Below are positions 1 to 64,000 of a DNA stretch of 64,000 nucleotides, piece by piece. The stretch's first letter is position 1. Each line of letters starts with the position of its first letter. The notes beneath the pieces were generated by a model. That model was not told where the DNA came from and did no database searches. It saw only the letters and a program-made list of their open reading frames with translations. Origin of the DNA: Ochrovirga pacifica (GTDB lineage: Bacteria; Bacteroidota; Bacteroidia; Flavobacteriales; Flavobacteriaceae); the NCBI RefSeq assembly GCF_000220525.1, contig NZ_AFPK01000045.1, positions 1 through 64,000 of the forward strand. Direction: 5' to 3'. Position numbers and translations under genes: made by a program.

Positions 1-2355
1 ATCAAGCTTACCAAAAGTTTCTGTTTCGTAAACTTCTTTTTTCCCCTCAAGCTCTATACCATAAACATTTGCTTTGTCTCCCGTATTACTGTAAGTAAAA
101 TATCCTGAAGATCCTCTTGTTAAAGAACGGTTGATTGGGTCTTGAATCAATTTATAAAACACAGTTGCAGAAATTAATTCTTCTTTAGTTGGGAAAAATT
201 CCCATTTAAAATCTACATTGTAGTTAGTAGATGCTATCAATTCAGGGTTACCTCTAGTTACCCTACCTGTAGGAGATACATAGTTAAAAGGTGCCAACTC
301 CTTAAATTCTGGTAAAGTAATCGTTTTACTACCTGCAAGTCTTAAGGAATGTTGATCGTTTAATTCGTATTTCATATTAAAACTTGGTAAAATATTATCA
401 TATGTATTAGATAAGCTAGTAATCTCGTCTCCATTTTCATCTTCTAAAAAGTAATTATTTACATTCCACTCTACCATATCAATCACATCTTGCTCATATC
501 TTACACCTAGCCCAACAGTTAACACACCAAATTTCATGTCTGTATTTAAATATCCTGCTATAATATCTAATTCAGCCTTGTAAGTATCGGGATTCTGATT
601 ATTGTATCTTAAGTAACCTCTATTAATATTTTCCTGCGTTAATCCCTCAGTTAAATTATTAATATCAGAAACACTAAAGTTATTATCATTACCATCTGTC
701 GTAACAATCAATCCATCAAACTTAGATCTAAAATCTCTGGTTCTATTTCTGTAGTTTCCTCCTATGTTAAAACGAATACGCTTTCCTTCTTTCTCAACCA
801 AAACATGCTCAAAATTTAGCAAAGCATTGTATTCAAAATCCTCAATCTCTTGGCTTGATTTACGTTGTTGAAATCCTCCAACATATGCATATTTCACAAC
901 TCCGTCATTCAACACACGACTTCCAAAAGCCACATTATTTGCTGCTGTCCCGAAATTAACCTCGTTTCTTATACGATTAGGCTCATCTGCTTGCACATTG
1001 TTTATACCCGCTGCCCAATTAAATTTATTTCTATCATCAAATGTATGGCTACCCAATAACTGATTTACCAATATTTGTGTTTGTTTAGTATTTTGGTCTC
1101 TTACAAATGCTCCATATTCAACTGGTTGTTGATCAAAAACAAAACCAAAACCATCACCACCTTGCTCATAAACATTATCAGATAATTTGTTTATGTATAG
1201 ATTAGTCAACTTTATACTATGATCTTTTCCAAAATCATACTTTAAATCTATCAAGCCTGTTGTATTTATAGAAGTATTAAATTCTTCTACAAAAGGGAAA
1301 TCATTATTAAGAGAATTTCCTCTATACTGTGCAAACATTCCCTCATAGTAATCGTAAGATCTAGAATGAGACAATGAAATTATAGCCATCAAATCATGAT
1401 TATCATTTACTTCAAATTTGTAACCTCCTGCTAATGATAAGCTATAATCTATAGGAAGAGACTGACTAGCCGTATTCCAGCTTTGACTGAATAAAGCTTG
1501 ACCAGGGTTTAAATCTGAATTATGATACCCAAATGTTACATTATTAATATTTTGGGTTGCTTTGAATTCTCCAAAAACGCCTACAACATTTGAATTGATA
1601 CCAGTACCTACTCCAATTTTTATTCCTTTAGCATTTTTAGAATATTCTTTAGATGTGATATCAACATGTCCAGAAGATTGATCTGCATAAGAAGAAGTAC
1701 TATAAGTTTTAGAAATCCCTACATTTTGAATAATTGAAGTAGGAAACAAATTCAAATTGATATTTTTCTTTTCAATATCGTCTGAAGGTATTGGCAATCC
1801 GTTCATGGTTGTAAATAAATAACGATCACCCAATCCTCTTATATATACATCTCCAGAGGCCTCATTTTTTTGTACTCCTGAAATTTTAGCTGTAGCCGAA
1901 GCTGCATCAGAAACACCTGCTTTAGATAATTGTTCCGCTCCAATACTTTCTATAATTTCAACTTTCTCTTTTTGTACAGCTAACAAAGCAGCCTCACTTT
2001 CTTTGTTTGTTACCACGTTTAACACAACCGCATCCAACGCATCAGCCTGTGATTGCATTACTACATTTACCGTTTGTTTACCTTTGGCTTTTACGGTAAC
2101 GGCTTTGGTTTCTTTTTTATACCCCTGAAACTCGTACACCAAAGTGTAGTTTCCTGGTTTTAAGTTTAGTTGGTACACTCCATCAAAATCTGTAGTGGTT
2201 CCTATGGTAGGGTTTCCCTGCACATAAATACTTACAAAAGGAAGTGGTTCTAAATTCATTTCTTTGTCTTGTACCATTCCCGATACAGTTCCCTTAGACT
2301 GCGCAAAAACTACTGCGGTCATTAGGGCAAAAAGAGTAAATAATAAATTTCTCAT
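1..2355 (-). CDS. TonB-dependent outer-membrane receptor (C-terminus cut by window edge)
   Basis: Large outer-membrane active transporter; 785 N-terminal residues are visible and the barrel's C-terminus lies outside the window. The start at 2355 gives a signal peptide ending near VVFAQ. A carboxypeptidase-D-like domain follows (about residues 20-110), then a plug domain with KISGVQKNEASGDVYIRGLG and LFPTSIIQNVGISKTYS, then beta-barrel sequence. The plug resembles the large receptors with a RGLGDRY motif. The substrate cannot be read from the sequence. The gene is divergent from a response regulator/histidine kinase pair at 2562-4284, which may control it. The family call is secure; the substrate is unknown. 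Confidence 0.93.
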   Translation of the reverse strand, partial: MRNLLFTLFALMTAVVFAQSKGTVSGMVQDKEMNLEPLPFVSIYVQGNPTIGTTTDFDGVYQLNLKPGNYTLVYEFQGYKKETKAVTVKAKGKQTVNVVMQSQADALDAVVLNVVTNKESEAALLAVQKEKVEIIESIGAEQLSKAGVSDAASATAKISGVQKNEASGDVYIRGLGDRYLFTTMNGLPIPSDDIEKKNINLNLFPTSIIQNVGISKTYSTSSYADQSSGHVDITSKEYSKNAKGIKIGVGTGINSNVVGVFGEFKATQNINNVTFGYHNSDLNPGQALFSQSWNTASQSLPIDYSLSLAGGYKFEVNDNHDLMAIISLSHSRSYDYYEGMFAQYRGNSLNNDFPFVEEFNTSINTTGLIDLKYDFGKDHSIKLTNLYINKLSDNVYEQGGDGFGFVFDQQPVEYGAFVRDQNTKQTQILVNQLLGSHTFDDRNKFNWAAGINNVQADEPNRIRNEVNFGTAANNVAFGSRVLNDGVVKYAYVGGFQQRKSSQEIEDFEYNALLNFEHVLVEKEGKRIRFNIGGNYRNRTRDFRSKFDGLIVTTDGNDNNFSVSDINNLTEGLTQENINRGYLRYNNQNPDTYKAELDIIAGYLNTDMKFGVLTVGLGVRYEQDVIDMVEWNVNNYFLEDENGDEITSLSNTYDNILPSFNMKYELNDQHSLRLAGSKTITLPEFKELAPFNYVSPTGRVTRGNPELIASTNYNVDFKWEFFPTKEELISATVFYKLIQDPINRSLTRGSSGYFTYSNTGDKANVYGIELEGKKEVYETETFGKLD

Positions 2356-2429
2356 TATCAATGATATGTTTGTTTTAAAGTCAGGCAAAATTCTGTATAA
2401 AATCATTTTTAGAGCCTAAGTAAGCATTA

Positions 2430-2536
2430 CGTTTGCGTTATATTAACGTTAAATTGCTCGTTTGTTACTTTAACACTTTGTAATCATTAAATGTTTGTTA
2501 AAAACACTTTTGTATATTTAGAAAACATTAAATTTG
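2430..2536 (+). promoter_or_regulatory. Divergent control region: CGTTA/CGTTT repeats and -7 box of the two-component operon
   Basis: A TAnnTTTG -7 box (TAAATTTG, 2529-2536) lies 25 bases before the response regulator ATG, with TTTG at 2509-2512 as a possible -33 element (16-nt spacer, shorter than usual). Upstream are CGTTT 2430, CGTTA 2436, CGTTA 2447 and CGTTT 2459. The middle pair is 11 bases apart, the spacing OmpR/PhoB-family regulators often use for direct repeats. The -7 box is reasonably supported; the operator is inference. Confidence 0.45.
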
Positions 2537-2561
2537 GCCACACTATAACGAAAAACTAGAA

Positions 2562-3254
2562 ATGGAAACTAATCAGATTAAGATTCTTTTGGTTGATGAC
2601 GAACCAGATATTTTGGAAATTGTAGGATACAATCTTAAAAAAGAAGGCTATGATATTTACACAGCTAGCAATGGTATAGAAGCTGTAGATCAGGCAAAAA
2701 AAGTACAACCTCATTTGATATTACTAGATGTAATGATGCCAGAAATGGACGGTGTAGAAGCTTGTGAAAAAATTAGAGAAATTTCAGACTTAAAAGATGT
2801 TATTATCTCCTTTTTTACCGCTCGTGGCGAAGACTACAGTCAAGTAGCTGGTTTTGATGCGGGGGCAGACGACTACATTACCAAACCCATTAAACCTAAA
2901 TTGTTAACTAGCAAAGTAAAATCTTTGTTAAGAAGATTAAAGGACGATGGGGCTAAAACCAATAGCACAGACTTGGGAGGAATTATTATAGATCGAGACG
3001 AATACCTAATTGTAAAAGACGGTGAAAAAATAGTATTGCCAAGAAAAGAGTTTGAATTGTTTTCTTTGCTAACCTCTAAACCAGGAAAGGTGTTTAATCG
3101 TGAATCTATAATGAAAAAAGTATGGGGGAGCGATGTGGTTGTAGGAGACAGAACTATAGATGTACACATTAGAAAACTAAGAGAAAAAATAGGAGACAAC
3201 TACTTTAAAACCGTAAAGGGAGTTGGCTATAAGTTTATTTTACATGAAAATTAA
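2562..3254 (+). CDS. OmpR/PhoB-family response regulator
   Basis: DNA-binding response regulator of a two-component system. The receiver domain (about 6-125) has acidic Asp12/Asp13, phospho-acceptor Asp56 in LILLDVMMPEMDG, conserved Thr86 and Lys108 (DDYITKPIKP). The C-terminal winged helix (about 140-228) carries the KEFELFSLL and DVHIRKLREKIG signatures of the OmpR group. Length 230 aa is normal. Its stop overlaps the kinase start, so the two are translationally coupled. It resembles flavobacterial PhoB-like regulators, but phosphate control is not shown here. The divergent TonB receptor is a plausible target. Confidence 0.95.
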   Translation: METNQIKILLVDDEPDILEIVGYNLKKEGYDIYTASNGIEAVDQAKKVQPHLILLDVMMPEMDGVEACEKIREISDLKDVIISFFTARGEDYSQVAGFDAGADDYITKPIKPKLLTSKVKSLLRRLKDDGAKTNSTDLGGIIIDRDEYLIVKDGEKIVLPRKEFELFSLLTSKPGKVFNRESIMKKVWGSDVVVGDRTIDVHIRKLREKIGDNYFKTVKGVGYKFILHEN

Positions 3255-4284
3255 AAATTTTTTTATTTTTTCTATTGCCATTTCTTTTGTACTAACGCTT
3301 TGTATAGATGTTAGTATTTTAATTTACATGGCAGCTACCAAAACTACCGTACACATACAAGCCTTGTTACTTTTGTCTTTGGCTTTGTTTATTTTGCTAA
3401 GCTTGATAATTAACAACGGGGTAGAAACATACATTAACTACCGAATAGGAAAAATATACAAACAGGTAAATACACTAAAAAAAAAGCGAATTTCTAACAT
3501 AAATATCAACGCAGATGAGTTTGATTTTTTGGCTCGCGACATCTTAAAATATACATACAAGAAAAAGCGAGAGATTAATAAGTTAAACTATCGAGAAAAC
3601 TATCGCAGAGACTTTTTAGGAAATGTGGCTCACGAAATAAAAACACCACTGTTTACCGTGCAAGGATATTTACTAACCTTAATAGAAGGAGCTGCCGAAG
3701 ACAGAGAAATTAGAGACAAATACCTAAAAAGAGCCAATGCAGCCATAGAACGTTTAAGCGAAATTGTTGATGATTTGGACTTAATCACCAAGCTAGAAAC
3801 CAATGATTTAAAGCTAAACATAGACACTTTTAACATTATAAAAGTAGTGCAAAAAGTGTTTGATTTGTTAGAAATGCAGGCTAAAAAAAGAAACATCAAA
3901 CTAACCTTAGACAAGTTTTATGACATCCCCGAGTTTGTAATGGCTGACGAGTCTAAAATAGAACAGGTATTGATTAATTTGGTAATGAACTCCATCAAAT
4001 ATGGAAAAATAGGAGGCACAACAGTGGTTTCTATAGAGTACGTAGATGATGAAAAGATTTTAGTTAAAGTAAAAGATAATGGAGAAGGAATAGACAAAGA
4101 CAACATTCCTAGATTGTTCGAACGTTTTTATCGTGTAGACAAAAGTAGGTCTAGAGACCAAGGAGGTTCTGGTTTAGGATTGGCAATTGTAAAACACATT
4201 GTAGAAGCCCACGAACAAACTATTGATGTAAAAAGTGTGGTAGGTAGTGGTTCTACTTTTTACTTTACTTTAGACAAAGCTTAA
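3244..4284 (+). CDS. Membrane sensor histidine kinase (PhoR-like)
   Basis: Partner kinase of the upstream regulator. I place the start at ATG 3244 (MKIKNFFIF), overlapping the regulator by 11 bases, rather than the in-frame ATG at 3223, because a membrane segment then begins at the N-terminus. Two transmembrane helices (about 5-29 and 38-57) enclose almost no periplasmic loop. HisKA has His130 (NVAHEIKTPL); HATPase_c has the N-box NLVMNSIKYG, DNGEGI and GSGLGLAIVKHIV. The very short loop suggests signal input through the membrane or a partner protein rather than an extracellular sensor domain. 346 aa. Confidence 0.93.
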   Translation: MKIKNFFIFSIAISFVLTLCIDVSILIYMAATKTTVHIQALLLLSLALFILLSLIINNGVETYINYRIGKIYKQVNTLKKKRISNININADEFDFLARDILKYTYKKKREINKLNYRENYRRDFLGNVAHEIKTPLFTVQGYLLTLIEGAAEDREIRDKYLKRANAAIERLSEIVDDLDLITKLETNDLKLNIDTFNIIKVVQKVFDLLEMQAKKRNIKLTLDKFYDIPEFVMADESKIEQVLINLVMNSIKYGKIGGTTVVSIEYVDDEKILVKVKDNGEGIDKDNIPRLFERFYRVDKSRSRDQGGSGLGLAIVKHIVEAHEQTIDVKSVVGSGSTFYFTLDKA

Positions 4285-4310
4285 ATAAATACACAAACAA
4301 ATAGTATACA

Positions 4311-4347
4311 AAAAGGCCGATAGATTTTTTTCTATCGACCTTTTTTG
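4311..4347. terminator. Bidirectional intrinsic terminator
   Basis: Stem GGCCGATAG / CTATCGACC with one mismatch and a short T loop, flanked by A and T runs. It sits between the convergent kinase and secreted-protein genes and can serve both. Confidence 0.8.
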
Positions 4348-4365
4348 TTTCTATTCCATCAATTT

Positions 4366-5550
4366 TTATTGATGTACAATTTTCTGTCTTAATCCGTTGT
4401 TGGTTTGGATAAAATAAACTCCCGAAGGCAAGGACGAAATGTTGATGCTTTTTTGTGCTCTAAAGGTTTTTACAGTTTGTCCCAAAACGTTTTTTATAAA
4501 GATTGTTTCTATATCAGAAACATCAGAAATCTGAAGAGTTCCATTTTTAAAGTTTTGAGTAATAGAGATTCCTGCTTTGCTAAAGTTTCCTGTAGACAAA
4601 GTTGCATCATTAATTACAGGAAATTCTAAACTATAAGAAATCCAGTCCCAACCAGAACCATTCCACTTTTGCATTCCGTAATAGTCGTCTCCGTTTAATT
4701 TGTGCACTCCAGACCCATTGTCTGCCGTAGTTCCAACATTCAATCCGTTTAGTACTTCTTCCTCAGGAAAGGTAAACGTAATAGTACCCGATTGGTTTTC
4801 TTCTGTTCCACTTACCACAATATCATCTGCTGTAACATTAGAAATGGTTGCATTGGTATAAGGATCTGCCACAGGGTCTGCACCTGCAGGATGTACTAAT
4901 AAAATACGGTAGTTTAGACCTGTAATGTTGGTGTTTGCAGTATAGTTAAAACTCATCGTAAATGTTTCCCCTCTAGTTACACTTGCAAAAGCCGTTTGTT
5001 CGTTGGTAATAGATATGTAATTTGGTGGATAATAAGCTGGTACAACTTCTATATCTGTGTTTGAAAATTTATCAATCGTTAAAGGTCCACCACCACTTAC
5101 TCTTAGCGAATAACCTGTACCTACAGCAATCAAGCTTTCGTCACCAATATTTAGCTGACTTAACACCCATGTACGAGTTCTAACAGTTAAACTGTTACCG
5201 TCATTTGGGTTAGCATCTAATGAAGTACTGGTGGTGTTTGCATCTGACAACCCTCCTGTAATCACAAAAGCATTTCCGGTAGCTCCTGGATTTTTAATAG
5301 GCAACCAAATTTTTGCATGGGTAGGTTCATTTCCTGCTCCGTCCGTTCTAAAATCAGACACACTTGTAATGGTTAAAGTAGCAGGTTCGTACCCGCCACC
5401 AGGTAATTTGTTTAAAAAGAAACCATTGGTAGAAATTACCAATTCGTCTGTAGCAGTAGTCGATTTGGTAATAGTGTTGGTGTCTGCTGTTTGACTAAAG
5501 CCCAACAACGATGCTGACATCGCAAATAAAAAAGATAGTTTTTTAATCAT
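4366..5550 (-). CDS. Secreted protein with type IX secretion C-terminal sorting domain
   Basis: Predicted exported protein, 394 aa. I prefer ATG 5550 (MIKKLSFLFAMSASLLGFSQ), a clean signal peptide, over a start 84 bases upstream. The middle is Thr/Asn/Ser-rich and looks beta-rich, with no enzyme motif I recognise. The last 70 or so residues (KNVLGQTVKTF, SLPSGVYFIQTNNG) match a T9SS type A sorting domain, which directs outer-membrane export and cleavage or surface attachment. It ends against the two-component operon terminator. Function unknown; secretion route well supported. Confidence 0.85.
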   Translation of the reverse strand: MIKKLSFLFAMSASLLGFSQTADTNTITKSTTATDELVISTNGFFLNKLPGGGYEPATLTITSVSDFRTDGAGNEPTHAKIWLPIKNPGATGNAFVITGGLSDANTTSTSLDANPNDGNSLTVRTRTWVLSQLNIGDESLIAVGTGYSLRVSGGGPLTIDKFSNTDIEVVPAYYPPNYISITNEQTAFASVTRGETFTMSFNYTANTNITGLNYRILLVHPAGADPVADPYTNATISNVTADDIVVSGTEENQSGTITFTFPEEEVLNGLNVGTTADNGSGVHKLNGDDYYGMQKWNGSGWDWISYSLEFPVINDATLSTGNFSKAGISITQNFKNGTLQISDVSDIETIFIKNVLGQTVKTFRAQKSINISSLPSGVYFIQTNNGLRQKIVHQ

Positions 5551-5700
5551 AATATATATTATTTTAATTCTACTCATAAAATTATTTAGGAATAGCATTA
5601 AAAAAAGATACATATGATTTTGATCTAAATACAAATGGTTCTCTATTCATTTATTCAATTCATAGAGAACCTTATATTACAACTTTAAAAATCAAAAAAG

Positions 5701-7044
5701 TTAAATAACACCTTGTGCAAGCATTGCATCGGCTACTTTTACAAAACCAGCAATATTGGCTCCTTTTACATAATTTACATAGCCATCGTCTTCAGTTCCA
5801 TATTCTACACAAGCCTCATGTATATCTGTCATAATTTCTTGTAGCTTTTTATCTACTTCTACACGAGTCCATTTGTAACGCAATGCATTTTGAGTCATTT
5901 CTAAACCAGAAGTTGCCACTCCTCCCGCATTGGATGCTTTACCAGGTGCATAGAAAATTTTAGCTTTGTGAAACGCTTCCATAGCCTCTATAGTACAGGG
6001 CATATTGGCTCCTTCGCTTACACAAATACAACCATTGTTTACCAATGTTTGTGCTTCCTCTCCGTTCAACTCGTTTTGTGTAGCACAAGGAAAGGCAACT
6101 TCGCAACTTTCGCTCCAAGGTTTTTCTCCCTGATGGTACACAGCAGATGGATATTTTTCTACGTACTCTGAAATTCTTCCTCTTTTTTGATTTTTTAACT
6201 CTTTAACAAACTCTAGTTTTTCTTGACTGATTCCTTCTTCATCAAAAATATACCCAGAGGAATCTGATAGCGTTACTACTTTAGCCCCTAACTGAATGCA
6301 TTTTTCAGCAGCGTATTGAGCTACGTTTCCAGAACCAGAAATTACTACTGTTTTTTCAGACAAAGTTTCTTGTTTGGTTTCTAGCATGGCTTTGGCAAAA
6401 TATACTGCTCCATATCCTGTTGCTTCAGGTCTTATTTGTGATCCTCCCCAAGACAATCCTTTTCCTGTTAATACACCTGTAAACTCATTTCTTAATTTTT
6501 TATACATCCCAAACAAATACCCTACTTCTCTTGCTCCTACTCCTATATCTCCTGCAGGCACATCGGTATCATGTCCTATGTGCCTAAACAACTCGGACAT
6601 AAATGCATGACAAAAACGCATAATTTCATCGTCTGATTTTCCTTTAGGGTCAAAATCTGAACCTCCTTTACCTCCACCCATAGGCAAAGTAGTTAAGGAA
6701 TTTTTAAACACCTGCTCAAAAGCCAAAAACTTTAAAATACTCTGGTTTACTGTAGGATGAAAACGCAGTCCTCCTTTGTATGGCCCAATAGCCGAGTTCA
6801 TTTGTACTCGATACCCCCTGTTGATTTGAATTTCTCCATCATCATCTACCCAACACACACGAAAAGACACTACTCTCTCTGGCTCTACCATACGCAACAA
6901 AATGTTTTTCCCAAAATAAATATCATGCTCGCATACATACGGAATTACCGTTTCGGCTACCTCTTGCACTGCTTGTAAAAATTCAGGTTCGTCACCATTA
7001 CGTACCTTTACGTTATCCATAAAATCTTGAACTCTTTTATCCAT
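5701..7044 (-). CDS. gdhA: NADP-type glutamate dehydrogenase
   Basis: Interconverts 2-oxoglutarate plus ammonium with glutamate in the cytoplasm. The 447-aa protein is full length for hexameric bacterial GDH. It has the substrate-site block GPYKGGLRFHPTVN, the catalytic region LPMGGGKGGSDFDPKGKSD with its lysine, and the nucleotide-binding stretch VVISGSGNVAQYAAEKC, followed by GGVATSGLEMTQN. NADP preference is inferred from family resemblance. It is a single gene, divergent from the HTTM-protein gene with only 76 bases between. Confidence 0.96.
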   Translation of the reverse strand: MDKRVQDFMDNVKVRNGDEPEFLQAVQEVAETVIPYVCEHDIYFGKNILLRMVEPERVVSFRVCWVDDDGEIQINRGYRVQMNSAIGPYKGGLRFHPTVNQSILKFLAFEQVFKNSLTTLPMGGGKGGSDFDPKGKSDDEIMRFCHAFMSELFRHIGHDTDVPAGDIGVGAREVGYLFGMYKKLRNEFTGVLTGKGLSWGGSQIRPEATGYGAVYFAKAMLETKQETLSEKTVVISGSGNVAQYAAEKCIQLGAKVVTLSDSSGYIFDEEGISQEKLEFVKELKNQKRGRISEYVEKYPSAVYHQGEKPWSESCEVAFPCATQNELNGEEAQTLVNNGCICVSEGANMPCTIEAMEAFHKAKIFYAPGKASNAGGVATSGLEMTQNALRYKWTRVEVDKKLQEIMTDIHEACVEYGTEDDGYVNYVKGANIAGFVKVADAMLAQGVI

Positions 7045-7050
7045 CTGTTT

Positions 7051-7083
7051 TTTGTTTTTATTATAAATATAGAAATATATTTG
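7051..7083 (+). promoter_or_regulatory. Bacteroidota promoter of the HTTM-protein gene
   Basis: -33 TTTG at 7051-7054 and -7 TATATTTG at 7076-7083, 21 bases apart, with the ATG 37 bases further on. It fits the TTTG/TAnnTTTG pattern. Confidence 0.6.
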
Positions 7084-7120
7084 TGTAGTGTGTACATCTT
7101 AATCAATCTTACGAATTGCC

Positions 7121-8452
7121 ATGAAATTCTTTTTTAAAAACGTAGACAACACCCCTTTAATTGTTTTCCGTATTATTTTTGGAACCATTTTAATGTTAGA
7201 AGCTTGGGGCTCTATATTTACAGGCTGGATTGACACTACGTTTGTACAACCTAGCCTCCATTTTTCGTTTATTGCGTTCGAGTGGTTGCAACCGTTAGAT
7301 GGCAACGGCATGTACTTTTTATACGGGTTGATGGGTTTTTTAGGCTTACTAGTTCTCTTGGGATATTATTATAGACTAGCAATTATTAGCTATACAATTT
7401 TATGGACGTACTGTTATCTTGTTCATAAAATATCGTACAATAACCATTATTACTTAATGATACTGTTGTGTTTTTTAATGTGTTTTATGCCCGCCAACCG
7501 CTATGCTTCTTTAGATGTACGAACGCAACGAGTAGACACAAGCGCACACATGCCCCAATGGGTTTCTTTTTTATTGGTGTTTCAAATTAGCTGCGTGTAT
7601 GTATTTGGTGCTATTGCCAAAATGTATCCCGACTGGATAGACGGTACGTTTCCCAAAATAGTACTAACAGACAAAGCAAATTTTCCACTTATAGGTAAAT
7701 ATTTTACCAAAACATGGTTTTACATGGGCATTGCTTACGGTGGTTTACTGTTCGATTTGTTAATTATTCCAGCCTTGGCTTATAAACAAACTAGAAAAGT
7801 AGCTTTTTTCATTTCTATTTTCTTTCACAGTTTTAACTCTATTGTGTTTCAAGTAGGTGTTTTTCCATATCTAAGTCTGTCATTTGCTTTATTCTTTTTT
7901 GATGGCCGTAAAGTGCAACAATGGTTTTTGCCTAAAAAAGGATTTTATCAAACAAGCCAAGAACCTGCTGCTATCAAACCTAACTACCTGCTTGCCATTT
8001 CTACTTACGTAGTGTTGCAACTATTTTTACCTTTAAGACAGCACTGCATTCAAGGAAATGCCTATTGGACTGAGGAAGGACACAAAATGAGTTGGCGAAT
8101 GATGCTTCGCTCGGCTTCGGGTACTTTGTATTATAAAATTCACAACATTACCAAAGACAGCACCTACTACCACAGACCTAAAATACTTACCGCTAAACAA
8201 AAGCATTTGATTAGCACACATCCCGACGTTATTTGGCAGTACGCTCAATACTTAAAAAAAGAAGCAAGCCAAAAAGGAAGTCTAATACAGGTTTACGCCA
8301 TCAGCAAAAAACGACTTAACGGAAGACCTTTGCAAGAATTTATAGACCCTACGGTTGATTTGGCTAATACACCCTGGGATTATTTTTATCATGCTCCATG
8401 GATTCGGGAATTTAAAGGATGGAAAAAGCCCGAGAAAGTCGACCAAAAATAA
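7121..8452 (+). CDS. HTTM-domain membrane protein, vitamin-K-dependent gamma-carboxylase homologue
   Basis: Polytopic inner-membrane protein of 443 aa with several helices between residues 10 and 265, then a soluble C-terminal part. The segment VFGAIAKMYPDWIDG (Lys167 followed by DW) matches the conserved Lys-containing block of the HTTM/VKGC family, in which the animal enzyme carboxylates glutamates using reduced vitamin K. Bacterial members are mostly uncharacterised, so carboxylase or quinol-epoxidase activity is inference. It lies between gdhA (divergent) and pheS (co-directional), neither functionally related. Confidence 0.82.
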   Translation: MKFFFKNVDNTPLIVFRIIFGTILMLEAWGSIFTGWIDTTFVQPSLHFSFIAFEWLQPLDGNGMYFLYGLMGFLGLLVLLGYYYRLAIISYTILWTYCYLVHKISYNNHYYLMILLCFLMCFMPANRYASLDVRTQRVDTSAHMPQWVSFLLVFQISCVYVFGAIAKMYPDWIDGTFPKIVLTDKANFPLIGKYFTKTWFYMGIAYGGLLFDLLIIPALAYKQTRKVAFFISIFFHSFNSIVFQVGVFPYLSLSFALFFFDGRKVQQWFLPKKGFYQTSQEPAAIKPNYLLAISTYVVLQLFLPLRQHCIQGNAYWTEEGHKMSWRMMLRSASGTLYYKIHNITKDSTYYHRPKILTAKQKHLISTHPDVIWQYAQYLKKEASQKGSLIQVYAISKKRLNGRPLQEFIDPTVDLANTPWDYFYHAPWIREFKGWKKPEKVDQK

Positions 8453-8476
8453 AGGGAACAATAGAAATAGTTTACT

Positions 8477-8484
8477 TAAATTTG
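8477..8484 (+). promoter_or_regulatory. -7 box of pheS
   Basis: TAAATTTG matches TAnnTTTG, 24 bases before the pheS ATG. No clear -33 TTTG is visible. Confidence 0.45.
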
Positions 8485-8508
8485 CAGTCTAATTTCTGAA
8501 TAACGATT

Positions 8509-9528
8509 ATGTTAGATAAAGTAAATGAGCTAATTGGAGAAGTAAGTAATTTTAACACCACTAGTAAAGAGGAACTAGAAGCGTTTAGAATTAAGTATTT
8601 AGGAAAAAAGGGAATTTTGAATGATCTTTTTGCTGAGTTTAAAAATGTAGCAAACGATCAGAAAAAAGAATTTGGACAAGCGCTAAATACCTTTAAAAAT
8701 ACCGCCGAAAATAAAATTAACGACTTGCGTAGTTCTTTAGAAGAAGCTGCACTTTCAGGAACGGCATTAAACGACTTGACCCGTCCGGGAGAGCCTTTAA
8801 AAATTGGTTCTCGCCATCCAATTTCTATCGTACGTAATCAAATTATTGATGTGTTTTCTAGAATTGGTTTTACTGTATCTGAAGGCCCAGAAATTGAAGA
8901 CGATTGGCACAACTTTACTGCCTTAAATTTGCCAGAATACCATCCGGCAAGAGACATGCAGGATACGTTTTTTATAGAGCAAAATCCCGATATTTTGTTG
9001 CGTACTCACACCTCATCAGTACAAACAAGATATATGGAAAACAACGAACCGCCTATAAGAACCTTATCTCCGGGACGTGTGTTTAGAAACGAAGACATTT
9101 CGGCACGTGCACATTGTATCTTTCATCAGGTAGAAGGTTTGTACATAGACACAGACGTTTCTTTTGCAGACTTAAAACAGACTTTGTTGTACTTTACCAA
9201 GGAAATGTTCGGAAAATCTAAAATTCGCTTACGCCCTTCTTATTTTCCTTTTACCGAACCTAGTGCAGAAGTGGATATTTACTGGGGATTAGAAACCGAA
9301 ACCGACTATAAAATTACCAAAGGAACAGGTTGGTTAGAAATTATGGGATGCGGAATGGTAGATCCTAACGTATTAAAAAACGCTAATATAGATCCTACAA
9401 AATACAGTGGTTACGCTTTTGGAATGGGAATAGAACGTATTGCCATGTTGCTGTATCAAATTCCAGATATTCGTATGTTCTACGAAAATGATGTTCGCTT
9501 TTTGGAACAGTTTAAAAGCATTAACTAA
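8509..9528 (+). CDS. pheS: Phenylalanyl-tRNA synthetase alpha subunit
   Basis: Catalytic subunit of PheRS, charging tRNA-Phe with the beta subunit (not in this window). 339 aa, full length. An N-terminal coiled coil (about 1-90) is followed by the class II core: motif 2 [20 protein letters not shown], phenylalanine-pocket residues near [14 protein letters not shown], and motif 3 [16 protein letters not shown]. It is monocistronic, ended by the hairpin at 9541. Confidence 0.98.
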
Positions 9529-9540
9529 GCATATATATAT

Positions 9541-9568
9541 ACGACTCCTTATTTGGGGTCGTTTTTTT
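9541..9568 (+). terminator. Intrinsic terminator of pheS
   Basis: Stem ACGACTCC / GGGGTCGT (one imperfect pair near the loop) with loop TTATTT, followed by seven T, 12 bases after the pheS stop. Confidence 0.8.
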
Positions 9569-9629
9569 ATATTTAAAGACACAAGCTCTATTTTTCTCTT
9601 TTTTTGTTAGCTTTAGCAAAAAAAATACT

Positions 9630-11498
9630 ATGAAATTTTCTTTTTCTCATGTAGTACATCGGGCTAAAACATCTTTATTTCGTTTTCCCTGGGTAATTGC
9701 ATCAGCTTTTTGCGGAGTACTAATTGCTTTGTATTTGGTAGCATATCAAGACACTTTGGCAATAGAATTAAGTTATATCAATGCTCTATTGACTTTTGCT
9801 TTAGGAGTCCCTTTGTATTTTTGCACCACTATTTTTATAGAACAACAACAAAAGTCCAACACGTTTAATTATTTAACACAAGGTTTTGCCACAGTTCTAT
9901 TGGTAGGTATCTATTTATCTTTACCTAATTCTTTAGAAAGTCATAACCTCCATATTTCTTACATTCGCTACGGCATATACAACGCTATTGTACATTTATT
10001 AGTAGCCTATGTACCATATCTTAAAAACAAACATCTTAACGGTTTTTGGAACTACAACAAAAGTTTGTTTCTGCGTTTGTGCACCGCTGTGCTGTACTCG
10101 CTAGTATTGTATATTGGTATATCCATTGCCTATGCTGCTGTTGATAGTCTGTTTCAGGTTGACATAAATTCTGAACTGTATTTTGAAACTTTTATTGTAA
10201 TTATTGGATTGTTTAACACATGGTTTTTTGTGGCTGGAGTTCCCAAAAATCTAAATGCACTAGAAGCTGTTACGGAATATCCAAAAGGCTTAAAAATATT
10301 TTCACAGTACGTATTGCTTTCATTGTTGCTATTGTACTTGGTAATATTGTATGCCTATGGTTTTAAAATTACGCTACTTCAAAGCTGGCCTAAAGGATGG
10401 ATTACCTATTTGGTTTCAGGCGTATCTATTTTGGGCTTCTTTACTGTTTTATTATTGTATCCTTATGCAAAAATCAAAGAAAATTCATGGATTGCTAAAT
10501 TCACCAAAGTTTTTTACATACTGCTCTTACCCCTATCAATCATGATGATTCTAGCCATTCAGGTAAGAGTAAGTGCTTACGGAATTACCATCAAACGTTA
10601 TGCTTCTTATACCTTAGCGCTATGGATTGTTTTGGTTTGTGTTTATTTTTTGTTTCAAAAAGACAATATCAAATTCATTCCCATATCATTATCAATTTTA
10701 CTGTTAGCGAGTTCTTTTGGAACCTGGAGTATGTTTGCTGTTAGCGAAACCTCTCAGGTTGATAGACTAGAAAAACTGTTAAAAAAACAAGGAATATTAA
10801 CAAACGGAAAAATAAACAATGAAGTCGTTTGGGATGTTTCTAAACTGCCAAAATGGGAGTTTAAAAATCCTAATCATAAACCCAAAACCCTCCCCGATTC
10901 CATTCAAAATCAAGTAAAATCTATCTTAGATTATTTGGACGATTATCACGGTATGGAAAAAATTCGCCCTTGGTTTACACAAAACTTAGACAGCCTATAC
11001 CTTGTAAGTCAAGAAAAAAACAAATCGAGATTTCCGAACGAAGCCAAAATATATATGCAAAGTATGGGATTGGAGTATCGTAAAATTTACACTCGCAATT
11101 CATCACAAAAATACTACTATTACCGCAGTAAAAAAGACAGACTGACAAAGACCAACGGAGCAACGTACTTATACAACTTTACGTTTCACAAAAACACCCA
11201 AGCACAAACCATTCACACAGCTAATACAGACATTGGTATAGAACGAACTAACAAAAGTTTAAACATCATCTACCATCAAGATACGTTACACATTCCGTTT
11301 AAAAAACTAACACAAGACATGGTTTCTAAATGGGGACTAAAAACACAAAATCAACTACCAGAAAAACTCTGGATTCAAACTCTTGATAACAAGGGAGTTA
11401 AAATTCGCTGTGAGCTTGATTATGTACAGCTACAAATCGAAAATAACACTACAAAACTTCAAAGTTGTGGTGGTACGTTGTTTATTTACGAAGAATAA
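9630..11498 (+). CDS. DUF4153-type polytopic membrane protein
   Basis: 622-aa inner-membrane protein of unknown function. About ten hydrophobic helices fill residues 20-375; a soluble, lysine-rich domain of about 240 residues follows. Overall pattern and N-terminal HVVHRAKTSLFRFPWV fit the DUF4153 family found across Bacteroidota. No catalytic motif is evident. It sits between two terminators, so it is transcribed alone. Confidence 0.75.
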   Translation: MKFSFSHVVHRAKTSLFRFPWVIASAFCGVLIALYLVAYQDTLAIELSYINALLTFALGVPLYFCTTIFIEQQQKSNTFNYLTQGFATVLLVGIYLSLPNSLESHNLHISYIRYGIYNAIVHLLVAYVPYLKNKHLNGFWNYNKSLFLRLCTAVLYSLVLYIGISIAYAAVDSLFQVDINSELYFETFIVIIGLFNTWFFVAGVPKNLNALEAVTEYPKGLKIFSQYVLLSLLLLYLVILYAYGFKITLLQSWPKGWITYLVSGVSILGFFTVLLLYPYAKIKENSWIAKFTKVFYILLLPLSIMMILAIQVRVSAYGITIKRYASYTLALWIVLVCVYFLFQKDNIKFIPISLSILLLASSFGTWSMFAVSETSQVDRLEKLLKKQGILTNGKINNEVVWDVSKLPKWEFKNPNHKPKTLPDSIQNQVKSILDYLDDYHGMEKIRPWFTQNLDSLYLVSQEKNKSRFPNEAKIYMQSMGLEYRKIYTRNSSQKYYYYRSKKDRLTKTNGATYLYNFTFHKNTQAQTIHTANTDIGIERTNKSLNIIYHQDTLHIPFKKLTQDMVSKWGLKTQNQLPEKLWIQTLDNKGVKIRCELDYVQLQIENNTTKLQSCGGTLFIYEE

Positions 11499-11526
11499 AA
11501 TAAATAACTGATTTTCAAATTTAAAA

Positions 11527-11565
11527 CCAACTGCAGGTATAAAACTTGCAGTTGGTTTTGTTTTT
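11527..11565 (+). terminator. Intrinsic terminator after the DUF4153 gene
   Basis: Stem CCAACTGCAG / CTTGCAGTTGG around an AT-rich loop, followed by a T-rich run interrupted by a G. Confidence 0.8.
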
Positions 11566-11731
11566 ATCCTTTAAATAAAGATTCTTTTTTAGTGTTTAAC
11601 CACTCCTATTTCCAAAATATCAGATTCTTAAAATTCTCACACAGCTAACGAATTTACTGCATTTTACACTTTTTATTATTTTCAAAAACAAAACAAACGA
11701 ACATAATAACTTAAAAACCATTATTTATCTG

Positions 11732-11748
11732 TATGTTTGCGTAAACAT
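11732..11748. promoter_or_regulatory. LacI-type operator overlapping the -7 box of the porin promoter
   Basis: Positions 11733-11748 read ATGTTTGCGTAAACAT, a 16-bp palindrome with 7 of 8 pairs matching and a central CG, the classic shape of LacI/GalR-family operators. The -7 box TATGTTTG (11732-11739) lies inside it. Binding would therefore block RNA polymerase. A LacI-family gene follows 3.5 kb downstream. The downstream ATG is at 11782. Confidence 0.65.
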
Positions 11749-11781
11749 TTAATAGTTTTTACATCAAGTTATCTAAAATCA

Positions 11782-13146
11782 ATGTTAAGATCATCCCACA
11801 CACGACTTTTGTTGCTAGTCCTAAGTATTTCAATGATATGCTTAGAGGCTTCTTATGGTCAGAAATTAATTGAAGACAACTTTAATTACTTTGGTACTTC
11901 AGGATACATCCGCACAGGAATGGGACAAAGCGAAGGCGGAGCAACACAAGCTCACTTTGAAATGCCTGGGGCTTTGAATAAATTTAGCTTAGGAAATCAG
12001 GCGGATACCTACGGAGAATTAGAGTTTGATTACACACGTTATTTGAATCTTGATAAAAGCAAATCCATCGACCTTGTTTGGATGACCTCCTTTTACGAAG
12101 CCTTTGGCAGTAAAAACGGAATGCAGTTTGACAAAACTGCCCAACTCTATGTTCGCGGAAACAATTTATTAGGAAACAAGGAAATTCTATGGATAGGAAA
12201 ACGTTATTACCACCGACAAGCCATTCACTTGTTGGACAAACAATGGATGAACCCTGCACAAACAGGGTGGGGACTGGGAATTGAAAACATCATCACCCAC
12301 AAAGGTAAAGAAGATCTAAAATTTGGAGCTTGGGCTTTTGAGGACAAAGCGGTAACCTCTTACATCAATCAAAACCAAAGTGTGCTAAAAGCTTTTACGT
12401 TTGATGCACGATGGGTACACGTACCTATTACCAAAATCAGTTCCATCAACTTAGCGGTTAACTATTCGTTAAGAGCTCAAAATCAAACCTTAGCCTATAA
12501 AAACCGTCATGGCTATGGTACTTTTGCTTGGATAGATACTGAGAAAAACAACATCAGCAATACGTTTGCCGTTTTGTTTAGACAGGGTGCTAATGTAGCT
12601 CAACACCATTGGACAGGAATGTCTCAAAAAGAAAATCCATCGAACAGTACTCTTGTTCAGTATGATTTGACAAAGGCTTATGCTCTGGAAATAAACAACA
12701 ACTTTTTATACGATGATTTTGATCGTTTTGCTCTGAATGCTATTTTGATGAGTGTATTTAAAAATTTTGGTACGCAGCCTTATCAATATCAAAACGGCAA
12801 CAGAGAATATCTAGACCATTTGGGAAACAATATGTATTGGTTGACCGTAGGAGCTAGAGGGATGTATTATATAAATGACTATTTTAAACTCAGCCTAGAA
12901 TTCAGTACGGAATACATCTACAACGAACAGGTCAATACAGAAGGAAATTTACAACGGATTTCCTTTACTCCAGAGCTTTCCCTAAAGAAAGGCTTTTACA
13001 ACCGACCTGTACTACGTCCGTTAATTACCTATGCTTTTTGGAGCAACGATTTGTTGGGACAATTAGGAACCACACCTACCAACGCTCCTTACGGAAACAA
13101 CACAAAAGGCTTTACGTTTGGATTGCAGTTTGAAATTTGGTGGTAA
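11782..13146 (+). CDS. LamB/maltoporin-type carbohydrate porin
   Basis: Outer-membrane sugar-diffusion channel. I choose ATG 11782 (MLRSSHTRLLLLVLSISM, signal peptide) over an in-frame TTG at 11737, because the latter falls within the operator and -7 box. The mature protein opens with FNYFGTSGYIRTGMGQSEGG and then GNQADTYGELEFDYTRYL, typical of LamB-family porins; GKRYYHRQAIHLLD and GWGLGIENI are further family marks. The C-terminus ends in an aromatic (FEIWW), as outer-membrane barrels do. GH97 starts 37 bases downstream. Specificity for alpha-linked oligosaccharides is inferred from the neighbour. Confidence 0.88.
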   Translation: MLRSSHTRLLLLVLSISMICLEASYGQKLIEDNFNYFGTSGYIRTGMGQSEGGATQAHFEMPGALNKFSLGNQADTYGELEFDYTRYLNLDKSKSIDLVWMTSFYEAFGSKNGMQFDKTAQLYVRGNNLLGNKEILWIGKRYYHRQAIHLLDKQWMNPAQTGWGLGIENIITHKGKEDLKFGAWAFEDKAVTSYINQNQSVLKAFTFDARWVHVPITKISSINLAVNYSLRAQNQTLAYKNRHGYGTFAWIDTEKNNISNTFAVLFRQGANVAQHHWTGMSQKENPSNSTLVQYDLTKAYALEINNNFLYDDFDRFALNAILMSVFKNFGTQPYQYQNGNREYLDHLGNNMYWLTVGARGMYYINDYFKLSLEFSTEYIYNEQVNTEGNLQRISFTPELSLKKGFYNRPVLRPLITYAFWSNDLLGQLGTTPTNAPYGNNTKGFTFGLQFEIWW

Positions 13147-13183
13147 TAAAAAAATGAAACAAACACTATTAAAATATAACGTC

Positions 13184-15205
13184 ATGAAAAAAACAACATT
13201 CTATAAACTTGTACTTAGTTTGATCTTGATAACATCAACCGCTATGGCAACTGAAACACAAAAAATAGTTGTTACGTCTCCTGATGGAACAACATACGCA
13301 CAAATCAACTTAGAAAAAGACATTCGCTACTCCATTACTCAAGATGAAGTTTTGGTATTGGCTCCCTCAAAAATAGCCCTCCGTATATCGGACGGAACTA
13401 TTTGGGGTGCACATCCAAGAGTGAAAGAAATTCGCAGAAATTCGGTAAACAAGACAATCAGTACACCTTTTTATAAAAGCAAAAAAATAACGGAAGCATA
13501 CAATCAAGTTCTTATTGATTTTGAGGGAGACTGGAGTTTGGAATTTAGAGCCTATAATGATGGCATAGCTTATAGATTTATAAGTCATAAAAAAGGAAAA
13601 TTTGAAATTAAAAATGAAATAGCAGACTACGAATTTGTAAACGATGCACAAGCAACGGTTCCCTATGTATATAGTCCTGGTGATTTGGAACACCAATTGT
13701 CACAGGCTTTTGAAAACACGTATACGCGTTTAAAAATATCAGAACTGGACAAAGAGCGTTTGATGTTTTTACCATTGACTGTAGCTGCACCCAAAGGAAA
13801 ACGAGTAACAATTACAGAGAGCGACTTAAGAAACTATCCTGGAATGTATATGCAAACTACAGAAAAGGAAAACACTTTAAGTGCTTTTTTTGCTCCCTTG
13901 CGTAATGAAGTAGAAGAACACTCAGGCTACAACAATTTGCAAGTTACCGTAAAATCTCGTCATGAATACATTGCCAAAGTCAATCAAAAAAGGAGTTTTC
14001 CATGGAGAACTGCCATTGTTACACGCAACGACGTGGAACTTGCCAATACAGACATGTCTTACTTATTGGCAGAAGAAAATGTGATTGGAGACACCAGCTG
14101 GATTCAACCTGGAAAAGTGGCTTGGGACTGGTGGAACAACTGGAACTTAGAAGGCGTGGACTTTAAGGCTGGAATTAACAACCAAACCTACAAATACTAC
14201 ATCGATTTTGCTTCTAAAAATGGGATTGAATACGTGATTTTAGACGAAGGATGGTCCGTAAATAAAGTATACGATTTAATGCAAGTGGTACCAGAAATTG
14301 ACTTGGAAGAACTCATAGCCTATGGGAAAAAAAGAAATGTAGGCATTATTTTGTGGGCAGGCTACTATGCATTTGACAAAGACATGCAAAAAGTTTGTGA
14401 ACATTATAGCAAAATGGGAGTTAAAGGTTTTAAGGTCGATTTTATGAATGGAGACGACCAAGAATTGGTACATTTTAACGAGCGCGTGGCCAAAATGTGT
14501 GCAAAGTACCGCTTATTGGTGGATCTACACGGAACTTACAAACCGGCTGGATTACAAAGAACCTACCCAAATATTTTGAATTTTGAAGGTGTACATGGTT
14601 TGGAACAAATGAAATGGCAACCACAAACCTGTGATCAGGTAACTTACGATGTTACCATGCCCTACTTACGTATGATCTCTGGACCTGTTGATTATACACA
14701 AGGAGCTATGAACAATGCTGTAAAATCTTTGAACACCATTACCAACCAAGTAGAAACACAATACTATCCAAACTTTTCTAAACCGATGAGTCAAGGAACA
14801 CGTATGCATCAATTAGCAGAGTATGTTATTTTCTTTTCGCCTTTAAACATGTTGTGTGATACGCCTACCAATTATGAAAAAAACCCTGTGAGTACGGAAT
14901 TTATCGCTTCTATTCCAACCGTTTGGGATGAGAGCAAAACCATTGATGGAAAAATGGGTGAATACATTATTACCGCTCGTAGAAGTGGAGACACTTGGTA
15001 CATTGGCGGATTGAACAACTGGGATGCTAGAAATATTACCATTAATGTAAAAGAAATAACAGGTAAAAGTGGGCAAGCAATTATTTACAAAGACGGAATT
15101 AATGCAGATAACAACGGAGTTGATTTTAAGAAAACTACCGAACATATAACTGATTATATTACCCTACACATGGCTCCTGGTGGAGGATTTGTTGTAAAAC
15201 TATAA
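13184..15205 (+). CDS. GH97 glycoside hydrolase, retaining alpha-galactosidase-like
   Basis: Exported glycosidase, 673 aa from ATG 13184 (MKKTTFYKLVLSLILITSTAMA, signal peptide); an ATG at 13154 is possible. It has an N-terminal beta-sandwich (about 25-290), a (beta/alpha)8 barrel (about 295-560) and a C-terminal sheet domain ending in HMAPGGGFVVKL. Asp419 in GFKVDFMNGDD occupies the nucleophile position of retaining GH97 enzymes, and Glu474 (GVHGLEQMKW) lies 55 residues on, the same interval as Asp415/Glu470 of the retaining Bacteroides enzyme. Inverting SusB-type alpha-glucosidases lack that Asp. Alpha-galactosidase is therefore the better guess, unproven. Same transcript as the porin. Confidence 0.93.
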   Translation: MKKTTFYKLVLSLILITSTAMATETQKIVVTSPDGTTYAQINLEKDIRYSITQDEVLVLAPSKIALRISDGTIWGAHPRVKEIRRNSVNKTISTPFYKSKKITEAYNQVLIDFEGDWSLEFRAYNDGIAYRFISHKKGKFEIKNEIADYEFVNDAQATVPYVYSPGDLEHQLSQAFENTYTRLKISELDKERLMFLPLTVAAPKGKRVTITESDLRNYPGMYMQTTEKENTLSAFFAPLRNEVEEHSGYNNLQVTVKSRHEYIAKVNQKRSFPWRTAIVTRNDVELANTDMSYLLAEENVIGDTSWIQPGKVAWDWWNNWNLEGVDFKAGINNQTYKYYIDFASKNGIEYVILDEGWSVNKVYDLMQVVPEIDLEELIAYGKKRNVGIILWAGYYAFDKDMQKVCEHYSKMGVKGFKVDFMNGDDQELVHFNERVAKMCAKYRLLVDLHGTYKPAGLQRTYPNILNFEGVHGLEQMKWQPQTCDQVTYDVTMPYLRMISGPVDYTQGAMNNAVKSLNTITNQVETQYYPNFSKPMSQGTRMHQLAEYVIFFSPLNMLCDTPTNYEKNPVSTEFIASIPTVWDESKTIDGKMGEYIITARRSGDTWYIGGLNNWDARNITINVKEITGKSGQAIIYKDGINADNNGVDFKKTTEHITDYITLHMAPGGGFVVKL

Positions 15206-15235
15206 TCTGTTACTTCCTCTATTTATTTTTTTTAG

Positions 15236-15271
15236 TCTACTCCCTTTTCTGTAAAGGGAGTAGATTTTTTT
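15236..15271 (+). terminator. Intrinsic terminator of the porin-GH97 operon
   Basis: A 12-bp stem TCTACTCCCTTT / AAAGGGAGTAGA with a short loop, followed by a T run. It separates the operon from the LacI gene. Confidence 0.88.
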
Positions 15272-15303
15272 ATACCACCATTCCAAATCCCTAAAAATGC
15301 CCT

Positions 15304-15311
15304 TATATTTG
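15304..15311 (+). promoter_or_regulatory. -7 box of the LacI-family regulator gene
   Basis: TATATTTG matches TAnnTTTG but lies only 13 bases before ATG 15325, implying a very short or absent leader, or use of the second ATG at 15328. Confidence 0.4.
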
Positions 15312-15324
15312 TAAGAACTGAATC

Positions 15325-16407
15325 ATGATGAATAAAAAAGTCACTTTTAAAGATGTAGCCGCATTGGCTGGCGTTTCTACACAAACAGTATCTAGAGTTA
15401 CCAATGGTGGGAAAGGTGTAGATCCTAACACCCTAAAAAAAGTACAAGAGGCCATAGATACTTTGGGATATGTACCTAATAAAGGAGCACAGTTGTTGGT
15501 TCAGAAACAAGTAAAAGTTTTAGGCATTATTACTTTAAAAATGTCTATGGAGGGTGCCATGAACATTGTAGAAGGAGTTCGTTTGGAAAGTAAAAATCAA
15601 AATTATAGCATTGCCCTTACCGTGGTAGAACAGCAAGAAGAAAATCTAGAAGAAGCCATTAGAGAGTTACGATCACAACAAGTAGCGGGCATTGTCATCA
15701 ACTTGGGCGTTTCTAAAAAAATGGCTGAAACTTTGGTTACCAAACATCCGCAAATTTCTTTTTTGTTTATAGATGTACCCACAGACACAGCTGTTTCGCA
15801 AATTTCATCCAATCATCAACAAGGGGCACAACAAGTAGTACAACATTTATTAGCACAAGGACATCAACACTTTGGTTTGTTAAATGGGCCTCAAAACTCT
15901 TGGGCAGCAAAACAGCGTAAAACTACTTGGGAAGAAGAAATCAAAAAAGCAAAACAACAAATTATTGTACAAGCAGAAGGAAATTGGACTGCAGAAAGTG
16001 GTTATACAGAAACGCTTAAAATGTTGCAACATCCTAAAAAATTTTCTGCATTGTTGGTAGCTAGTGACCAAATGGCACTAGGTGCTTTAAGAGCTTGTGC
16101 AGAACAGCAGATTGATGTACCCGTACATTTGTCCGTTACAGGTTTTGACGATACTCCAGACAGTGCTTATTACCCCCCCCCACTAACCACAGTAAAACAA
16201 AATTTTTTAGAAATAGGTAAACAAGCCGTTAAGACTTTACTAAGTCAAATACATCAAGAAAACGCTATCAGCAAAAAACAAATTGATTTGGAATTTGTTG
16301 AAAGACAAAGTACTGCCAAACCTAATTATGCTGTTACTAATACCGAAGAAATTAAAGAATTGTTACACAAAATACACGGTTTACTTCCGCATATTTCTAA
16401 ACCTTAA
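15325..16407 (+). CDS. LacI-family transcriptional regulator
   Basis: DNA-binding sugar-responsive repressor, 360 aa. The N-terminal helix-turn-helix VTFKDVAALAGVSTQTVSRV and hinge helix region NKGAQLLVQKQ are standard, followed by a periplasmic-binding-like sensor domain (about 65-335; VTGFDDTPDSAYYPPPLTTV). It most likely controls the porin-GH97 operon through the operator at 11733-11748. A run of nine C at 16173-16181, encoding prolines, is striking in such AT-rich DNA and could slip. No operator is visible at its own promoter. Confidence 0.95.
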   Translation: MMNKKVTFKDVAALAGVSTQTVSRVTNGGKGVDPNTLKKVQEAIDTLGYVPNKGAQLLVQKQVKVLGIITLKMSMEGAMNIVEGVRLESKNQNYSIALTVVEQQEENLEEAIRELRSQQVAGIVINLGVSKKMAETLVTKHPQISFLFIDVPTDTAVSQISSNHQQGAQQVVQHLLAQGHQHFGLLNGPQNSWAAKQRKTTWEEEIKKAKQQIIVQAEGNWTAESGYTETLKMLQHPKKFSALLVASDQMALGALRACAEQQIDVPVHLSVTGFDDTPDSAYYPPPLTTVKQNFLEIGKQAVKTLLSQIHQENAISKKQIDLEFVERQSTAKPNYAVTNTEEIKELLHKIHGLLPHISKP

Positions 16408-16435
16408 TTGTTAGGATTATCACTATACAAATTGC

Positions 16436-16443
16436 TATTTTTG
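16436..16443 (+). promoter_or_regulatory. -7 box of the 16481 gene
   Basis: TATTTTTG matches TAnnTTTG, 37 bases upstream of the ATG. Confidence 0.45.
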
Positions 16444-16480
16444 TCTACGATTAGCAACCTGAACCTAGAGTAGATTCTAT

Positions 16481-16882
16481 ATGAAAAAAGACATTCAAAT
16501 TCCGCAAGTAGAAAACGTATTTATGGCTGTTGTAAAAGAGTACAATGAAGAATTTCAATGTGATGATTGGAATGTATATTTAATCAACGATAGAGACGAG
16601 GATCTAGAAACGGTGATTATTGTATCAAAAGGCTATGATGAAGACAAATTTATAGAAACTTCTGTGATGCGTAAAACCATCCACACCTTACCTGCCAAAT
16701 CTTATGCTAAGGTAGAGCTCATCCAACCCGATTTATTTAAACTAACCAACTTTTTTAACACCACCTTTTTTATTGGTAATAGCATGTACGACAAAAAATA
16801 TGTGTTTGAAAAAAATACCATTAAGCCAGGTGCATTACGAATGCTAAAGCAGTTAGGAAAAGAGGGAATTGTTAGTAACTAA
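16481..16882 (+). CDS. Conserved flavobacterial protein of unknown function
   Basis: 133 aa, acidic N-terminal half, no signal peptide or membrane segment, so cytoplasmic. The pattern (MKKDIQIPQVENVFMAVVKE, then a block around KAYAKVEL-like SYAKVELIQPD, ending KYVFEKNTIKPGAL) resembles a small protein widespread in Flavobacteriia that databases sometimes mislabel as phenylalanyl-tRNA synthetase alpha; it has no synthetase motif. Its 3' end overlaps the convergent gene by 11 bases. Own promoter likely. Function not known. Confidence 0.75.
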   Translation: MKKDIQIPQVENVFMAVVKEYNEEFQCDDWNVYLINDRDEDLETVIIVSKGYDEDKFIETSVMRKTIHTLPAKSYAKVELIQPDLFKLTNFFNTTFFIGNSMYDKKYVFEKNTIKPGALRMLKQLGKEGIVSN

Positions 16883-18899
16883 AATCTGGACTTGCATCAA
16901 ATTTATTAGGGTCTCTTCCTTCTCTAAATGTTTGTTTAATGGACTTTTGCAAATAAATAGACAACGTATAATTGTAGTTTTTATCTTTTCCATTAATACG
17001 ATAAGGTTGATCTAACTTTCCTACAATTTTATTAATATATTTTTTTCGATCTTCTATAAAGAAACTTTTAGGAACTATAATTCTTTTTACTTTCACAAAT
17101 CCATCCTTAGATGTTTCTACTTCTATTTTTATAAATGTTTCTCGATCTTTAACATCTTTTACTGGAATGGCTCCGTCTGTAATTTTTTTAAGTGTTTTGT
17201 GACAATAATTCTTAAAGTCATTCATGGTAGAAGTATAACCTTTGTATTTGTATCCTTCTAATAAAGGAGCTGATACATAAGAAATACGTGTATTAGGGCT
17301 GATGTATATTTTTTCAATTTTGTTATTTTTTAAAATCATTTTACCCAAATTTACATGATAATTCAGCTGATGATTTAAAGTGTCTAAGTTAAATAGAGCA
17401 GGATCTATTTTTTTAATTATTTTAGACAATTTGTAATTCCATCGTTCACTAGAACAATTGGTACGAACAACATACATTTTGTTCTTTTTAGACAAATCAA
17501 AGTAACACATCAAGCTTTTTAACTCATAAGGCTTGTTCAGGTAATGATCCTGAACTGAATCTGTCCAATATTCTACATCTAAGTTAGATTGCAGCCATTT
17601 TTTTAGTTTTGTATTTTCTGTGTAGGTATAAGGTCTTGTTGATTTTAAAGTAGATACATCTATCTTTTTTTTAGACTCTTTTTTTACTGCTACTGTAGAT
17701 CTAGATATAAAACTTACATACTTTAACGCACCCTTTTTTTGATATGCTGTTCCTAATAAAAATTTATTTCGGTTTCCTAATAATTTGCTTACCAATTTAA
17801 GATCCTTGTTTAGGATTTTTGTCAATTGTTTATCAAGATCATCATCAGTTATATTGGTGGTTACCACCAATCCAGAATTGGTATGAAGTCTTTTAATAGA
17901 AGCATACAACATTGTTTTTTTATAAGAATACGTTCTATTTTTTTTCTCTTCCTCACCCAACTTACCTAATAAAAATTTTGGATCTATATTTTTAGACAGC
18001 AATGCGTTTAACTCAAAATCTAAACAAGGATCTGTTTGCTCTTTCTTTTTTTCCTTTGTTTTCTGAGTTTCCTTATAATTTAAAACATTAAATCCTAAAG
18101 GTTTTTCTCTTGAAAACACAAGCTTACTAGGTTTAAAACTTACAGTCTCTTTAAAATAATAAGGGATTCCGTTTACCGCACCCACTTGTTTTACTTCAGG
18201 AACTTGTGCTAAACCTACTTGAATCATACTGTCTATGTAAGAATTATGCTTTGCTGTATGAACAAAATATTTTAATTTTTTATCTACTCCATACAACAAC
18301 GTAAGCTCATATTCAGCATCGTTTTCTAAGTAATCTACACTCAGCTTTTTTTTATCGATAGCTTCGTTTATCCTATGCTTGATAACGCTTTTATTGCAAT
18401 CACAAATTTCTTGATACGAGTTGTTATACTGACAACCCTGAAGAACCAAAGGGCTTTTCTGAGCAAAAAAATCGCTACACTTTACAACCGTTTTTCCCTG
18501 AATCCTTTGCAATACAATGAAACTATACTGGTTGGATGTTTGGTGATTCTGAATTTTAATTTTTGACAGATCGTATTCCAAAAAAGCTTTTTTAATTTTA
18601 TTTTCTATGGATTTGTTATAACGATGACCATGCAGTGCAAAATTGTTTATTTTTAAGTTTTTATCAATTTCAAAAGAAGCGAATAAATAAGGTTGATTTG
18701 AATCTTTCCAACGATAGTTTGCTAGCAAATCATCACTTAGATATTTTTTAAAATGCAGAGAAAGAGGATTGTCTATAGAACTTGTAGAAAATTTTCGTTC
18801 ATCAAAAAGCCTTTTGTCTAGGGATAATGAATACTCTTCTTGGGCAATAGCACATAAATGTATAAAGAAAAATCCTAGACAGATTATCGCATTTCTCAT
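16872..18899 (-). CDS. Exported protein of unknown function, 675 aa
   Basis: Begins with a signal peptide (MRNAIICLGFFFIHLCAIAQ) and is otherwise soluble and Lys/Asn-rich. No recognised domain. Short stretches of similar character recur: FASFEIDKNLKINNFALHG near the start, LMCYFDLSKKNKMYVVRTN in the middle and IKIEVETSKDGFVKVKRIIV near the end each look like a strand-turn-strand unit, suggesting repeated domains (possibly TonB-C-like folds, uncertain). It starts 86 bases after purD on the same strand, and a 13-bp inverted repeat spans its start codon. Periplasmic or surface location is inferred. Confidence 0.7.
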   Translation of the reverse strand: MRNAIICLGFFFIHLCAIAQEEYSLSLDKRLFDERKFSTSSIDNPLSLHFKKYLSDDLLANYRWKDSNQPYLFASFEIDKNLKINNFALHGHRYNKSIENKIKKAFLEYDLSKIKIQNHQTSNQYSFIVLQRIQGKTVVKCSDFFAQKSPLVLQGCQYNNSYQEICDCNKSVIKHRINEAIDKKKLSVDYLENDAEYELTLLYGVDKKLKYFVHTAKHNSYIDSMIQVGLAQVPEVKQVGAVNGIPYYFKETVSFKPSKLVFSREKPLGFNVLNYKETQKTKEKKKEQTDPCLDFELNALLSKNIDPKFLLGKLGEEEKKNRTYSYKKTMLYASIKRLHTNSGLVVTTNITDDDLDKQLTKILNKDLKLVSKLLGNRNKFLLGTAYQKKGALKYVSFISRSTVAVKKESKKKIDVSTLKSTRPYTYTENTKLKKWLQSNLDVEYWTDSVQDHYLNKPYELKSLMCYFDLSKKNKMYVVRTNCSSERWNYKLSKIIKKIDPALFNLDTLNHQLNYHVNLGKMILKNNKIEKIYISPNTRISYVSAPLLEGYKYKGYTSTMNDFKNYCHKTLKKITDGAIPVKDVKDRETFIKIEVETSKDGFVKVKRIIVPKSFFIEDRKKYINKIVGKLDQPYRINGKDKNYNYTLSIYLQKSIKQTFREGRDPNKFDASPDFSY

Positions 18900-18940
18900 T
18901 TCAATTTTTTTTTGAAAAATAAGAAAAAATCTGCCTAGGA
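18873..18940 (-). repeat. Inverted repeat spanning the start codon of the 675-aa exported protein
   Basis: Arms TCCTAGACAGATT (18873-18885) and AATCTGCCTAGGA (18928-18940) pair at 12 of 13 positions around a 42-base loop holding the start codon (18897-18899). On the minus strand the second arm is followed by TTTTTCTTT, so the structure could act as a weak terminator after purD or occlude translation initiation. Confidence 0.5.
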
Positions 18941-18985
18941 CTCTCTTTTTTATCTAAAAAACAATCTTTTGTTAATTGTATTACC

Positions 18986-20263
18986 TTAATCTACCAAATC
19001 AAAACCAATGTCTTTTCTGTAGTTCATTTTATCAAAAGAAATTTGACTTATGGTATTGTACGATTTTTTTAATGCATCAGGAATATTTTCTCCAAAAGAA
19101 GTTACTGCCAATACACGGCCCCCAGAAGTTAACACCTTATTATCTTTTAGCACCGTTCCTGCATGATACACAATAGAATTTTGCTCATTTTCTGTACCTG
19201 TAATCTCTTTTCCTTTTTCGTAAGCTTCAGGATATCCTCCAGAAACCACAACAACTGTTGTAGCAGTTCTAGCATCTACTAAGTAAGACTTTTCTTCTAT
19301 AGTTTGGGTAGCTACCCCTTGAAACAAATCTAATAAGTCTGATGTAATTCTAGGCAACACAACTTCTGTTTCAGGATCCCCCATACGCACGTTGTACTCT
19401 ATTACAAATGGGTCTCCATCAATGTTCATTAAACCGATAAAAATAAATCCTCGGTAATCAATTCCATCTTTTTGCAAACCATCTACCGTAGGTTTTACTA
19501 CGCGTTCTTCTACTTTTTTAATAAATTCTTCATCGGCAAAAGGCACAGGAGAAATAGCTCCCATTCCACCCGTATTTAGCCCTGTATCTCCTTCTCCAAT
19601 TCTTTTATAATCTTTGGCAGAAGGTAAAATTTTGTATCCTTTACCATCTGTTAACACAAATACAGACAGCTCTATTCCGTCTAAATACTCTTCAATTACA
19701 ACTTTTGATGAAGCAGCTCCAAACTTTTCGTTCGTTAACATGTCTGCCAACTCAGCTTTTGCTTCTTCTAAATCTTCTATAATTAAAACTCCTTTACCCG
19801 CTGCTAGTCCGTCTGCTTTTAATACAAATGGTGGTTTTAGTGTTTCTAAAAATGCTTGTCCCTCTGCCACCGTATTTTTGGTAAACGATTCGTATTTAGC
19901 CGTTGGCACTCCGTGTTTAAACATAAATTTTTTAGAAAATTCTTTAGAACCCTCTAACTCTGCTCCATCTTTTTTAGGACCTATTACAGGAATGTTTTTC
20001 AACTCCTCATCTGCCAAAAAATAATCGTGAACCCCTGCAACTAAAGGGGCTTCGGGTCCTACCACTACCATTTCTATTTTATGTTCTAAAGTTGCTTTTT
20101 TTACCGCTTTAAAATCTAACGGATCAATGTCTATGTTGTTGGCTATTTTTGCTGTTCCTGCATTTCCAGGAGCAACGTATAACTTGCTTAACTTTTTACT
20201 TTCAGATAATTTTTTTGCAAATGCGTGTTCTCTTCCTCCAGAACCTAAAATAAGAATGTTCAT
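18986..20263 (-). CDS. purD: Phosphoribosylamine-glycine ligase
   Basis: Third step of IMP synthesis: joins glycine to 5-phosphoribosylamine using ATP. 425 aa, full length. N-terminal MNILILGSGGREHAFAKKL, ATP-grasp core with LKADGLAAGKGVLI and VVIEEYLDGIELS, and metal-binding IEYNVRMGDPETE. It is the last of three closely packed genes (sugar transferase 3 bases upstream), an unusual setting for a purine gene except that the first gene carries a nucleoside-phosphorylase-like domain. Confidence 0.98.
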   Translation of the reverse strand: MNILILGSGGREHAFAKKLSESKKLSKLYVAPGNAGTAKIANNIDIDPLDFKAVKKATLEHKIEMVVVGPEAPLVAGVHDYFLADEELKNIPVIGPKKDGAELEGSKEFSKKFMFKHGVPTAKYESFTKNTVAEGQAFLETLKPPFVLKADGLAAGKGVLIIEDLEEAKAELADMLTNEKFGAASSKVVIEEYLDGIELSVFVLTDGKGYKILPSAKDYKRIGEGDTGLNTGGMGAISPVPFADEEFIKKVEERVVKPTVDGLQKDGIDYRGFIFIGLMNIDGDPFVIEYNVRMGDPETEVVLPRITSDLLDLFQGVATQTIEEKSYLVDARTATTVVVVSGGYPEAYEKGKEITGTENEQNSIVYHAGTVLKDNKVLTSGGRVLAVTSFGENIPDALKKSYNTISQISFDKMNYRKDIGFDLVD

Positions 20264-20266
20264 GTT

Positions 20267-20842
20267 TTATTTACCTTTTCCCTTGATAACCACAAGAATT
20301 GTGAATAATATAATTTTAATATCCGTCCACAAAGATAGGTTATCTAAATAAACTAAATCGTAACGGGCTCTAATTTTCATTTGTGCAAAGGTATCTGCAT
20401 AACCAAAACGAATTTGTCCCAAAGAAGTAATTCCTGGTTTTATTTTTTGCAATTCGGCATAATTGGGCATTTCTCTCACAATATTGTTTAAGAACTCTTG
20501 CCTTTCAGGTCTTGGCCCTACAATACTCATATCGCCAACCAACACGTTTATAAATTGTGGAAATTCATCAATACGATACTTGCGCAAAAAATATCCCATT
20601 TTGGTAATTCTATTGGTCTCTTCTTTTGATAACAAAGGATCGTTTACTGGAGGAATTCCTTTCATGCTCCTAAACTTATAGATGTAAAACAATTTTCCGT
20701 TTTTACCCACACGTTCTTGAAAGAAAAAAGGACGTTCTGCTGTTGTAATTACAATTAGGAAAGCTACTAACGGAACCAACCACACCAAAATAGTAAGGGT
20801 GATAAAAAGTGAAAAAAGAATATCAAAAATCCGCTTGATCAT
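20267..20842 (-). CDS. Short bacterial sugar transferase (polyprenyl-phosphate phosphoglycosyltransferase)
   Basis: Membrane-associated enzyme that loads a sugar-1-phosphate onto undecaprenyl phosphate to begin glycan assembly. 191 aa, the short PglC-like form: a single N-terminal hydrophobic segment (about 5-35, LVWLVPLVAFLIVITT), then FFFQERVGKNGKLFYIYKFR, KYRIDEFPQFINVLVGDMS with the catalytic Asp-Glu pair, and the family signature IVGPRPERQEF. No other polysaccharide genes flank it, so its glycan is unknown. It lies 8 bases from its upstream neighbour and 3 from purD. Confidence 0.92.
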   Translation of the reverse strand: MIKRIFDILFSLFITLTILVWLVPLVAFLIVITTAERPFFFQERVGKNGKLFYIYKFRSMKGIPPVNDPLLSKEETNRITKMGYFLRKYRIDEFPQFINVLVGDMSIVGPRPERQEFLNNIVREMPNYAELQKIKPGITSLGQIRFGYADTFAQMKIRARYDLVYLDNLSLWTDIKIILFTILVVIKGKGK

Positions 20843-20850
20843 GCACCTAA

Positions 20851-22497
20851 CTATCGGTTAAAAATCTGATTTAAAATTGCTTCTGTAATAGCATATGTTG
20901 GTATAACTCCTTTCATCCCCAAACCTCCCGAAGCCAATGTACTACCAGAATGCAATGGATTGTCTGATGCATAATATGCATACCTAACTTTTACTTTTTT
21001 AGAAATATGATTTCGTACCTGTGATGCTATTTGAATGGCTTTTTGATAATGTGCTCCTTCCATTTCTAAACCAATAGAGTTCCACGTTGTATTTTTAAAA
21101 TAATTTAAAATAAATTTATTTTGCAACGATGTTCCCAAAACAGTAATCATATTTCCTGTAAAAGTGGATAAATTTAGTTTTTTGAAATCATTTTCTGTCA
21201 ATTCATTTTCAAAAAAATAATTATCTGCCGTTCCTTCTAAAATATGTGCTGTAGGGATCATAATATCTCCTTTGTCTCCGCACAGAATTCCTGCTTTTCC
21301 CATAATAGAAATAGAATGTACGTTTAGCGGACAAGCTTTTTCTGTTCCGTACAAATATGGTTTTAGCAATTCATCCATAGTTTCAAATGCCTGCTCACCA
21401 AATGCATAATCCATCACTACCAACACGGGGGCTTGTTCTTTTGTTACCAAAAACTGAGTATCTATAATCTGTACATCTATATTAGCTCCTGATGTATCAT
21501 CTACTACAATCATCCCATTTTTTAAGGCATAATTTAATACCTTTTGGCGTTCTTTTTGTGTTGATGGATTGCTGAGTTTTTTGTACAATGCAAAAACATC
21601 TTCTTCTTGATAATTTAATGCTTTTTGGGCATACAAGGTATTCATAACCGAATGCATATTAGAGCTAATAATATGTATAGGTCTTTGCAACAAGTCGTTT
21701 TCATTAAGCACATCCTTTATGTTTTTTGCCCAAATATTTCCGTACACATGTTGCCCAATTTGGTTGATGAGCTCGTCACTAAAACGAATCAGTCGATACT
21801 CGTTGTCGTATTTTTCGTTAGAAGCTAGTTTTCCTAACCAATAAATGATGTGAAAAAATCGATCTTGAAATGCATCTGTAGCTAATTTTTGATACACGTC
21901 TCTTATTTCATCAAAAGAACGACTTAGTATATTGGACAAGTATACAAACAAAACTTCGCGTTCATCTAAAGATATTTCTTCTTCGCTTAGCACCAAGTTT
22001 TCTAGTTTTTGCCATTCGTAGGAGATTTCATTCTTACCCCCCACATACATTTTATTCAACAGTTTATGAGACTCTAAGTACATAAAGGTAAGATGCGTTA
22101 ATACATCGTACACATCCGAACGACCACGAGTAATTTCTATATTCATATGGTCTTTGTCTATTCGGTAACAGTTTCGTCTTCTTTTAGGAGGTACAATTTT
22201 TTCGAAGTGCGTTTTGTACAAACCTTCCGTTGCTGTTAAATTTACAAATCGACATGCTTCTATACCCACAGGCAACCGATCTAAAACATACAACAAGCCT
22301 TGCAATTCAAATTTTTTAGAATGCGCAATAGAACCATATATTTCTGGAGCCAAAGCCAACAAAGCATTTCTTAAGGGCTCACCACTCATACCCATTGGTT
22401 TGTAATCTCCTTTGTTAAATAAGTGTAACATGGTGATATACATGGTCTCTATAGCTCTTTTTGATTTTTGAGCTAATAATTTTTCTTGTTTTTCCAT
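20851..22497 (-). CDS. DUF6909-type protein with nucleoside-phosphorylase-like C-terminal half
   Basis: 548 aa, no signal peptide, cytoplasmic. The N-terminal half is helical and unfamiliar. The C-terminal half (about 330-548) has marks of the purine nucleoside phosphorylase/nucleosidase fold: VLVVMDYAFGEQAFE, HSISIMGKAGILCGDKGDIM and WNSIGLEMEGAHYQKAIQIA, where Glu478-Met-Glu480-Gly corresponds to the nucleoside-binding EMEGA motif of MTA/AMP nucleosidases. I believe the family is DUF6909, common in Flavobacteriia. Ribosyl-bond cleavage or nucleotide sensing is inference, mildly supported by purD in the same operon. First gene of a three-gene unit. Confidence 0.72.
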   Translation of the reverse strand: MEKQEKLLAQKSKRAIETMYITMLHLFNKGDYKPMGMSGEPLRNALLALAPEIYGSIAHSKKFELQGLLYVLDRLPVGIEACRFVNLTATEGLYKTHFEKIVPPKRRRNCYRIDKDHMNIEITRGRSDVYDVLTHLTFMYLESHKLLNKMYVGGKNEISYEWQKLENLVLSEEEISLDEREVLFVYLSNILSRSFDEIRDVYQKLATDAFQDRFFHIIYWLGKLASNEKYDNEYRLIRFSDELINQIGQHVYGNIWAKNIKDVLNENDLLQRPIHIISSNMHSVMNTLYAQKALNYQEEDVFALYKKLSNPSTQKERQKVLNYALKNGMIVVDDTSGANIDVQIIDTQFLVTKEQAPVLVVMDYAFGEQAFETMDELLKPYLYGTEKACPLNVHSISIMGKAGILCGDKGDIMIPTAHILEGTADNYFFENELTENDFKKLNLSTFTGNMITVLGTSLQNKFILNYFKNTTWNSIGLEMEGAHYQKAIQIASQVRNHISKKVKVRYAYYASDNPLHSGSTLASGGLGMKGVIPTYAITEAILNQIFNR

Positions 22498-22538
22498 ACT
22501 AAGGAAAGTTAAGAACTTTATTTAAAAAGGAAAGCGAT

Positions 22539-22907
22539 CTACAAAGAATTAAACTTTAGGAAGAGTTTTTTTAACTTATAAGCAACTTGCTCGTAAGTTG
22601 GTTTTTTGTTGCCCATGTAAATAAACATAATATGATAAGTTGTAGATATATTTTGCAAAAAATCGTGCTGCTGCAAACGGTAAGCTTCTCGCATTAACCT
22701 TTTGATACGATTTCTATCTACAGCTAGCTTAAAATTTCTTTTAGGTACAGAAAAAGCAACTCGAGTAACTCCTTGCTGTTGATGTTCATCTACAGGTAGG
22801 TAAATCATTTTTATAGGAAATTCTTTGATTGATTTTCCCTCCGTAAACAATTGACCAATGGCTTTTCTGCTTTTTAACTTTTGATTTTTACCTAACGTGA
22901 GTTTCAT
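22539..22907 (-). CDS. rnpA: Ribonuclease P protein component
   Basis: Protein subunit of RNase P, which with M1 RNA trims tRNA 5' leaders. 122 aa from ATG 22907 (MKLTLGKNQKLKSRKAI); an in-frame TTG nine bases upstream is less likely. Basic protein with the RNR signature KLAVDRNRIKRLMREAYR and VAFSVPKRNF. rpmH, its usual neighbour elsewhere, is not adjacent. It lies 41 bases upstream of the 20851-22497 gene and may be cotranscribed with it. Confidence 0.96.
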   Translation of the reverse strand: MKLTLGKNQKLKSRKAIGQLFTEGKSIKEFPIKMIYLPVDEHQQQGVTRVAFSVPKRNFKLAVDRNRIKRLMREAYRLQQHDFLQNISTTYHIMFIYMGNKKPTYEQVAYKLKKLFLKFNSL

Positions 22908-22947
22908 AGATTGCAAAAATACAGAAACCTTATGATTTTTAAGTCAT

Positions 22948-25374
22948 TTAAAAAGAATAGGCCACCGAAGCGGCAATATTTCTTCCTGGTGCACTAATAG
23001 AAGAACCAAATTCTTTGTAGTGTACATCTAAAATATTTTGCCATTGCAACTGCAATCTTAAAAAAGGAAACAAAAAGTATTGCGTATTAAAATCAAAAAC
23101 ATACCAAGATGGTGTTCCTTGCTCAAAAGGAGTTTCGTCTAAATTGTCTATGCCTTCGGTTATATTGTAATCTTTTAACTGTTTTCTAAAGGAAAACCTA
23201 CAATCTAAAGTCATGGTGTATTTGGGCTTGTACATTCCCAAAGAAACATGTCCGTAAAAAGGAGGTATTGACGACAACGATTCACCAAAATCATACGATT
23301 TTCCTTTGGTGTAAGTAGCGCTTAGTTGCGATTTTATGTTGTTATAAACAGGAAGCATTGCACTAAGCGTAGCTCCGTATACATAAGCTTTACCCAAATT
23401 GGTATTGGCCAAAATAGCCTCATTTTCAAACACATCTCCATCATATTCTATACGACTTCCAAACTCATCCGTTGCATACCTTGCAATGTAATTGTCTAAC
23501 AGAGTATAATATACATTTAGATTAACATCTCCTTTGTTGTTTGCAAACATTTTTGAGTATCCTGTTTCAAAACTATACAAATGTTCGGGTTCTAATTGCG
23601 TATTAGGTACTGTTAGTTTGGAAGATTTTGATCTGATTTTCCCTACATCATCTACATTTGGAGATCTAAATCCTTTAGAAATTACCACACTTATTTTATC
23701 ATCCTCATCGGGTTTGTAAATATATCCTACCGATCCAGTAAGTGACGTATTGTTTAACCTAATAAAATTGTCTGGAATTGGAATTGCTACATTTTTATCC
23801 CAATCTGCCGTTAATAGTGTATGCGTAAACCTTAGTCCAAAATTCAGTATATGTTTTTCATCCAGTTGTTGTCTGTAAGAAGTATACAAAGCAGCACTGC
23901 TGTATGTACTCCCTCCGTCAGGATAACGTGTATCTACTGCATAGTTGCTTTCTACTCCTGTTATTTTGTTATTCATCACACTTAAGGTTTCTCCTTTTGC
24001 TGTAGATTGCACATCGTTGTGCATCCATTCTAATCCGTAAAACAGTTTTCTTTTACCATCTCTTGTTAATGATTTGTAAAAATCACTATTCAACGAAAAA
24101 ATAGTAACCTCTTCAAATCTTGAAGTACGATCTCTAGAACCAAATTGCCTATTAATTCTAGATTCTTCTACATCTTGATATGCTAGTGTGATTGTCCCAT
24201 TTTCTAGCAATGACTGATATCCGTTGAACTGTGCCTGTGCAGAAATTAACATTCTTTTTTGAGGTCCATAGCTCCATTCCGCAAATTTTAAATCTCCAGA
24301 TTTTTCATCATTCAGCTTTCCAAAATTGGGAATATTGCTAGTATTGCTATACTGTCCGTTAATTACCAAATCAATGTCTTTGTGAATTGGAAACATAAAC
24401 TTCTGCAACACATCCCACTGCTTGTATCCTGTATTTTTTTGCACATTAGGATTTTTATTAACCGTGCTATTATTGTAATAATCTGTTTCTGTATTTTGTG
24501 AGTAGCGATTTACTTTTCCCCAATTAGGATAATTGTGCAAACGGTTTTCCCCCATTTTTAAATCTCCAAAAGAGTTGAAAGAAACATTGGTATAAGATAC
24601 CCATTTTTGGTGTGATGTGTAAGAATCAAAACCTACAGAATGTTCGTTATTAACCGTACTATGTCTATAAAACAACTGATTTTTAAGTTCTGGATTTTCA
24701 TGATAACTCAACTTTTTAGTGTAGTAATGAATCACTCCTCCCAAAGCATCCGAACCGTAAGCAACAGAAGTGGGGCCAAAAACAACCTCAGCCCTTTCTA
24801 TGGCAAGCGGACTTACCGTAATTGAGTTTTGCAAATGTCCTTTTCGGTAAATGGCATTGTTCATTCTTACACCATCTACCACCAACAAAATACGATTGGA
24901 TTCCATCCCTCTAATTACCGGAGATCCTCCTCCAAACTGAGATTTTTGAACCCGAACTCCTGGTATTTGAGCCAACAAATCTGCAGAAGTTTGTGCCGAA
25001 ATCTGATCGATATTTTTTTGGGTTAGCATTTCTATATGCTCGGGTATTTTGTGTTTCTTTTCAGCTGTTCTAGAGGCCGAAAGCACAATTTTTTGCAAAC
25101 CTTCGTATTTGGGTTTAAGCTGTACTTTTGGAGTAAGGTCTGTTTTTTTTAGTTTTAGAGTATCATAATTTAAATGATAAATATACAATTGTCCCATTTC
25201 TTTTTTTAGCTCTGCAATTCCTCTGGGATTGGTGACTTTTTTTGTACCCGATTGCACACATTCTACCACCGCACCTTCTATACTTTCTTGGGTATAGGAG
25301 TTGACTACCTTAATTTTTTGAGCAAAGGCATGAATACTTACTAAAAAACAAATAAAAAATACGAATCTAATCAT
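22948..25374 (-). CDS. TonB-dependent receptor (haem/siderophore-type)
   Basis: 808-aa outer-membrane transporter. Signal peptide MIRFVFFICFLVSIHAFAQ, a short carboxypeptidase-D-like domain (about 20-95), plug domain (GVRVQKSQFGGGSPVIRGME, ILLVVDGVRMNNAIYR, VVFGPTSVAYGSDALGG) and a barrel ending in VAYSF. FRSPNVDDVGK followed by VPNTQLEPEHLYSFETGYSK corresponds to the FRAP/NPNL region of haem and cobalamin receptors, but the key His of haem receptors is not evident there, so the ligand is open. One base separates it from recO's stop, so the recO-receptor arrangement is operon-like. Confidence 0.93.
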   Translation of the reverse strand: MIRFVFFICFLVSIHAFAQKIKVVNSYTQESIEGAVVECVQSGTKKVTNPRGIAELKKEMGQLYIYHLNYDTLKLKKTDLTPKVQLKPKYEGLQKIVLSASRTAEKKHKIPEHIEMLTQKNIDQISAQTSADLLAQIPGVRVQKSQFGGGSPVIRGMESNRILLVVDGVRMNNAIYRKGHLQNSITVSPLAIERAEVVFGPTSVAYGSDALGGVIHYYTKKLSYHENPELKNQLFYRHSTVNNEHSVGFDSYTSHQKWVSYTNVSFNSFGDLKMGENRLHNYPNWGKVNRYSQNTETDYYNNSTVNKNPNVQKNTGYKQWDVLQKFMFPIHKDIDLVINGQYSNTSNIPNFGKLNDEKSGDLKFAEWSYGPQKRMLISAQAQFNGYQSLLENGTITLAYQDVEESRINRQFGSRDRTSRFEEVTIFSLNSDFYKSLTRDGKRKLFYGLEWMHNDVQSTAKGETLSVMNNKITGVESNYAVDTRYPDGGSTYSSAALYTSYRQQLDEKHILNFGLRFTHTLLTADWDKNVAIPIPDNFIRLNNTSLTGSVGYIYKPDEDDKISVVISKGFRSPNVDDVGKIRSKSSKLTVPNTQLEPEHLYSFETGYSKMFANNKGDVNLNVYYTLLDNYIARYATDEFGSRIEYDGDVFENEAILANTNLGKAYVYGATLSAMLPVYNNIKSQLSATYTKGKSYDFGESLSSIPPFYGHVSLGMYKPKYTMTLDCRFSFRKQLKDYNITEGIDNLDETPFEQGTPSWYVFDFNTQYFLFPFLRLQLQWQNILDVHYKEFGSSISAPGRNIAASVAYSF

Positions 25375-25375
25375 C

Positions 25376-26098
25376 TTACTCTAACACTTTAGATAGCACC
25401 TCTAAAGATTTGGGTTGTCTAAAATAGGGCAAATGTAGTTGGTAGTATTTTAGCAATTGTCCCACTACAATCCCACGCTGCTTTTTGCTAAAAAAGACAT
25501 TAGATAAGCCCTCAAATTTTATGCCTAAAGCTTTTTTAAAAAGAGCTAAATCATCCCCCTGAAGCACATAAGAACTATTATGTTGTGTATATTTTCCTTG
25601 AAATAAATCAAAAAAAGGATAGGCTTCTTTGTTTTGTTCATCAGGATAAAACCCTAAACATCGGGTTAATTCTATTAAAAATTTGATGTGAAAGTTGGCA
25701 ATTTCATCATTTAAGTCTAAAAGCTGAATGGCCTGTTCTAAAAAAAGATAGAGTTCTGAATTTTCACCCTCCTCCTCTCTTAAAACAATAGCTAGTACTT
25801 CGGAGATAAAAAATACTACCGACTGTTTTACAAAATCAGTATGTAATGTTATCAAAGGCACAAGAGCTTTGGCTTCGGAAATACTATTTAAGGCTCCTTT
25901 ATTATTGTGCAATGCGTTAATGGATAGAATAGACAACGGCAAAAAATGTGCTTTGTTTACCTTCCCTTTTTTGCTTTTTAAAATTCCTCTAAGCAAATAA
26001 GCCTTTACTCCTTCTTCTTGTGTGTAACATTTAACAATTAAGCTTGTATCTCGGTATTTTACAGAACTTATAACAATAGCTTTGGTAAGTACTTGCAT
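25376..26098 (-). CDS. recO: DNA repair protein RecO
   Basis: Recombination mediator that loads RecA through RecF-type repair. 240 aa, normal length. N-terminal OB fold (VLTKAIVISSVKYRDTSLIV, TQEEGVKAYLLRGIL) then a helical domain. The zinc-finger cysteines of some RecO proteins are absent, as in many Bacteroidota. Its ATG shares one base with the porZ stop (TAATG), implying translational coupling to the upstream secretion gene. Confidence 0.93.
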   Translation of the reverse strand: MQVLTKAIVISSVKYRDTSLIVKCYTQEEGVKAYLLRGILKSKKGKVNKAHFLPLSILSINALHNNKGALNSISEAKALVPLITLHTDFVKQSVVFFISEVLAIVLREEEGENSELYLFLEQAIQLLDLNDEIANFHIKFLIELTRCLGFYPDEQNKEAYPFFDLFQGKYTQHNSSYVLQGDDLALFKKALGIKFEGLSNVFFSKKQRGIVVGQLLKYYQLHLPYFRQPKSLEVLSKVLE

Positions 26099-28455
26099 TA
26101 ATTTACAATAGCTATTTTAGTGGTGGTATGTTCCGAACCATCGGGGCTAGAAACCAAAACGATATATACTCCAGAAGTAACAAAAGTTCCTCTTAAATTT
26201 CTTTTATTCCATACAACTTTTCCTCCTTGAGCACTGGCTACTTCTACATTCGTTTCATAAACCAATCTTCCAGATACATCCATAATTTTTACGTTTGTTC
26301 CTTCGGGAATTCCATTTCCATCCTTAGCTACAATAGTGATAAGACTATGCCCTTTTTTGTTGGCAATAGCAGGATTGGGATAAGCAACTACTTCGGTAAT
26401 TTTATCTCCAAAAAAAGAAGAGGTACCTGTTCCTGATGTATAAGACACGACTCCTTTATCGGTAACAATGTAAATTTTACCTGTATTTTTATCCAACTCT
26501 AAATCCAATATTTTATTTGAAGGTAAGGGAGAGTTGGCTTTGTTGAATATAGCCAATGTAGTTTGAGCATCTGAAGATGTATACACCAACCCAGCCCCAT
26601 CGGTAGCAAACCATTTATTACCAGAATTGTCTATTAAAATTTCATTGATTTTTACATCTGCTAAAAACTCTTTGGCAACTCCTCCTTCTTCAATAAGCAA
26701 TCTTTTTGCATCTTGTTTGTTGGTAGAAAATAGGTTTTGATAATCATCAAAAACCATTAACCCTTGATTGGTACCAATCCATACACGTTGATTTTCATCG
26801 GCAACTGCAGAAAATACTTCCGAAGAAACTAAAGATCCATAACCAGATCTACTATCTATGTACCCTGTTGGTCTGTTACCCGTACTAAAACCGCCATTTG
26901 CATTAAAGACTAACACCCCTCCCGTTCTACTTCCTGCAAACACATAGTTATTATTGTCTACAAACATCTTATTTAGCCCAGAGTTTTTTCCTCCATTTCC
27001 CACGTAATCTTTAAACTGAACACTTTCTGTCCATGTTTCTCTGCTACTATCAAATTTTGAAAATAGGTGATCGTCTTTTCCTCTGGCATTGGCAACCCAA
27101 ATGATATTGTTTTTATCAACAATTAAATCTGCTTCCCAATTGAGTGAAGCGTTGCTTCTGTGATCGGGGATGATTTGATTGGTATTGGTGTCGTCCCATT
27201 TTATTTTAAACTGTTGATTTTCTAGCTCTGCTATTCCCTTATCGTAAGATGCTACTAGTACTCTTTCTGGACGATTAGGATCTACAATTGCTTTTGTTAA
27301 ATCTAACAAGTTGCCTGCTTGCGAACGGGCAATATACTGCCACTGGTTTCCATCAAAAAAGTCCAATCCTTTTGCTCTAAAAAAACGATCGTAAATTTCG
27401 TTTGCTCCTCCGTAAGCAATCCAAATTTGATTTTGATGTACACTTACAGAATACGCACTGTTTTCTACAGGTCCTTGGGGATGAATTTCTGTATACACAG
27501 TTGGGCTGTTTAACGGTGCTGTTAGCACCCCCGATGTTTGAGTAGCTAAGTACAAATGATTGTTGTTAACAACTGCTTTTTGAGTTGTTATTGTATGACT
27601 TGCAGCATCCTTTAAGTTTACTTGTAAAAAAGTACTGTTGGTTGTTACATCAAAAAGGGTGACTAAATTGCGAGTTGTGATGGTTGCTTGGTTTGTTCCT
27701 GTTCTGACTTGTAAATCTACAATATCTTCTGATGCATTAAAAATTGGGTTAAACACATCAGACAAAGAAAATACTTGGTTGTTTTTTGTAAAATAAACTT
27801 CATCATTAATAGCAATCATTGCGGACACCTGACCGTTGGCTAGTAAGTTCCAATTATCAAAATTAATAGGGTTAGAGTTTGTGCTTAAATCAATTCCGTA
27901 AAGACCTTGAGAAGTAGAGGCTAGTAGCACATCCTTTTGGGTTGTTAATGCATTTACGGTAGTGGCCAATCCAGAATTGTTTAATCGATAAGAATTTCCT
28001 AATTCTTTTTTATCTATGTTTAACTCTACAATTCCAAAATCACCATAAACGTATTTTGTATTGTTTTGGGTATAAAAGCCATAGACTTGCTTTCCTACTA
28101 AAATTAAATTATCTCTTATTCCTGTTATCGGATAAATTTGATTGTTGTTGGTAATCAGTTCTATCAATCCGTTTTGGTAACCTACCAAAATTGTTTGGCT
28201 TTGGGAATCGTATCCTATAGAAGAAGTGGTTTCTCCTGACAAACCATTGACCGATGAAAATTTTTGAGGAGTGTCCAAAGCATCTAAGTCTGCAATAAAC
28301 AAAGCATTTTCTGTAATGGCTACCAATTGATTGTTTACAATAGTAAAATCTTTTACTTGGTTGTATGAGTACAAATCTTGCCAGTTTTCAGAAAAATCTC
28401 TCTGTGCAAAAAGACTTCCTGTAGCTAAGATTAGAAAAAAATAAATATATTTCAT
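26098..28455 (-). CDS. porZ: PorZ-like type IX secretion protein with beta-propellers and C-terminal sorting domain
   Basis: 785 aa from ATG 28455 (MKYIYFFLILATGSLFAQ, signal peptide); an in-frame start 72 bases upstream gives an implausible N-terminus. The body is built of short WD-like beta repeats (two-component-regulator-propeller type: GLYGIDLSTN, KWFATDGAGLVYTSSDAQ, IWVANARG). The end has a T9SS sorting domain (VVAYPNPAIANKKGH to VTSGVYIVLVSSPDGSEHTT). This matches PorZ, a surface component of the T9SS attachment complex. The porZ-recO adjacency is common in flavobacteria. Confidence 0.85.
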   Translation of the reverse strand: MKYIYFFLILATGSLFAQRDFSENWQDLYSYNQVKDFTIVNNQLVAITENALFIADLDALDTPQKFSSVNGLSGETTSSIGYDSQSQTILVGYQNGLIELITNNNQIYPITGIRDNLILVGKQVYGFYTQNNTKYVYGDFGIVELNIDKKELGNSYRLNNSGLATTVNALTTQKDVLLASTSQGLYGIDLSTNSNPINFDNWNLLANGQVSAMIAINDEVYFTKNNQVFSLSDVFNPIFNASEDIVDLQVRTGTNQATITTRNLVTLFDVTTNSTFLQVNLKDAASHTITTQKAVVNNNHLYLATQTSGVLTAPLNSPTVYTEIHPQGPVENSAYSVSVHQNQIWIAYGGANEIYDRFFRAKGLDFFDGNQWQYIARSQAGNLLDLTKAIVDPNRPERVLVASYDKGIAELENQQFKIKWDDTNTNQIIPDHRSNASLNWEADLIVDKNNIIWVANARGKDDHLFSKFDSSRETWTESVQFKDYVGNGGKNSGLNKMFVDNNNYVFAGSRTGGVLVFNANGGFSTGNRPTGYIDSRSGYGSLVSSEVFSAVADENQRVWIGTNQGLMVFDDYQNLFSTNKQDAKRLLIEEGGVAKEFLADVKINEILIDNSGNKWFATDGAGLVYTSSDAQTTLAIFNKANSPLPSNKILDLELDKNTGKIYIVTDKGVVSYTSGTGTSSFFGDKITEVVAYPNPAIANKKGHSLITIVAKDGNGIPEGTNVKIMDVSGRLVYETNVEVASAQGGKVVWNKRNLRGTFVTSGVYIVLVSSPDGSEHTTTKIAIVN

Positions 28456-28519
28456 GGGTTTTAAAATCAGCCTAAGGGTTGATCGATAACAAATGTAAAA
28501 TATAAAGCCTAATAATAAA

Positions 28520-28993
28520 ATGAACACTATTGAAATTGAGCGTAAATTTTTGGTGAAAAGTTTAGATTTTATTCAAAATAGCCATCAAAATCAACGAATT
28601 GAACAAGGGTACTTAAATTCGGACAAACATAGATCCGTACGAATTAGAATAAAAAACAAACAAGGTTATATTACCGTAAAAGGCCCTTCGAACAGCAGTG
28701 GCACTAGCCGATTTGAATGGGAAAAAGAGTTGCCTGTTTCTGAGGCCGAACAACTTTTGACTTTGTGTGAGCCAGGGGTGATAAGCAAGACCCGTTATTT
28801 GGTAAAAGCAAATCAACATCTTTACGAAATTGATGTGTTTGATGGAGACAACAAAGGTTTGATAGTAGCAGAGATTGAACTAAGCAACGAAAACGAAACT
28901 TTTGAAAAACCAGAATGGTTGGGAGAAGAAGTTACAGGCCAAACAAAATATTACAACTCTCAACTTAGCAAAAACCCGTACAAAAACTGGTAA
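28520..28993 (+). CDS. CYTH-domain protein (putative inorganic triphosphatase)
   Basis: 157-aa cytoplasmic protein of the CYTH/triphosphate tunnel fold. It begins with EIERKFLVKS, the family's metal-binding ExExK motif, then RIRIKNKQGYITVKG and the acidic end LIVAEIELSNENE. Small stand-alone bacterial members hydrolyse inorganic triphosphate; some are adenylate cyclases. No CHAD domain follows. It is divergent from porZ with 64 bases between. Confidence 0.9.
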   Translation: MNTIEIERKFLVKSLDFIQNSHQNQRIEQGYLNSDKHRSVRIRIKNKQGYITVKGPSNSSGTSRFEWEKELPVSEAEQLLTLCEPGVISKTRYLVKANQHLYEIDVFDGDNKGLIVAEIELSNENETFEKPEWLGEEVTGQTKYYNSQLSKNPYKNW

Positions 28994-29050
28994 ACAAAGA
29001 CCGTTTTAAATTAATAAGCACAGAACCCTGCTATTTTTTTTACGAAAGTG

Positions 29051-29058
29051 TACTTTTG
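29051..29058 (+). promoter_or_regulatory. -7 box of trpS
   Basis: TACTTTTG matches TAnnTTTG, 26 bases before the trpS ATG. Confidence 0.5.
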
Positions 29059-29084
29059 TGCAAAACTTAATTTTTTAAGAGGAT

Positions 29085-30053
29085 ATGGCAAGAATTTTAA
29101 CAGGTGTACAAAGTACGGGAACTCCTCATTTAGGAAACTTATTAGGAGCAATTATCCCTGCAATAAAAATGGCAAATCAGCCAGAAAACGAATCGTTTTT
29201 ATTTATTGCAAACATGCACTCCCTAACACAAATTAAAGACGGAAATACCTTAAGACAAAATACCTACAGCACAGCAGCTGCATGGTTGGCTTTTGGTTTG
29301 GATATAGAGAAAACAGTATTTTACAGACAAAGTGATGTCCCTCAGACAACCGAATTAACCTGGTACTTAAATTGTTTTTTTCCTTATCAAAGATTAACAC
29401 TAGCACACTCTTTTAAAGACAAAGCTAATCGATTGGAGGACGTAAACGCTGGTTTATTTGATTACCCGATGCTAATGGCAGCAGATATTTTGTTGTACGA
29501 TGCAGAAGTAGTCCCTGTAGGAAAAGATCAATTGCAACATTTAGAAATAACAAGAGATGTTGCCAGTAGATTTAACCATCAAATGGGGGAAACTTTTGTA
29601 TTACCACAAGCCAAAATTCAAGAAAGCACCCAATATATTCCTGGAACCAACGGAGGTAAAATGAGTAAATCTCAAGGAAATATTATCAATATATTTCTTG
29701 ATGATAAAAAGCTTCGCAAGCAAATCATGAAAATTGAAACCGACAGCACACCGCTAGAGGAACCTAAAAACCCTGATACCTGTAACTTATTTGCATTGTA
29801 TAAAATTTTAGCAGATGATGAGCAAATTGCTAGTATGAGAGCAAATTATGAAGGAGGAAATTACGGATATGGACATGCCAAACAGGCTTTTTACGAATTG
29901 TTGTTGGAGAAATTTGCAGACCAAAGAGCCAAATACAAATACTACATGGAAAACGTAGAAGAAATTGAAAAAGCTTTGGCCGTTGGTGCCAAAAAGGCCA
30001 ATGCTATTGCCAATGAAGTTTTGTTAAGAACGCGTAAAAAATTAGGTTACTAG
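29085..30053 (+). CDS. trpS: Tryptophanyl-tRNA synthetase
   Basis: Class I synthetase charging tRNA-Trp. 322 aa, full length. ATP-binding TGTPHLGNLLGAI (HIGH-like), tryptophan-pocket region VVPVGKDQLQHLEITRDVAS and the KMSKS loop GGKMSKSQGN. It has its own promoter and is ended by a shared hairpin. Confidence 0.98.
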   Translation: MARILTGVQSTGTPHLGNLLGAIIPAIKMANQPENESFLFIANMHSLTQIKDGNTLRQNTYSTAAAWLAFGLDIEKTVFYRQSDVPQTTELTWYLNCFFPYQRLTLAHSFKDKANRLEDVNAGLFDYPMLMAADILLYDAEVVPVGKDQLQHLEITRDVASRFNHQMGETFVLPQAKIQESTQYIPGTNGGKMSKSQGNIINIFLDDKKLRKQIMKIETDSTPLEEPKNPDTCNLFALYKILADDEQIASMRANYEGGNYGYGHAKQAFYELLLEKFADQRAKYKYYMENVEEIEKALAVGAKKANAIANEVLLRTRKKLGY

Positions 30054-30070
30054 AAAACATCATCCCTAAA

Positions 30071-30097
30071 AAAAAGCTCCCAAAAGGGAGCTTTTTT
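30071..30097. terminator. Bidirectional terminator between trpS and the P450 operon
   Basis: Perfect stem AAGCTCCC / GGGAGCTT with AAAA loop, flanked by A and T runs, between convergent genes. Confidence 0.9.
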
Positions 30098-30099
30098 AA

Positions 30100-30900
30100 T
30101 TACAACTGTTCACTAAAAAACTGCAGAGTATCAACCACATGCGTTTCCCAATAAATCCACTCATGTTTTCCAGAAAATTCTTGATAAACATGTGCTATTT
30201 TTTGCTCTTTTAACTGTTGATGCAACAACCTATTGTGCTCTATTAACTCATCATCTTTACCACAGTCAAAACGGAAAGGAGGCAACAAGTCTTTGTTTTT
30301 TTTCATCCACTTAAATACGGATTGATTGGTAGCATCTTCTTGTTGATAATTTTCCAAGCCTTCTTCTACAAACAAAGCCATTTGTGGCAAATCGGTAATA
30401 GAACTATGCCCAGAAATGGCTTTAAAAGTCTTAGGATATTTTGCTCCAATACGCAATGCTCCATACCCTCCCATAGACAACCCTGAGATAAACACAGGAG
30501 ATTGTTCTGTAACCACTTCTATATTTTCTTTTACAGCATCAATTACATCTTCTGAAATCCACTTTTCAAAATTCAAACTATGATGTGGCAAATAGCCCGA
30601 TCCATCTCCCCACAAACCGTCGGAAGGCATGGCAATAATCATAGGTTTAATAGCTCCAGACTCCATTAATTTTTGAGCGGTTCTGTGTACTCCTGCTTTT
30701 TGAGACCAAATCCAAGCACTACCATATACCCCATGCATTAAAATAACTAATGGGGTATCTGTTGTTAATGCTACATTGGGTACAAACAAGCAAATATCTC
30801 CTCTTCCTTTTAAGTTTCTTGTCTTTACGGTAATAAATCGCAAATTGTCTGATTCAAATCTAGGATCTGAAATTTCTGTTGTTTTAAATTTTGATGCCAT
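30100..30900 (-). CDS. Esterase D/PF00756-type alpha/beta hydrolase
   Basis: 266 aa with no signal peptide, so cytoplasmic. Oxyanion region VILMHGVYGSAWIW, nucleophile Ser in ISGLSMGGYGALRIG, and likely Asp/His near DCGKDDELIEHN and FSGKHEWIYWE complete a Ser-His-Asp triad. PF00756 includes sugar esterases and S-formylglutathione hydrolases. It starts 3 bases after the GH2 stop and is the last gene of the P450 operon, so it probably removes an acyl group from the sugar, or handles a formyl adduct; the sequence does not decide. Confidence 0.85.
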   Translation of the reverse strand: MASKFKTTEISDPRFESDNLRFITVKTRNLKGRGDICLFVPNVALTTDTPLVILMHGVYGSAWIWSQKAGVHRTAQKLMESGAIKPMIIAMPSDGLWGDGSGYLPHHSLNFEKWISEDVIDAVKENIEVVTEQSPVFISGLSMGGYGALRIGAKYPKTFKAISGHSSITDLPQMALFVEEGLENYQQEDATNQSVFKWMKKNKDLLPPFRFDCGKDDELIEHNRLLHQQLKEQKIAHVYQEFSGKHEWIYWETHVVDTLQFFSEQL

Positions 30901-30903
30901 AGG

Positions 30904-33417
30904 TTATTCTTTAATAAAGACTGCTTGGTTTTGTGCTGAAAAGTCTTCACTTTTTACTTTGATTTTAATAGTACCTGTTTTAACAGCTTTCACAAACACC
31001 ACCGCTTTTCCCTTGTAAAAATTACGTTTTGGTACAGTAAGCGTTTGTAAATTGGTAGGGTCTCCATTTCCAGAAGCCAAAAACTCACCAGCTCCAGAGA
31101 CTTCTATATTTATTAACTTCTCGTAATTAGGTTGCCAATTTCCATTTGCATCGGTTACTATAATTCTATACACCACAACTTCTCCTTTTTTAATGGTAGT
31201 AACCTCGGGCGTTATGGTAATTTTTGCTGCTGGTTTTGCGGTTTTATAAACTAGTGTTTCTTTAGCTTTACCTCTTTTGTCATAAGCCACTACTTTTAAT
31301 TCTCCTGGCTGATACGTGATATCTTCCCAAACAATTGCATACATTTTCATTAATTCTAATGAAGTTCCACCAGAACCATGAATAGAGAATTCTTTATTTA
31401 AAAACTTAGAAGGATCTAATTCTTCTTTGGTTTTTACACCATAGCTTTTTCCATTAATAAACAGTTCTGCTTTGGCGTAATTCGTATAACAAACCACTGG
31501 AAAAGTAGTTCCTTCCGGAGCAGGATTGGACCAGTGCGGAAACGCATGCAATACCTTTTCAGCAGTATTCCAACGCCCTTTGTACAAATAAAACTTATCT
31601 TTTTCTAACCCTACAAAATCAACAGGAGCAAAATAAGAACTACGAGATTTGGCTTCGTGGTAAGGTGAGGGTTCTCCTAGGTAATCGTAACCTGTCCATA
31701 CAAACTCTCCATACACATCTTGATTGTAATCTTGAGAGGCAAACTCTTTAAAAGGAGCATACCCCCAACGAACTTGTGTTGTTTCGTAGTTTCCAGGATG
31801 TCCATCTTTAAAAACTTTGGTGTTAACTGCCAATCCTTTTTTATCTCTTAGGGTATCAAAAACAACAGGAAACTTGTATGTATCTCTTAAACTTACCGCT
31901 CCTCCTGTTTCACTAGCATAAAACTTTAAGTTTGGATATTTTTGTCTGTAAATATGATACGATCCTGGCTTGTAATTAAATCCAGCTACATCTACTTTAA
32001 AAGCCATTCCGTTGGTTAAGGCATTAATTGCTGAATTGAATCCGCATGTAGTAGCTCTTGTGGTGTCTACTTTTTTAACAACATCGTTTAAAAAACCTGT
32101 AATGTTATTCGGATCACCTTTGTATTGTTCGTTTATTTCGTTACCGATACTCCACATAATGATAGATGGGTGGTTACGATCTCTGTAAACCATGTCGGTT
32201 AAGTCTGCTGCTGCCCATTTGTCAAAATGTTTAGAATATCCATTGATTACTTTCCCTATTTGCCATTCATCAAATGCTTCATCAATAGCTAGCAATCCCA
32301 TTTCATCACAAATATCCAAAGCTTCTGGTGCCGGAGGATTGTGAGAAAAGCGAATGGCATTTACCCCCATTTCTTTCATCTTTTTCATCTGTCTTCGAAA
32401 CAAATTTGGATAAAATGCTGCTCCTGTAGGTCCTAAATCATGATGCATATTTACCCCTTTAAAGCGAACTTTTTTTCCATTAAGGTAAAATCCATCTACC
32501 TTAAAAGCTAAGGTCCTTATTCCAAATGGTGTTACCACAGCATCTTGTGTTTTGTCATTTTTAATAAGCGTAGTTTTTAACTGGTACATGTTTGGATTTT
32601 CAATACTCCACAAAGACAAATCACGTTTTTTAAGTTTTATTTCTGCAACTGCTTTCTGTACCTTGTTTGCATTGATTTCTTGCGTATGGCTTGCCACTAT
32701 TTTTCCTTGTGCATTCATAATATCATGCTGAACCACAACGATTCCTTCTCCTACTACATTTACCTCGGCACGCACTGTCGCTTTACTTTTTGTTACGACA
32801 GGTGTGGTAACAAAAGTTCCCCAAGTAGGAATATGCACTGGTTCTTTTTGAGTTAAGGTTACTTTTCTGTACAAACCTGCCCCAGGATACCAGCGTGATT
32901 GACTATTAAAATTTTCTAAACGTACCGCTAACACATTTTTCCCTTTTATAAGATACTTACTAATATCAAAATAAAAAGACAAATAACCATTTGGACGTTC
33001 ACCAACATAAGCACCATTTACGTAAACTTTGGCATGACTCATCGCTCCATCAAACATTAAATTATACACTTTATTAGTGTCTTGAATTGCAAATGTGGTT
33101 CTGTACCATCCTACTCCTGTGTAAGGCAAAGCCCCAGAACGACCATGACGGTATTTGGGTTTGGTCTCACCATCTTGTCTTACCATAGTGAGCTGAATAT
33201 CGTTTGCAAAAGAAAATTCTCCTTCCACAGCCCAATCGTGAGGAACGGTTATTTTTTTCCAGTCAGAATCGTTAAAATTTTCTTGAAAAGCAGCTCCATA
33301 ATCGTATTGAGAGAACTTCCAGTCTTCTAATAAAGTAACTTTTCTTGTTTGCGCATGTAATTGCAATGTTGCTACAAAGAGCAAGATCCAAAGGAATTTT
33401 AATTTGGTTTTTATCAT
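30904..33417 (-). CDS. Exported GH2 beta-galactosidase-like glycosidase
   Basis: 837 aa with signal peptide (MIKTKLKFLWILLFVATLQLHAQ). Jelly-roll sugar-binding domain (about 25-180, EDWKFSQYD, VPHDWAVEGEF, GWYRTTF), immunoglobulin-like domain, TIM barrel with acid/base Glu427 (MWSIGNEINEQ) and nucleophile Glu503 (FYASETGGAVS), then further beta domains with DUF4982-like character. GH2 enzymes in red-algal galactan loci cut terminal beta-galactose units, including 6-O-methyl-galactose. Position in the P450 operon supports that role; exact specificity is inferred. Confidence 0.93.
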   Translation of the reverse strand: MIKTKLKFLWILLFVATLQLHAQTRKVTLLEDWKFSQYDYGAAFQENFNDSDWKKITVPHDWAVEGEFSFANDIQLTMVRQDGETKPKYRHGRSGALPYTGVGWYRTTFAIQDTNKVYNLMFDGAMSHAKVYVNGAYVGERPNGYLSFYFDISKYLIKGKNVLAVRLENFNSQSRWYPGAGLYRKVTLTQKEPVHIPTWGTFVTTPVVTKSKATVRAEVNVVGEGIVVVQHDIMNAQGKIVASHTQEINANKVQKAVAEIKLKKRDLSLWSIENPNMYQLKTTLIKNDKTQDAVVTPFGIRTLAFKVDGFYLNGKKVRFKGVNMHHDLGPTGAAFYPNLFRRQMKKMKEMGVNAIRFSHNPPAPEALDICDEMGLLAIDEAFDEWQIGKVINGYSKHFDKWAAADLTDMVYRDRNHPSIIMWSIGNEINEQYKGDPNNITGFLNDVVKKVDTTRATTCGFNSAINALTNGMAFKVDVAGFNYKPGSYHIYRQKYPNLKFYASETGGAVSLRDTYKFPVVFDTLRDKKGLAVNTKVFKDGHPGNYETTQVRWGYAPFKEFASQDYNQDVYGEFVWTGYDYLGEPSPYHEAKSRSSYFAPVDFVGLEKDKFYLYKGRWNTAEKVLHAFPHWSNPAPEGTTFPVVCYTNYAKAELFINGKSYGVKTKEELDPSKFLNKEFSIHGSGGTSLELMKMYAIVWEDITYQPGELKVVAYDKRGKAKETLVYKTAKPAAKITITPEVTTIKKGEVVVYRIIVTDANGNWQPNYEKLINIEVSGAGEFLASGNGDPTNLQTLTVPKRNFYKGKAVVFVKAVKTGTIKIKVKSEDFSAQNQAVFIKE

Positions 33418-33473
33418 TTTATTTTTTTTGATGTTTTTAGGTTATTTTTTGATGGATTGTATCAAAGACAAAA

Positions 33474-33516
33474 CACCACACTCATTCTCTCTAAAACAGA
33501 AAGTATGTGTATGGTG
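33474..33516 (-). other. Possible stem-loop in the longest gap of the P450 operon
   Basis: CACCACAC and GTGTATGGTG can pair (8 bp, 2-base bulge). On the minus strand a T-rich stretch follows. It lies in the 126-base gap between the dehydrogenase and GH2 genes and could be a partial terminator or processing site that sets their ratio. Confidence 0.3.
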
Positions 33517-33543
33517 GTTGTTTAAATTGCTATGTAGCACAAA

Positions 33544-34677
33544 TTAGTCAAATGTTATGACTCCTTTTGCGTTTCTTCCTGCCAACATATCATCAAACCC
33601 TTGTTGAAGATCTTCTAACTTGTACGTGCGGGTAATCATTTCCTCCAAAATTAAATCTCCTTTTTCGTACAAGGCTTCAAATTTTGGGAAATCAATATCT
33701 GGTTTTGCTCCTCCGTATAATGGGTTGATATATATTTTATCCCACTCAAACAAACGCATGTCTACGGTAATTTCTTCTTCAATACCACTTACCTGTACCG
33801 CTGTACCTGCATTACGAATCATGGCTAACGGAGCAACACCCAAGGCCGGAACAGCAGTACATTCAAAAGCATAATCTGCCCCTCTTCCTTCTGTCATTCC
33901 TTTAACAATTTCAGCAGCTTTCAATAAACCTTTATCTTCTTTGTCTGCCAAAATCACATCTGTAGCTCCAAATTGTTTGGCCATTTCTAAACGTTGCTCA
34001 TTTATATCAACAGCAATAATTTTGGCTGCTCCAGATATTCTTGCTGCTTGCACCACGTTTAAACCTACACCTCCTGTTCCTAATACCACAACAGAGCTTC
34101 CCCATTCTGGTTTTGCTGTATTGAATACAGAACCACATCCTGTCATGACTCCACAGCTAATAGTAGATGCAGCCTCAAAAGATAATTTTTTAGAACGTTT
34201 TTTTACAACTCCCGAAGCTCTTACCAATGCATATTCAGAAAAAGTTCCTAAGTTAAAAGAACGCTCTATTGGCTTGTCATTCCATGTTGTAGCTTCAAAA
34301 GTTGGGTGACCTCCAGAAATTTTTCCTGCATGACTTGCCATCACAGGTGAATTGCATTCACAAATATTTTGATTCCCCAATTGAGATTGATAGCCATCAT
34401 ACTTTGGAGTTGCCCAGTTTAAAATCACCTCATCTCCAACAACCACTTTGGTTACATCTGGCCCTACCGCTTCTACAATTCCAGCACCTTCATGTCCCAT
34501 AACAATAGGCATATCCCAAGTTAGAGAATCATGATCTGTGTGACAGATGGCAGCTGCCTTGATTTTTACCAATACCTCATCTCCTACGGGTGCTGCAATT
34601 TTTGTCTGCTCGATAGTAAAAGTTCCATCTGTATGAGCTATTGCTGCCTTACTTAATATGAATTCTTGTTTGCTCAT
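33544..34677 (-). CDS. Zinc alcohol dehydrogenase of the 6-O-methylgalactose module
   Basis: 377-aa medium-chain dehydrogenase. Catalytic zinc ligands are Cys45, His62 (MGHEGAG) and Cys175 (STISCGVMTG); the NAD site is VVLGTGGVGLNVV with Asp in IAVDINEQ. The structural-zinc lobe, which normally has four closely spaced Cys, keeps only Cys106 and Cys108 (NICECNS). In porphyran-using flavobacteria a Zn-ADH gene is conserved beside the P450 genes; from memory, it was reported to be needed for growth on 6-O-methyl-galactose yet not to detoxify formaldehyde. Its true substrate is unsettled. Confidence 0.9.
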   Translation of the reverse strand: MSKQEFILSKAAIAHTDGTFTIEQTKIAAPVGDEVLVKIKAAAICHTDHDSLTWDMPIVMGHEGAGIVEAVGPDVTKVVVGDEVILNWATPKYDGYQSQLGNQNICECNSPVMASHAGKISGGHPTFEATTWNDKPIERSFNLGTFSEYALVRASGVVKKRSKKLSFEAASTISCGVMTGCGSVFNTAKPEWGSSVVVLGTGGVGLNVVQAARISGAAKIIAVDINEQRLEMAKQFGATDVILADKEDKGLLKAAEIVKGMTEGRGADYAFECTAVPALGVAPLAMIRNAGTAVQVSGIEEEITVDMRLFEWDKIYINPLYGGAKPDIDFPKFEALYEKGDLILEEMITRTYKLEDLQQGFDDMLAGRNAKGVITFD

Positions 34678-34721
34678 TTGTATTTTGTTTTCTAGATGCT
34701 ACTTGCATCTTCTCGTTTTTT

Positions 34722-35954
34722 TTAATTGATTAAAACATCTTTGATGTTTACTGCTGCATCGGCCAACTTCTCTTTGTCTATTTTTGCTTCTGTTTTGATA
34801 AATTTAGTTCCCATTACATAGCTTTTAGCGTTGTTGATGGCATCTACTGCTAACAAACGATCGTTCTTAAAATACCAAATAGAAAACTTCATCGCTCCTT
34901 CGTTTCTAACGACATAAGAATCGAAATTTTGAGACAGTCCTACTATTTGGAGTTTTACATCGTACTGATCTGACCAAAACCAAGGCAAAGCATCGTAAAC
35001 GGTTGCTTTTCCACAAATATTTGCGGCAGCTACTTTTGCCTGATCGACTGCATTTTGCACAGATTCTAAACGCACATGCACATCGTAAATTTTATTGTAA
35101 TGAAAAGTACAATCCCCTATCGCATAAATGTCTTTTTCTGATGTTTGAGTAGCCGTATTGACTACGATTCCATTATTAATTTCTAATCCGATATCGCTTG
35201 CCAACTCTTGGTTGACTCTAATTCCAACACCTACAACAACAAGATCTGACGGATAAGTAGTACCATCCGCACAAACTACAGTGTTTTTATTTCCGTCAGA
35301 TTGAATTTCTGTAACACTTTTATCTACATCTATATGTACGCCATTCGCTTTGTGCAAATTGGCAAAAAATTCAGACAAATAAGGGGTGGTTACACGAGCC
35401 AAAATACGCTCTTCTCGTTCTAATACCGTAACGTTGGCTCCAAGTTTTTTTAATGAAGCAGCGGTTTCCAAACCAATATAGCCTCCACCAATCACCACAA
35501 TATTTTTCTGTTTACTGTTGTGAAAAGCAGTACGAATACCCTCTACATCCTTGGCATTACGCAAGGTAAATACATTTTTAGCCTTGTTAATTCCTGATAT
35601 TGGAGGAACAAAAGCTCTAGCTCCTGTTGCCAACACCAACACGTCGTACTTTTGAGAAGTACCATCACTTAAACTAATGGTTTTATTCTCTTTATCTATC
35701 TTGGCTACCTCTTTTCCTAAAGACAGAGTAATATTGTCTTTTTCATAGCTTTCTAAAGGTTTTAGCAAGTTATTTTGAATGCTATCTTCTAGTTCTAAAT
35801 ATTTTTTTGACAAAGGAGGTCTGTGATACGGAGTTGTTTGGTCTTTATCAATCAACACAATAGCTCCTTTCCAACCTTCTTTACGCAATGCAAAGGCAAA
35901 ATTTACCCCTCCGTGGCTAGCCCCTATGACAACACAAGTTTTATTTTGTGACAT
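34722..35954 (-). CDS. NAD(P)H-dependent ferredoxin reductase (FAD), P450 electron donor
   Basis: 410 aa, related to putidaredoxin and rhodocoxin reductases. FAD-binding CVVIGASHGGVNFAFALR, NAD-binding VVIGGGYIGLETAASLKKLG, and the C-terminal FAD contact DIYAIGDC, then a reductase C-terminal domain. It passes electrons from NAD(P)H to the [2Fe-2S] ferredoxin 16 bases upstream and so to the P450. The position between ferredoxin and dehydrogenase genes fits a three-component monooxygenase. Confidence 0.94.
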   Translation of the reverse strand: MSQNKTCVVIGASHGGVNFAFALRKEGWKGAIVLIDKDQTTPYHRPPLSKKYLELEDSIQNNLLKPLESYEKDNITLSLGKEVAKIDKENKTISLSDGTSQKYDVLVLATGARAFVPPISGINKAKNVFTLRNAKDVEGIRTAFHNSKQKNIVVIGGGYIGLETAASLKKLGANVTVLEREERILARVTTPYLSEFFANLHKANGVHIDVDKSVTEIQSDGNKNTVVCADGTTYPSDLVVVGVGIRVNQELASDIGLEINNGIVVNTATQTSEKDIYAIGDCTFHYNKIYDVHVRLESVQNAVDQAKVAAANICGKATVYDALPWFWSDQYDVKLQIVGLSQNFDSYVVRNEGAMKFSIWYFKNDRLLAVDAINNAKSYVMGTKFIKTEAKIDKEKLADAAVNIKDVLIN

Positions 35955-35970
35955 GTTTTTTACTTTGTTA

Positions 35971-36285
35971 TTAGTCTTCTTTTGCTACGGTTAATTCAAT
36001 TCCGTCTATGGCTTCAGAAACTTCTATCTGACAACACAAACGACTAAAATCTGAAACATTGTCTTCCAATTCTAACATATCCGCTTCTATTTCTCCAGCC
36101 TCTCCTACTTTGTCCATGTCATTTTCTGCTACAAATACATGACAGGTGGCACAAGAGCACACCCCTCCGCAATCACCATCAATTCCTTCTACACCATTGT
36201 TTACAGCCAATTGCATTACGTTTCCTGAATCTCCTTCTACCGTTACTTTTTCTCCGTCTTTGGTAATGAATGTTATTTTTGCCAT
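35971..36285 (-). CDS. [2Fe-2S] ferredoxin, putidaredoxin type
   Basis: 104-aa electron carrier. Cluster ligands Cys39, Cys45 and Cys48 (DCGGVCSCATCHVFV) and Cys85 in RLCCQI reproduce the CX5CX2C...C spacing of adrenodoxin/putidaredoxin. Acidic overall, suitable for docking to a P450 and its reductase. It starts 40 bases after the P450 stop. The partnership is inferred from order and family. Confidence 0.95.
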   Translation of the reverse strand: MAKITFITKDGEKVTVEGDSGNVMQLAVNNGVEGIDGDCGGVCSCATCHVFVAENDMDKVGEAGEIEADMLELEDNVSDFSRLCCQIEVSEAIDGIELTVAKED

Positions 36286-36325
36286 CGTTCTTGTTGTTTT
36301 ATAAGTTGTTTTTGTAATTAGTATA

Positions 36326-37486
36326 TTAAATAGCGTTGAATTTTACGCTTAGGGAATTGAACCCTACTTTTCTTTTGAATTCATCCAAATCTTCTACATT
36401 GTCTTCATGTGCCAAAATATCGATAGATTTTACTTTTTGTACCATTTCTGATAGAATGATGCGCAGCAAAGCTCGTGCATGGGTAGCTCCCAAACAGTTG
36501 TGCGTTCCAAAGCCAAAACTTACGTGTGGATTTACTTTACGATCCAACACTACTTCTTCTGGATTGGCAAAGGTTTTTTCGTCTCTGTTAGCAGAAGCCC
36601 AACACAAAGATACTCTAGATTGTGCTTTGATGTCTTGCTCACACACTTGCGTATTTTTAGTTACTACACGCCCCATATGAGTTAACGGTGCGTAATAACG
36701 AATCAGCTCCTCAATAGCCGTATTAATCATCTCAGGACTTTCCTTGATGCGTGCTAACGATTCCGGATGCTCTGCAAAATAAGCTATGGAATTGGTAATG
36801 GCATTAATCACTGTATCACGGCCTCCAGCAAAGGTCAAAATCATCACTCCTTTTACCTCTTCTTTGGTCAATTTTTTTCCATTGACCTCTGCATTCACCA
36901 ATTTAGAATACAAATCGTCTGTAGGATTTTTAATAGCTCGATCTATTTCTTTGTCAATATAATCGTATAAAATATTGGCTTTATCAGCATCCAAATGTGT
37001 GTCTTCGCTTCTAAATACATGTGTTCCCCAACCAATCCAAGTTTCCGATTCTTCAAAAGGCGTGTTTAACAAGACCGTTAAAGCTCTGGATTGAATTACC
37101 AATGAAAACTCACTCACCACTTCGATGGTATCCTTAGATAATACATCGTCTAACACAACATTAACAATTTCTTTCAAACGACTTTGATACGCATCTTCAT
37201 TAGGTCTTTTAAACCAAGGCTCTACTAAATTTCGATAATCGGTGTGCTCTGGCGGATCTACTTCAAAGGGAATTTGTCGAGTATCGCGAATGTGTACTTC
37301 TGAAGGCACTACAATACGCCCAACTTCCTCACCTCCTGACTGAAATGTTTTCCAATCTTTGGCAGATTTGCGTACGTCTCTTAAACGCAATAAAATTTTT
37401 ACTGGATCGTCTTGATCGTTCATATCTCCATATCCTTTTTCTGCTCGTGCATGAGCAAAAGGACAAGCCATTTTACTTTTATCCAT
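36326..37486 (-). CDS. Cytochrome P450, probable 6-O-methyl-D-galactose demethylase
   Basis: 386 aa from ATG 37486 (MDKSKMACPFAHARAEKG); a start 60 bases upstream lies in promoter-like sequence. Class I soluble P450: I-helix LTFAGGRDTVINAI, K-helix ExxR in IEELIRYYAP, heme-thiolate Cys331 in FGFGTHNCLGATHAR. With ferredoxin, reductase and ADH it matches the four-gene module (CYP236A group) known from Zobellia and Formosa that oxidatively removes the methyl group of 6-O-methyl-D-galactose, giving galactose and formaldehyde. The subfamily assignment rests on gene context and memory, not an alignment. Confidence 0.88.
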   Translation of the reverse strand: MDKSKMACPFAHARAEKGYGDMNDQDDPVKILLRLRDVRKSAKDWKTFQSGGEEVGRIVVPSEVHIRDTRQIPFEVDPPEHTDYRNLVEPWFKRPNEDAYQSRLKEIVNVVLDDVLSKDTIEVVSEFSLVIQSRALTVLLNTPFEESETWIGWGTHVFRSEDTHLDADKANILYDYIDKEIDRAIKNPTDDLYSKLVNAEVNGKKLTKEEVKGVMILTFAGGRDTVINAITNSIAYFAEHPESLARIKESPEMINTAIEELIRYYAPLTHMGRVVTKNTQVCEQDIKAQSRVSLCWASANRDEKTFANPEEVVLDRKVNPHVSFGFGTHNCLGATHARALLRIILSEMVQKVKSIDILAHEDNVEDLDEFKRKVGFNSLSVKFNAI

Positions 37487-37557
37487 ATCGTTACGTAGTG
37501 GTATTTTTTTTGAATAATACAAAAATGACACTATTATTTGTTGCATATTTTTCGGAT

Positions 37558-37588
37558 TTTGTCAATTATTTGAACTATTTTAACTTTG
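37558..37588 (+). promoter_or_regulatory. Promoter of the AraC-family regulator
   Basis: TTTG (37558-37561), exactly 19 bases, then TAACTTTG (37581-37588): a full match to the Bacteroidota TTTG-N19-TAnnTTTG consensus. ATG is 38 bases downstream. The divergent P450 promoter must share this 140-base gap. Confidence 0.7.
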
Positions 37589-37626
37589 CACTTCGTTTTA
37601 ACATCAATATTGGACACTTTTGATTC

Positions 37627-38481
37627 ATGAAAGCCATTAAAGAACTTATCAATCAGCCTTTTAACCGATCTTTTAGTGTAAGTGAATACCAGCAGCCATA
37701 TTTCGATTCGCCATGGCATTTTCATACCGAATATGAACTAACTTATATTCACAAAGGTCACGGAACACGCTTTGTAGGCTCTAGTGCAGAACTTTTTCAA
37801 GAAGGAGATTTGGTTTTGATAGGTTCTTCTGTACCTCACTATTGGCGATGTGATGATGTATTTTATCATCAAAATAGTTCAAAAGTTCATAGTGTGGTTA
37901 TACAGTTTAAACCCGAGTTGTTTTTTAAAAATCCTTTACCAGAGATGAGTCAAATTCATCTTTTGCTTAAAAAATCGGCTAGTGGAATTACCTTTATCAA
38001 CAGTGAAACGTACAAAAAGTATTTTTTTGACTTACTACAAGTAGAAGGCATGGAACAGTTGCTATTATTTTATCAATTATTAGATAAGTTAAGTAGAGAA
38101 GTTCAACAAAAAACCTTGTCTATTACCCATGATTCGCAATTGTATCAATCTAAAGATAGTAAGATTTTTCAGGAAGTCATCAACTATATTTTTAGCAATT
38201 TTAAGCAAGAAATATCCCTGTCAGATTTATCTGAAAAGGTACATATGTCTACCGCTGCTTTTTGTCGCTATTTTAAAAAACGTACCAAAAAAACCTTTAC
38301 TGAATACGTAAATCATTTAAGAATTTCCCAAGCTAGTAAATTGTTGATTGAAACCGACATGAGTGTGTCTCAAATTTGTTTTGAGTGTGGCTACAACAGC
38401 CTTAGCTATTTTAATCGTCAGTTTAAAAAAATCAAATCTATTGGACCTAAAGAATACAGAAAATTGCATTTAAAGGAATAA
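37627..38481 (+). CDS. AraC-family transcriptional regulator
   Basis: 284 aa. The N-terminal cupin-like sensor domain (about 15-110; SPWHFHTEYELTYIHKGHGT) typically binds a sugar; the C-terminal double helix-turn-helix (about 185-283; SLSDLSEKVHMSTAAFCRYF, QICFECGYNSLSYFNRQFKK) binds DNA. Divergent from the P450 operon across a 140-base gap, so most likely its regulator, sensing 6-O-methyl-galactose, galactose or a related oligosaccharide (inference). Confidence 0.94.
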   Translation: MKAIKELINQPFNRSFSVSEYQQPYFDSPWHFHTEYELTYIHKGHGTRFVGSSAELFQEGDLVLIGSSVPHYWRCDDVFYHQNSSKVHSVVIQFKPELFFKNPLPEMSQIHLLLKKSASGITFINSETYKKYFFDLLQVEGMEQLLLFYQLLDKLSREVQQKTLSITHDSQLYQSKDSKIFQEVINYIFSNFKQEISLSDLSEKVHMSTAAFCRYFKKRTKKTFTEYVNHLRISQASKLLIETDMSVSQICFECGYNSLSYFNRQFKKIKSIGPKEYRKLHLKE

Positions 38482-38486
38482 AAAAG

Positions 38487-39461
38487 TTATTCTACTAACA
38501 AATTACAACCTCTTATATCAGAATTATCAAACCTACCTAGTACATCAAAAGTACCATTATTGTAAATCTTACCTAAGTCCTGAGTTGCAATAAAGGAACA
38601 AGAATTGTAATTGGCCAAATCAATCACATTAATGCCTCCTGTTTTTTGGCTAGGAAACAGTGTTAATGCATCTTCGGTATCTCTAATCAGAATTTTCATC
38701 CATGGAGGGCAATTGAATTTCTGTGAATCATTATAATAAGCTTGGCTTAGTAATTCCGTCATTCCGTATTCTGAGTGAATGTTTGCTACACCAAAACCTT
38801 TTTTAAGCTCTGCATGTAATTCCTCTCGAATCATTTCTTTTCGTTTTCCTTTCATCCCCCCTGTTTCCATCACAACGGTATGTTGTAAGTTACACGGAAA
38901 ATTTTCTATAAAATCTAACAATGCAAAAGAAACACCTATTAACAATGTTTTTGTTTTTTTGGCCTCTAGCTCTTGCAATTTGTTATACAATTCTTGATGA
39001 TTGTGCAAATAAAAGCCACTATTGCTATTGTTACTTTTTTTGATAAGATCGTCTACCATATATATTAAAGAAGAACCATTGCGCTCTAAATAAGATGGCA
39101 GCAAAGCCAAAATGGTATAATCTGTAACAGAACCATAAAAATGGTTAAAAGCAGACAAATAGCTTTTTTCATAAGCCGCAACATCGGTTACCAAATGTTT
39201 GCTTTGGATCGTTCCTGTAGTACCACTGCTTAAAAAAGTTTCTTCTACAGGATGAGTATTGCTAACAACGGCATGACTTTTAAAAAACTGAATGGGCAAA
39301 AAGGGAATTTTATGAATTGTGTTTACCGAATCTACATTTATGTTTAATAAATTGATGAAGTCTTGATACACTTTACAATGCAATGCTTGGTGCTGAAAAA
39401 CAGTCAAAGCTTGTTCTTCAAAATTTTCTGATGTGGTTGCTAAAAAATCAAATGCTTGCAT
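38487..39461 (-). CDS. LuxE-like acyl-protein synthetase/adenylate-forming enzyme
   Basis: 324 aa, cytoplasmic. AMP-forming ligase motifs are visible: the P-loop-like FLSSGTTGTIQSKH, VVMETGGMKGKRKEMIREE, NIHSEYGMTELLSQAYYN (A5-type) and VIDLANYNSCSFIATQDLGK. The protein lacks the small C-terminal domain of full acyl-CoA ligases, as does LuxE, which transfers fatty acyl groups. Flavobacteria have such a protein near acyl-lipid genes; here neighbours give no clue. It ends 5 bases from the convergent AraC gene. Substrate unknown. Confidence 0.82.
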   Translation of the reverse strand: MQAFDFLATTSENFEEQALTVFQHQALHCKVYQDFINLLNINVDSVNTIHKIPFLPIQFFKSHAVVSNTHPVEETFLSSGTTGTIQSKHLVTDVAAYEKSYLSAFNHFYGSVTDYTILALLPSYLERNGSSLIYMVDDLIKKSNNSNSGFYLHNHQELYNKLQELEAKKTKTLLIGVSFALLDFIENFPCNLQHTVVMETGGMKGKRKEMIREELHAELKKGFGVANIHSEYGMTELLSQAYYNDSQKFNCPPWMKILIRDTEDALTLFPSQKTGGINVIDLANYNSCSFIATQDLGKIYNNGTFDVLGRFDNSDIRGCNLLVE

Positions 39462-39545
39462 AGGCTTATTTCTGATGCAAAAATAGTTAAATTAGAGCTG
39501 TAACACATCACAAACACAAACGACAAATTTGTAAAATCTAAACCC

Positions 39546-40421
39546 ATGAAAAAACTCGCTTATCTTTTCTTTTTTCTCGCTCTTTTTACTTCTAACGCTC
39601 AAAATCTTAGTGAAACGAATGCGTTTAAAACATATTGGTATGCCGGAAAAGCAGAAATTACTAGTTATAATTTGGAACAGGCACGCTACGGCGAAATTAG
39701 AAATGGACACGCTGTTATGATTTTTGTTACCGAACCTTTTTCTAAAAAACACAATACCAAAGCAGATAAAAATCATTCAGAAAATACAACTGTTCTTAAA
39801 CTAAACACTACCAAAAAGTTCAATACAGGAATTTATCCTTACTCTATTATGACTAGCACCTTTGTGCCTGTAAAAAACCCTAAGGCTTCTTTAAAAATAA
39901 GCTCTTCTTCCCAAGAATGGTGTGGTCACGAATATATAGAACTTACAAACAAAAACAATGCATATATACTTCACAACTTTTCTTACTTTCAGGGTGAATC
40001 TTTTACAAATAAAAAAATATCTAAGAATGTTATTTTAGAGGATGACATTTGGTCTAAGATTCGTTTGAGTCCTAGCACATTGCCTTTAGGTGATTTTAAA
40101 GCATTGCCAAGCTTTGTCTGGCTTCGATTTTCACATAAAGAAGTAACTCCTTATTCAGCCACTGGAACGTTAAAAAAAGGAACTGAAGAAAATACGTATA
40201 CAATCCATTACCCTACCTTGGACAGAACCTTAGAAATTGTTTTTCAATCTAGTTTTCCATTTCAAATTACTCGTTTCACCGAAACTTTTTACAGTGGTTG
40301 GGGAGCAAAAAGGAAACAAATGACTAGCAAAGCAACCTTAAAAAAGACAATAAACATTCCTTATTGGCAAACCAATAGCAACAAAGACTTGTATTTACGA
40401 AACGAATTGGGAATTGAGTGA
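39546..40421 (+). CDS. Conserved exported protein of unknown function
   Basis: 291 aa with signal peptide MKKLAYLFFFLALFTSNAQ. Beta-rich, with motifs TYWYAGKAEITSYNLEQARY, SSQEWCGHEYIE and FSYFQGESF. It resembles a Bacteroidota family often labelled 'septum formation inhibitor Maf' in databases, but it has no Maf nucleotide-pyrophosphatase motif and that name should not be used. Periplasmic location is likely. No operon partner: convergent with rnhA, divergent from the LuxE-like gene. Confidence 0.7.
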   Translation: MKKLAYLFFFLALFTSNAQNLSETNAFKTYWYAGKAEITSYNLEQARYGEIRNGHAVMIFVTEPFSKKHNTKADKNHSENTTVLKLNTTKKFNTGIYPYSIMTSTFVPVKNPKASLKISSSSQEWCGHEYIELTNKNNAYILHNFSYFQGESFTNKKISKNVILEDDIWSKIRLSPSTLPLGDFKALPSFVWLRFSHKEVTPYSATGTLKKGTEENTYTIHYPTLDRTLEIVFQSSFPFQITRFTETFYSGWGAKRKQMTSKATLKKTINIPYWQTNSNKDLYLRNELGIE

Positions 40422-40434
40422 TGTAGGATCCTCT

Positions 40435-41073
40435 TTATTTCCTACCAAAATCGGCAGGAATTTCTCCCCAAGCTTTGGTTTCCCATTTTAGAATAGGGTT
40501 TTTAAACGCATTTTCTTGCAACCATTTTTCGCCACGCTTGATTAAATTAAACAAAACTTTGTTGTTAGGTGTGGGCGTAATTTTGGTTCTGCATTCTTTG
40601 GCTTTTATCCAACCGATGGCAATTTTAGAGTCGGAGTAAATGGGAAGCTCAGTTTTACCTAATTTTTGTAGATAAGCCAAACCGTGTACCAAGGCCAAAA
40701 ACTCGCCAATATTATTAGTTCCTTCTTTAAAAGGGCCTTGAATAAAAAGTTGTTTGTGCGTTTGAGTATCTACACCTCGATATTCCATCAACCCAGGATT
40801 TCCAGAACAAGCAGCATCTACAGCTATAGAATGTAAATTAGGCTCTCCTATTTTTGCTAATAATTCCTTATCAACAACAGGTTTTTTGGTATTTACTCCT
40901 TTATAATCTAAATAAGATCTTGTATATGCAATTTCGGCCTCTTCTTTAGAGGTAAAAGATTTGTACTCTGCTCCAGGAAAACCATCAATACTTTTTTTAC
41001 AATCGTTCCAATTGCCGTAAACACCAGGAATTTTACCTGACCAAACCACATAATATTTTTTATTTTTTGCCAT
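40435..41073 (-). CDS. rnhA: RNase H type I with N-terminal viroplasmin domain
   Basis: 212 aa. N-terminal RNA/DNA-hybrid-binding viroplasmin domain (about 5-50; YYVVWSGKIPGVYGNWNDC, FPGAEYKSFTSKEEA), then an RNase H fold with carboxylates in IAVDAACSGNPG, NNIGEFLALVHGL and IYSDSKIAIGWI. Removes RNA from RNA:DNA hybrids such as R-loops and primers. Its ATG overlaps the purN stop by one base (TAATG), so it is coupled to purN. Confidence 0.92.
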   Translation of the reverse strand: MAKNKKYYVVWSGKIPGVYGNWNDCKKSIDGFPGAEYKSFTSKEEAEIAYTRSYLDYKGVNTKKPVVDKELLAKIGEPNLHSIAVDAACSGNPGLMEYRGVDTQTHKQLFIQGPFKEGTNNIGEFLALVHGLAYLQKLGKTELPIYSDSKIAIGWIKAKECRTKITPTPNNKVLFNLIKRGEKWLQENAFKNPILKWETKAWGEIPADFGRK

Positions 41074-41639
41074 TATTCTTGGGTAATTACTTCTTTTATA
41101 ACCCTTGGAAAATGTTCGTACTCTAAAGCGTGTACTTTTTGTGCAATATCCTCTGGCGTGTCCTCAGAACTCACCTCTGTTTTCGCTTGAAAAATAATTG
41201 CTCCTTCGTCGTAATTTTCGTTTACATAATGAATGGTAATCCCCGTTTCTGTTTCTTGATTTTTCTTTACAGCATTGTGCACATTCATTCCGTACATGCC
41301 TTTCCCTCCATATTTAGGCAACAATGCGGGATGAATATTGATAATTTTATCTGGAAAAGCAGCAATAATATTCTCAGGAACTTTTAATAAAAAACCTGCT
41401 AAAACAATAAAATCGGCTTCTTTTTTTAGCAAGTCTAACAAACTATTTTCCTGTTTCATTTCTTGATTAGAGAAAACTTGACTTTTTATCCCCATTTTTT
41501 TGGCTCTTTCTAGCACAAAAGCCTCCTTTTTATTGCTTAAAATATAGCTAATTTTTATATTTTTATCACTTTCAAAGTAACGGGCAATGTTCTCTGCATT
41601 GGATCCTGATCCTGATGCTAGAATGGCTATTTTAATCAT
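41073..41639 (-). CDS. purN: Phosphoribosylglycinamide formyltransferase
   Basis: Third-stage purine enzyme moving a formyl group from 10-formyl-THF to GAR. 188 aa. N-terminal IAILASGSGSNAENIARYF, folate-site NIHPALLPKYGGKGMYG (Asn-His pair) and TGITIHYVNENYDEGAII with catalytic Asp. Divergent from acpP and coupled to rnhA. Confidence 0.97.
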   Translation of the reverse strand: MIKIAILASGSGSNAENIARYFESDKNIKISYILSNKKEAFVLERAKKMGIKSQVFSNQEMKQENSLLDLLKKEADFIVLAGFLLKVPENIIAAFPDKIINIHPALLPKYGGKGMYGMNVHNAVKKNQETETGITIHYVNENYDEGAIIFQAKTEVSSEDTPEDIAQKVHALEYEHFPRVIKEVITQE

Positions 41640-41757
41640 ATTTTATTGACTTAGTAGAGTTTTTACAGGCACTTAACCTTGGTTAGTTACAAGGTTTGGT
41701 AATACAAAGATGTGATAAATTTTTATATCTTCGTAAAGATATTTGTCCCAAACATTG

Positions 41758-41786
41758 TTTGTGGAAACAAAAGTTTTTTATTTTTG
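41758..41786 (+). promoter_or_regulatory. Promoter of acpP
   Basis: TTTG at 41758-41761 and TATTTTTG at 41779-41786, spacer 17, 29 bases before the ATG. Confidence 0.6.
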
Positions 41787-41815
41787 CCACGGTTTTAAAC
41801 TTAAATTATATTACT

Positions 41816-42052
41816 ATGTCAGACATTGCATCAAGAGTAAAAGCAATTATCGTTGATAAATTAGGAGTTGACGAAAATGAGGTAACTGCTGAAGCAAGCT
41901 TCACAAACGATTTAGGAGCAGATTCTTTAGATACTGTTGAGTTAATCATGGAATTTGAAAAAGAATTCGACATTCAAATTCCAGACGATCAAGCTGAAAA
42001 CATTGGAACAGTTGGTCAAGCAGTAAGCTTTATTGAAGAGGCTAAAAAGTAA
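41816..42052 (+). CDS. acpP: Acyl carrier protein
   Basis: 78 aa from ATG 41816 ([20 protein letters not shown]); an in-frame ATG 120 bases upstream only reads through the promoter. Very acidic four-helix protein with the phosphopantetheine attachment Ser37 in [14 protein letters not shown]. Carries growing acyl chains in fatty-acid synthesis. acpP-fabF-rnc is the usual flavobacterial order; fabF follows after 18 bases. Confidence 0.98.
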
Positions 42053-42070
42053 TTAGAAAATTATCTATTT

Positions 42071-43324
42071 ATGAAATTGAAACGAGTTGTAGTAACTGGA
42101 CTTGGTGCATTGACACCGATCGGAAACAATATAGATGAGTATTGGGATGGGTTAGTGAATGGGAAAAGCGGAGCGGCTCCTATAACACACTTTGATGCTG
42201 CCAAGTTCAAAACTCGTTTTGCTTGTGAGGTAAAAAACTTTGACATTAACGAATATATCCATCGAAAAGAATCTCGTAAGATGGATAAATTTACGCAATA
42301 TGCGATGGTTGTTTCTGACCAAGCTATTGAAAACTCAAAGTTAGACTTAGAGACTTTAGATCCAGATCGTGTAGGTGTTATATGGGGATGTGGTATTGGT
42401 GGTATTGATACTTTTGAACAAGAAGTAGTAAATTATGCCAACGGAGATGGTACTCCAAAATACAACCCTTTCTTTATTCCAAAAATGATTGCGGATATTG
42501 CTCCAGGTCACATTTCTATGAAATACGGATTTAGAGGGCCTAACTTTACAACAGTTTCTGCTTGTGCTTCTTCTGCAAATGCAATTATTGATGCTTTAAA
42601 CTATATCCGTTTAGGACATGCCGATATAATTGTAACAGGAGGATCTGAAGCATCTGTTACCGGAGCAGCAATGGGAGGATTTAATGCCTTAAAAGCATTA
42701 TCAGAACGCAATGACGATCCTGCAACAGCATCTAGACCTTTTGACAAAGACCGTGACGGTTTTGTTATGGGAGAAGGTGGTGGAGCACTTATTCTAGAAG
42801 AATATGAGCACGCAGTTGCTAGAGGAGCAAAAATATATTGTGAAGTAGCTGGTGGAGGTTTGTCTGCCGATGCACATCACTTAACAGCACCACACCCTGA
42901 AGGATTGGGAGCTGCTAAAGTAATGGAAAATTGTTTGGAAAATGCTGGACTTTCTATTGAAGACGTTGATACCATTAACGTACATGGAACTTCTACTCCG
43001 CTAGGAGACGTAGCAGAGTTAAAAGCTATCCAAAAAATATTTGGAGAACATGCGTACAAGCTAAACATTAACTCAACAAAGTCTATGACAGGACACTTGT
43101 TGGGTGCTGCAGGAGCTATTGAAGCTATTGCATCGGTATTGGCTATGGAAAACGGAATGGTTCCTCCTACCATTAATCACCATGTGTTAGACGAAAAAAT
43201 TGATCCAAAACTAAACTTAACCTTAAACAAAGCTCAAAAAAGAGAAATTAAGGTAGCTATGAGTAATACTTTTGGGTTTGGAGGTCACAATGCATGTGTG
43301 TTGTTTAAAAAATTAGAAGCATAA
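42071..43324 (+). CDS. fabF: Beta-ketoacyl-ACP synthase II
   Basis: Chain-elongating condensing enzyme of type II fatty-acid synthesis. 417 aa. Thiolase fold with active-site Cys in TTVSACASSANAI and His residues in NVHGTSTPLGD and SMTGHLLGAAGAIEAI. Translated from the acpP operon. Confidence 0.98.
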   Translation: MKLKRVVVTGLGALTPIGNNIDEYWDGLVNGKSGAAPITHFDAAKFKTRFACEVKNFDINEYIHRKESRKMDKFTQYAMVVSDQAIENSKLDLETLDPDRVGVIWGCGIGGIDTFEQEVVNYANGDGTPKYNPFFIPKMIADIAPGHISMKYGFRGPNFTTVSACASSANAIIDALNYIRLGHADIIVTGGSEASVTGAAMGGFNALKALSERNDDPATASRPFDKDRDGFVMGEGGGALILEEYEHAVARGAKIYCEVAGGGLSADAHHLTAPHPEGLGAAKVMENCLENAGLSIEDVDTINVHGTSTPLGDVAELKAIQKIFGEHAYKLNINSTKSMTGHLLGAAGAIEAIASVLAMENGMVPPTINHHVLDEKIDPKLNLTLNKAQKREIKVAMSNTFGFGGHNACVLFKKLEA

Positions 43325-43346
43325 GATTGTTAAAACTTATCAACTT

Positions 43347-44081
43347 TTGAAGTTTTTTAAAAATATAAAAAAATCTCGTTCTCAATCGGACGAGATTTTT
43401 TATTCACAGATAAAAAAAATTATAGGTTTTTCTCCTAGAAACCTAACCTATTACCAAAATGCATTTACCCATCCTTCTTTGCAAATAAAGGACAAAGACG
43501 GAAGAGCGGTTAATTACGAACGTCTAGAATATTTAGGCGATGCCATGCTAGGATCTATTATTGCTGCGTATTTGTACGACCAAGTTCCCAATGCAAATGA
43601 AGGTTATTTAACCCAAATGCGCTCTAAAATTGTTAGTAGAGAGCATTTAAACGAATTGGGTAAAGATTTAGAACTAGTAGAATATCTAAAAGCAAATATC
43701 ACCAAAGGAAAACTAAGTAATAACATTCACGGAAACCTGTTTGAAGCCTTAATAGGAGCCATTTATCTAGACAGGGGATATCGTTTTTGCATCCGATTTA
43801 TCAACAAAAAAGTCATTAGTCCTTATGTTGATTTAGACAAACTAGAAGGAAAAATTACTAGCTACAAAGGAGTTTTAATAGAATGGTCTCAAAAAAGCAA
43901 AAAAGAATTAAACTTTGAAGTTTATGAAGACACTGGTAATCAAAAAACAAAACATTTTAGCGTACGATTGTCTGTAGAAAGAAAAGTAGTTTCTAAAGGT
44001 AGAGCAACTTCTAAAAAAAGAGCCGAAGAAATGGCTGCCAAAAGAGCTTACTATGTTTTTCAGAACGAAATAGAAGCTTAA
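43347..44081 (+). CDS. rnc: Ribonuclease III (TTG start)
   Basis: Double-strand RNA endonuclease for rRNA and mRNA processing. 244 aa starting at TTG 43347: no ATG lies between the fabF stop and this codon, and the N-terminus (KFFKNIKKSRSQS) looks complete. Catalytic signature ERLEYLGDAMLGSIIAAYL, second acidic cluster HGNLFEALIGAIYLDRGY, and a C-terminal dsRNA-binding domain (KGVLIEWSQKSKKEL to AEEMAAKRAYYVF). Third gene of acpP-fabF-rnc, 22 bases after fabF. Confidence 0.95.
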   Translation: MKFFKNIKKSRSQSDEIFYSQIKKIIGFSPRNLTYYQNAFTHPSLQIKDKDGRAVNYERLEYLGDAMLGSIIAAYLYDQVPNANEGYLTQMRSKIVSREHLNELGKDLELVEYLKANITKGKLSNNIHGNLFEALIGAIYLDRGYRFCIRFINKKVISPYVDLDKLEGKITSYKGVLIEWSQKSKKELNFEVYEDTGNQKTKHFSVRLSVERKVVSKGRATSKKRAEEMAAKRAYYVFQNEIEA

Positions 44082-44166
44082 TTTAAACACTTTCTTAGCA
44101 ATTTTATACCCCAAAACTAATTGTTTATGATTATGTTTGTGTAGTTATCCGAATAAAAATAAAGCC

Positions 44167-44649
44167 ATGGCTGCCGTTATTAAATTTTGTGATTGGATAG
44201 AAGATGAATGCTATGAAATTGTAGGAATTCACACCACTTTACAAGACTATAAATTGGCATATCGTATCAACCAAACACTCAATTTAAACCTGCATAGAAT
44301 TTTTCCTGATGTAGATTTTGAAATCAACGAAAACGATAAAGCATATTTTTCTGTTTTTGAATATCATCAAAATAAAAGTTTATTAGATTGGTACCTAATT
44401 AAAAATAAGTTTTTAATCAAAGCCAAAAAATCCGAAGGTTTGTTTGCAACAGAGGACTCTTTTGTGTGCTCTTATGTATATTTGCAACCAGAGTTAAAAG
44501 GTGTAGATTTTTTATTAAAAATTCAAGGAGAATTAACAGAGCAGTATTTGTCATCGCTCTTAAAAAAAATAAATACCATAGAAGAAGTTGTTACTTCTTA
44601 CATAGTAGACAAAAAAACACTAAACCATAAAGAACACTTAATTTTTTAA
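44167..44649 (+). CDS. IPExxxVDY-family protein
   Basis: 160 aa from ATG 44167 (MAAVIKFCDWIED); a TTG 30 bases upstream is less likely. Matches a small Bacteroidota family of unknown function that typically lies between rnc and pyk: IVGIHTTLQDYKLAYRINQT near the start and a C-terminal YLQPELKGVDFLLKIQGEL. Here the naming motif appears as LKGVDF rather than a clear IPE..VDY. Pyk starts 4 bases downstream. Function unknown. Confidence 0.75.
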   Translation: MAAVIKFCDWIEDECYEIVGIHTTLQDYKLAYRINQTLNLNLHRIFPDVDFEINENDKAYFSVFEYHQNKSLLDWYLIKNKFLIKAKKSEGLFATEDSFVCSYVYLQPELKGVDFLLKIQGELTEQYLSSLLKKINTIEEVVTSYIVDKKTLNHKEHLIF

Positions 44650-44653
44650 AAAT

Positions 44654-46111
44654 ATGTCACAGACAAAAAAAACCAAAATAGTTGCTACTTTGGGTCCTGC
44701 ATTGACTGGAAAGAAAGAAAAACTTAGAGAACTAATCATTTCTGGAGTAAATGTATACAGAATCAATTTTTCTCATGCTGATTATGATGACGTTAGAACC
44801 AACGTAAGAATGATTAGAGAGTTGAACGAAGAGCTTGACTTTAACGTAGCCATTTTAGCAGATTTACAAGGACCAAAATTACGTGTTGGAGTAATGGCAG
44901 ATGGTGTAGTATTGGCTCCTGGAGACGTTTTTAAATTCACTACCGAAAAGTGTGAAGGTACTCAAGAAAAAGCCTTTATGACTTATCAACAATTTCCTAA
45001 AGACGTAAAAGTAGGGGAAAAAATCTTGGTAGATGATGGAAAATTAATGTTCGAAGTTACTGAAACCAATGGAGAAGATTTGGTAACAACCAAAGTGTTA
45101 AGAGGTGGACCTTTAAAATCTAAAAAAGGGGTAAACTTACCAAACACAAACATCTCTTTACCTGCATTGACAGAAAAGGATATTAAAGACGCTAAGTTTG
45201 CATTAAGTTTAGAGGTAGACTGGATGGCTTTATCTTTTGTGCGTAACCCTAAAGACTTAGAGGACATTCATACATTAATCGAAGAAAATTCTGACACATC
45301 AGTATATAGAACTCGTGTAATTTCTAAAATTGAAAAACCAGAAGCTCTAGAAAATATTGATGCAATTATTGCCAATACAGATGCTATTATGGTAGCTCGT
45401 GGAGATTTAGGAGTAGAAATTCCAATGTCTGAAGTACCATTAGCTCAAAAAATGTTGGTAAGAAAATGTAAAGAAGCTAAAATTCCTGTAGTAATTGCTA
45501 CACAAATGATGGAAACCATGATTGAGAACTCTGTACCTACTCGTGCAGAAGTAAACGACGTTGCCAACTCTATTATGGATGGTGCCGATGCAGTAATGTT
45601 GTCTGGTGAAACTTCTGTAGGTGCATTTCCTAACGAAGTTATTCAGGTAATGAGACAAATTATATTAAACGTAGAAAACTCTAACTTAATTGAAGTTCCT
45701 AGAGAATTCCCTGATCCAGATACAGATTCAGACAGAGCTATTACCAATGCCATTTGTTATCAAGCTGCTTTATTAGCAGAAAATATTAGCGCTAAAGTAA
45801 TTTCTACTATTACCAACTCTGGTTATACTGCACAACAAATCTCTGCCTTAAGACCAAAGTCTCAAATTTTGGCTTTCGCATCAGACAAAAGAGTATTGCG
45901 TATGATGAATATAATGTGGGGAGTAAAAGGTAGATTTTATGAGCCAAACACACACTTCTCTACAGATATTATTAGAGATGTAAATAACATTGCTTTGGAA
46001 AGTGGATATTTACAAGAAAATGATACTGTTGTTAATTTAACCTCAACACCAATTATGGAAAAAGGAGATGTAAACACAATTCGTATTTCTAAAGTAGACT
46101 TGTCTAAGTAA
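44654..46111 (+). CDS. pyk: Pyruvate kinase
   Basis: Last glycolytic step, PEP + ADP to pyruvate + ATP. 485 aa. Substrate and metal residues in VYRINFSHADYDD, ILADLQGPKLRVG, VISKIEKPEALENIDAI and IMVARGDLGVEIP, then TRAEVNDVANSIMDGADAVM. C-terminal allosteric domain present. Operon end, hairpin follows. Confidence 0.98.
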   Translation: MSQTKKTKIVATLGPALTGKKEKLRELIISGVNVYRINFSHADYDDVRTNVRMIRELNEELDFNVAILADLQGPKLRVGVMADGVVLAPGDVFKFTTEKCEGTQEKAFMTYQQFPKDVKVGEKILVDDGKLMFEVTETNGEDLVTTKVLRGGPLKSKKGVNLPNTNISLPALTEKDIKDAKFALSLEVDWMALSFVRNPKDLEDIHTLIEENSDTSVYRTRVISKIEKPEALENIDAIIANTDAIMVARGDLGVEIPMSEVPLAQKMLVRKCKEAKIPVVIATQMMETMIENSVPTRAEVNDVANSIMDGADAVMLSGETSVGAFPNEVIQVMRQIILNVENSNLIEVPREFPDPDTDSDRAITNAICYQAALLAENISAKVISTITNSGYTAQQISALRPKSQILAFASDKRVLRMMNIMWGVKGRFYEPNTHFSTDIIRDVNNIALESGYLQENDTVVNLTSTPIMEKGDVNTIRISKVDLSK

Positions 46112-46130
46112 ATTATTTAGTATAAAAATA

Positions 46131-46164
46131 AAAAAAGGAACTGTTAATTCAGTTCCTTTTTTTA
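46131..46164 (+). terminator. Intrinsic terminator of pyk
   Basis: Stem AAAAGGAACTG / CAGTTCCTTTT with TTAATT loop and T run. Confidence 0.9.
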
Positions 46165-46202
46165 TTTTGAGAATCCTTTATTTTGCATAAAAAAACAAAA
46201 AA

Positions 46203-46928
46203 ATGGCAAGGACATTAGTAATAGGAGACATACATGGAGGTTTTAGAGCTTTGGAGCAAATTTTAGAAAGAGCCAAAGTAAGCACAGATGACACCTTGAT
46301 TTTTTTAGGTGATTATGTAGATGGTTGGAGCGAATCTTTTGAAACACTTAACTTATTGATATCTTTAAAAGCATCTCATAATTGTATTTTTTTACGAGGA
46401 AATCATGACGAATTGTTTTACGAATGGCTAAAGAACGGAAAAGACAATCCAAACTGGTTGTTGCACGGTGGTCAGGCAACTTTAGATTCTTACAGAAATC
46501 GCCCTTTAAATTTTATTCAAATTCACGCTAACTTTTTAGAAAATTTAGACAACTACTACCTAGACAACAAAAACCGATTGTTCTTACATGCTGGTTTTAC
46601 CAACATCAAGGGAATAGAGCATGAGCATTTTTCTAAAATGTTGTACTGGGATCGGTCTTTATGGGAAACAGCATTAGCCGCTAGAAATTTACCTGAAAAT
46701 GATCCGTACTATCCAGAAAGGTTAAAAATATATTCAGAAATATTTATAGGGCACACTCCACTATCCAAAATAAACATAGACAAACCCATGTTGGTGTCTG
46801 GAGTTTGGAATGTAGATACAGGAGCAGCTTTTACCAATCCACTAACCATTATGGACATAGACACCAAAGAATTCTGGCAAAGCGATCCGCTTCCTAATTT
46901 ATATCCAAATGAAAAAGGAAGAAATTAA
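46203..46928 (+). CDS. Calcineurin-like metallophosphoesterase
   Basis: 241 aa with the dinuclear-metal motifs GDIHGG, FLGDYVDGWSES, RGNHDELFYEW and FIGHTPLSK, as in PrpA/PrpE and ApaH-type serine/threonine phosphatases or dinucleotide hydrolases. The substrate is not readable. Own transcript after the pyk terminator. Confidence 0.92.
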   Translation: MARTLVIGDIHGGFRALEQILERAKVSTDDTLIFLGDYVDGWSESFETLNLLISLKASHNCIFLRGNHDELFYEWLKNGKDNPNWLLHGGQATLDSYRNRPLNFIQIHANFLENLDNYYLDNKNRLFLHAGFTNIKGIEHEHFSKMLYWDRSLWETALAARNLPENDPYYPERLKIYSEIFIGHTPLSKINIDKPMLVSGVWNVDTGAAFTNPLTIMDIDTKEFWQSDPLPNLYPNEKGRN

Positions 46929-46960
46929 GGTTAAAAATTACCCAGTCTCAAACTTTATAT

Positions 46961-46968
46961 TATTTTTG
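46961..46968 (+). promoter_or_regulatory. -7 box of the small membrane protein gene
   Basis: TATTTTTG matches TAnnTTTG, 25 bases before the ATG at 46994; no obvious -33. Confidence 0.4.
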
Positions 46969-46993
46969 CTACGCTAATACAATTTAAAATAAA

Positions 46994-47203
46994 ATGACAG
47001 CACTAAACATCTTTCACGCTATTGATGATTTGTTCACAAACGGATTGTTTTTACCATTTAAAGCTTTGCGTTTTAACGGAAACTGGTGGGTATCAAATGC
47101 AATTAATTTTGCTTTTGTAGTGGTATTGTTAATCTACTTAGGGTACTGGATGAAAGAATCTAAAAGATTCAAAGACGAAGGAACAGAGGATTTGCCAAAA
47201 TAA
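46994..47203 (+). CDS. Small single-span membrane protein, possible DUF6341
   Basis: 69 aa. An amphipathic N-terminus (NIFHAIDDLFTNGLFLPF) is followed by one transmembrane helix (about 35-54, INFAFVVVLLIYLGYWM) and a charged tail. The pattern is shared by a small flavobacterial family, which I recall as DUF6341, upstream of trmB. Function unknown. trmB follows after 16 bases, so they share a transcript. Confidence 0.7.
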   Translation: MTALNIFHAIDDLFTNGLFLPFKALRFNGNWWVSNAINFAFVVVLLIYLGYWMKESKRFKDEGTEDLPK

Positions 47204-47219
47204 GAAGGATTACTAGCAT

Positions 47220-47891
47220 TTGGGAAGTAAAAATAAATTAAAACGTTTTAACGAAAACAAAACGTTTGACAATGTCATACAGCCTACTCGTGATGAGGTC
47301 ATCAACGGATTTCCTCATAAGGGAAAGTGGGCTTCTTTTTTTGGAAACAACAATCCTATTGTGTTAGAACTAGGTTGTGGTAAAGGTGAATATACTGTAG
47401 CCTTGGCTAAAAAAAATCCAAAAGTTAACTACATTGGTATCGATATCAAAGGAGCAAGATTTTGGAGAGGTGCCAAAACAGCTACCCAAGAAAACCTACC
47501 CAACGTAGCTTTTATTCGTACACAGATTGAACTGGTTGATTTTATTTTTGAAGAAAATGAAGTCAGCCAAATTTGGATTACTTTTCCCGATCCACAAATC
47601 AAGTACAAACGAACAAAACACCGTCTTACTGGTGAGGCCTTTTTAAAAAAATATCATAAAATTTTACATATAGAAGGTCTTATGCATCTAAAAACTGATA
47701 GTGAATTTATGCATGGTTATACCTTAGGACTTTTGCATGGGCAAGGACAAGAAATTTTATATGCCAACAACGATGTATATCGTCAAGAAGGTGCTCCAGA
47801 AGAAGTATTAAAAATTCAAACATATTACGAATCTCAGTATTTAGAGATTGGGAAACCCATTACGTACATAAAGTTTAGATTAAAATATTAA
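47220..47891 (+). CDS. trmB: tRNA (guanine-N7-)-methyltransferase (TTG start)
   Basis: Makes m7G46 in tRNA with SAM. 223 aa from TTG 47220 (GSKNKLKRFNENKTF matches the usual family N-terminus; no ATG is available). SAM site VLELGCGKGEYTVALAKKNP, NYIGIDIKGARFWRGAK and catalytic IWITFPDPQIKYKRTKHRL. Confidence 0.96.
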   Translation: MGSKNKLKRFNENKTFDNVIQPTRDEVINGFPHKGKWASFFGNNNPIVLELGCGKGEYTVALAKKNPKVNYIGIDIKGARFWRGAKTATQENLPNVAFIRTQIELVDFIFEENEVSQIWITFPDPQIKYKRTKHRLTGEAFLKKYHKILHIEGLMHLKTDSEFMHGYTLGLLHGQGQEILYANNDVYRQEGAPEEVLKIQTYYESQYLEIGKPITYIKFRLKY

Positions 47892-47896
47892 GATAC

Positions 47897-47920
47897 GCAT
47901 CCTTTTAGGGATGCTTTTTT
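47897..47920 (+). terminator. Intrinsic terminator of trmB
   Basis: Stem GCATCC / GGATGC, loop TTTTA plus one G, then six T after the stem. Confidence 0.75.
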
Positions 47921-47954
47921 ATTTTTATTGGTGAATTCACCAATTTTTTAGCAA

Positions 47955-48287
47955 TTGAAACCAGACAAACAAGACTTTTTTAAGCAAGTGCACCAAGTAG
48001 CCAAATTAATACCTAAAGGTAGAGTGACTAGTTACGGAGCCATTGCTAATTATTTAGGTGCAAAATCTTCTGCACGAGTGGTGGGTTGGGCCATGAATGC
48101 TGCTCATGGTGATTTGTCTATTCCCGCACATAGAGTAGTAAATAGATTGGGCATGCTAAGCGGAAAACATCATTTTGAGGGAATTAACCTAATGCAGCAA
48201 TTGTTAGAAAGCGAAGGAGTTGCAATTAAAGACAACCAAGTGCAAGATTTTAAAGCTGTATTTTGGAATCCTTCTGAAGAACTGTAA
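47955..48287 (+). CDS. Alkyltransferase-like protein (MGMT fold without the acceptor cysteine, TTG start)
   Basis: 110 aa from TTG 47955; no ATG is available. MGMT DNA-binding fold: IPKGRVTSYGAIANYLG, ARVVGWAMNAAH, IPAHRVVNRLG. The acceptor Cys of the PCHR motif is Ala here (PAHR), so it cannot repair by alkyl transfer; it should act like ATL proteins, which bind O6-alkylguanine and recruit nucleotide excision repair. uvrC lies in this window but not beside it. Confidence 0.92.
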   Translation: MKPDKQDFFKQVHQVAKLIPKGRVTSYGAIANYLGAKSSARVVGWAMNAAHGDLSIPAHRVVNRLGMLSGKHHFEGINLMQQLLESEGVAIKDNQVQDFKAVFWNPSEEL

Positions 48288-48447
48288 AAAAATAAAAATA
48301 TTTTTACAAATTTAAAAACCTGATTAACAAATAATTAATCAAAACCACTACAATATTTCCTCAAAAATTAAAACTTTTTTAAAACCAAAAGAAACTTTCT
48401 TTCGTAAGTAATTGTGTAAACGTTTTTAATCATTAAACATCACAATT

Positions 48448-49113
48448 ATGAAAACAAGAAAATTACTAACCGGACTTGCTGCTCTTGCACTTGTTTCTGG
48501 AATTTTAATTGCAGCCGACCACATTGATGCACCAGCTGTAAAAGGAGGAACTAGCGATATTACCGACTTTTATGCTTTTCAAGGAGAAAACACAAACAAC
48601 ATGGTGTTTGTTGCCAACGTGCAAGGATTGATTTCTCCAACCGATTCTGAAACCGCTTCTTTTGACGAAGATGTATTGGTAGAGTTCAACATTGATACCG
48701 ATGGTGATTATGTAGAAGACTACGTAATTCAGGCAATTCCTAAAGGAAACAACATGTACATTTACGGACCAGCAATGCCCAACGAAACAGGAGCCAACAG
48801 CACACTTTTAGACGACATGTACAAAAGTATGGTAGCCATTACTCCTTATGGATCTACAGCTATTACAGCAACAACCAACGCAGATGCAGTAAGCGGTGTA
48901 AAAGCTTTTGCTGGATTAAGAGACGACCCTTTCTTTATGGATTTTGCCAGATACTCAGAAATTGTTGGAGGTATGGCCACAGAATTTAACAACCCTGGTG
49001 CAGATACTTTTGCGGGAACCAATGTAAAATCTATTGTGGTAGAAGTACCAAAAACGATGATTGGTACTTCTGGAACCATCAACACTTGGGTAACTACAAA
49101 AAGAAAACAATAA
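48448..49113 (+). CDS. DUF4331-family exported protein, N-terminal half
   Basis: 221 aa, signal peptide MKTRKLLTGLAALALVSGILIA, then ADHIDAPAVKGGTSDITDFY, the opening of the DUF4331 family, and FNIDTDGDYVEDYVIQAIPK. It stops where longer DUF4331 proteins continue, and the next gene supplies the matching remainder (QMGRPAVNTVFV, FPYLASPW). Periplasmic or surface. Function of the family unknown. First gene of a four-gene unit that ends in a TonB receptor. Confidence 0.85.
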   Translation: MKTRKLLTGLAALALVSGILIAADHIDAPAVKGGTSDITDFYAFQGENTNNMVFVANVQGLISPTDSETASFDEDVLVEFNIDTDGDYVEDYVIQAIPKGNNMYIYGPAMPNETGANSTLLDDMYKSMVAITPYGSTAITATTNADAVSGVKAFAGLRDDPFFMDFARYSEIVGGMATEFNNPGADTFAGTNVKSIVVEVPKTMIGTSGTINTWVTTKRKQ

Positions 49114-49133
49114 TCTAAAAAAACTAAAAAATT

Positions 49134-49688
49134 ATGATACGTAAAATAACCAACCTAGCCTGTGTACTCTTCGTTGCAATTACTGCTGTTAACTGTTCTA
49201 GCGATGATGATAACAATACCATGATGGAACCAGAAACCAAAGCCGTTTATGCTTTAGAAGATCAAATGGGTAGACCCGCAGTAAATACAGTATTTGTAGC
49301 TTCGGAAGACAAAGATGATTTTAACATGACATTACCATCACAACAAGGTGCAAAGTATGCTGGTAAATTTAAAACAAACTTACAAGCGTTAAGTCCTGCT
49401 TTTAACGAATCTTCAGATATGAATGCGTTGGGACAAGATGCTACCGCTTTTACCAATTTATTAGCTACTGATGTACTAAACGTTTCTTTAGACGGAAAAA
49501 CTACTTTTTATGACGGAGACAATGTACTAACAGGTAGAGCCTTAGCAGATGATGTAATTACAGTAGAATTACTACTAATTTTTGGAGGAGAAGACTTTAC
49601 TGAAAATCCAACGCTTTCGGATGACAATGTAAGCATGAATGACAAAGATTTTTTAACGTCTTTTCCTTACTTAGCATCTCCTTGGTAA
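49134..49688 (+). CDS. DUF4331-family lipoprotein, C-terminal half
   Basis: 184 aa. Lipoprotein signal with Cys21, followed at once by SSDDD, a surface-export signal type in Bacteroidota. The rest (DQMGRPAVNTVFVASEDKDD, LLATDVLNVSL, GRALADDVITVELLLIFGG, LTSFPYLASPW) matches the C-terminal part of DUF4331. With its neighbour 20 bases upstream it reconstitutes one family domain in two polypeptides. Likely surface exposed. Function unknown. Confidence 0.85.
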   Translation: MIRKITNLACVLFVAITAVNCSSDDDNNTMMEPETKAVYALEDQMGRPAVNTVFVASEDKDDFNMTLPSQQGAKYAGKFKTNLQALSPAFNESSDMNALGQDATAFTNLLATDVLNVSLDGKTTFYDGDNVLTGRALADDVITVELLLIFGGEDFTENPTLSDDNVSMNDKDFLTSFPYLASPW

Positions 49689-49777
49689 AAATATAGTATA
49701 CCCCATAAAATTTACCCCTGTACTGAATGTTGCTTTTTAAGCAACATTCAGTTTTAACCAAACTAACCCCCACAATT

Positions 49778-51058
49778 ATGAAAAAAATAAAAAAATACTT
49801 TCTGTTTGTTTCTTTTGTACTGTTTTCTTGTCATCAAGAAAAAAAAGATGTGGTTCAGTTACAAGATCTTAATCCATACCTACAAAACCAACAAGACCAA
49901 GCTCTTCAAAAGATTCATCAAAACAAAAAATTCTGGGAAGAAAAACTTAGCTCTAACCCCAATCAATTTCCTTATGCTGTAAAAATAGCAGGATTAGAAA
50001 CTCAACTTTTTTCTAAAACAGGAAACATACAGCATTTAAAAAATGCCGAAAAACAACTTACAAAAGCAGTCACGGCTTCGGGCAGAAAAAAATCTAGCTA
50101 TCTAAGATCTTTGGCTAGAAATTACATTTCACAACATCAATTTAAAAAAGCTTTAGACCTGTTATTACAAGCAGAAAGCAATGGGGACCAAAAACAAGAA
50201 ACTATAAAAATGTTGTTTGATGTATACCTAGAACTTGGTGATGATAAAAATGCCGAAATCTATTTAGGAAAAATTAAAGACAAACGTTCTTTTGATTATC
50301 TAATTCGTTTAGCCAAATGGGAAGATCATCACGGAAATTTAGATGCAACTATTGCGTATATGGAAGAAGCTTTAAAAACCACACAACAAAAAAAACATAC
50401 CGATTTAGAACAATGGAGCTTAACCAATCTAGCGGATTATTATGGTCATCATGGAGAAATAGAAAAGTCTTACAACTATTATTTAAAAGCTTTAGAAAAA
50501 AATCCGAATAACTACTATGCACTTAGAAAAATAGCATGGATTTCTTATGCTAACGATAAAGACCCTAAAGAAGCTAATACAATTTTAACACAAGTGTACA
50601 CAAAATATCAAGGATTAGATATAGATTTGTTGGCTTATGAAATCGCAAAATATCAAAATCAGAATTCAGAAGAATTGTTAGCTAAATACTGGAACGAAGT
50701 ACAAAACTCAGCTTATGGAGAAATGTACAATATGTACAATTTTGACTTATTGATTGCTGAAAAAGAATATCAAAAAGCTTATCAAATTGCTCTAAAAGAA
50801 GTAAACAATAGACCTACTGATGCTGCCTATTCTATGCTGGCTTTGGCAAAAGCCCATGTAGACACACCTGATAAAGGTATGGAAATTCTAAAAGAACATA
50901 ATGTAGTAGAATCTAGCGAACCTAAAGTATTGTTACGTGTTGCCAAAATTTACAGTTTAAAACAACACAAAGATGCCTTAGAAATTATTAGACATCAACT
51001 ACAAAGTGCAAGTTTTGAATTAGGCCCACTTGCGATGAATGAATTGAACCAACTTTAA
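49778..51058 (+). CDS. TPR-repeat lipoprotein
   Basis: 426 aa from ATG 49778 (an in-frame ATG at 49727 gives a worse signal). Lipobox near FVLFSCHQEKKD with Cys18. The remainder is helical tetratricopeptide-like repeats (KALDLLLQAESNGD, NAEIYLGKIKD, IEKSYNYYLKALEKNPNNYY, KAYQIALKEVNNRPTDAAYS). A scaffold or binding protein at the membrane. It lies between the DUF4331 pair and a TonB receptor and probably works with them. Confidence 0.85.
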   Translation: MKKIKKYFLFVSFVLFSCHQEKKDVVQLQDLNPYLQNQQDQALQKIHQNKKFWEEKLSSNPNQFPYAVKIAGLETQLFSKTGNIQHLKNAEKQLTKAVTASGRKKSSYLRSLARNYISQHQFKKALDLLLQAESNGDQKQETIKMLFDVYLELGDDKNAEIYLGKIKDKRSFDYLIRLAKWEDHHGNLDATIAYMEEALKTTQQKKHTDLEQWSLTNLADYYGHHGEIEKSYNYYLKALEKNPNNYYALRKIAWISYANDKDPKEANTILTQVYTKYQGLDIDLLAYEIAKYQNQNSEELLAKYWNEVQNSAYGEMYNMYNFDLLIAEKEYQKAYQIALKEVNNRPTDAAYSMLALAKAHVDTPDKGMEILKEHNVVESSEPKVLLRVAKIYSLKQHKDALEIIRHQLQSASFELGPLAMNELNQL

Positions 51059-51067
51059 ACATTAGAT

Positions 51068-53278
51068 ATGATTAAATTAAACTATTGTCTATTATTACTA
51101 TTGTCCTGCTCTTTTAGTTTTGCACAAATTTGCAAAGGAAAGGTTACTGACAATAACGGAACTGCTATCGATTATGTTTTGGTAACCCACGCACAAAACA
51201 AAATGCACGTTCATACTTCTTTTGATGGGGTTTTTGAAGTAGGAAACCTAAAAAAAGGAGACACTTTAATATTTTCTAAAATGGGTTACCAACCATTAAA
51301 AAAAGCCTATAATCAAAATCAAATATTGGTCGTATTAACCCCAGAAACCGTTTCTTTAGAACAGGTGGTTTTAACAAACGATATTCACAATGCAAGCGTT
51401 ATTACCGCTTTGGATATTCAAAAAAATCCTATCAAATCTTCACAAGAAGTATTAAATAAAATTCCTGGATTGGTAATTGGTCAACATGCAGGTGGTGGTA
51501 AAGCAGAACAAATTTTTTACCGAGGTTTTGATATAGACCACGGAACCGATTTACAGATTAATGTAGATGGTATTCCTGTAAACATGGTGTCTCATGCACA
51601 CGGACAAGGATATTCAGACCTACATTACGTAATTCCAGAAACCATTGAGGGAATGGATTTTTTACCAGGAACTTACAACCCTAAACAAGGAAACTTTGCT
51701 ACTACAGGAACCGTAAACATCATCAGCAAAGAACGTTTGCAAAACAACAAATTGCAACTAGAAATTGGTCAATTTGATACTCAACGCTTGTTGTTTATGA
51801 ATTCATTCATCAACAAAGCCAACGAAAGTGCTTACATCGCTACAGAGTATATCAGTTCTGATGGCCCTTTTGATAGTCCTCAAAACTTTAAACGTTTTAA
51901 CATAAGCAGCAAATACGCTAAAACAATACAAAACACCAAGTTTGTATTCTCTTTATCTCATTTTATGAGTAGCTGGAATGCCTCTGGACAAATTCCACAA
52001 AGAGCTGTAGATAGTGGAATCATTGGTCGTTTTGGTGCCATTGATGATAGCGAAGGTGGAGAAACATCTAGAACCAATGCTTCCTTAAGCATTCAAAAAA
52101 AATACGATGATCAATCGGTATTTAAACACTTGTTGTACTATAGCAATTATCAGTTTGATTTGTATTCTAATTTTACGTTTTTCCTAAACAATCCTGTAGA
52201 CGGAGATCAAATTTATCAAACTGAACAAAGAAATCTTTTTGGTTACCAATCAGATTATCAAAAAGAATTGTTTTTGACCAATGAAAAGTCGGTATTGTTA
52301 TTGGCTGGAATTGGAGTACGTACAGATAGAGTAGATGATATTGCACTAAACAGAACCAAAAACAAAACAGAATTATTAAGCCAGGTTCAAGACGGAAAAG
52401 TAAACGAAACCAACTTTTTTGCTTATGTAGGAGCTGATTTTGAATTGAACAAATGGAAACTTAGTCCGTCCGTACGTTTGGATAGGTTTAGTTTTGGCTA
52501 CCAAGATAATTTAATGGGAGATGGAAAGTTGAATGAGCAAAGAGCAATTGTAGTAAGCCCCAAATTAAGCACCACCTATACCCCAAACAATCAGTGGCAA
52601 TTATTTGCAAAAATAGGACAAGGATTTCATACCAACGATAGTCGTCTGGTGCTAAACACTTTAGGAGATGATATTCCAAAAGCCTATACTTCTGATCTTG
52701 GTTTTGTATGGAAAACTACCCCAAAATTGCTATGGGCCTTTACGGCTTGGGGAATGATTTCTGAACAGGAATTTGTATATGTGGGTGATGAAGGAGTGGT
52801 AGAGCCTAATGGAGAATCTATTCGTAAAGGTCTGTCGTTAACCACTCGCTACCAACCAATCAAACACTGGTTTTTAAATGTAGATGCAGATTATACTCAT
52901 GCTCGATTTAGAGACGAACCTAACGGTGCTGATTATGTGCCTTTAGCTCCAGATTTTGTGGTAAAGGGAGGAATTGCTTACAAAAAAGAAAAAGGTTTTT
53001 ATGGTAATATAAATATGGTTCACATCAACGATCGTCCTGCCAATGAAGACAATTCTATTGTAGCCAATGGCTATACCGTAACCCATTTAAACTTAGGCTA
53101 CGCTTGGGATAAAATTAATTTTGGGGTGCAAATTCAAAATTTGTTCGATGTAGACTGGAACGAAACTCAGTTTGCTACCGAATCTAGATTAGCAACCGAA
53201 ACCAATTCGGTAGAAGAAATTCACTTTACACCAGGAACCCCATTCTTTATCAAAAGTAGTATTTCTTATAAATTTTAG
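51068..53278 (+). CDS. TonB-dependent receptor of the DUF4331 locus
   Basis: 736 aa. Signal peptide, carboxypeptidase-D-like domain (about 20-95), plug (IPGLVIGQHAGGGKAEQIFY, RGFDIDHGTDLQINVDGIPV) with a His-rich segment NMVSHAHGQGYSDLHYV, and a barrel ending FFIKSSISYKF. The His residues in the plug hint at metal or metal-complex handling, unproven. It starts 9 bases after the TPR gene. The ECF sigma/anti-sigma pair opposite may regulate the unit. Confidence 0.92.
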   Translation: MIKLNYCLLLLLSCSFSFAQICKGKVTDNNGTAIDYVLVTHAQNKMHVHTSFDGVFEVGNLKKGDTLIFSKMGYQPLKKAYNQNQILVVLTPETVSLEQVVLTNDIHNASVITALDIQKNPIKSSQEVLNKIPGLVIGQHAGGGKAEQIFYRGFDIDHGTDLQINVDGIPVNMVSHAHGQGYSDLHYVIPETIEGMDFLPGTYNPKQGNFATTGTVNIISKERLQNNKLQLEIGQFDTQRLLFMNSFINKANESAYIATEYISSDGPFDSPQNFKRFNISSKYAKTIQNTKFVFSLSHFMSSWNASGQIPQRAVDSGIIGRFGAIDDSEGGETSRTNASLSIQKKYDDQSVFKHLLYYSNYQFDLYSNFTFFLNNPVDGDQIYQTEQRNLFGYQSDYQKELFLTNEKSVLLLAGIGVRTDRVDDIALNRTKNKTELLSQVQDGKVNETNFFAYVGADFELNKWKLSPSVRLDRFSFGYQDNLMGDGKLNEQRAIVVSPKLSTTYTPNNQWQLFAKIGQGFHTNDSRLVLNTLGDDIPKAYTSDLGFVWKTTPKLLWAFTAWGMISEQEFVYVGDEGVVEPNGESIRKGLSLTTRYQPIKHWFLNVDADYTHARFRDEPNGADYVPLAPDFVVKGGIAYKKEKGFYGNINMVHINDRPANEDNSIVANGYTVTHLNLGYAWDKINFGVQIQNLFDVDWNETQFATESRLATETNSVEEIHFTPGTPFFIKSSISYKF

Positions 53279-53303
53279 TTCATTAGGTTGAATGTAGTGA
53301 GTT

Positions 53304-53336
53304 GGGTCATCTGTGGGGGATGGCCCTTCTTTTTTG
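53304..53336 (+). terminator. Intrinsic terminator of the TonB receptor gene
   Basis: Stem GGGTCATC / GATGGCCC (one G-T pair) with a G-rich loop, followed by a T-rich run. Confidence 0.6.
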
Positions 53337-53355
53337 TCTAAAACTTAAATACACA

Positions 53356-53396
53356 AAAACCCCTTGTTTAAAGAATTAAACAAGGGGTTTTATTTT
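53356..53396. terminator. Bidirectional terminator between TonB receptor and anti-sigma genes
   Basis: Stem of 15 bp (AAAACCCCTTGTTTA with its complement) around a short loop, ending in T on one side and A on the other, between convergent genes. Confidence 0.88.
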
Positions 53397-53400
53397 CTTT

Positions 53401-54207
53401 CTACGATATTTTTGTCAATCCTAGCGTATACAACTGTTCTAAAGTTGGCGATATACTTCCTCCTTCTGGCTCTAAAGTAATTCCAAACGCTTGCGATGCA
53501 TTGTTGTTTCCTACCTTTACAAATCGTTTTCCTTGGCTATGTGCATCTAAAGTACCTAAGCTTGTTGGGGTTAACGGATTTAATGTTAACGACCATAACT
53601 GATACACTTTTCCTTTAGGTGCTGGTGGTAAACCTTCTAAATCTAAATACATTTCTTCAGTATCTTGATTCCAGTACACTGATGCATACGTTTCGGGAGC
53701 CACTTTTTGTCCTGCCAAATCTACTTTTACTGTTTCTTTAGAGGTAATAAAAGCAATCACTTCTTCTTGCGTATTCATTTCTAACTTAGCAGCTATCAAA
53801 TCGGCTTGTAGTGCTTGTTTCTCTGTTTTAATAGAATCTTTAACAATGGTTTGTGCCGTCAACTTTTCATTTAGCTCACTTTTGCTATAATACAAACTTG
53901 CAACACCTACCATTAAAACAACACTAGCTGCCCAGCCCATATAATGGTGCCATCGTATAGGAATAACTTTTTGTTGTCTCTGGTGTAAACTGCGTAACAA
54001 ATTACCAAAAGGTTTTGCTTTCAAATCTTTAGGCTTGCTTACTTCAGCAATTTTAACAACCGTTTGTTCTATCTGTTGTACGTATTCTCTTAATTCAGGA
54101 TATTTTTGCAGATTGCTATAAACCTCGTAACTATCTTCTCTATTTAGCGTTCCTGCTACATAAAGTTCCAAAATACCCGATTCTATATATTCTTTTATAT
54201 CTATCAT
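53401..54207 (-). CDS. Anti-sigma factor, RskA type
   Basis: 268 aa. N-terminal cytoplasmic anti-sigma part (MIDIKEYIESGILELYVAG), a transmembrane helix at about 88-106 (GWAASVVLMVGVASLYY), a periplasmic coiled region, and an RskA C-terminal domain (VYWNQDTEEMYLDLEGLPP, GKVYQLWSLTLNP). Holds the upstream sigma factor until a signal triggers release. It starts 4 bases after the sigma stop. Confidence 0.9.
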   Translation of the reverse strand: MIDIKEYIESGILELYVAGTLNREDSYEVYSNLQKYPELREYVQQIEQTVVKIAEVSKPKDLKAKPFGNLLRSLHQRQQKVIPIRWHHYMGWAASVVLMVGVASLYYSKSELNEKLTAQTIVKDSIKTEKQALQADLIAAKLEMNTQEEVIAFITSKETVKVDLAGQKVAPETYASVYWNQDTEEMYLDLEGLPPAPKGKVYQLWSLTLNPLTPTSLGTLDAHSQGKRFVKVGNNNASQAFGITLEPEGGSISPTLEQLYTLGLTKIS

Positions 54208-54211
54208 GGTG

Positions 54212-54745
54212 CTATGGGTTTAAACTAAGTTTTAACGAACTTAAACAGCTACGGCTTCTTGTTTTTACCGTTCCTAGCGGTATTTCTAACGCTTCCGAAG
54301 TTTCTTTTTGAGTATATCCTTTGTAAAAAATCAGATCGATGAGTTTTCTACACTTTTCAGAAAGTTTTTTAATGTTGGCATACAACATTTTTTCCTGATC
54401 GTCTACCTCTCTCTCTTCGGGCTGTGATATATGTACGAAAATATCTATGTTTTGGTTCTTTTTTAAGTCTTTATATTCTTTAGACCTTGTTTTGTCAATA
54501 GCTGCATTTCTAGAAATATTAAGCAACCAAGTAAAAAAACGACCTCTCTTGGGCGAATAACTTTCAATATTATCCCAAACTTTTAAAAAAACTTCTTGTA
54601 AAATGTCTTTAGACAAATCTTCGTCTTGTAAAATGTTATGAATTACGCCCAACATACTTTCATGATACATGTTGTATAGTTTTTCGTAAGCTTTTACATC
54701 TTTTTCTTCTTGAAATTTTTTCACTAAAAAATCCACTTCGTCCAT
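54212..54745 (-). CDS. ECF-type RNA polymerase sigma factor
   Basis: 177 aa from ATG 54745 (MDEVDFLVKKFQEEKD); a start 36 bases upstream is less likely. Sigma region 2 (DILQEVFLKVWDNIESY, GRFFTWLLNISRNAAID) and region 4 (YTQKETSEALEIPLGTVKTR). Pairs with the anti-sigma gene downstream. Its natural target could be the convergent DUF4331-TonB operon. Confidence 0.93.
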   Translation of the reverse strand: MDEVDFLVKKFQEEKDVKAYEKLYNMYHESMLGVIHNILQDEDLSKDILQEVFLKVWDNIESYSPKRGRFFTWLLNISRNAAIDKTRSKEYKDLKKNQNIDIFVHISQPEEREVDDQEKMLYANIKKLSEKCRKLIDLIFYKGYTQKETSEALEIPLGTVKTRSRSCLSSLKLSLNP

Positions 54746-54879
54746 AATTTCTAGTTTAGAATAGCTCTGAAAAATAAGCAATTGTATCTACAAACCAAAA
54801 ACATATAGCGTTATTCTGTAAGAAAAAAGAACTCACAAAGACAAAACACATCACTTAGCCAGAATAAAGCCAAATACCG

Positions 54880-54887
54880 TATCTTTG
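54880..54887 (+). promoter_or_regulatory. -7 box of the Mrp/ApbC gene
   Basis: TATCTTTG matches TAnnTTTG, 23 bases before the ATG at 54911. It lies in the gap divergent from the sigma factor. Confidence 0.45.
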
Positions 54888-54910
54888 TATATCAAAATAA
54901 AACTGTTTTC

Positions 54911-56047
54911 ATGACTGTAACAAAATCAGAAATCAAAGCCATTTTAGAAACTTTAACCGCTCCTGGAGAAGGAAAAAGTTTGATAGAAAATAACAACGTA
55001 ACCAACATCAACGTTTTTGGTGACGAGGTAGTAGTAGATGTACAAATTAGCAACCCAACCCTACAAGCCAAAAAGAAAACCGAAAGCGAAATAGAAAAAG
55101 CAATTGTAACAGGTTTTCCTGGTACTCGTGTTAAAGTAAACCTAACCGTTGCAGCAAAAAAAGAAACTCCTAAAACAGACACAAACGTAATTAAAGGAGA
55201 AAAAATACCTGGTATTCAAAATATTGTAGCCATCGCTTCGGGAAAAGGTGGGGTAGGTAAATCTACCGTAACTGCAAATATGGCCATTACTTTGCAAAAA
55301 ATGGGCTTTAAAGTAGGCGTACTAGATGCCGATGTATACGGACCTTCTATGCACCTAATGTTCGACGTAGCCAAAGAGAAACCAATCTCGGTAAATGTAG
55401 ACGGTCGCTCTAAAATGAAACCTGTAGAAAACTACGGAATTAAATTATTGTCTCTTGGATTTTTTACCAATCCTAACGAAGCAGTAATCTGGAGAGGACC
55501 AATGGCTTCCAAAGCGTTAAACCAAATGATTTTTGATGCAGACTGGGGAGAATTAGATTTCTTATTAATCGATTTACCTCCAGGTACAGGAGACATTCAC
55601 CTATCTATAGTACAAGCCTTGCCAATTACTGGTGCAGTCGTGGTAAGTACACCACAAAACATTGCTTTGGCCGATGCTAAAAAAGGAGTAGCCATGTTCG
55701 AACAAAAAAGCATTAAAGTTCCTGTATTAGGAATTGTTGAAAACATGAGCTATTTTACACCAGAAGAATTGCCAGAAAACAAATACTACATCTTTGGACA
55801 AGATGGTGCCAAACATTTGGCACAAGATTTACAAACAGCATTTTTAGGCGAAATTCCATTGGTACAAGGAATTAGAGAAGCAGGTGATGTAGGACATCCC
55901 GTAGCCTTACAAAATGGAACCCCTCAAGAACAGGCTTTCCAAGAAATTACTAAAAATATGGCTTCTGAACTTATCAAAAGAAACCAAGACTTACCTCCTA
56001 CCGAAGTGGTAAAAATTACAACAATGAGTGGTTGCTCTACCAAATAA
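54911..56047 (+). CDS. apbC: Mrp/ApbC-type iron-sulfur cluster carrier ATPase
   Basis: 378 aa. N-terminal MIP18/DUF59 domain (about 1-85), then a P-loop ATPase with the deviant Walker A ASGKGGVGKSTVTANMA, VGVLDADVYGPS and LLIDLPPGTGDI. Carries and transfers [4Fe-4S] clusters. The usual CxxC metal pair near residue 270 is not seen in MSYFTPEELPENKYYIF; one Cys is near the C-terminus (SGCSTK). A NifU-type gene follows after 38 bases, which fits an Fe-S assembly unit. Confidence 0.93.
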   Translation: MTVTKSEIKAILETLTAPGEGKSLIENNNVTNINVFGDEVVVDVQISNPTLQAKKKTESEIEKAIVTGFPGTRVKVNLTVAAKKETPKTDTNVIKGEKIPGIQNIVAIASGKGGVGKSTVTANMAITLQKMGFKVGVLDADVYGPSMHLMFDVAKEKPISVNVDGRSKMKPVENYGIKLLSLGFFTNPNEAVIWRGPMASKALNQMIFDADWGELDFLLIDLPPGTGDIHLSIVQALPITGAVVVSTPQNIALADAKKGVAMFEQKSIKVPVLGIVENMSYFTPEELPENKYYIFGQDGAKHLAQDLQTAFLGEIPLVQGIREAGDVGHPVALQNGTPQEQAFQEITKNMASELIKRNQDLPPTEVVKITTMSGCSTK

Positions 56048-56085
56048 TTAGTAGTATATTTAAACCTGAAATTAATTTGAGAATC

Positions 56086-56322
56086 ATGACAGCAGAAGAT
56101 TTGCAGAAAAAAGTAGAAATAGCCCTAGAAGAAATACGCCCCTTTTTGGTAACAGACGGAGGAGACATCTCTTTAGTAGCCATAGAAGAAAACGTTGTCA
56201 AAGTAAAGCTAGAAGGAGCTTGTGTGGGTTGTAATGTAAATCAAATGACCTTAAAAAACGGAGTAGAAGCAACCATAAAAAAACACGCTCCACAAATAGA
56301 GAGCGTTATAGACGTGAGCTAA
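56086..56322 (+). CDS. NifU-domain Fe-S scaffold protein
   Basis: 78 aa from ATG 56086 (MTAEDLQKKVEIALEEI), the NifU C-terminal/Nfu domain with cluster-binding CxxC in EGACVGCNVNQMTLKNGVE. Donates or shuttles Fe-S clusters together with the preceding Mrp protein. An in-frame ATG 54 bases upstream reads out of the apbC end and is not needed. Confidence 0.94.
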   Translation: MTAEDLQKKVEIALEEIRPFLVTDGGDISLVAIEENVVKVKLEGACVGCNVNQMTLKNGVEATIKKHAPQIESVIDVS

Positions 56323-56356
56323 ATAAAACAGCAATATAAGAGTTATAAAACCACCA

Positions 56357-56387
56357 AAAGTATCTTAAGTTTTTAAGATACTTTTTT
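56357..56387 (+). terminator. Intrinsic terminator after the NifU gene
   Basis: Stem AAGTATCTTA / TTAAGATACTT with short loop AGTTT, then a T run. Confidence 0.88.
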
Positions 56388-56417
56388 AATATAAAAGAAA
56401 TACCAAAACAAAAAAAA

Positions 56418-57454
56418 ATGAAGTACACAACTATCCCTAATACCAATATTAAAGTCTCTAAAATATGTTTGGGGTCTATGACTTGGGGAGAACAAAACAC
56501 CCAAGCCGAAGGTCACCAACAAATGAGCTACGCATTAGAACAAGGGGTCAATTTTATCGATACTGCAGAACTGTATTCCATCCCTGGAAACAAAAACACT
56601 CAAGGATCTTCCGAACGTATCATTGGTACTTGGTTAAAAAATCAAAAAAGAGAAGAGATTGTAATTGCCAGTAAAATTACAGGACCCAACCCTACATTTT
56701 CTTACATAAGAGAACCTCAACCTTTTACCAAAAACTAATTCTAGAAACCGTAGAAAAAAACCTAAAACGCTTACAAACAGACTATATAGACTTATATCAG
56801 TTGCATTGGCCAGACAGAAATGTCAACTTTTTTGGACAACTAAATTACAAACACAATTCACAAGAACAATGGAACGATATAATTGCTGAAATTGTAGAAG
56901 CAATGAACCAACTAATCCAGCAAGGTAAAATTCGCCACTACGGCTTGTCTAACGAAACTCCATGGGGAACCATGAGACACCTAAACGAAGCCGATAAAGC
57001 AGGTAGCTCTAGATGCAAAACCACACAAAACCCATATTCTTTATTAAACAGAAGTTACGAGGTAGGAATGGCAGAGGTATCTATGAGAGAAAACGTGGGA
57101 CTGTTGGCCTACTCTCCTTTAGGTTTCGGAGTCCTAACAGGAAAATACTTCAACAACCAAAAACCCAAAGATGCACGTATTACTCTGTACCCAAATTACA
57201 ATCGCTATAGCAACCAACAAGCAATATTTTTAGCAGAACAATACAACGTCTTAGTAAAAAAACACGGACTTACCTTAACCGAACTTTCTTTGGCTTTTAT
57301 AGCACATCAACCCTTTGTAACCTCCACTATTATAGGAGCTACAAAAATGGAACAACTAAAAGAAAACATTGCTACCATAAACGTTAATTTATCTCAAGAA
57401 TTGTTACAAGAAATTGATCAAATACACAAACTACAACCCTTTCCAGCACCGTAA
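56418..57454 (+). pseudogene. Aldo/keto reductase interrupted by a one-base deletion
   Basis: Two reading frames (56418-56738 and 56801-57454) are halves of one NADPH-dependent aldo/keto reductase of the Tas-like group: TIPNTNIKVSKICLGSMTWG and INFIDTAELYS-like VNFIDTAELYS in the first, DYIDLYQLHWPDRNVNFFG, LSNETPWGTMRHL and LLNRSYEVGMAEV in the second. Frames differ by one base. Adding one A to the five-A run at 56730-56734 rejoins them as PFTKKLILETVEKNLKRLQT. Motifs are otherwise intact, so the lesion is recent or a sequencing error; programmed or phase-variable slippage is possible. Confidence 0.9.
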
Positions 57455-57481
57455 CTATTCTAACAACAACCATACACCCAA

Positions 57482-57516
57482 AAGCAACATACTGTACACA
57501 GCATGTTGCTTTTTTA
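57482..57516 (+). terminator. Intrinsic terminator of the aldo/keto reductase gene
   Basis: Stem AAGCAACAT / ATGTTGCTT around a 12-base loop, T run after. Confidence 0.8.
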
Positions 57517-57590
57517 TAAACATAAATAGTGTGTTTCTTTTGTAATTCTATAATTTTTCCATCGACTACAACAATACAAACCACCAATTT

Positions 57591-58040
57591 ATGAAACAAT
57601 TTATACGAACCCTTGCCCTATTTGTAACTTGCATAGCTTTTGCACAACAAAAAGACTATTACGTAAAAAACGGAGCAGCCATAGAAGGATATGATGTCGT
57701 CTCGTATTTCAATCACAAACCAACCCAAGGAAAAAAAGAATTTACCACACAGTACAACGGAGTCCAATTTCGATTTGCAAACGCCAAAAACTTAGCCAAA
57801 TTCAAAGCAAACCCTACCAACTACCTACCTCAATACGGAGGTTGGTGTGCCTACGCTTTGGGCAAAAACAACAAAAAATACAGCATCAACCCAGAAACCT
57901 ATCAAATAAAAAACAAAAAACTTTATTTATTTTACAATAGTTGGGGAACAAATACGTTACATAAATGGAAAGAAGAAAATCCAGAAGAATTAAGAAAGCA
58001 AGCCGACAAAAATTGGGCTTCCTACCAAAATAAAAAATAG
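57591..58040 (+). CDS. YHS-domain exported protein
   Basis: 149 aa with signal peptide MKQFIRTLALFVTCIAFAQ. The YHS domain is seen in AAIEGYDVVSYFNHKP, GVQFRFANAKNLAKFKANPT and PQYGGWCAYALGKNN, a pattern found in a periplasmic family of unknown role; some YHS domains bind metals. Lysine-rich C-terminus. Its own transcript between two hairpins. Confidence 0.88.
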   Translation: MKQFIRTLALFVTCIAFAQQKDYYVKNGAAIEGYDVVSYFNHKPTQGKKEFTTQYNGVQFRFANAKNLAKFKANPTNYLPQYGGWCAYALGKNNKKYSINPETYQIKNKKLYLFYNSWGTNTLHKWKEENPEELRKQADKNWASYQNKK

Positions 58041-58060
58041 TTTAGTTTAGTTTTTTAACA

Positions 58061-58100
58061 AAAAGCTCCTTCATGCGTACTTTGCATAAGGAGCTTTTTT
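58061..58100. terminator. Bidirectional terminator between the YHS gene and tyrS
   Basis: Stem AAAAGCTCCTT / AAGGAGCTTTT around an 18-base loop, between convergent genes. Confidence 0.88.
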
Positions 58101-58118
58101 ATAAATTCAATTTATCTA

Positions 58119-59417
58119 CTAAACCAGTTTCAGTAAAAAATAACTTTTTTTACCACGTTGTAACAACACATATTTCTCGGCAATCAAATCATTTGCAGTA
58201 ATACAATAATCTTCCTTTACCTTAACTTTATTTACCGATACCGCATTCTCTTTCAACGCACGTCTAGCATCAGAATTAGTTTTCAAAAATTGCGTTTTAG
58301 CCGCCAAAGCCCCAATCATATCCAAACCATCACTCAACTCATCCTTACTCAATTCTGCCTGAGGCACTCCATCAAAAACATCCAAAAACGTTTGCTCATC
58401 TAACGATTTCAAATCCTCCGCCGTAGATTTCCCAAACAAAATATTCGATGCCTTTACCGCATTGTCAAAATCCTCCCTAGAATGCACCATTACAGTAACC
58501 TCTTCGGCCAACTTTTTTTGCAACAAACGCTCATGTGGTGCCTCCCTATGCGTAGCCACCAACGCTTCTATTTCTTCCTTACCTAAAAAAGTAAATTTTT
58601 TGATAAAATTTTCAGCATCCTCATCCGAAGAGTTCAACCAATACTGATAAAACTTATAAGGCGATGTTCTACTCTTATCCAACCAAACATTCCCACCTTC
58701 AGACTTTCCAAACTTAGTACCATCCGCTTTAGTAATCAACGGACAAGTCAACGCATACGCCTTTCCTTGTGCCTTACGCCTTACCAACTCCGTACCCGTA
58801 GTAATATTTCCCCACTGATCCGAACCTCCCATTTGCAGCTTACAATTTTTAGCCTTATACAAATGCAAAAAATCATACCCCTGAAACAATTGATACGTAA
58901 ACTCCGTAAAACTCATCCCCTCAGCACCATCTTCTCCAGTAAAACGTTTTTTTACCGAATCTTTAGCCATCATATAATTCACCGTCAAATGCTTTCCAAT
59001 ATCACGAACAAAATCCAACATCGAAAAATCCTTCATCCAATCATAATTGTTCACCAATTCTGCCGAATTCTCTCCCTCACCATCAAAATCCAAAAAACGC
59101 TCTAACTGCCCCTTAATCCCAGCCACATTATTCGCCAACGCTTGCTCATCCAACATATTCCTTTCTGCCGATTTTCCCGATGGATCCCCAATCATCCCCG
59201 TAGCACCTCCTACCAAAGCAATAGGCTTATGCCCTGCTCTCTGAAAATGCATCAAAACGATAATAGGAATCAAACTACCAATGTGCAAAGAATCTGCCGT
59301 AGGATCAAAACCAATATACCCCGAAGTCATTTCTTTTTCCAGTTGTTCTTCCGTACCGGGCATAATGTCATGCATCATTCCCCTCCATTTTAACTCTTCT
59401 ACAAAATTGTAAGCCAT
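58119..59417 (-). CDS. tyrS: Tyrosyl-tRNA synthetase
   Basis: Class I synthetase for tRNA-Tyr, 432 aa, full length. HIGH motif as [11 protein letters not shown], tyrosine pocket in [20 protein letters not shown] loop as [14 protein letters not shown]-terminal S4-like domain ([14 protein letters not shown]). Monocistronic. Confidence 0.98.
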
Positions 59418-60056
59418 CTTTAAAAATTTTCAGCAAAGATAATTTTTCAATTCACAAATAGCAATTGACAGTAAACAAATAGCAACTGGTTTTTAGATAG
59501 CAAACACATATACTCTCATTCACCACTCCCCATCCACCTCATTCCCATTCCCCACACTAGTTGTCAATACTTATCCAAAACACACAACAACCTAAACAAT
59601 CACAAACCATTACTGTTACCAACATTTGCAATCCCATCACACAACTATTTTTTTATTGATAAACACTCTTACACAATATTTTTTGGTTGATGCGATCTGT
59701 TTTTTGTTTCATGCTCCGTAATTTACATTTCTTCCTTTGCAATTTGTATTTTTGCTATCGTTAAAAACAATTCATGCTTTGTAAAATATATTTTTTACAA
59801 CCTATTCTACTTTTTTTTCTTTGTAATTAGCATTCATTGTATTGTCAAAAAAAAATCTTGCATTGCCATTTACATTTCATACAACCTGTTGTGTATTTTC
59901 TCCTTTGTAATTTAGATTTATTTCATAGTCAAAAACCATACAAGCAACATGTTTTTTACACAATGCCTTGTCACTTTTATGCCTTCCATCTTCCATTCAT
60001 AATTCAAGAACTAAAAAAACTAAGATCACAAAATCAAGAATCCTTAAATTTGTGTT
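59418..60056. other. Non-coding gap between tyrS and uvrC
   Basis: 639 bases without a convincing gene. A short frame at 59837-60130 has no family resemblance and lies over a degenerate repeat, so I reject it. The interval is AT-rich and strongly strand-biased for T and C in parts. It holds the tandem repeat at 59735-59986 and presumably the tyrS and uvrC promoters; I recognise no RNA gene. Confidence 0.7.
59735..59986. repeat. Degenerate 84-bp tandem repeat, three copies
   Basis: Copies begin with CTTTGCAATT, CTTTGTAATT and CTTTGTAATT at 59735, 59819 and 59903, exactly 84 bases apart. By eye copies 1 and 2 agree at about 57 of 84 positions, sharing ACAACCT near the middle-to-end; copy 3 is more diverged. 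No copy is coding or palindromic. Confidence 0.6.
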
Positions 60057-61856
60057 GTGAAAACTCATCCAAACATCAAACTAAAAATAGCCGTACTCCC
60101 AACCACACCCGGAGTCTATCAGTATTTTGATAAAGAAGGCACTATTATTTACGTCGGTAAAGCCATCAATCTTAAAAAAAGAGTAAGCAGTTACTTTACC
60201 AAAACACACGACGATGCCAAAACACGCATCTTAGTTTCTAAAATTTGCGACATTAAACACATCGTGGTTGCCACAGAAACCGATGCGCTGCTATTAGAAA
60301 ACAACCTGATAAAAAAATACAAACCCAAATACAACGTATTACTAAAAGACGACAAAAGTTATCCATGGATTTGTATTAAAAAAGAACGCTTTCCAAGAAT
60401 ATTTGTAACCCGAAAGATTATAAGAGACGGTTCGGAATATTTTGGTCCTTACACCAATGTAAAAACCGCCTACGCCCTGTTAGATTTAATAAAAGAACTC
60501 TATCAAATACGCAGTTGTGTTTTTGATTTAAGCCCCGAAAACATCAATACAGGAAAATTTAAAGTTTGTTTAGACTACCACATAAAAAAATGCAAAGGCC
60601 CCTGCGAAGGCTTACAAACCGAAACAGCCTATAATCTACAAATACAAGCTATTAAAAACATCATTAAAGGAAACTTTAAACAGTCTTTAGTAGCTTTTCG
60701 TGATATGATGCAAGATTTTGCAGAAAAATTAGAATTTGAAGAAGCCCAAAAAATAAAAGAGAAAATTGATTTATTAGCCAATTACCAAGCCAAATCTACC
60801 ATTGTAAGTCCCACCATCAATAATGTTGATGTATTTTCTATTTTATCGGATGACACTGCAGCTTATGTTAATTTTTTTAAGATTTCTAACGGTTCAATTA
60901 TACAATCGCACACCACGGAGATTAAAAAGAAACTAAACGAAAGCGATAAAGAGCTGTTAGAACTTGCTATTGTAGAACTCAGAGATCGTTTTGACTCCAT
61001 TAGCCCAGAGATTTTTGTGCCTTTTAAGGTAAACGTAGGCGAAAACATTAAAGTTACCGTACCCAAACAAGGAGACAAACTTAGAGTGGTTGAACTTTCT
61101 CTTAGAAATGCCAAATATTACAGACAAGAACAGTTTAAACAAGTACAAATTGTAGATCCGGAACGCCATACCAAACGTATTATGGCTCAGATGAAAAAGG
61201 ATTTACGTTTAAGCGAAGAACCAAGACATATTGAATGTTTTGATAACAGTAACATACAAGGAACCAATCCTGTTGCTGCGTGTGTGGTATTTAAAGACGG
61301 AAAACCTAGCAAAAAAGATTACCGCCATTTTAACATTAAAACCGTAGAAGGTCCCGACGACTTTGCCTCTATGGAAGAAGCCGTTTACAGACGTTACAAA
61401 CGTTTGCTAGACGAAGACCAACCATTGCCCCAATTAATTTTGATAGACGGTGGGAAAGGACAGCTGTCGTCGGCCTTAAAAAGTTTAGATCTGTTAGGCT
61501 TGCGAAACAAAATTGCTATTATCGGAATAGCCAAGCGTTTGGAAGAACTCTTTTTTCCTGAAGACCCCATTCCATTGTATTTGGATAAAAAATCAGAAAC
61601 GCTTAAAATTTTACAGTATTTAAGAAACGAAGCCCATCGTTTTGGAATTACACATCACCGAAACAGACGTAGCAACAGTTCTCTAAATTCTGAATTAGAA
61701 AACATTCCTGGAATAGGAAAACAAAGCGTAGAAACTTTGTTGCAATATTTTAAATCTGTAAAGCGAATTAAAGCTGCAAACCTAGAGCAGTTAACCAATG
61801 TTATTGGTGCTTCTAGAGCCAAAAAAATACATTCATTTTTCCGTGAAAAAGAATAA
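60057..61856 (+). CDS. uvrC: UvrABC excinuclease subunit C (GTG start)
   Basis: Makes both incisions in nucleotide excision repair. 599 aa from GTG 60057, since no ATG is available and the N-terminus aligns with the family. GIY-YIG nuclease domain (PGVYQYFDKEGTIIYVGKAI), UvrB-interaction UVR helix pair (KLEFEEAQKIKEKIDLL), RNase H-like nuclease with ECFDNSNIQGTNPVAACVVF and LILIDGGKGQL, and C-terminal helix-hairpin-helix (IPGIGKQSVETLLQYF). Confidence 0.97.
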   Translation: MKTHPNIKLKIAVLPTTPGVYQYFDKEGTIIYVGKAINLKKRVSSYFTKTHDDAKTRILVSKICDIKHIVVATETDALLLENNLIKKYKPKYNVLLKDDKSYPWICIKKERFPRIFVTRKIIRDGSEYFGPYTNVKTAYALLDLIKELYQIRSCVFDLSPENINTGKFKVCLDYHIKKCKGPCEGLQTETAYNLQIQAIKNIIKGNFKQSLVAFRDMMQDFAEKLEFEEAQKIKEKIDLLANYQAKSTIVSPTINNVDVFSILSDDTAAYVNFFKISNGSIIQSHTTEIKKKLNESDKELLELAIVELRDRFDSISPEIFVPFKVNVGENIKVTVPKQGDKLRVVELSLRNAKYYRQEQFKQVQIVDPERHTKRIMAQMKKDLRLSEEPRHIECFDNSNIQGTNPVAACVVFKDGKPSKKDYRHFNIKTVEGPDDFASMEEAVYRRYKRLLDEDQPLPQLILIDGGKGQLSSALKSLDLLGLRNKIAIIGIAKRLEELFFPEDPIPLYLDKKSETLKILQYLRNEAHRFGITHHRNRRSNSSLNSELENIPGIGKQSVETLLQYFKSVKRIKAANLEQLTNVIGASRAKKIHSFFREKE

Positions 61857-61867
61857 CTTTGAGGAAT

Positions 61868-64000
61868 ATGAAGCATGTACTAACCCTTTTAATTCTCTTA
61901 TTTTTTTCCTTTAGTTTTTCTCAAACTAAAAAACAAAAGGCACCCAAAATTGGTTTGGTGTTAAGCGGAGGTTCTGCTAAGGGTTTTGCACATATAGGAG
62001 TCTTAAAAGCTATTGAAGAGGCTGGTTTAGAGTTGGACTATATTGGAGGAACCAGTATGGGAGCTGCTGTAGGAGCATTGTATGCAACAGGATATTCTGC
62101 TAAACAGGTAGATTCGATTATTATGGCTATCGATTTCGAAAAAATGCTTACTGACCAAATAGACCGAAAATACTATTCTTTTTTTGACAAAAAACACAGC
62201 CAAAAATACTTGTTAACTCTTCCTATAAAAGGTCTTAAAGTTGGTTTGCCTTTGGCTTTATCCAAAGGGCAAAATACCTACAACACGCTAAGTCAACTCT
62301 TTCACCCTGTGGCTCATATTCGCGATTTTTCTAAATTGCCTATTCCCTTTTTTTGTATGGCAACAAACATAGAAACGGGAAAACAAGTAGAAATAAACTC
62401 CGGTTCTTTACCAATTGCCATTCGTTCTAGTGCATCTTTACCTACTTTGCTATCTCCTAGCAAATTAGATTCTATTACTGTAATTGATGGAGGAATTTCT
62501 AACAACTTTCCCATTCAAGAAATGAAGAAAAAAGGAGTGGACTATGTGATTGGTGTAGACGTTCAAGGTTTTTTAAAAAAATCGGACAACATAGATTCTG
62601 CGATCAAGGTAATAGATCAAATTGTAAACTTTCAGCTTTATGGTAAAGATTCTACCGACTTTAAAAAAGAAGTAGATTTGTACTTACACCCCAATGTAAA
62701 AGATTTTAGCATTATTGATTTTGATAAAAAACGTGAAATCATTGATGCAGGATACGAAAAAGCAAAGAATTATATTGCTGAATTTAAAGCAATAGCATCA
62801 CAACAAAATCGAAGAAAAAAAAGAGAAAAAATTATTTTATCTAACAAAATGTACCGTGTAAATAGCTACGAAATTTATGGAGCAAAAAACTACACGCGAA
62901 GATATATTAGAGGAAAACTAAATTTTAAAGAAGGGGAATCTATCTCTTTAAAAACCTTTAATCAAAATATTAATTACGCAACAACCAGTAGCAATTTTAG
63001 CAATATTTATTACGATTTTAATGAAAAAGACTCTATTGTAGATTTAAAAATACACCTAACCGAAAATCCAAATTTTCAATATTTAAGACTCGGAGCTCAT
63101 TACGACAATATTTACAAATTAGCTGGCTTGGTAAACTATACACAAAAACACCTTTTGCTACAAAACGATATCTTTTCGGTTGATTTTGCTTTTGGAGACA
63201 ACATACGCTACAACCTAAATTACTTTATAGACAATGGGCATTTTTTGGGATATGGACTTTTTTCTAGATTCAATCAACTAGAAACAAACATCAATTCTCC
63301 CAATTTTATGGATATGAATGTAAATTCCATCAACCTTAACCACCATGATTTTACCAACTATTTATATTCACAAATAAACTATCAAAATAAATATGCTATT
63401 TCTGTAGGTTTAGAACACAAACACCTTAGAATTTACACCAACAGTTTTGCATCAGAAAGAGACCAAAACAGGACTTTTTTTGACAAGAGTCATTATCTAA
63501 ACTTTGTAGCCAAACTAGAAGCGGACACCTATGACCAAAAAAGCTTCCCAACCAAAGGAGTGCTTATTGATGCTTCTTGGAGAACCTATTTACTGTCTAA
63601 CAACTACAATGGTGATTTTGCTCCTTTTTCGCAATTAAGAGCAAAAGTAGAAGGAACATGGACCATTTCTAACCGATGGACATTTATGGGACAAGCAGAT
63701 GGTGCAGTTAGCTTTTCGGACAATACACCCGAACAATTTAGTTATTTATTAGGAGGATACGGAGATAACTTTATCAACAACTTTGTTCCCTTTCTAGGAT
63801 ACTCTTTTACAGAGCTACAAGGAAACTCTTTCTTAAAAACTTTGGGAACTTTTCGTTTTCGTTACTACAAAAAAAATTATATTGATTTTTCGACCAATTA
63901 CGGTTTAGTTTCCGATGATATTATTGAATTTATGAGGCATGACTCCTTTTTTCAAAATGCACGAACAGGATACGCCGTTGGTTTGTGTTCTAGCACCATT
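61868..64000 (+). CDS. Patatin-like phospholipase with C-terminal outer-membrane barrel (cut by window end)
   Basis: 711 residues visible, continuing past the window. Signal peptide MKHVLTLLILLFFSFSFSQ, then a patatin domain with oxyanion GGSAKGFAHIG, nucleophile Ser in YIGGTSMGAAVG and Asp in VIDGGISNNFP (Ser-Asp dyad). A POTRA-like segment (about 320-380; NSYEIYGAKNYTRRYIRGKL) and BamA/TpsB-like barrel strands follow, as in PlpD type V secreted lipases. It starts 11 bases after uvrC. Confidence 0.92.
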   Translation, partial: MKHVLTLLILLFFSFSFSQTKKQKAPKIGLVLSGGSAKGFAHIGVLKAIEEAGLELDYIGGTSMGAAVGALYATGYSAKQVDSIIMAIDFEKMLTDQIDRKYYSFFDKKHSQKYLLTLPIKGLKVGLPLALSKGQNTYNTLSQLFHPVAHIRDFSKLPIPFFCMATNIETGKQVEINSGSLPIAIRSSASLPTLLSPSKLDSITVIDGGISNNFPIQEMKKKGVDYVIGVDVQGFLKKSDNIDSAIKVIDQIVNFQLYGKDSTDFKKEVDLYLHPNVKDFSIIDFDKKREIIDAGYEKAKNYIAEFKAIASQQNRRKKREKIILSNKMYRVNSYEIYGAKNYTRRYIRGKLNFKEGESISLKTFNQNINYATTSSNFSNIYYDFNEKDSIVDLKIHLTENPNFQYLRLGAHYDNIYKLAGLVNYTQKHLLLQNDIFSVDFAFGDNIRYNLNYFIDNGHFLGYGLFSRFNQLETNINSPNFMDMNVNSINLNHHDFTNYLYSQINYQNKYAISVGLEHKHLRIYTNSFASERDQNRTFFDKSHYLNFVAKLEADTYDQKSFPTKGVLIDASWRTYLLSNNYNGDFAPFSQLRAKVEGTWTISNRWTFMGQADGAVSFSDNTPEQFSYLLGGYGDNFINNFVPFLGYSFTELQGNSFLKTLGTFRFRYYKKNYIDFSTNYGLVSDDIIEFMRHDSFFQNARTGYAVGLCSSTI

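Follow-up and report, generated by a model that had tools for sequence, protein, structure and literature searches.

The closest described systems are the gene clusters of Zobellia galactanivorans and Formosa agariphila that demethylate 6-O-methyl-D-galactose (G6Me), a sugar accounting for up to 28% of porphyran (PMC10033563). For homologues of the window proteins discussed below, the chemistry of the cytochrome P450 has been shown, and normal growth on G6Me requires the alcohol dehydrogenase (ADH) gene; Zobellia knockouts of the CYP or the ADH grew poorly on G6Me and normally on galactose (PMC10033563). A GH2, a GH16, and an esterase were described in the context of the Formosa cluster (PMC10033563). 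Because so much of porphyran is G6Me, the extent to which carbon from red algae is used depends on the removal of this methyl group. Reisky et al. 2018 is reportedly a further source on the G6Me demethylation cluster of Z. galactanivorans and F. agariphila.

Operon layout and gene identification

We analyzed the first 64,000 nucleotides of an Ochrovirga pacifica contig (NZ_AFPK01000045.1), hereafter the window. Its region 30100–38481 comprises seven genes: six run in the same direction on the minus strand, and an AraC gene is divergent from them. The predicted G6Me O-demethylase, a P450 of the CYP236A type (36326–37486; Cys ligand motif FGFGTHNCLG), is followed by a 2Fe-2S ferredoxin of the putidaredoxin/adrenodoxin type (35971–36285; PF00111, with TIGR02007 below its cut-off), an FAD-type ferredoxin reductase (34722–35954; PF07992 and PF14759), a Zn-dependent ADH of the FoADH/ZoADH type (33544–34677), a GalB-type GH2 β-galactosidase (30904–33417; Pfam GH2 domains and a signal-peptide-like N-terminus), and an α/β-hydrolase esterase (30100–30900; PF00756 at 64.9 bits, signal peptide not apparent). 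The intergenic gaps are, in this order, 40, 16, 44, 126, and 3 bp. The AraC-family regulator (37627–38481, plus strand) has a cupin-type sensor domain (PF12833 and PF07883), and a divergent AraC gene was also found at most flavobacterial P450 loci. These positions and families match the initial annotation, which had placed the six enzyme and electron-transfer genes in one operon facing an AraC regulator.

The most likely start of the P450 is 37486 and not the longer open reading frame start 37546, because 6g5o and relatives align from MDKSK. In the divergent promoter region (37487–37626), a four-sequence alignment gave a block, TAGTTCAAA...AATCCGAAAA, common to the promoters of the window, L054, and L055, which weakly suggests a candidate AraC operator. 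No RNA families or tRNAs were found in the window.

The best PDB match of the P450 was 6g5o, a solved demethylase of the Zobellia type (E 1.7e-174; 384 aa aligned at 65.6% identity), which we take to be a CYP236A enzyme; it scored 584 bits, against 157 bits for the runner-up among the PDB P450s, and its sequence is 97.7% identical to that of a Zobellia uliginosa gene from a locus of this type. The kinship with CYP236A proteins anticipated by the initial annotation was thus borne out. A P450 was assigned to the CYP236A cluster type at more than 55% identity to tested demethylases; the window P450 lies above this value, a ferredoxin and a ferredoxin reductase adjoin it, and an ADH of the FoADH/ZoADH type and an esterase accompany it. 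The best PDB matches of the ADH were 8h2a (E 1.7e-169) and 8h2b (E 2.8e-162), which we took as the FoADH and ZoADH of PMC10033563 from the enzyme type and the cysteine numbering.

What was observed here are gene identities, gene order, and co-occurrence, and from these the operon is very probably an AraC-controlled G6Me demethylation unit, a function predicted for these proteins. The nearest solved structures of the P450 and the ADH, the conserved order, and the cluster description in PMC10033563 strongly support this reading, and because of them the original identification was right. The finding is real and of the kind proposed; it is a new member of an already known operon type and not a stand-alone novelty.

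In the proposed scheme, the AraC-controlled operon would serve the use of G6Me from porphyran or methylated agar. Endo-acting porphyranases or agarases and sulfatases from other loci of the genome would produce oligosaccharides, from which the exported GH2 would take off galactose or G6Me at the terminus. Electrons would pass in the cytoplasm from NADH through the ferredoxin reductase and the ferredoxin to the P450, which would oxidize the methyl ether to give D-galactose and formaldehyde. Formaldehyde would then be oxidized by the ADH and the esterase as a pair, most likely as a thiol adduct, with the ADH converting S-hydroxymethyl-thiol to S-formyl-thiol and the esterase hydrolyzing this thioester to formate. 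The GH2 substrate, the regulation, and the ADH–esterase step are parts of the scheme that we infer. The best PDB match of the GH2 was 5t98 (E 3.8e-186), and its substrate is not fixed by its relatives; G6Me release is plausible by analogy, as Bacteroides plebeius BpGH2C cleaves terminal galactose, both methylated and plain (PMC12316285).

Conservation of gene order

The identical seven-gene order was found in an uncultured Flavobacteriaceae (L054), Aquimarina algicola (L055), Salegentibacter agarivorans (L096), G382/L186, and G169/L189, and because it is repeated gene for gene, the order is not due to chance. The Zobellia loci (L087, L094, L095, L102, and L122) share the P450–ferredoxin–reductase–ADH...esterase arrangement and the divergent AraC. 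The agreement with the Zobellia and Formosa module claimed earlier therefore holds for P450, ferredoxin, reductase, ADH, and esterase, and, in Zobellia, fails for the GH2, which is missing there between ADH and esterase but present in the window operon. Formosa has both a GH2 and a GH16. A GH2 is likewise placed in L054, L055, L072, and L096, and 5 of the 40 family genomes with the pair have it between the ADH and the esterase. Unlike the Zobellia and Formosa clusters, the window operon has no polysaccharide utilization locus (PUL), sulfatase, or L-galactose genes nearby, its ADH has no intact structural zinc site, and the genome has no ribulose monophosphate (RuMP) synthase.

The conserved order was seen in 72 named P450 loci, in nearly all of which the ferredoxin adjoins the P450. 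In 34 of the 72, one or more GH16, GH86, sulfatase, SusC, or SusD genes were detected nearby; the remaining 38 are an upper figure for PUL-free loci, because the flanks were mostly 10 kb and detection was conservative. A PUL-free location of the P450 operon is not unusual. The G382 operon shares the chromosomal position of the window operon, with TrpRS, CYTH, and RecO as neighbors.

The P450–ferredoxin–reductase trio was also observed in gammaproteobacteria (Catenovulum, Gayadomonas, Colwellia, Neiella, Agaribacter, Pseudoalteromonas, Shewanella, and Thalassotalea; L060, L062, L063, L065, L083, L088, L097, L099, L108, L110, L111, L114, L118, and L123), often with a more diverged ADH–esterase pair.

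The ADH–esterase pair and the fate of formaldehyde

We surveyed 397 family genomes with thresholds of E ≤ 1e-100 for the ADH and E ≤ 1e-40 for the esterase. Both were found in 40 genomes, exactly the same 40, and in all of them the esterase lay downstream of the ADH on the same strand, either adjacent or after a gap of ~2.6 kb. The P450 was present in 28 of the 397 genomes, all among these 40; as 12 genomes carry the pair and no P450, its occurrence is not confined to G6Me users.

In FrmA/FrmB and the mycothiol equivalents, a medium-chain Zn-ADH likewise has as its partner an esterase from the Esterase/FGH superfamily, and the window esterase weakly resembles S-formylglutathione hydrolase and feruloyl esterases. 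In contrast to FrmA/FrmB, the window proteins scored far under the equivalog cut-offs (206.7 against 543.95 for TIGR02818, FrmA; 39.3 against 281.7 for TIGR02821, S-formylglutathione hydrolase), and their homologues were inactive with known thiols (PMC10033563). FoADH and ZoADH, which have narrow active sites, were inactive when assayed on formaldehyde together with any of several thiols (PMC10033563).

RuMP is the formaldehyde route reported for Zobellia. The RuMP synthase had no match above cut-off in the O. pacifica genome (34.5 bits against 200), which rules out this sink here, and was above cut-off in 5 of the 28 P450 genomes; therefore, the Zobellia route does not apply generally. Another class III ADH was also rejected as the sink, as no class III formaldehyde dehydrogenase was found among the ADH paralogues of this genome.

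PhyH-family oxygenases and the role of the pair

The 12 genomes in which the ADH–esterase pair occurs without the P450 all encode a PhyH-family oxygenase, which is found in 33 of the 369 P450-less genomes overall (hypergeometric 3e-14, which is not a true probability because the species are related). The PhyH gene lies within ~6 kb of the pair in eight of the 12 genomes and directly beside it in seven. Loci L228–L239 and L240–L269 cover the PhyH genes next to the pair in P450-less genomes and, elsewhere, next to L-galactose/L-fucose catabolic genes. The HxD...H and Arg residues typical of Fe(II)/2-oxoglutarate enzymes are retained in PhyH, as judged by eye from the alignment. Where PhyH was unlinked to the pair in P450-less genomes, the ten genes scanned beside the pair included no other oxygenases and gave a galactokinase, esterases, an amidohydrolase, peptidases, or no family. 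Many P450-less loci adjoin genes of the L-fucose/L-galactose oxidative pathway (a FucP-type symporter, SDR dehydrogenase, lactonase, Zn-oxidoreductase, tagaturonate reductase, altronate-type dehydratase, KDG kinase, and KDPG aldolase), and the P450 locus of Zobellia is flanked by the majority of these genes. We do not claim PhyH as a proven demethylase, because 21 genomes have PhyH without the pair, several of them beside L-galactose/L-fucose genes.

The occurrence of ADH and esterase in the same 40 genomes, the link to P450 or PhyH, and the mostly missing RuMP synthase suggest that the pair removes formaldehyde, a role beyond the published assays, which could not show it; taken alone, this role has in our estimate an even chance of being correct. 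The competing explanation is that the ADH, with the esterase, serves another step, such as NADH regeneration or the removal of aromatic or furanic aldehydes derived from algal sugars, and is merely co-regulated with the P450. The homologues prefer aromatic aldehydes in vitro and do nothing with formaldehyde (PMC10033563), and in P450-less genomes the pair often stands beside L-galactose/L-fucose catabolic genes; however, the ADH knockout was impaired on pure G6Me and not on galactose (PMC10033563), the obligate pairing with an esterase mimics a thiol-dependent formaldehyde route, and every pair-bearing genome carries a P450 or PhyH oxygenase. We consider this explanation a serious one, with a somewhat less than even probability.

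Under formaldehyde removal by the pair, a shared need would account for one pair accompanying two kinds of oxygenase. The pair might then be a portable, thiol-dependent formaldehyde-oxidation module serving two unrelated sugar O-demethylases, the CYP236A P450s and, in genomes lacking these, a PhyH acting on a methylated algal sugar, which we regard as possible but rather doubtful; alternatively, the PhyH link could reflect a common way of life on galactans of red algae. If the module existed, its role and a second sugar O-demethylase (PhyH) would both be new, and no mention of a link between PhyH and the ADH–esterase pair was found in the literature searched. The value of the locus lies in this comparative clue on the pair. 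Given the exact co-occurrence of ADH and esterase, the link to two oxygenases, and the mostly missing RuMP synthase, the formaldehyde hypothesis for the ADH needed for growth on G6Me in Zobellia is now directly testable.

Loss of the structural zinc site and mosaic history

The structural zinc ligands of FoADH and ZoADH are Cys88, Cys91, Cys94, and Cys102 (PMC10033563). The window ADH has K, G, S, and C at these positions, with three of the four cysteines lost, and residues aligned with the catalytic zinc ligands Cys41, His58, and Cys169 are present. Among the 51 ADHs aligned, the structural set was missing only in those of the window, G212, and L055, which formed one fully supported clade on a long branch (window 33544–34677; L158; L055:12778–13911). 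This loss provides a natural variant for structure–function work.

The P450 tree grouped the window with L054 and L055 (100/100) and placed G212 in another supported group. Identity to G212 was 92% for the ADH and 70% for the P450, and identity to L054 was 73% for the ADH and 91% for the P450. The A. algicola L055, L054, L096, and G382 operons have the same order as the window, but the nearest relative differs gene by gene. Because the ADH and P450 trees conflict and the nearest relatives differ by gene, the operon is, as judged from the trees, a mosaic reshuffled gene by gene among relatives; simple inheritance as a block is ruled out by the conflicting supported trees.

A mosaic operon with an altered ADH could also have diverged in function, with the P450 acting on a different methyl ether or another substrate, and an identity of 66% allows specificity changes. 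This is improbable, as the partners and the order are the same as in the functionally tested clusters, the P450 is present in a single copy, and the genome has a porphyran-degrading gene set.

Genomic context of the operon

When the GH16, GH86, sulfatase, SusC, and SusD proteins encoded by this genome were used as blastp queries, none of these was found in the window, as originally stated, and no SusC/SusD pair with enzymes, which defines a PUL, lies there. The description of the operon as lacking visible agarases was nevertheless an artefact of the window size. The genome (3.38 Mb, 77 contigs) gave 15 GH16, 62 sulfatase, and 20 SusD matches, which are domain matches, a few GH16 and sulfatase genes giving two. 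The search for porphyranases in the rest of the genome, suggested in the initial annotation, gave GH16 enzymes and four matches above cut-off to the GH86 porphyranase catalytic domain (Porphyrn_cat_1) on contigs C73 and C35. A GH16 on contig C7 is strongly PorB-like (E 2.7e-112 to Zobellia porphyranase B), and another on C39 matched 4awd, the Bacteroides porphyranase BpGH16B (E 2.6e-62). GH16 proteins of this genome are also 57–60% identical to GH16 enzymes adjoining the P450 in other species (L090, L103, and L117), and SusC/SusD pairs are also present on other contigs.

With its PorB-like and BpGH16B-like GH16, GH86, and sulfatase genes, the genome appears equipped to attack porphyran. As porphyranases and agarases are encoded elsewhere in the genome, the operon is, by gene content, one island of a dispersed porphyran system. 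Of the two sources of methyl-galactose considered earlier, distant loci fit the enzymes of the genome, and release by others is not needed. A stand-alone scavenger that has no porphyran cutting of its own and lives on G6Me freed by other bacteria would agree with the absence of porphyran-type polysaccharide-cutting genes from the window and with a locus set between TrpRS and a gene with no Pfam family, but is highly improbable in a genome with PorB-like and BpGH16B-like GH16, four GH86, about 60 sulfatases, and 20 SusD.

The neighbors of the operon had been called housekeeping on both sides, which needs correction in two respects. A sugar unit of a LamB porin, a GH97, and a LacI regulator (11737–16407) lies at a distance of about 14 kb, which means that housekeeping genes are not the sole neighbors of the operon, and two TonB receptors occur with no SusD (22948–25374 and 51068–53278). 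Elsewhere in the window, an HTTM/vitamin K-dependent γ-carboxylase-like protein (7121–8452; PF05090 and PF22777) adjoins pheS.
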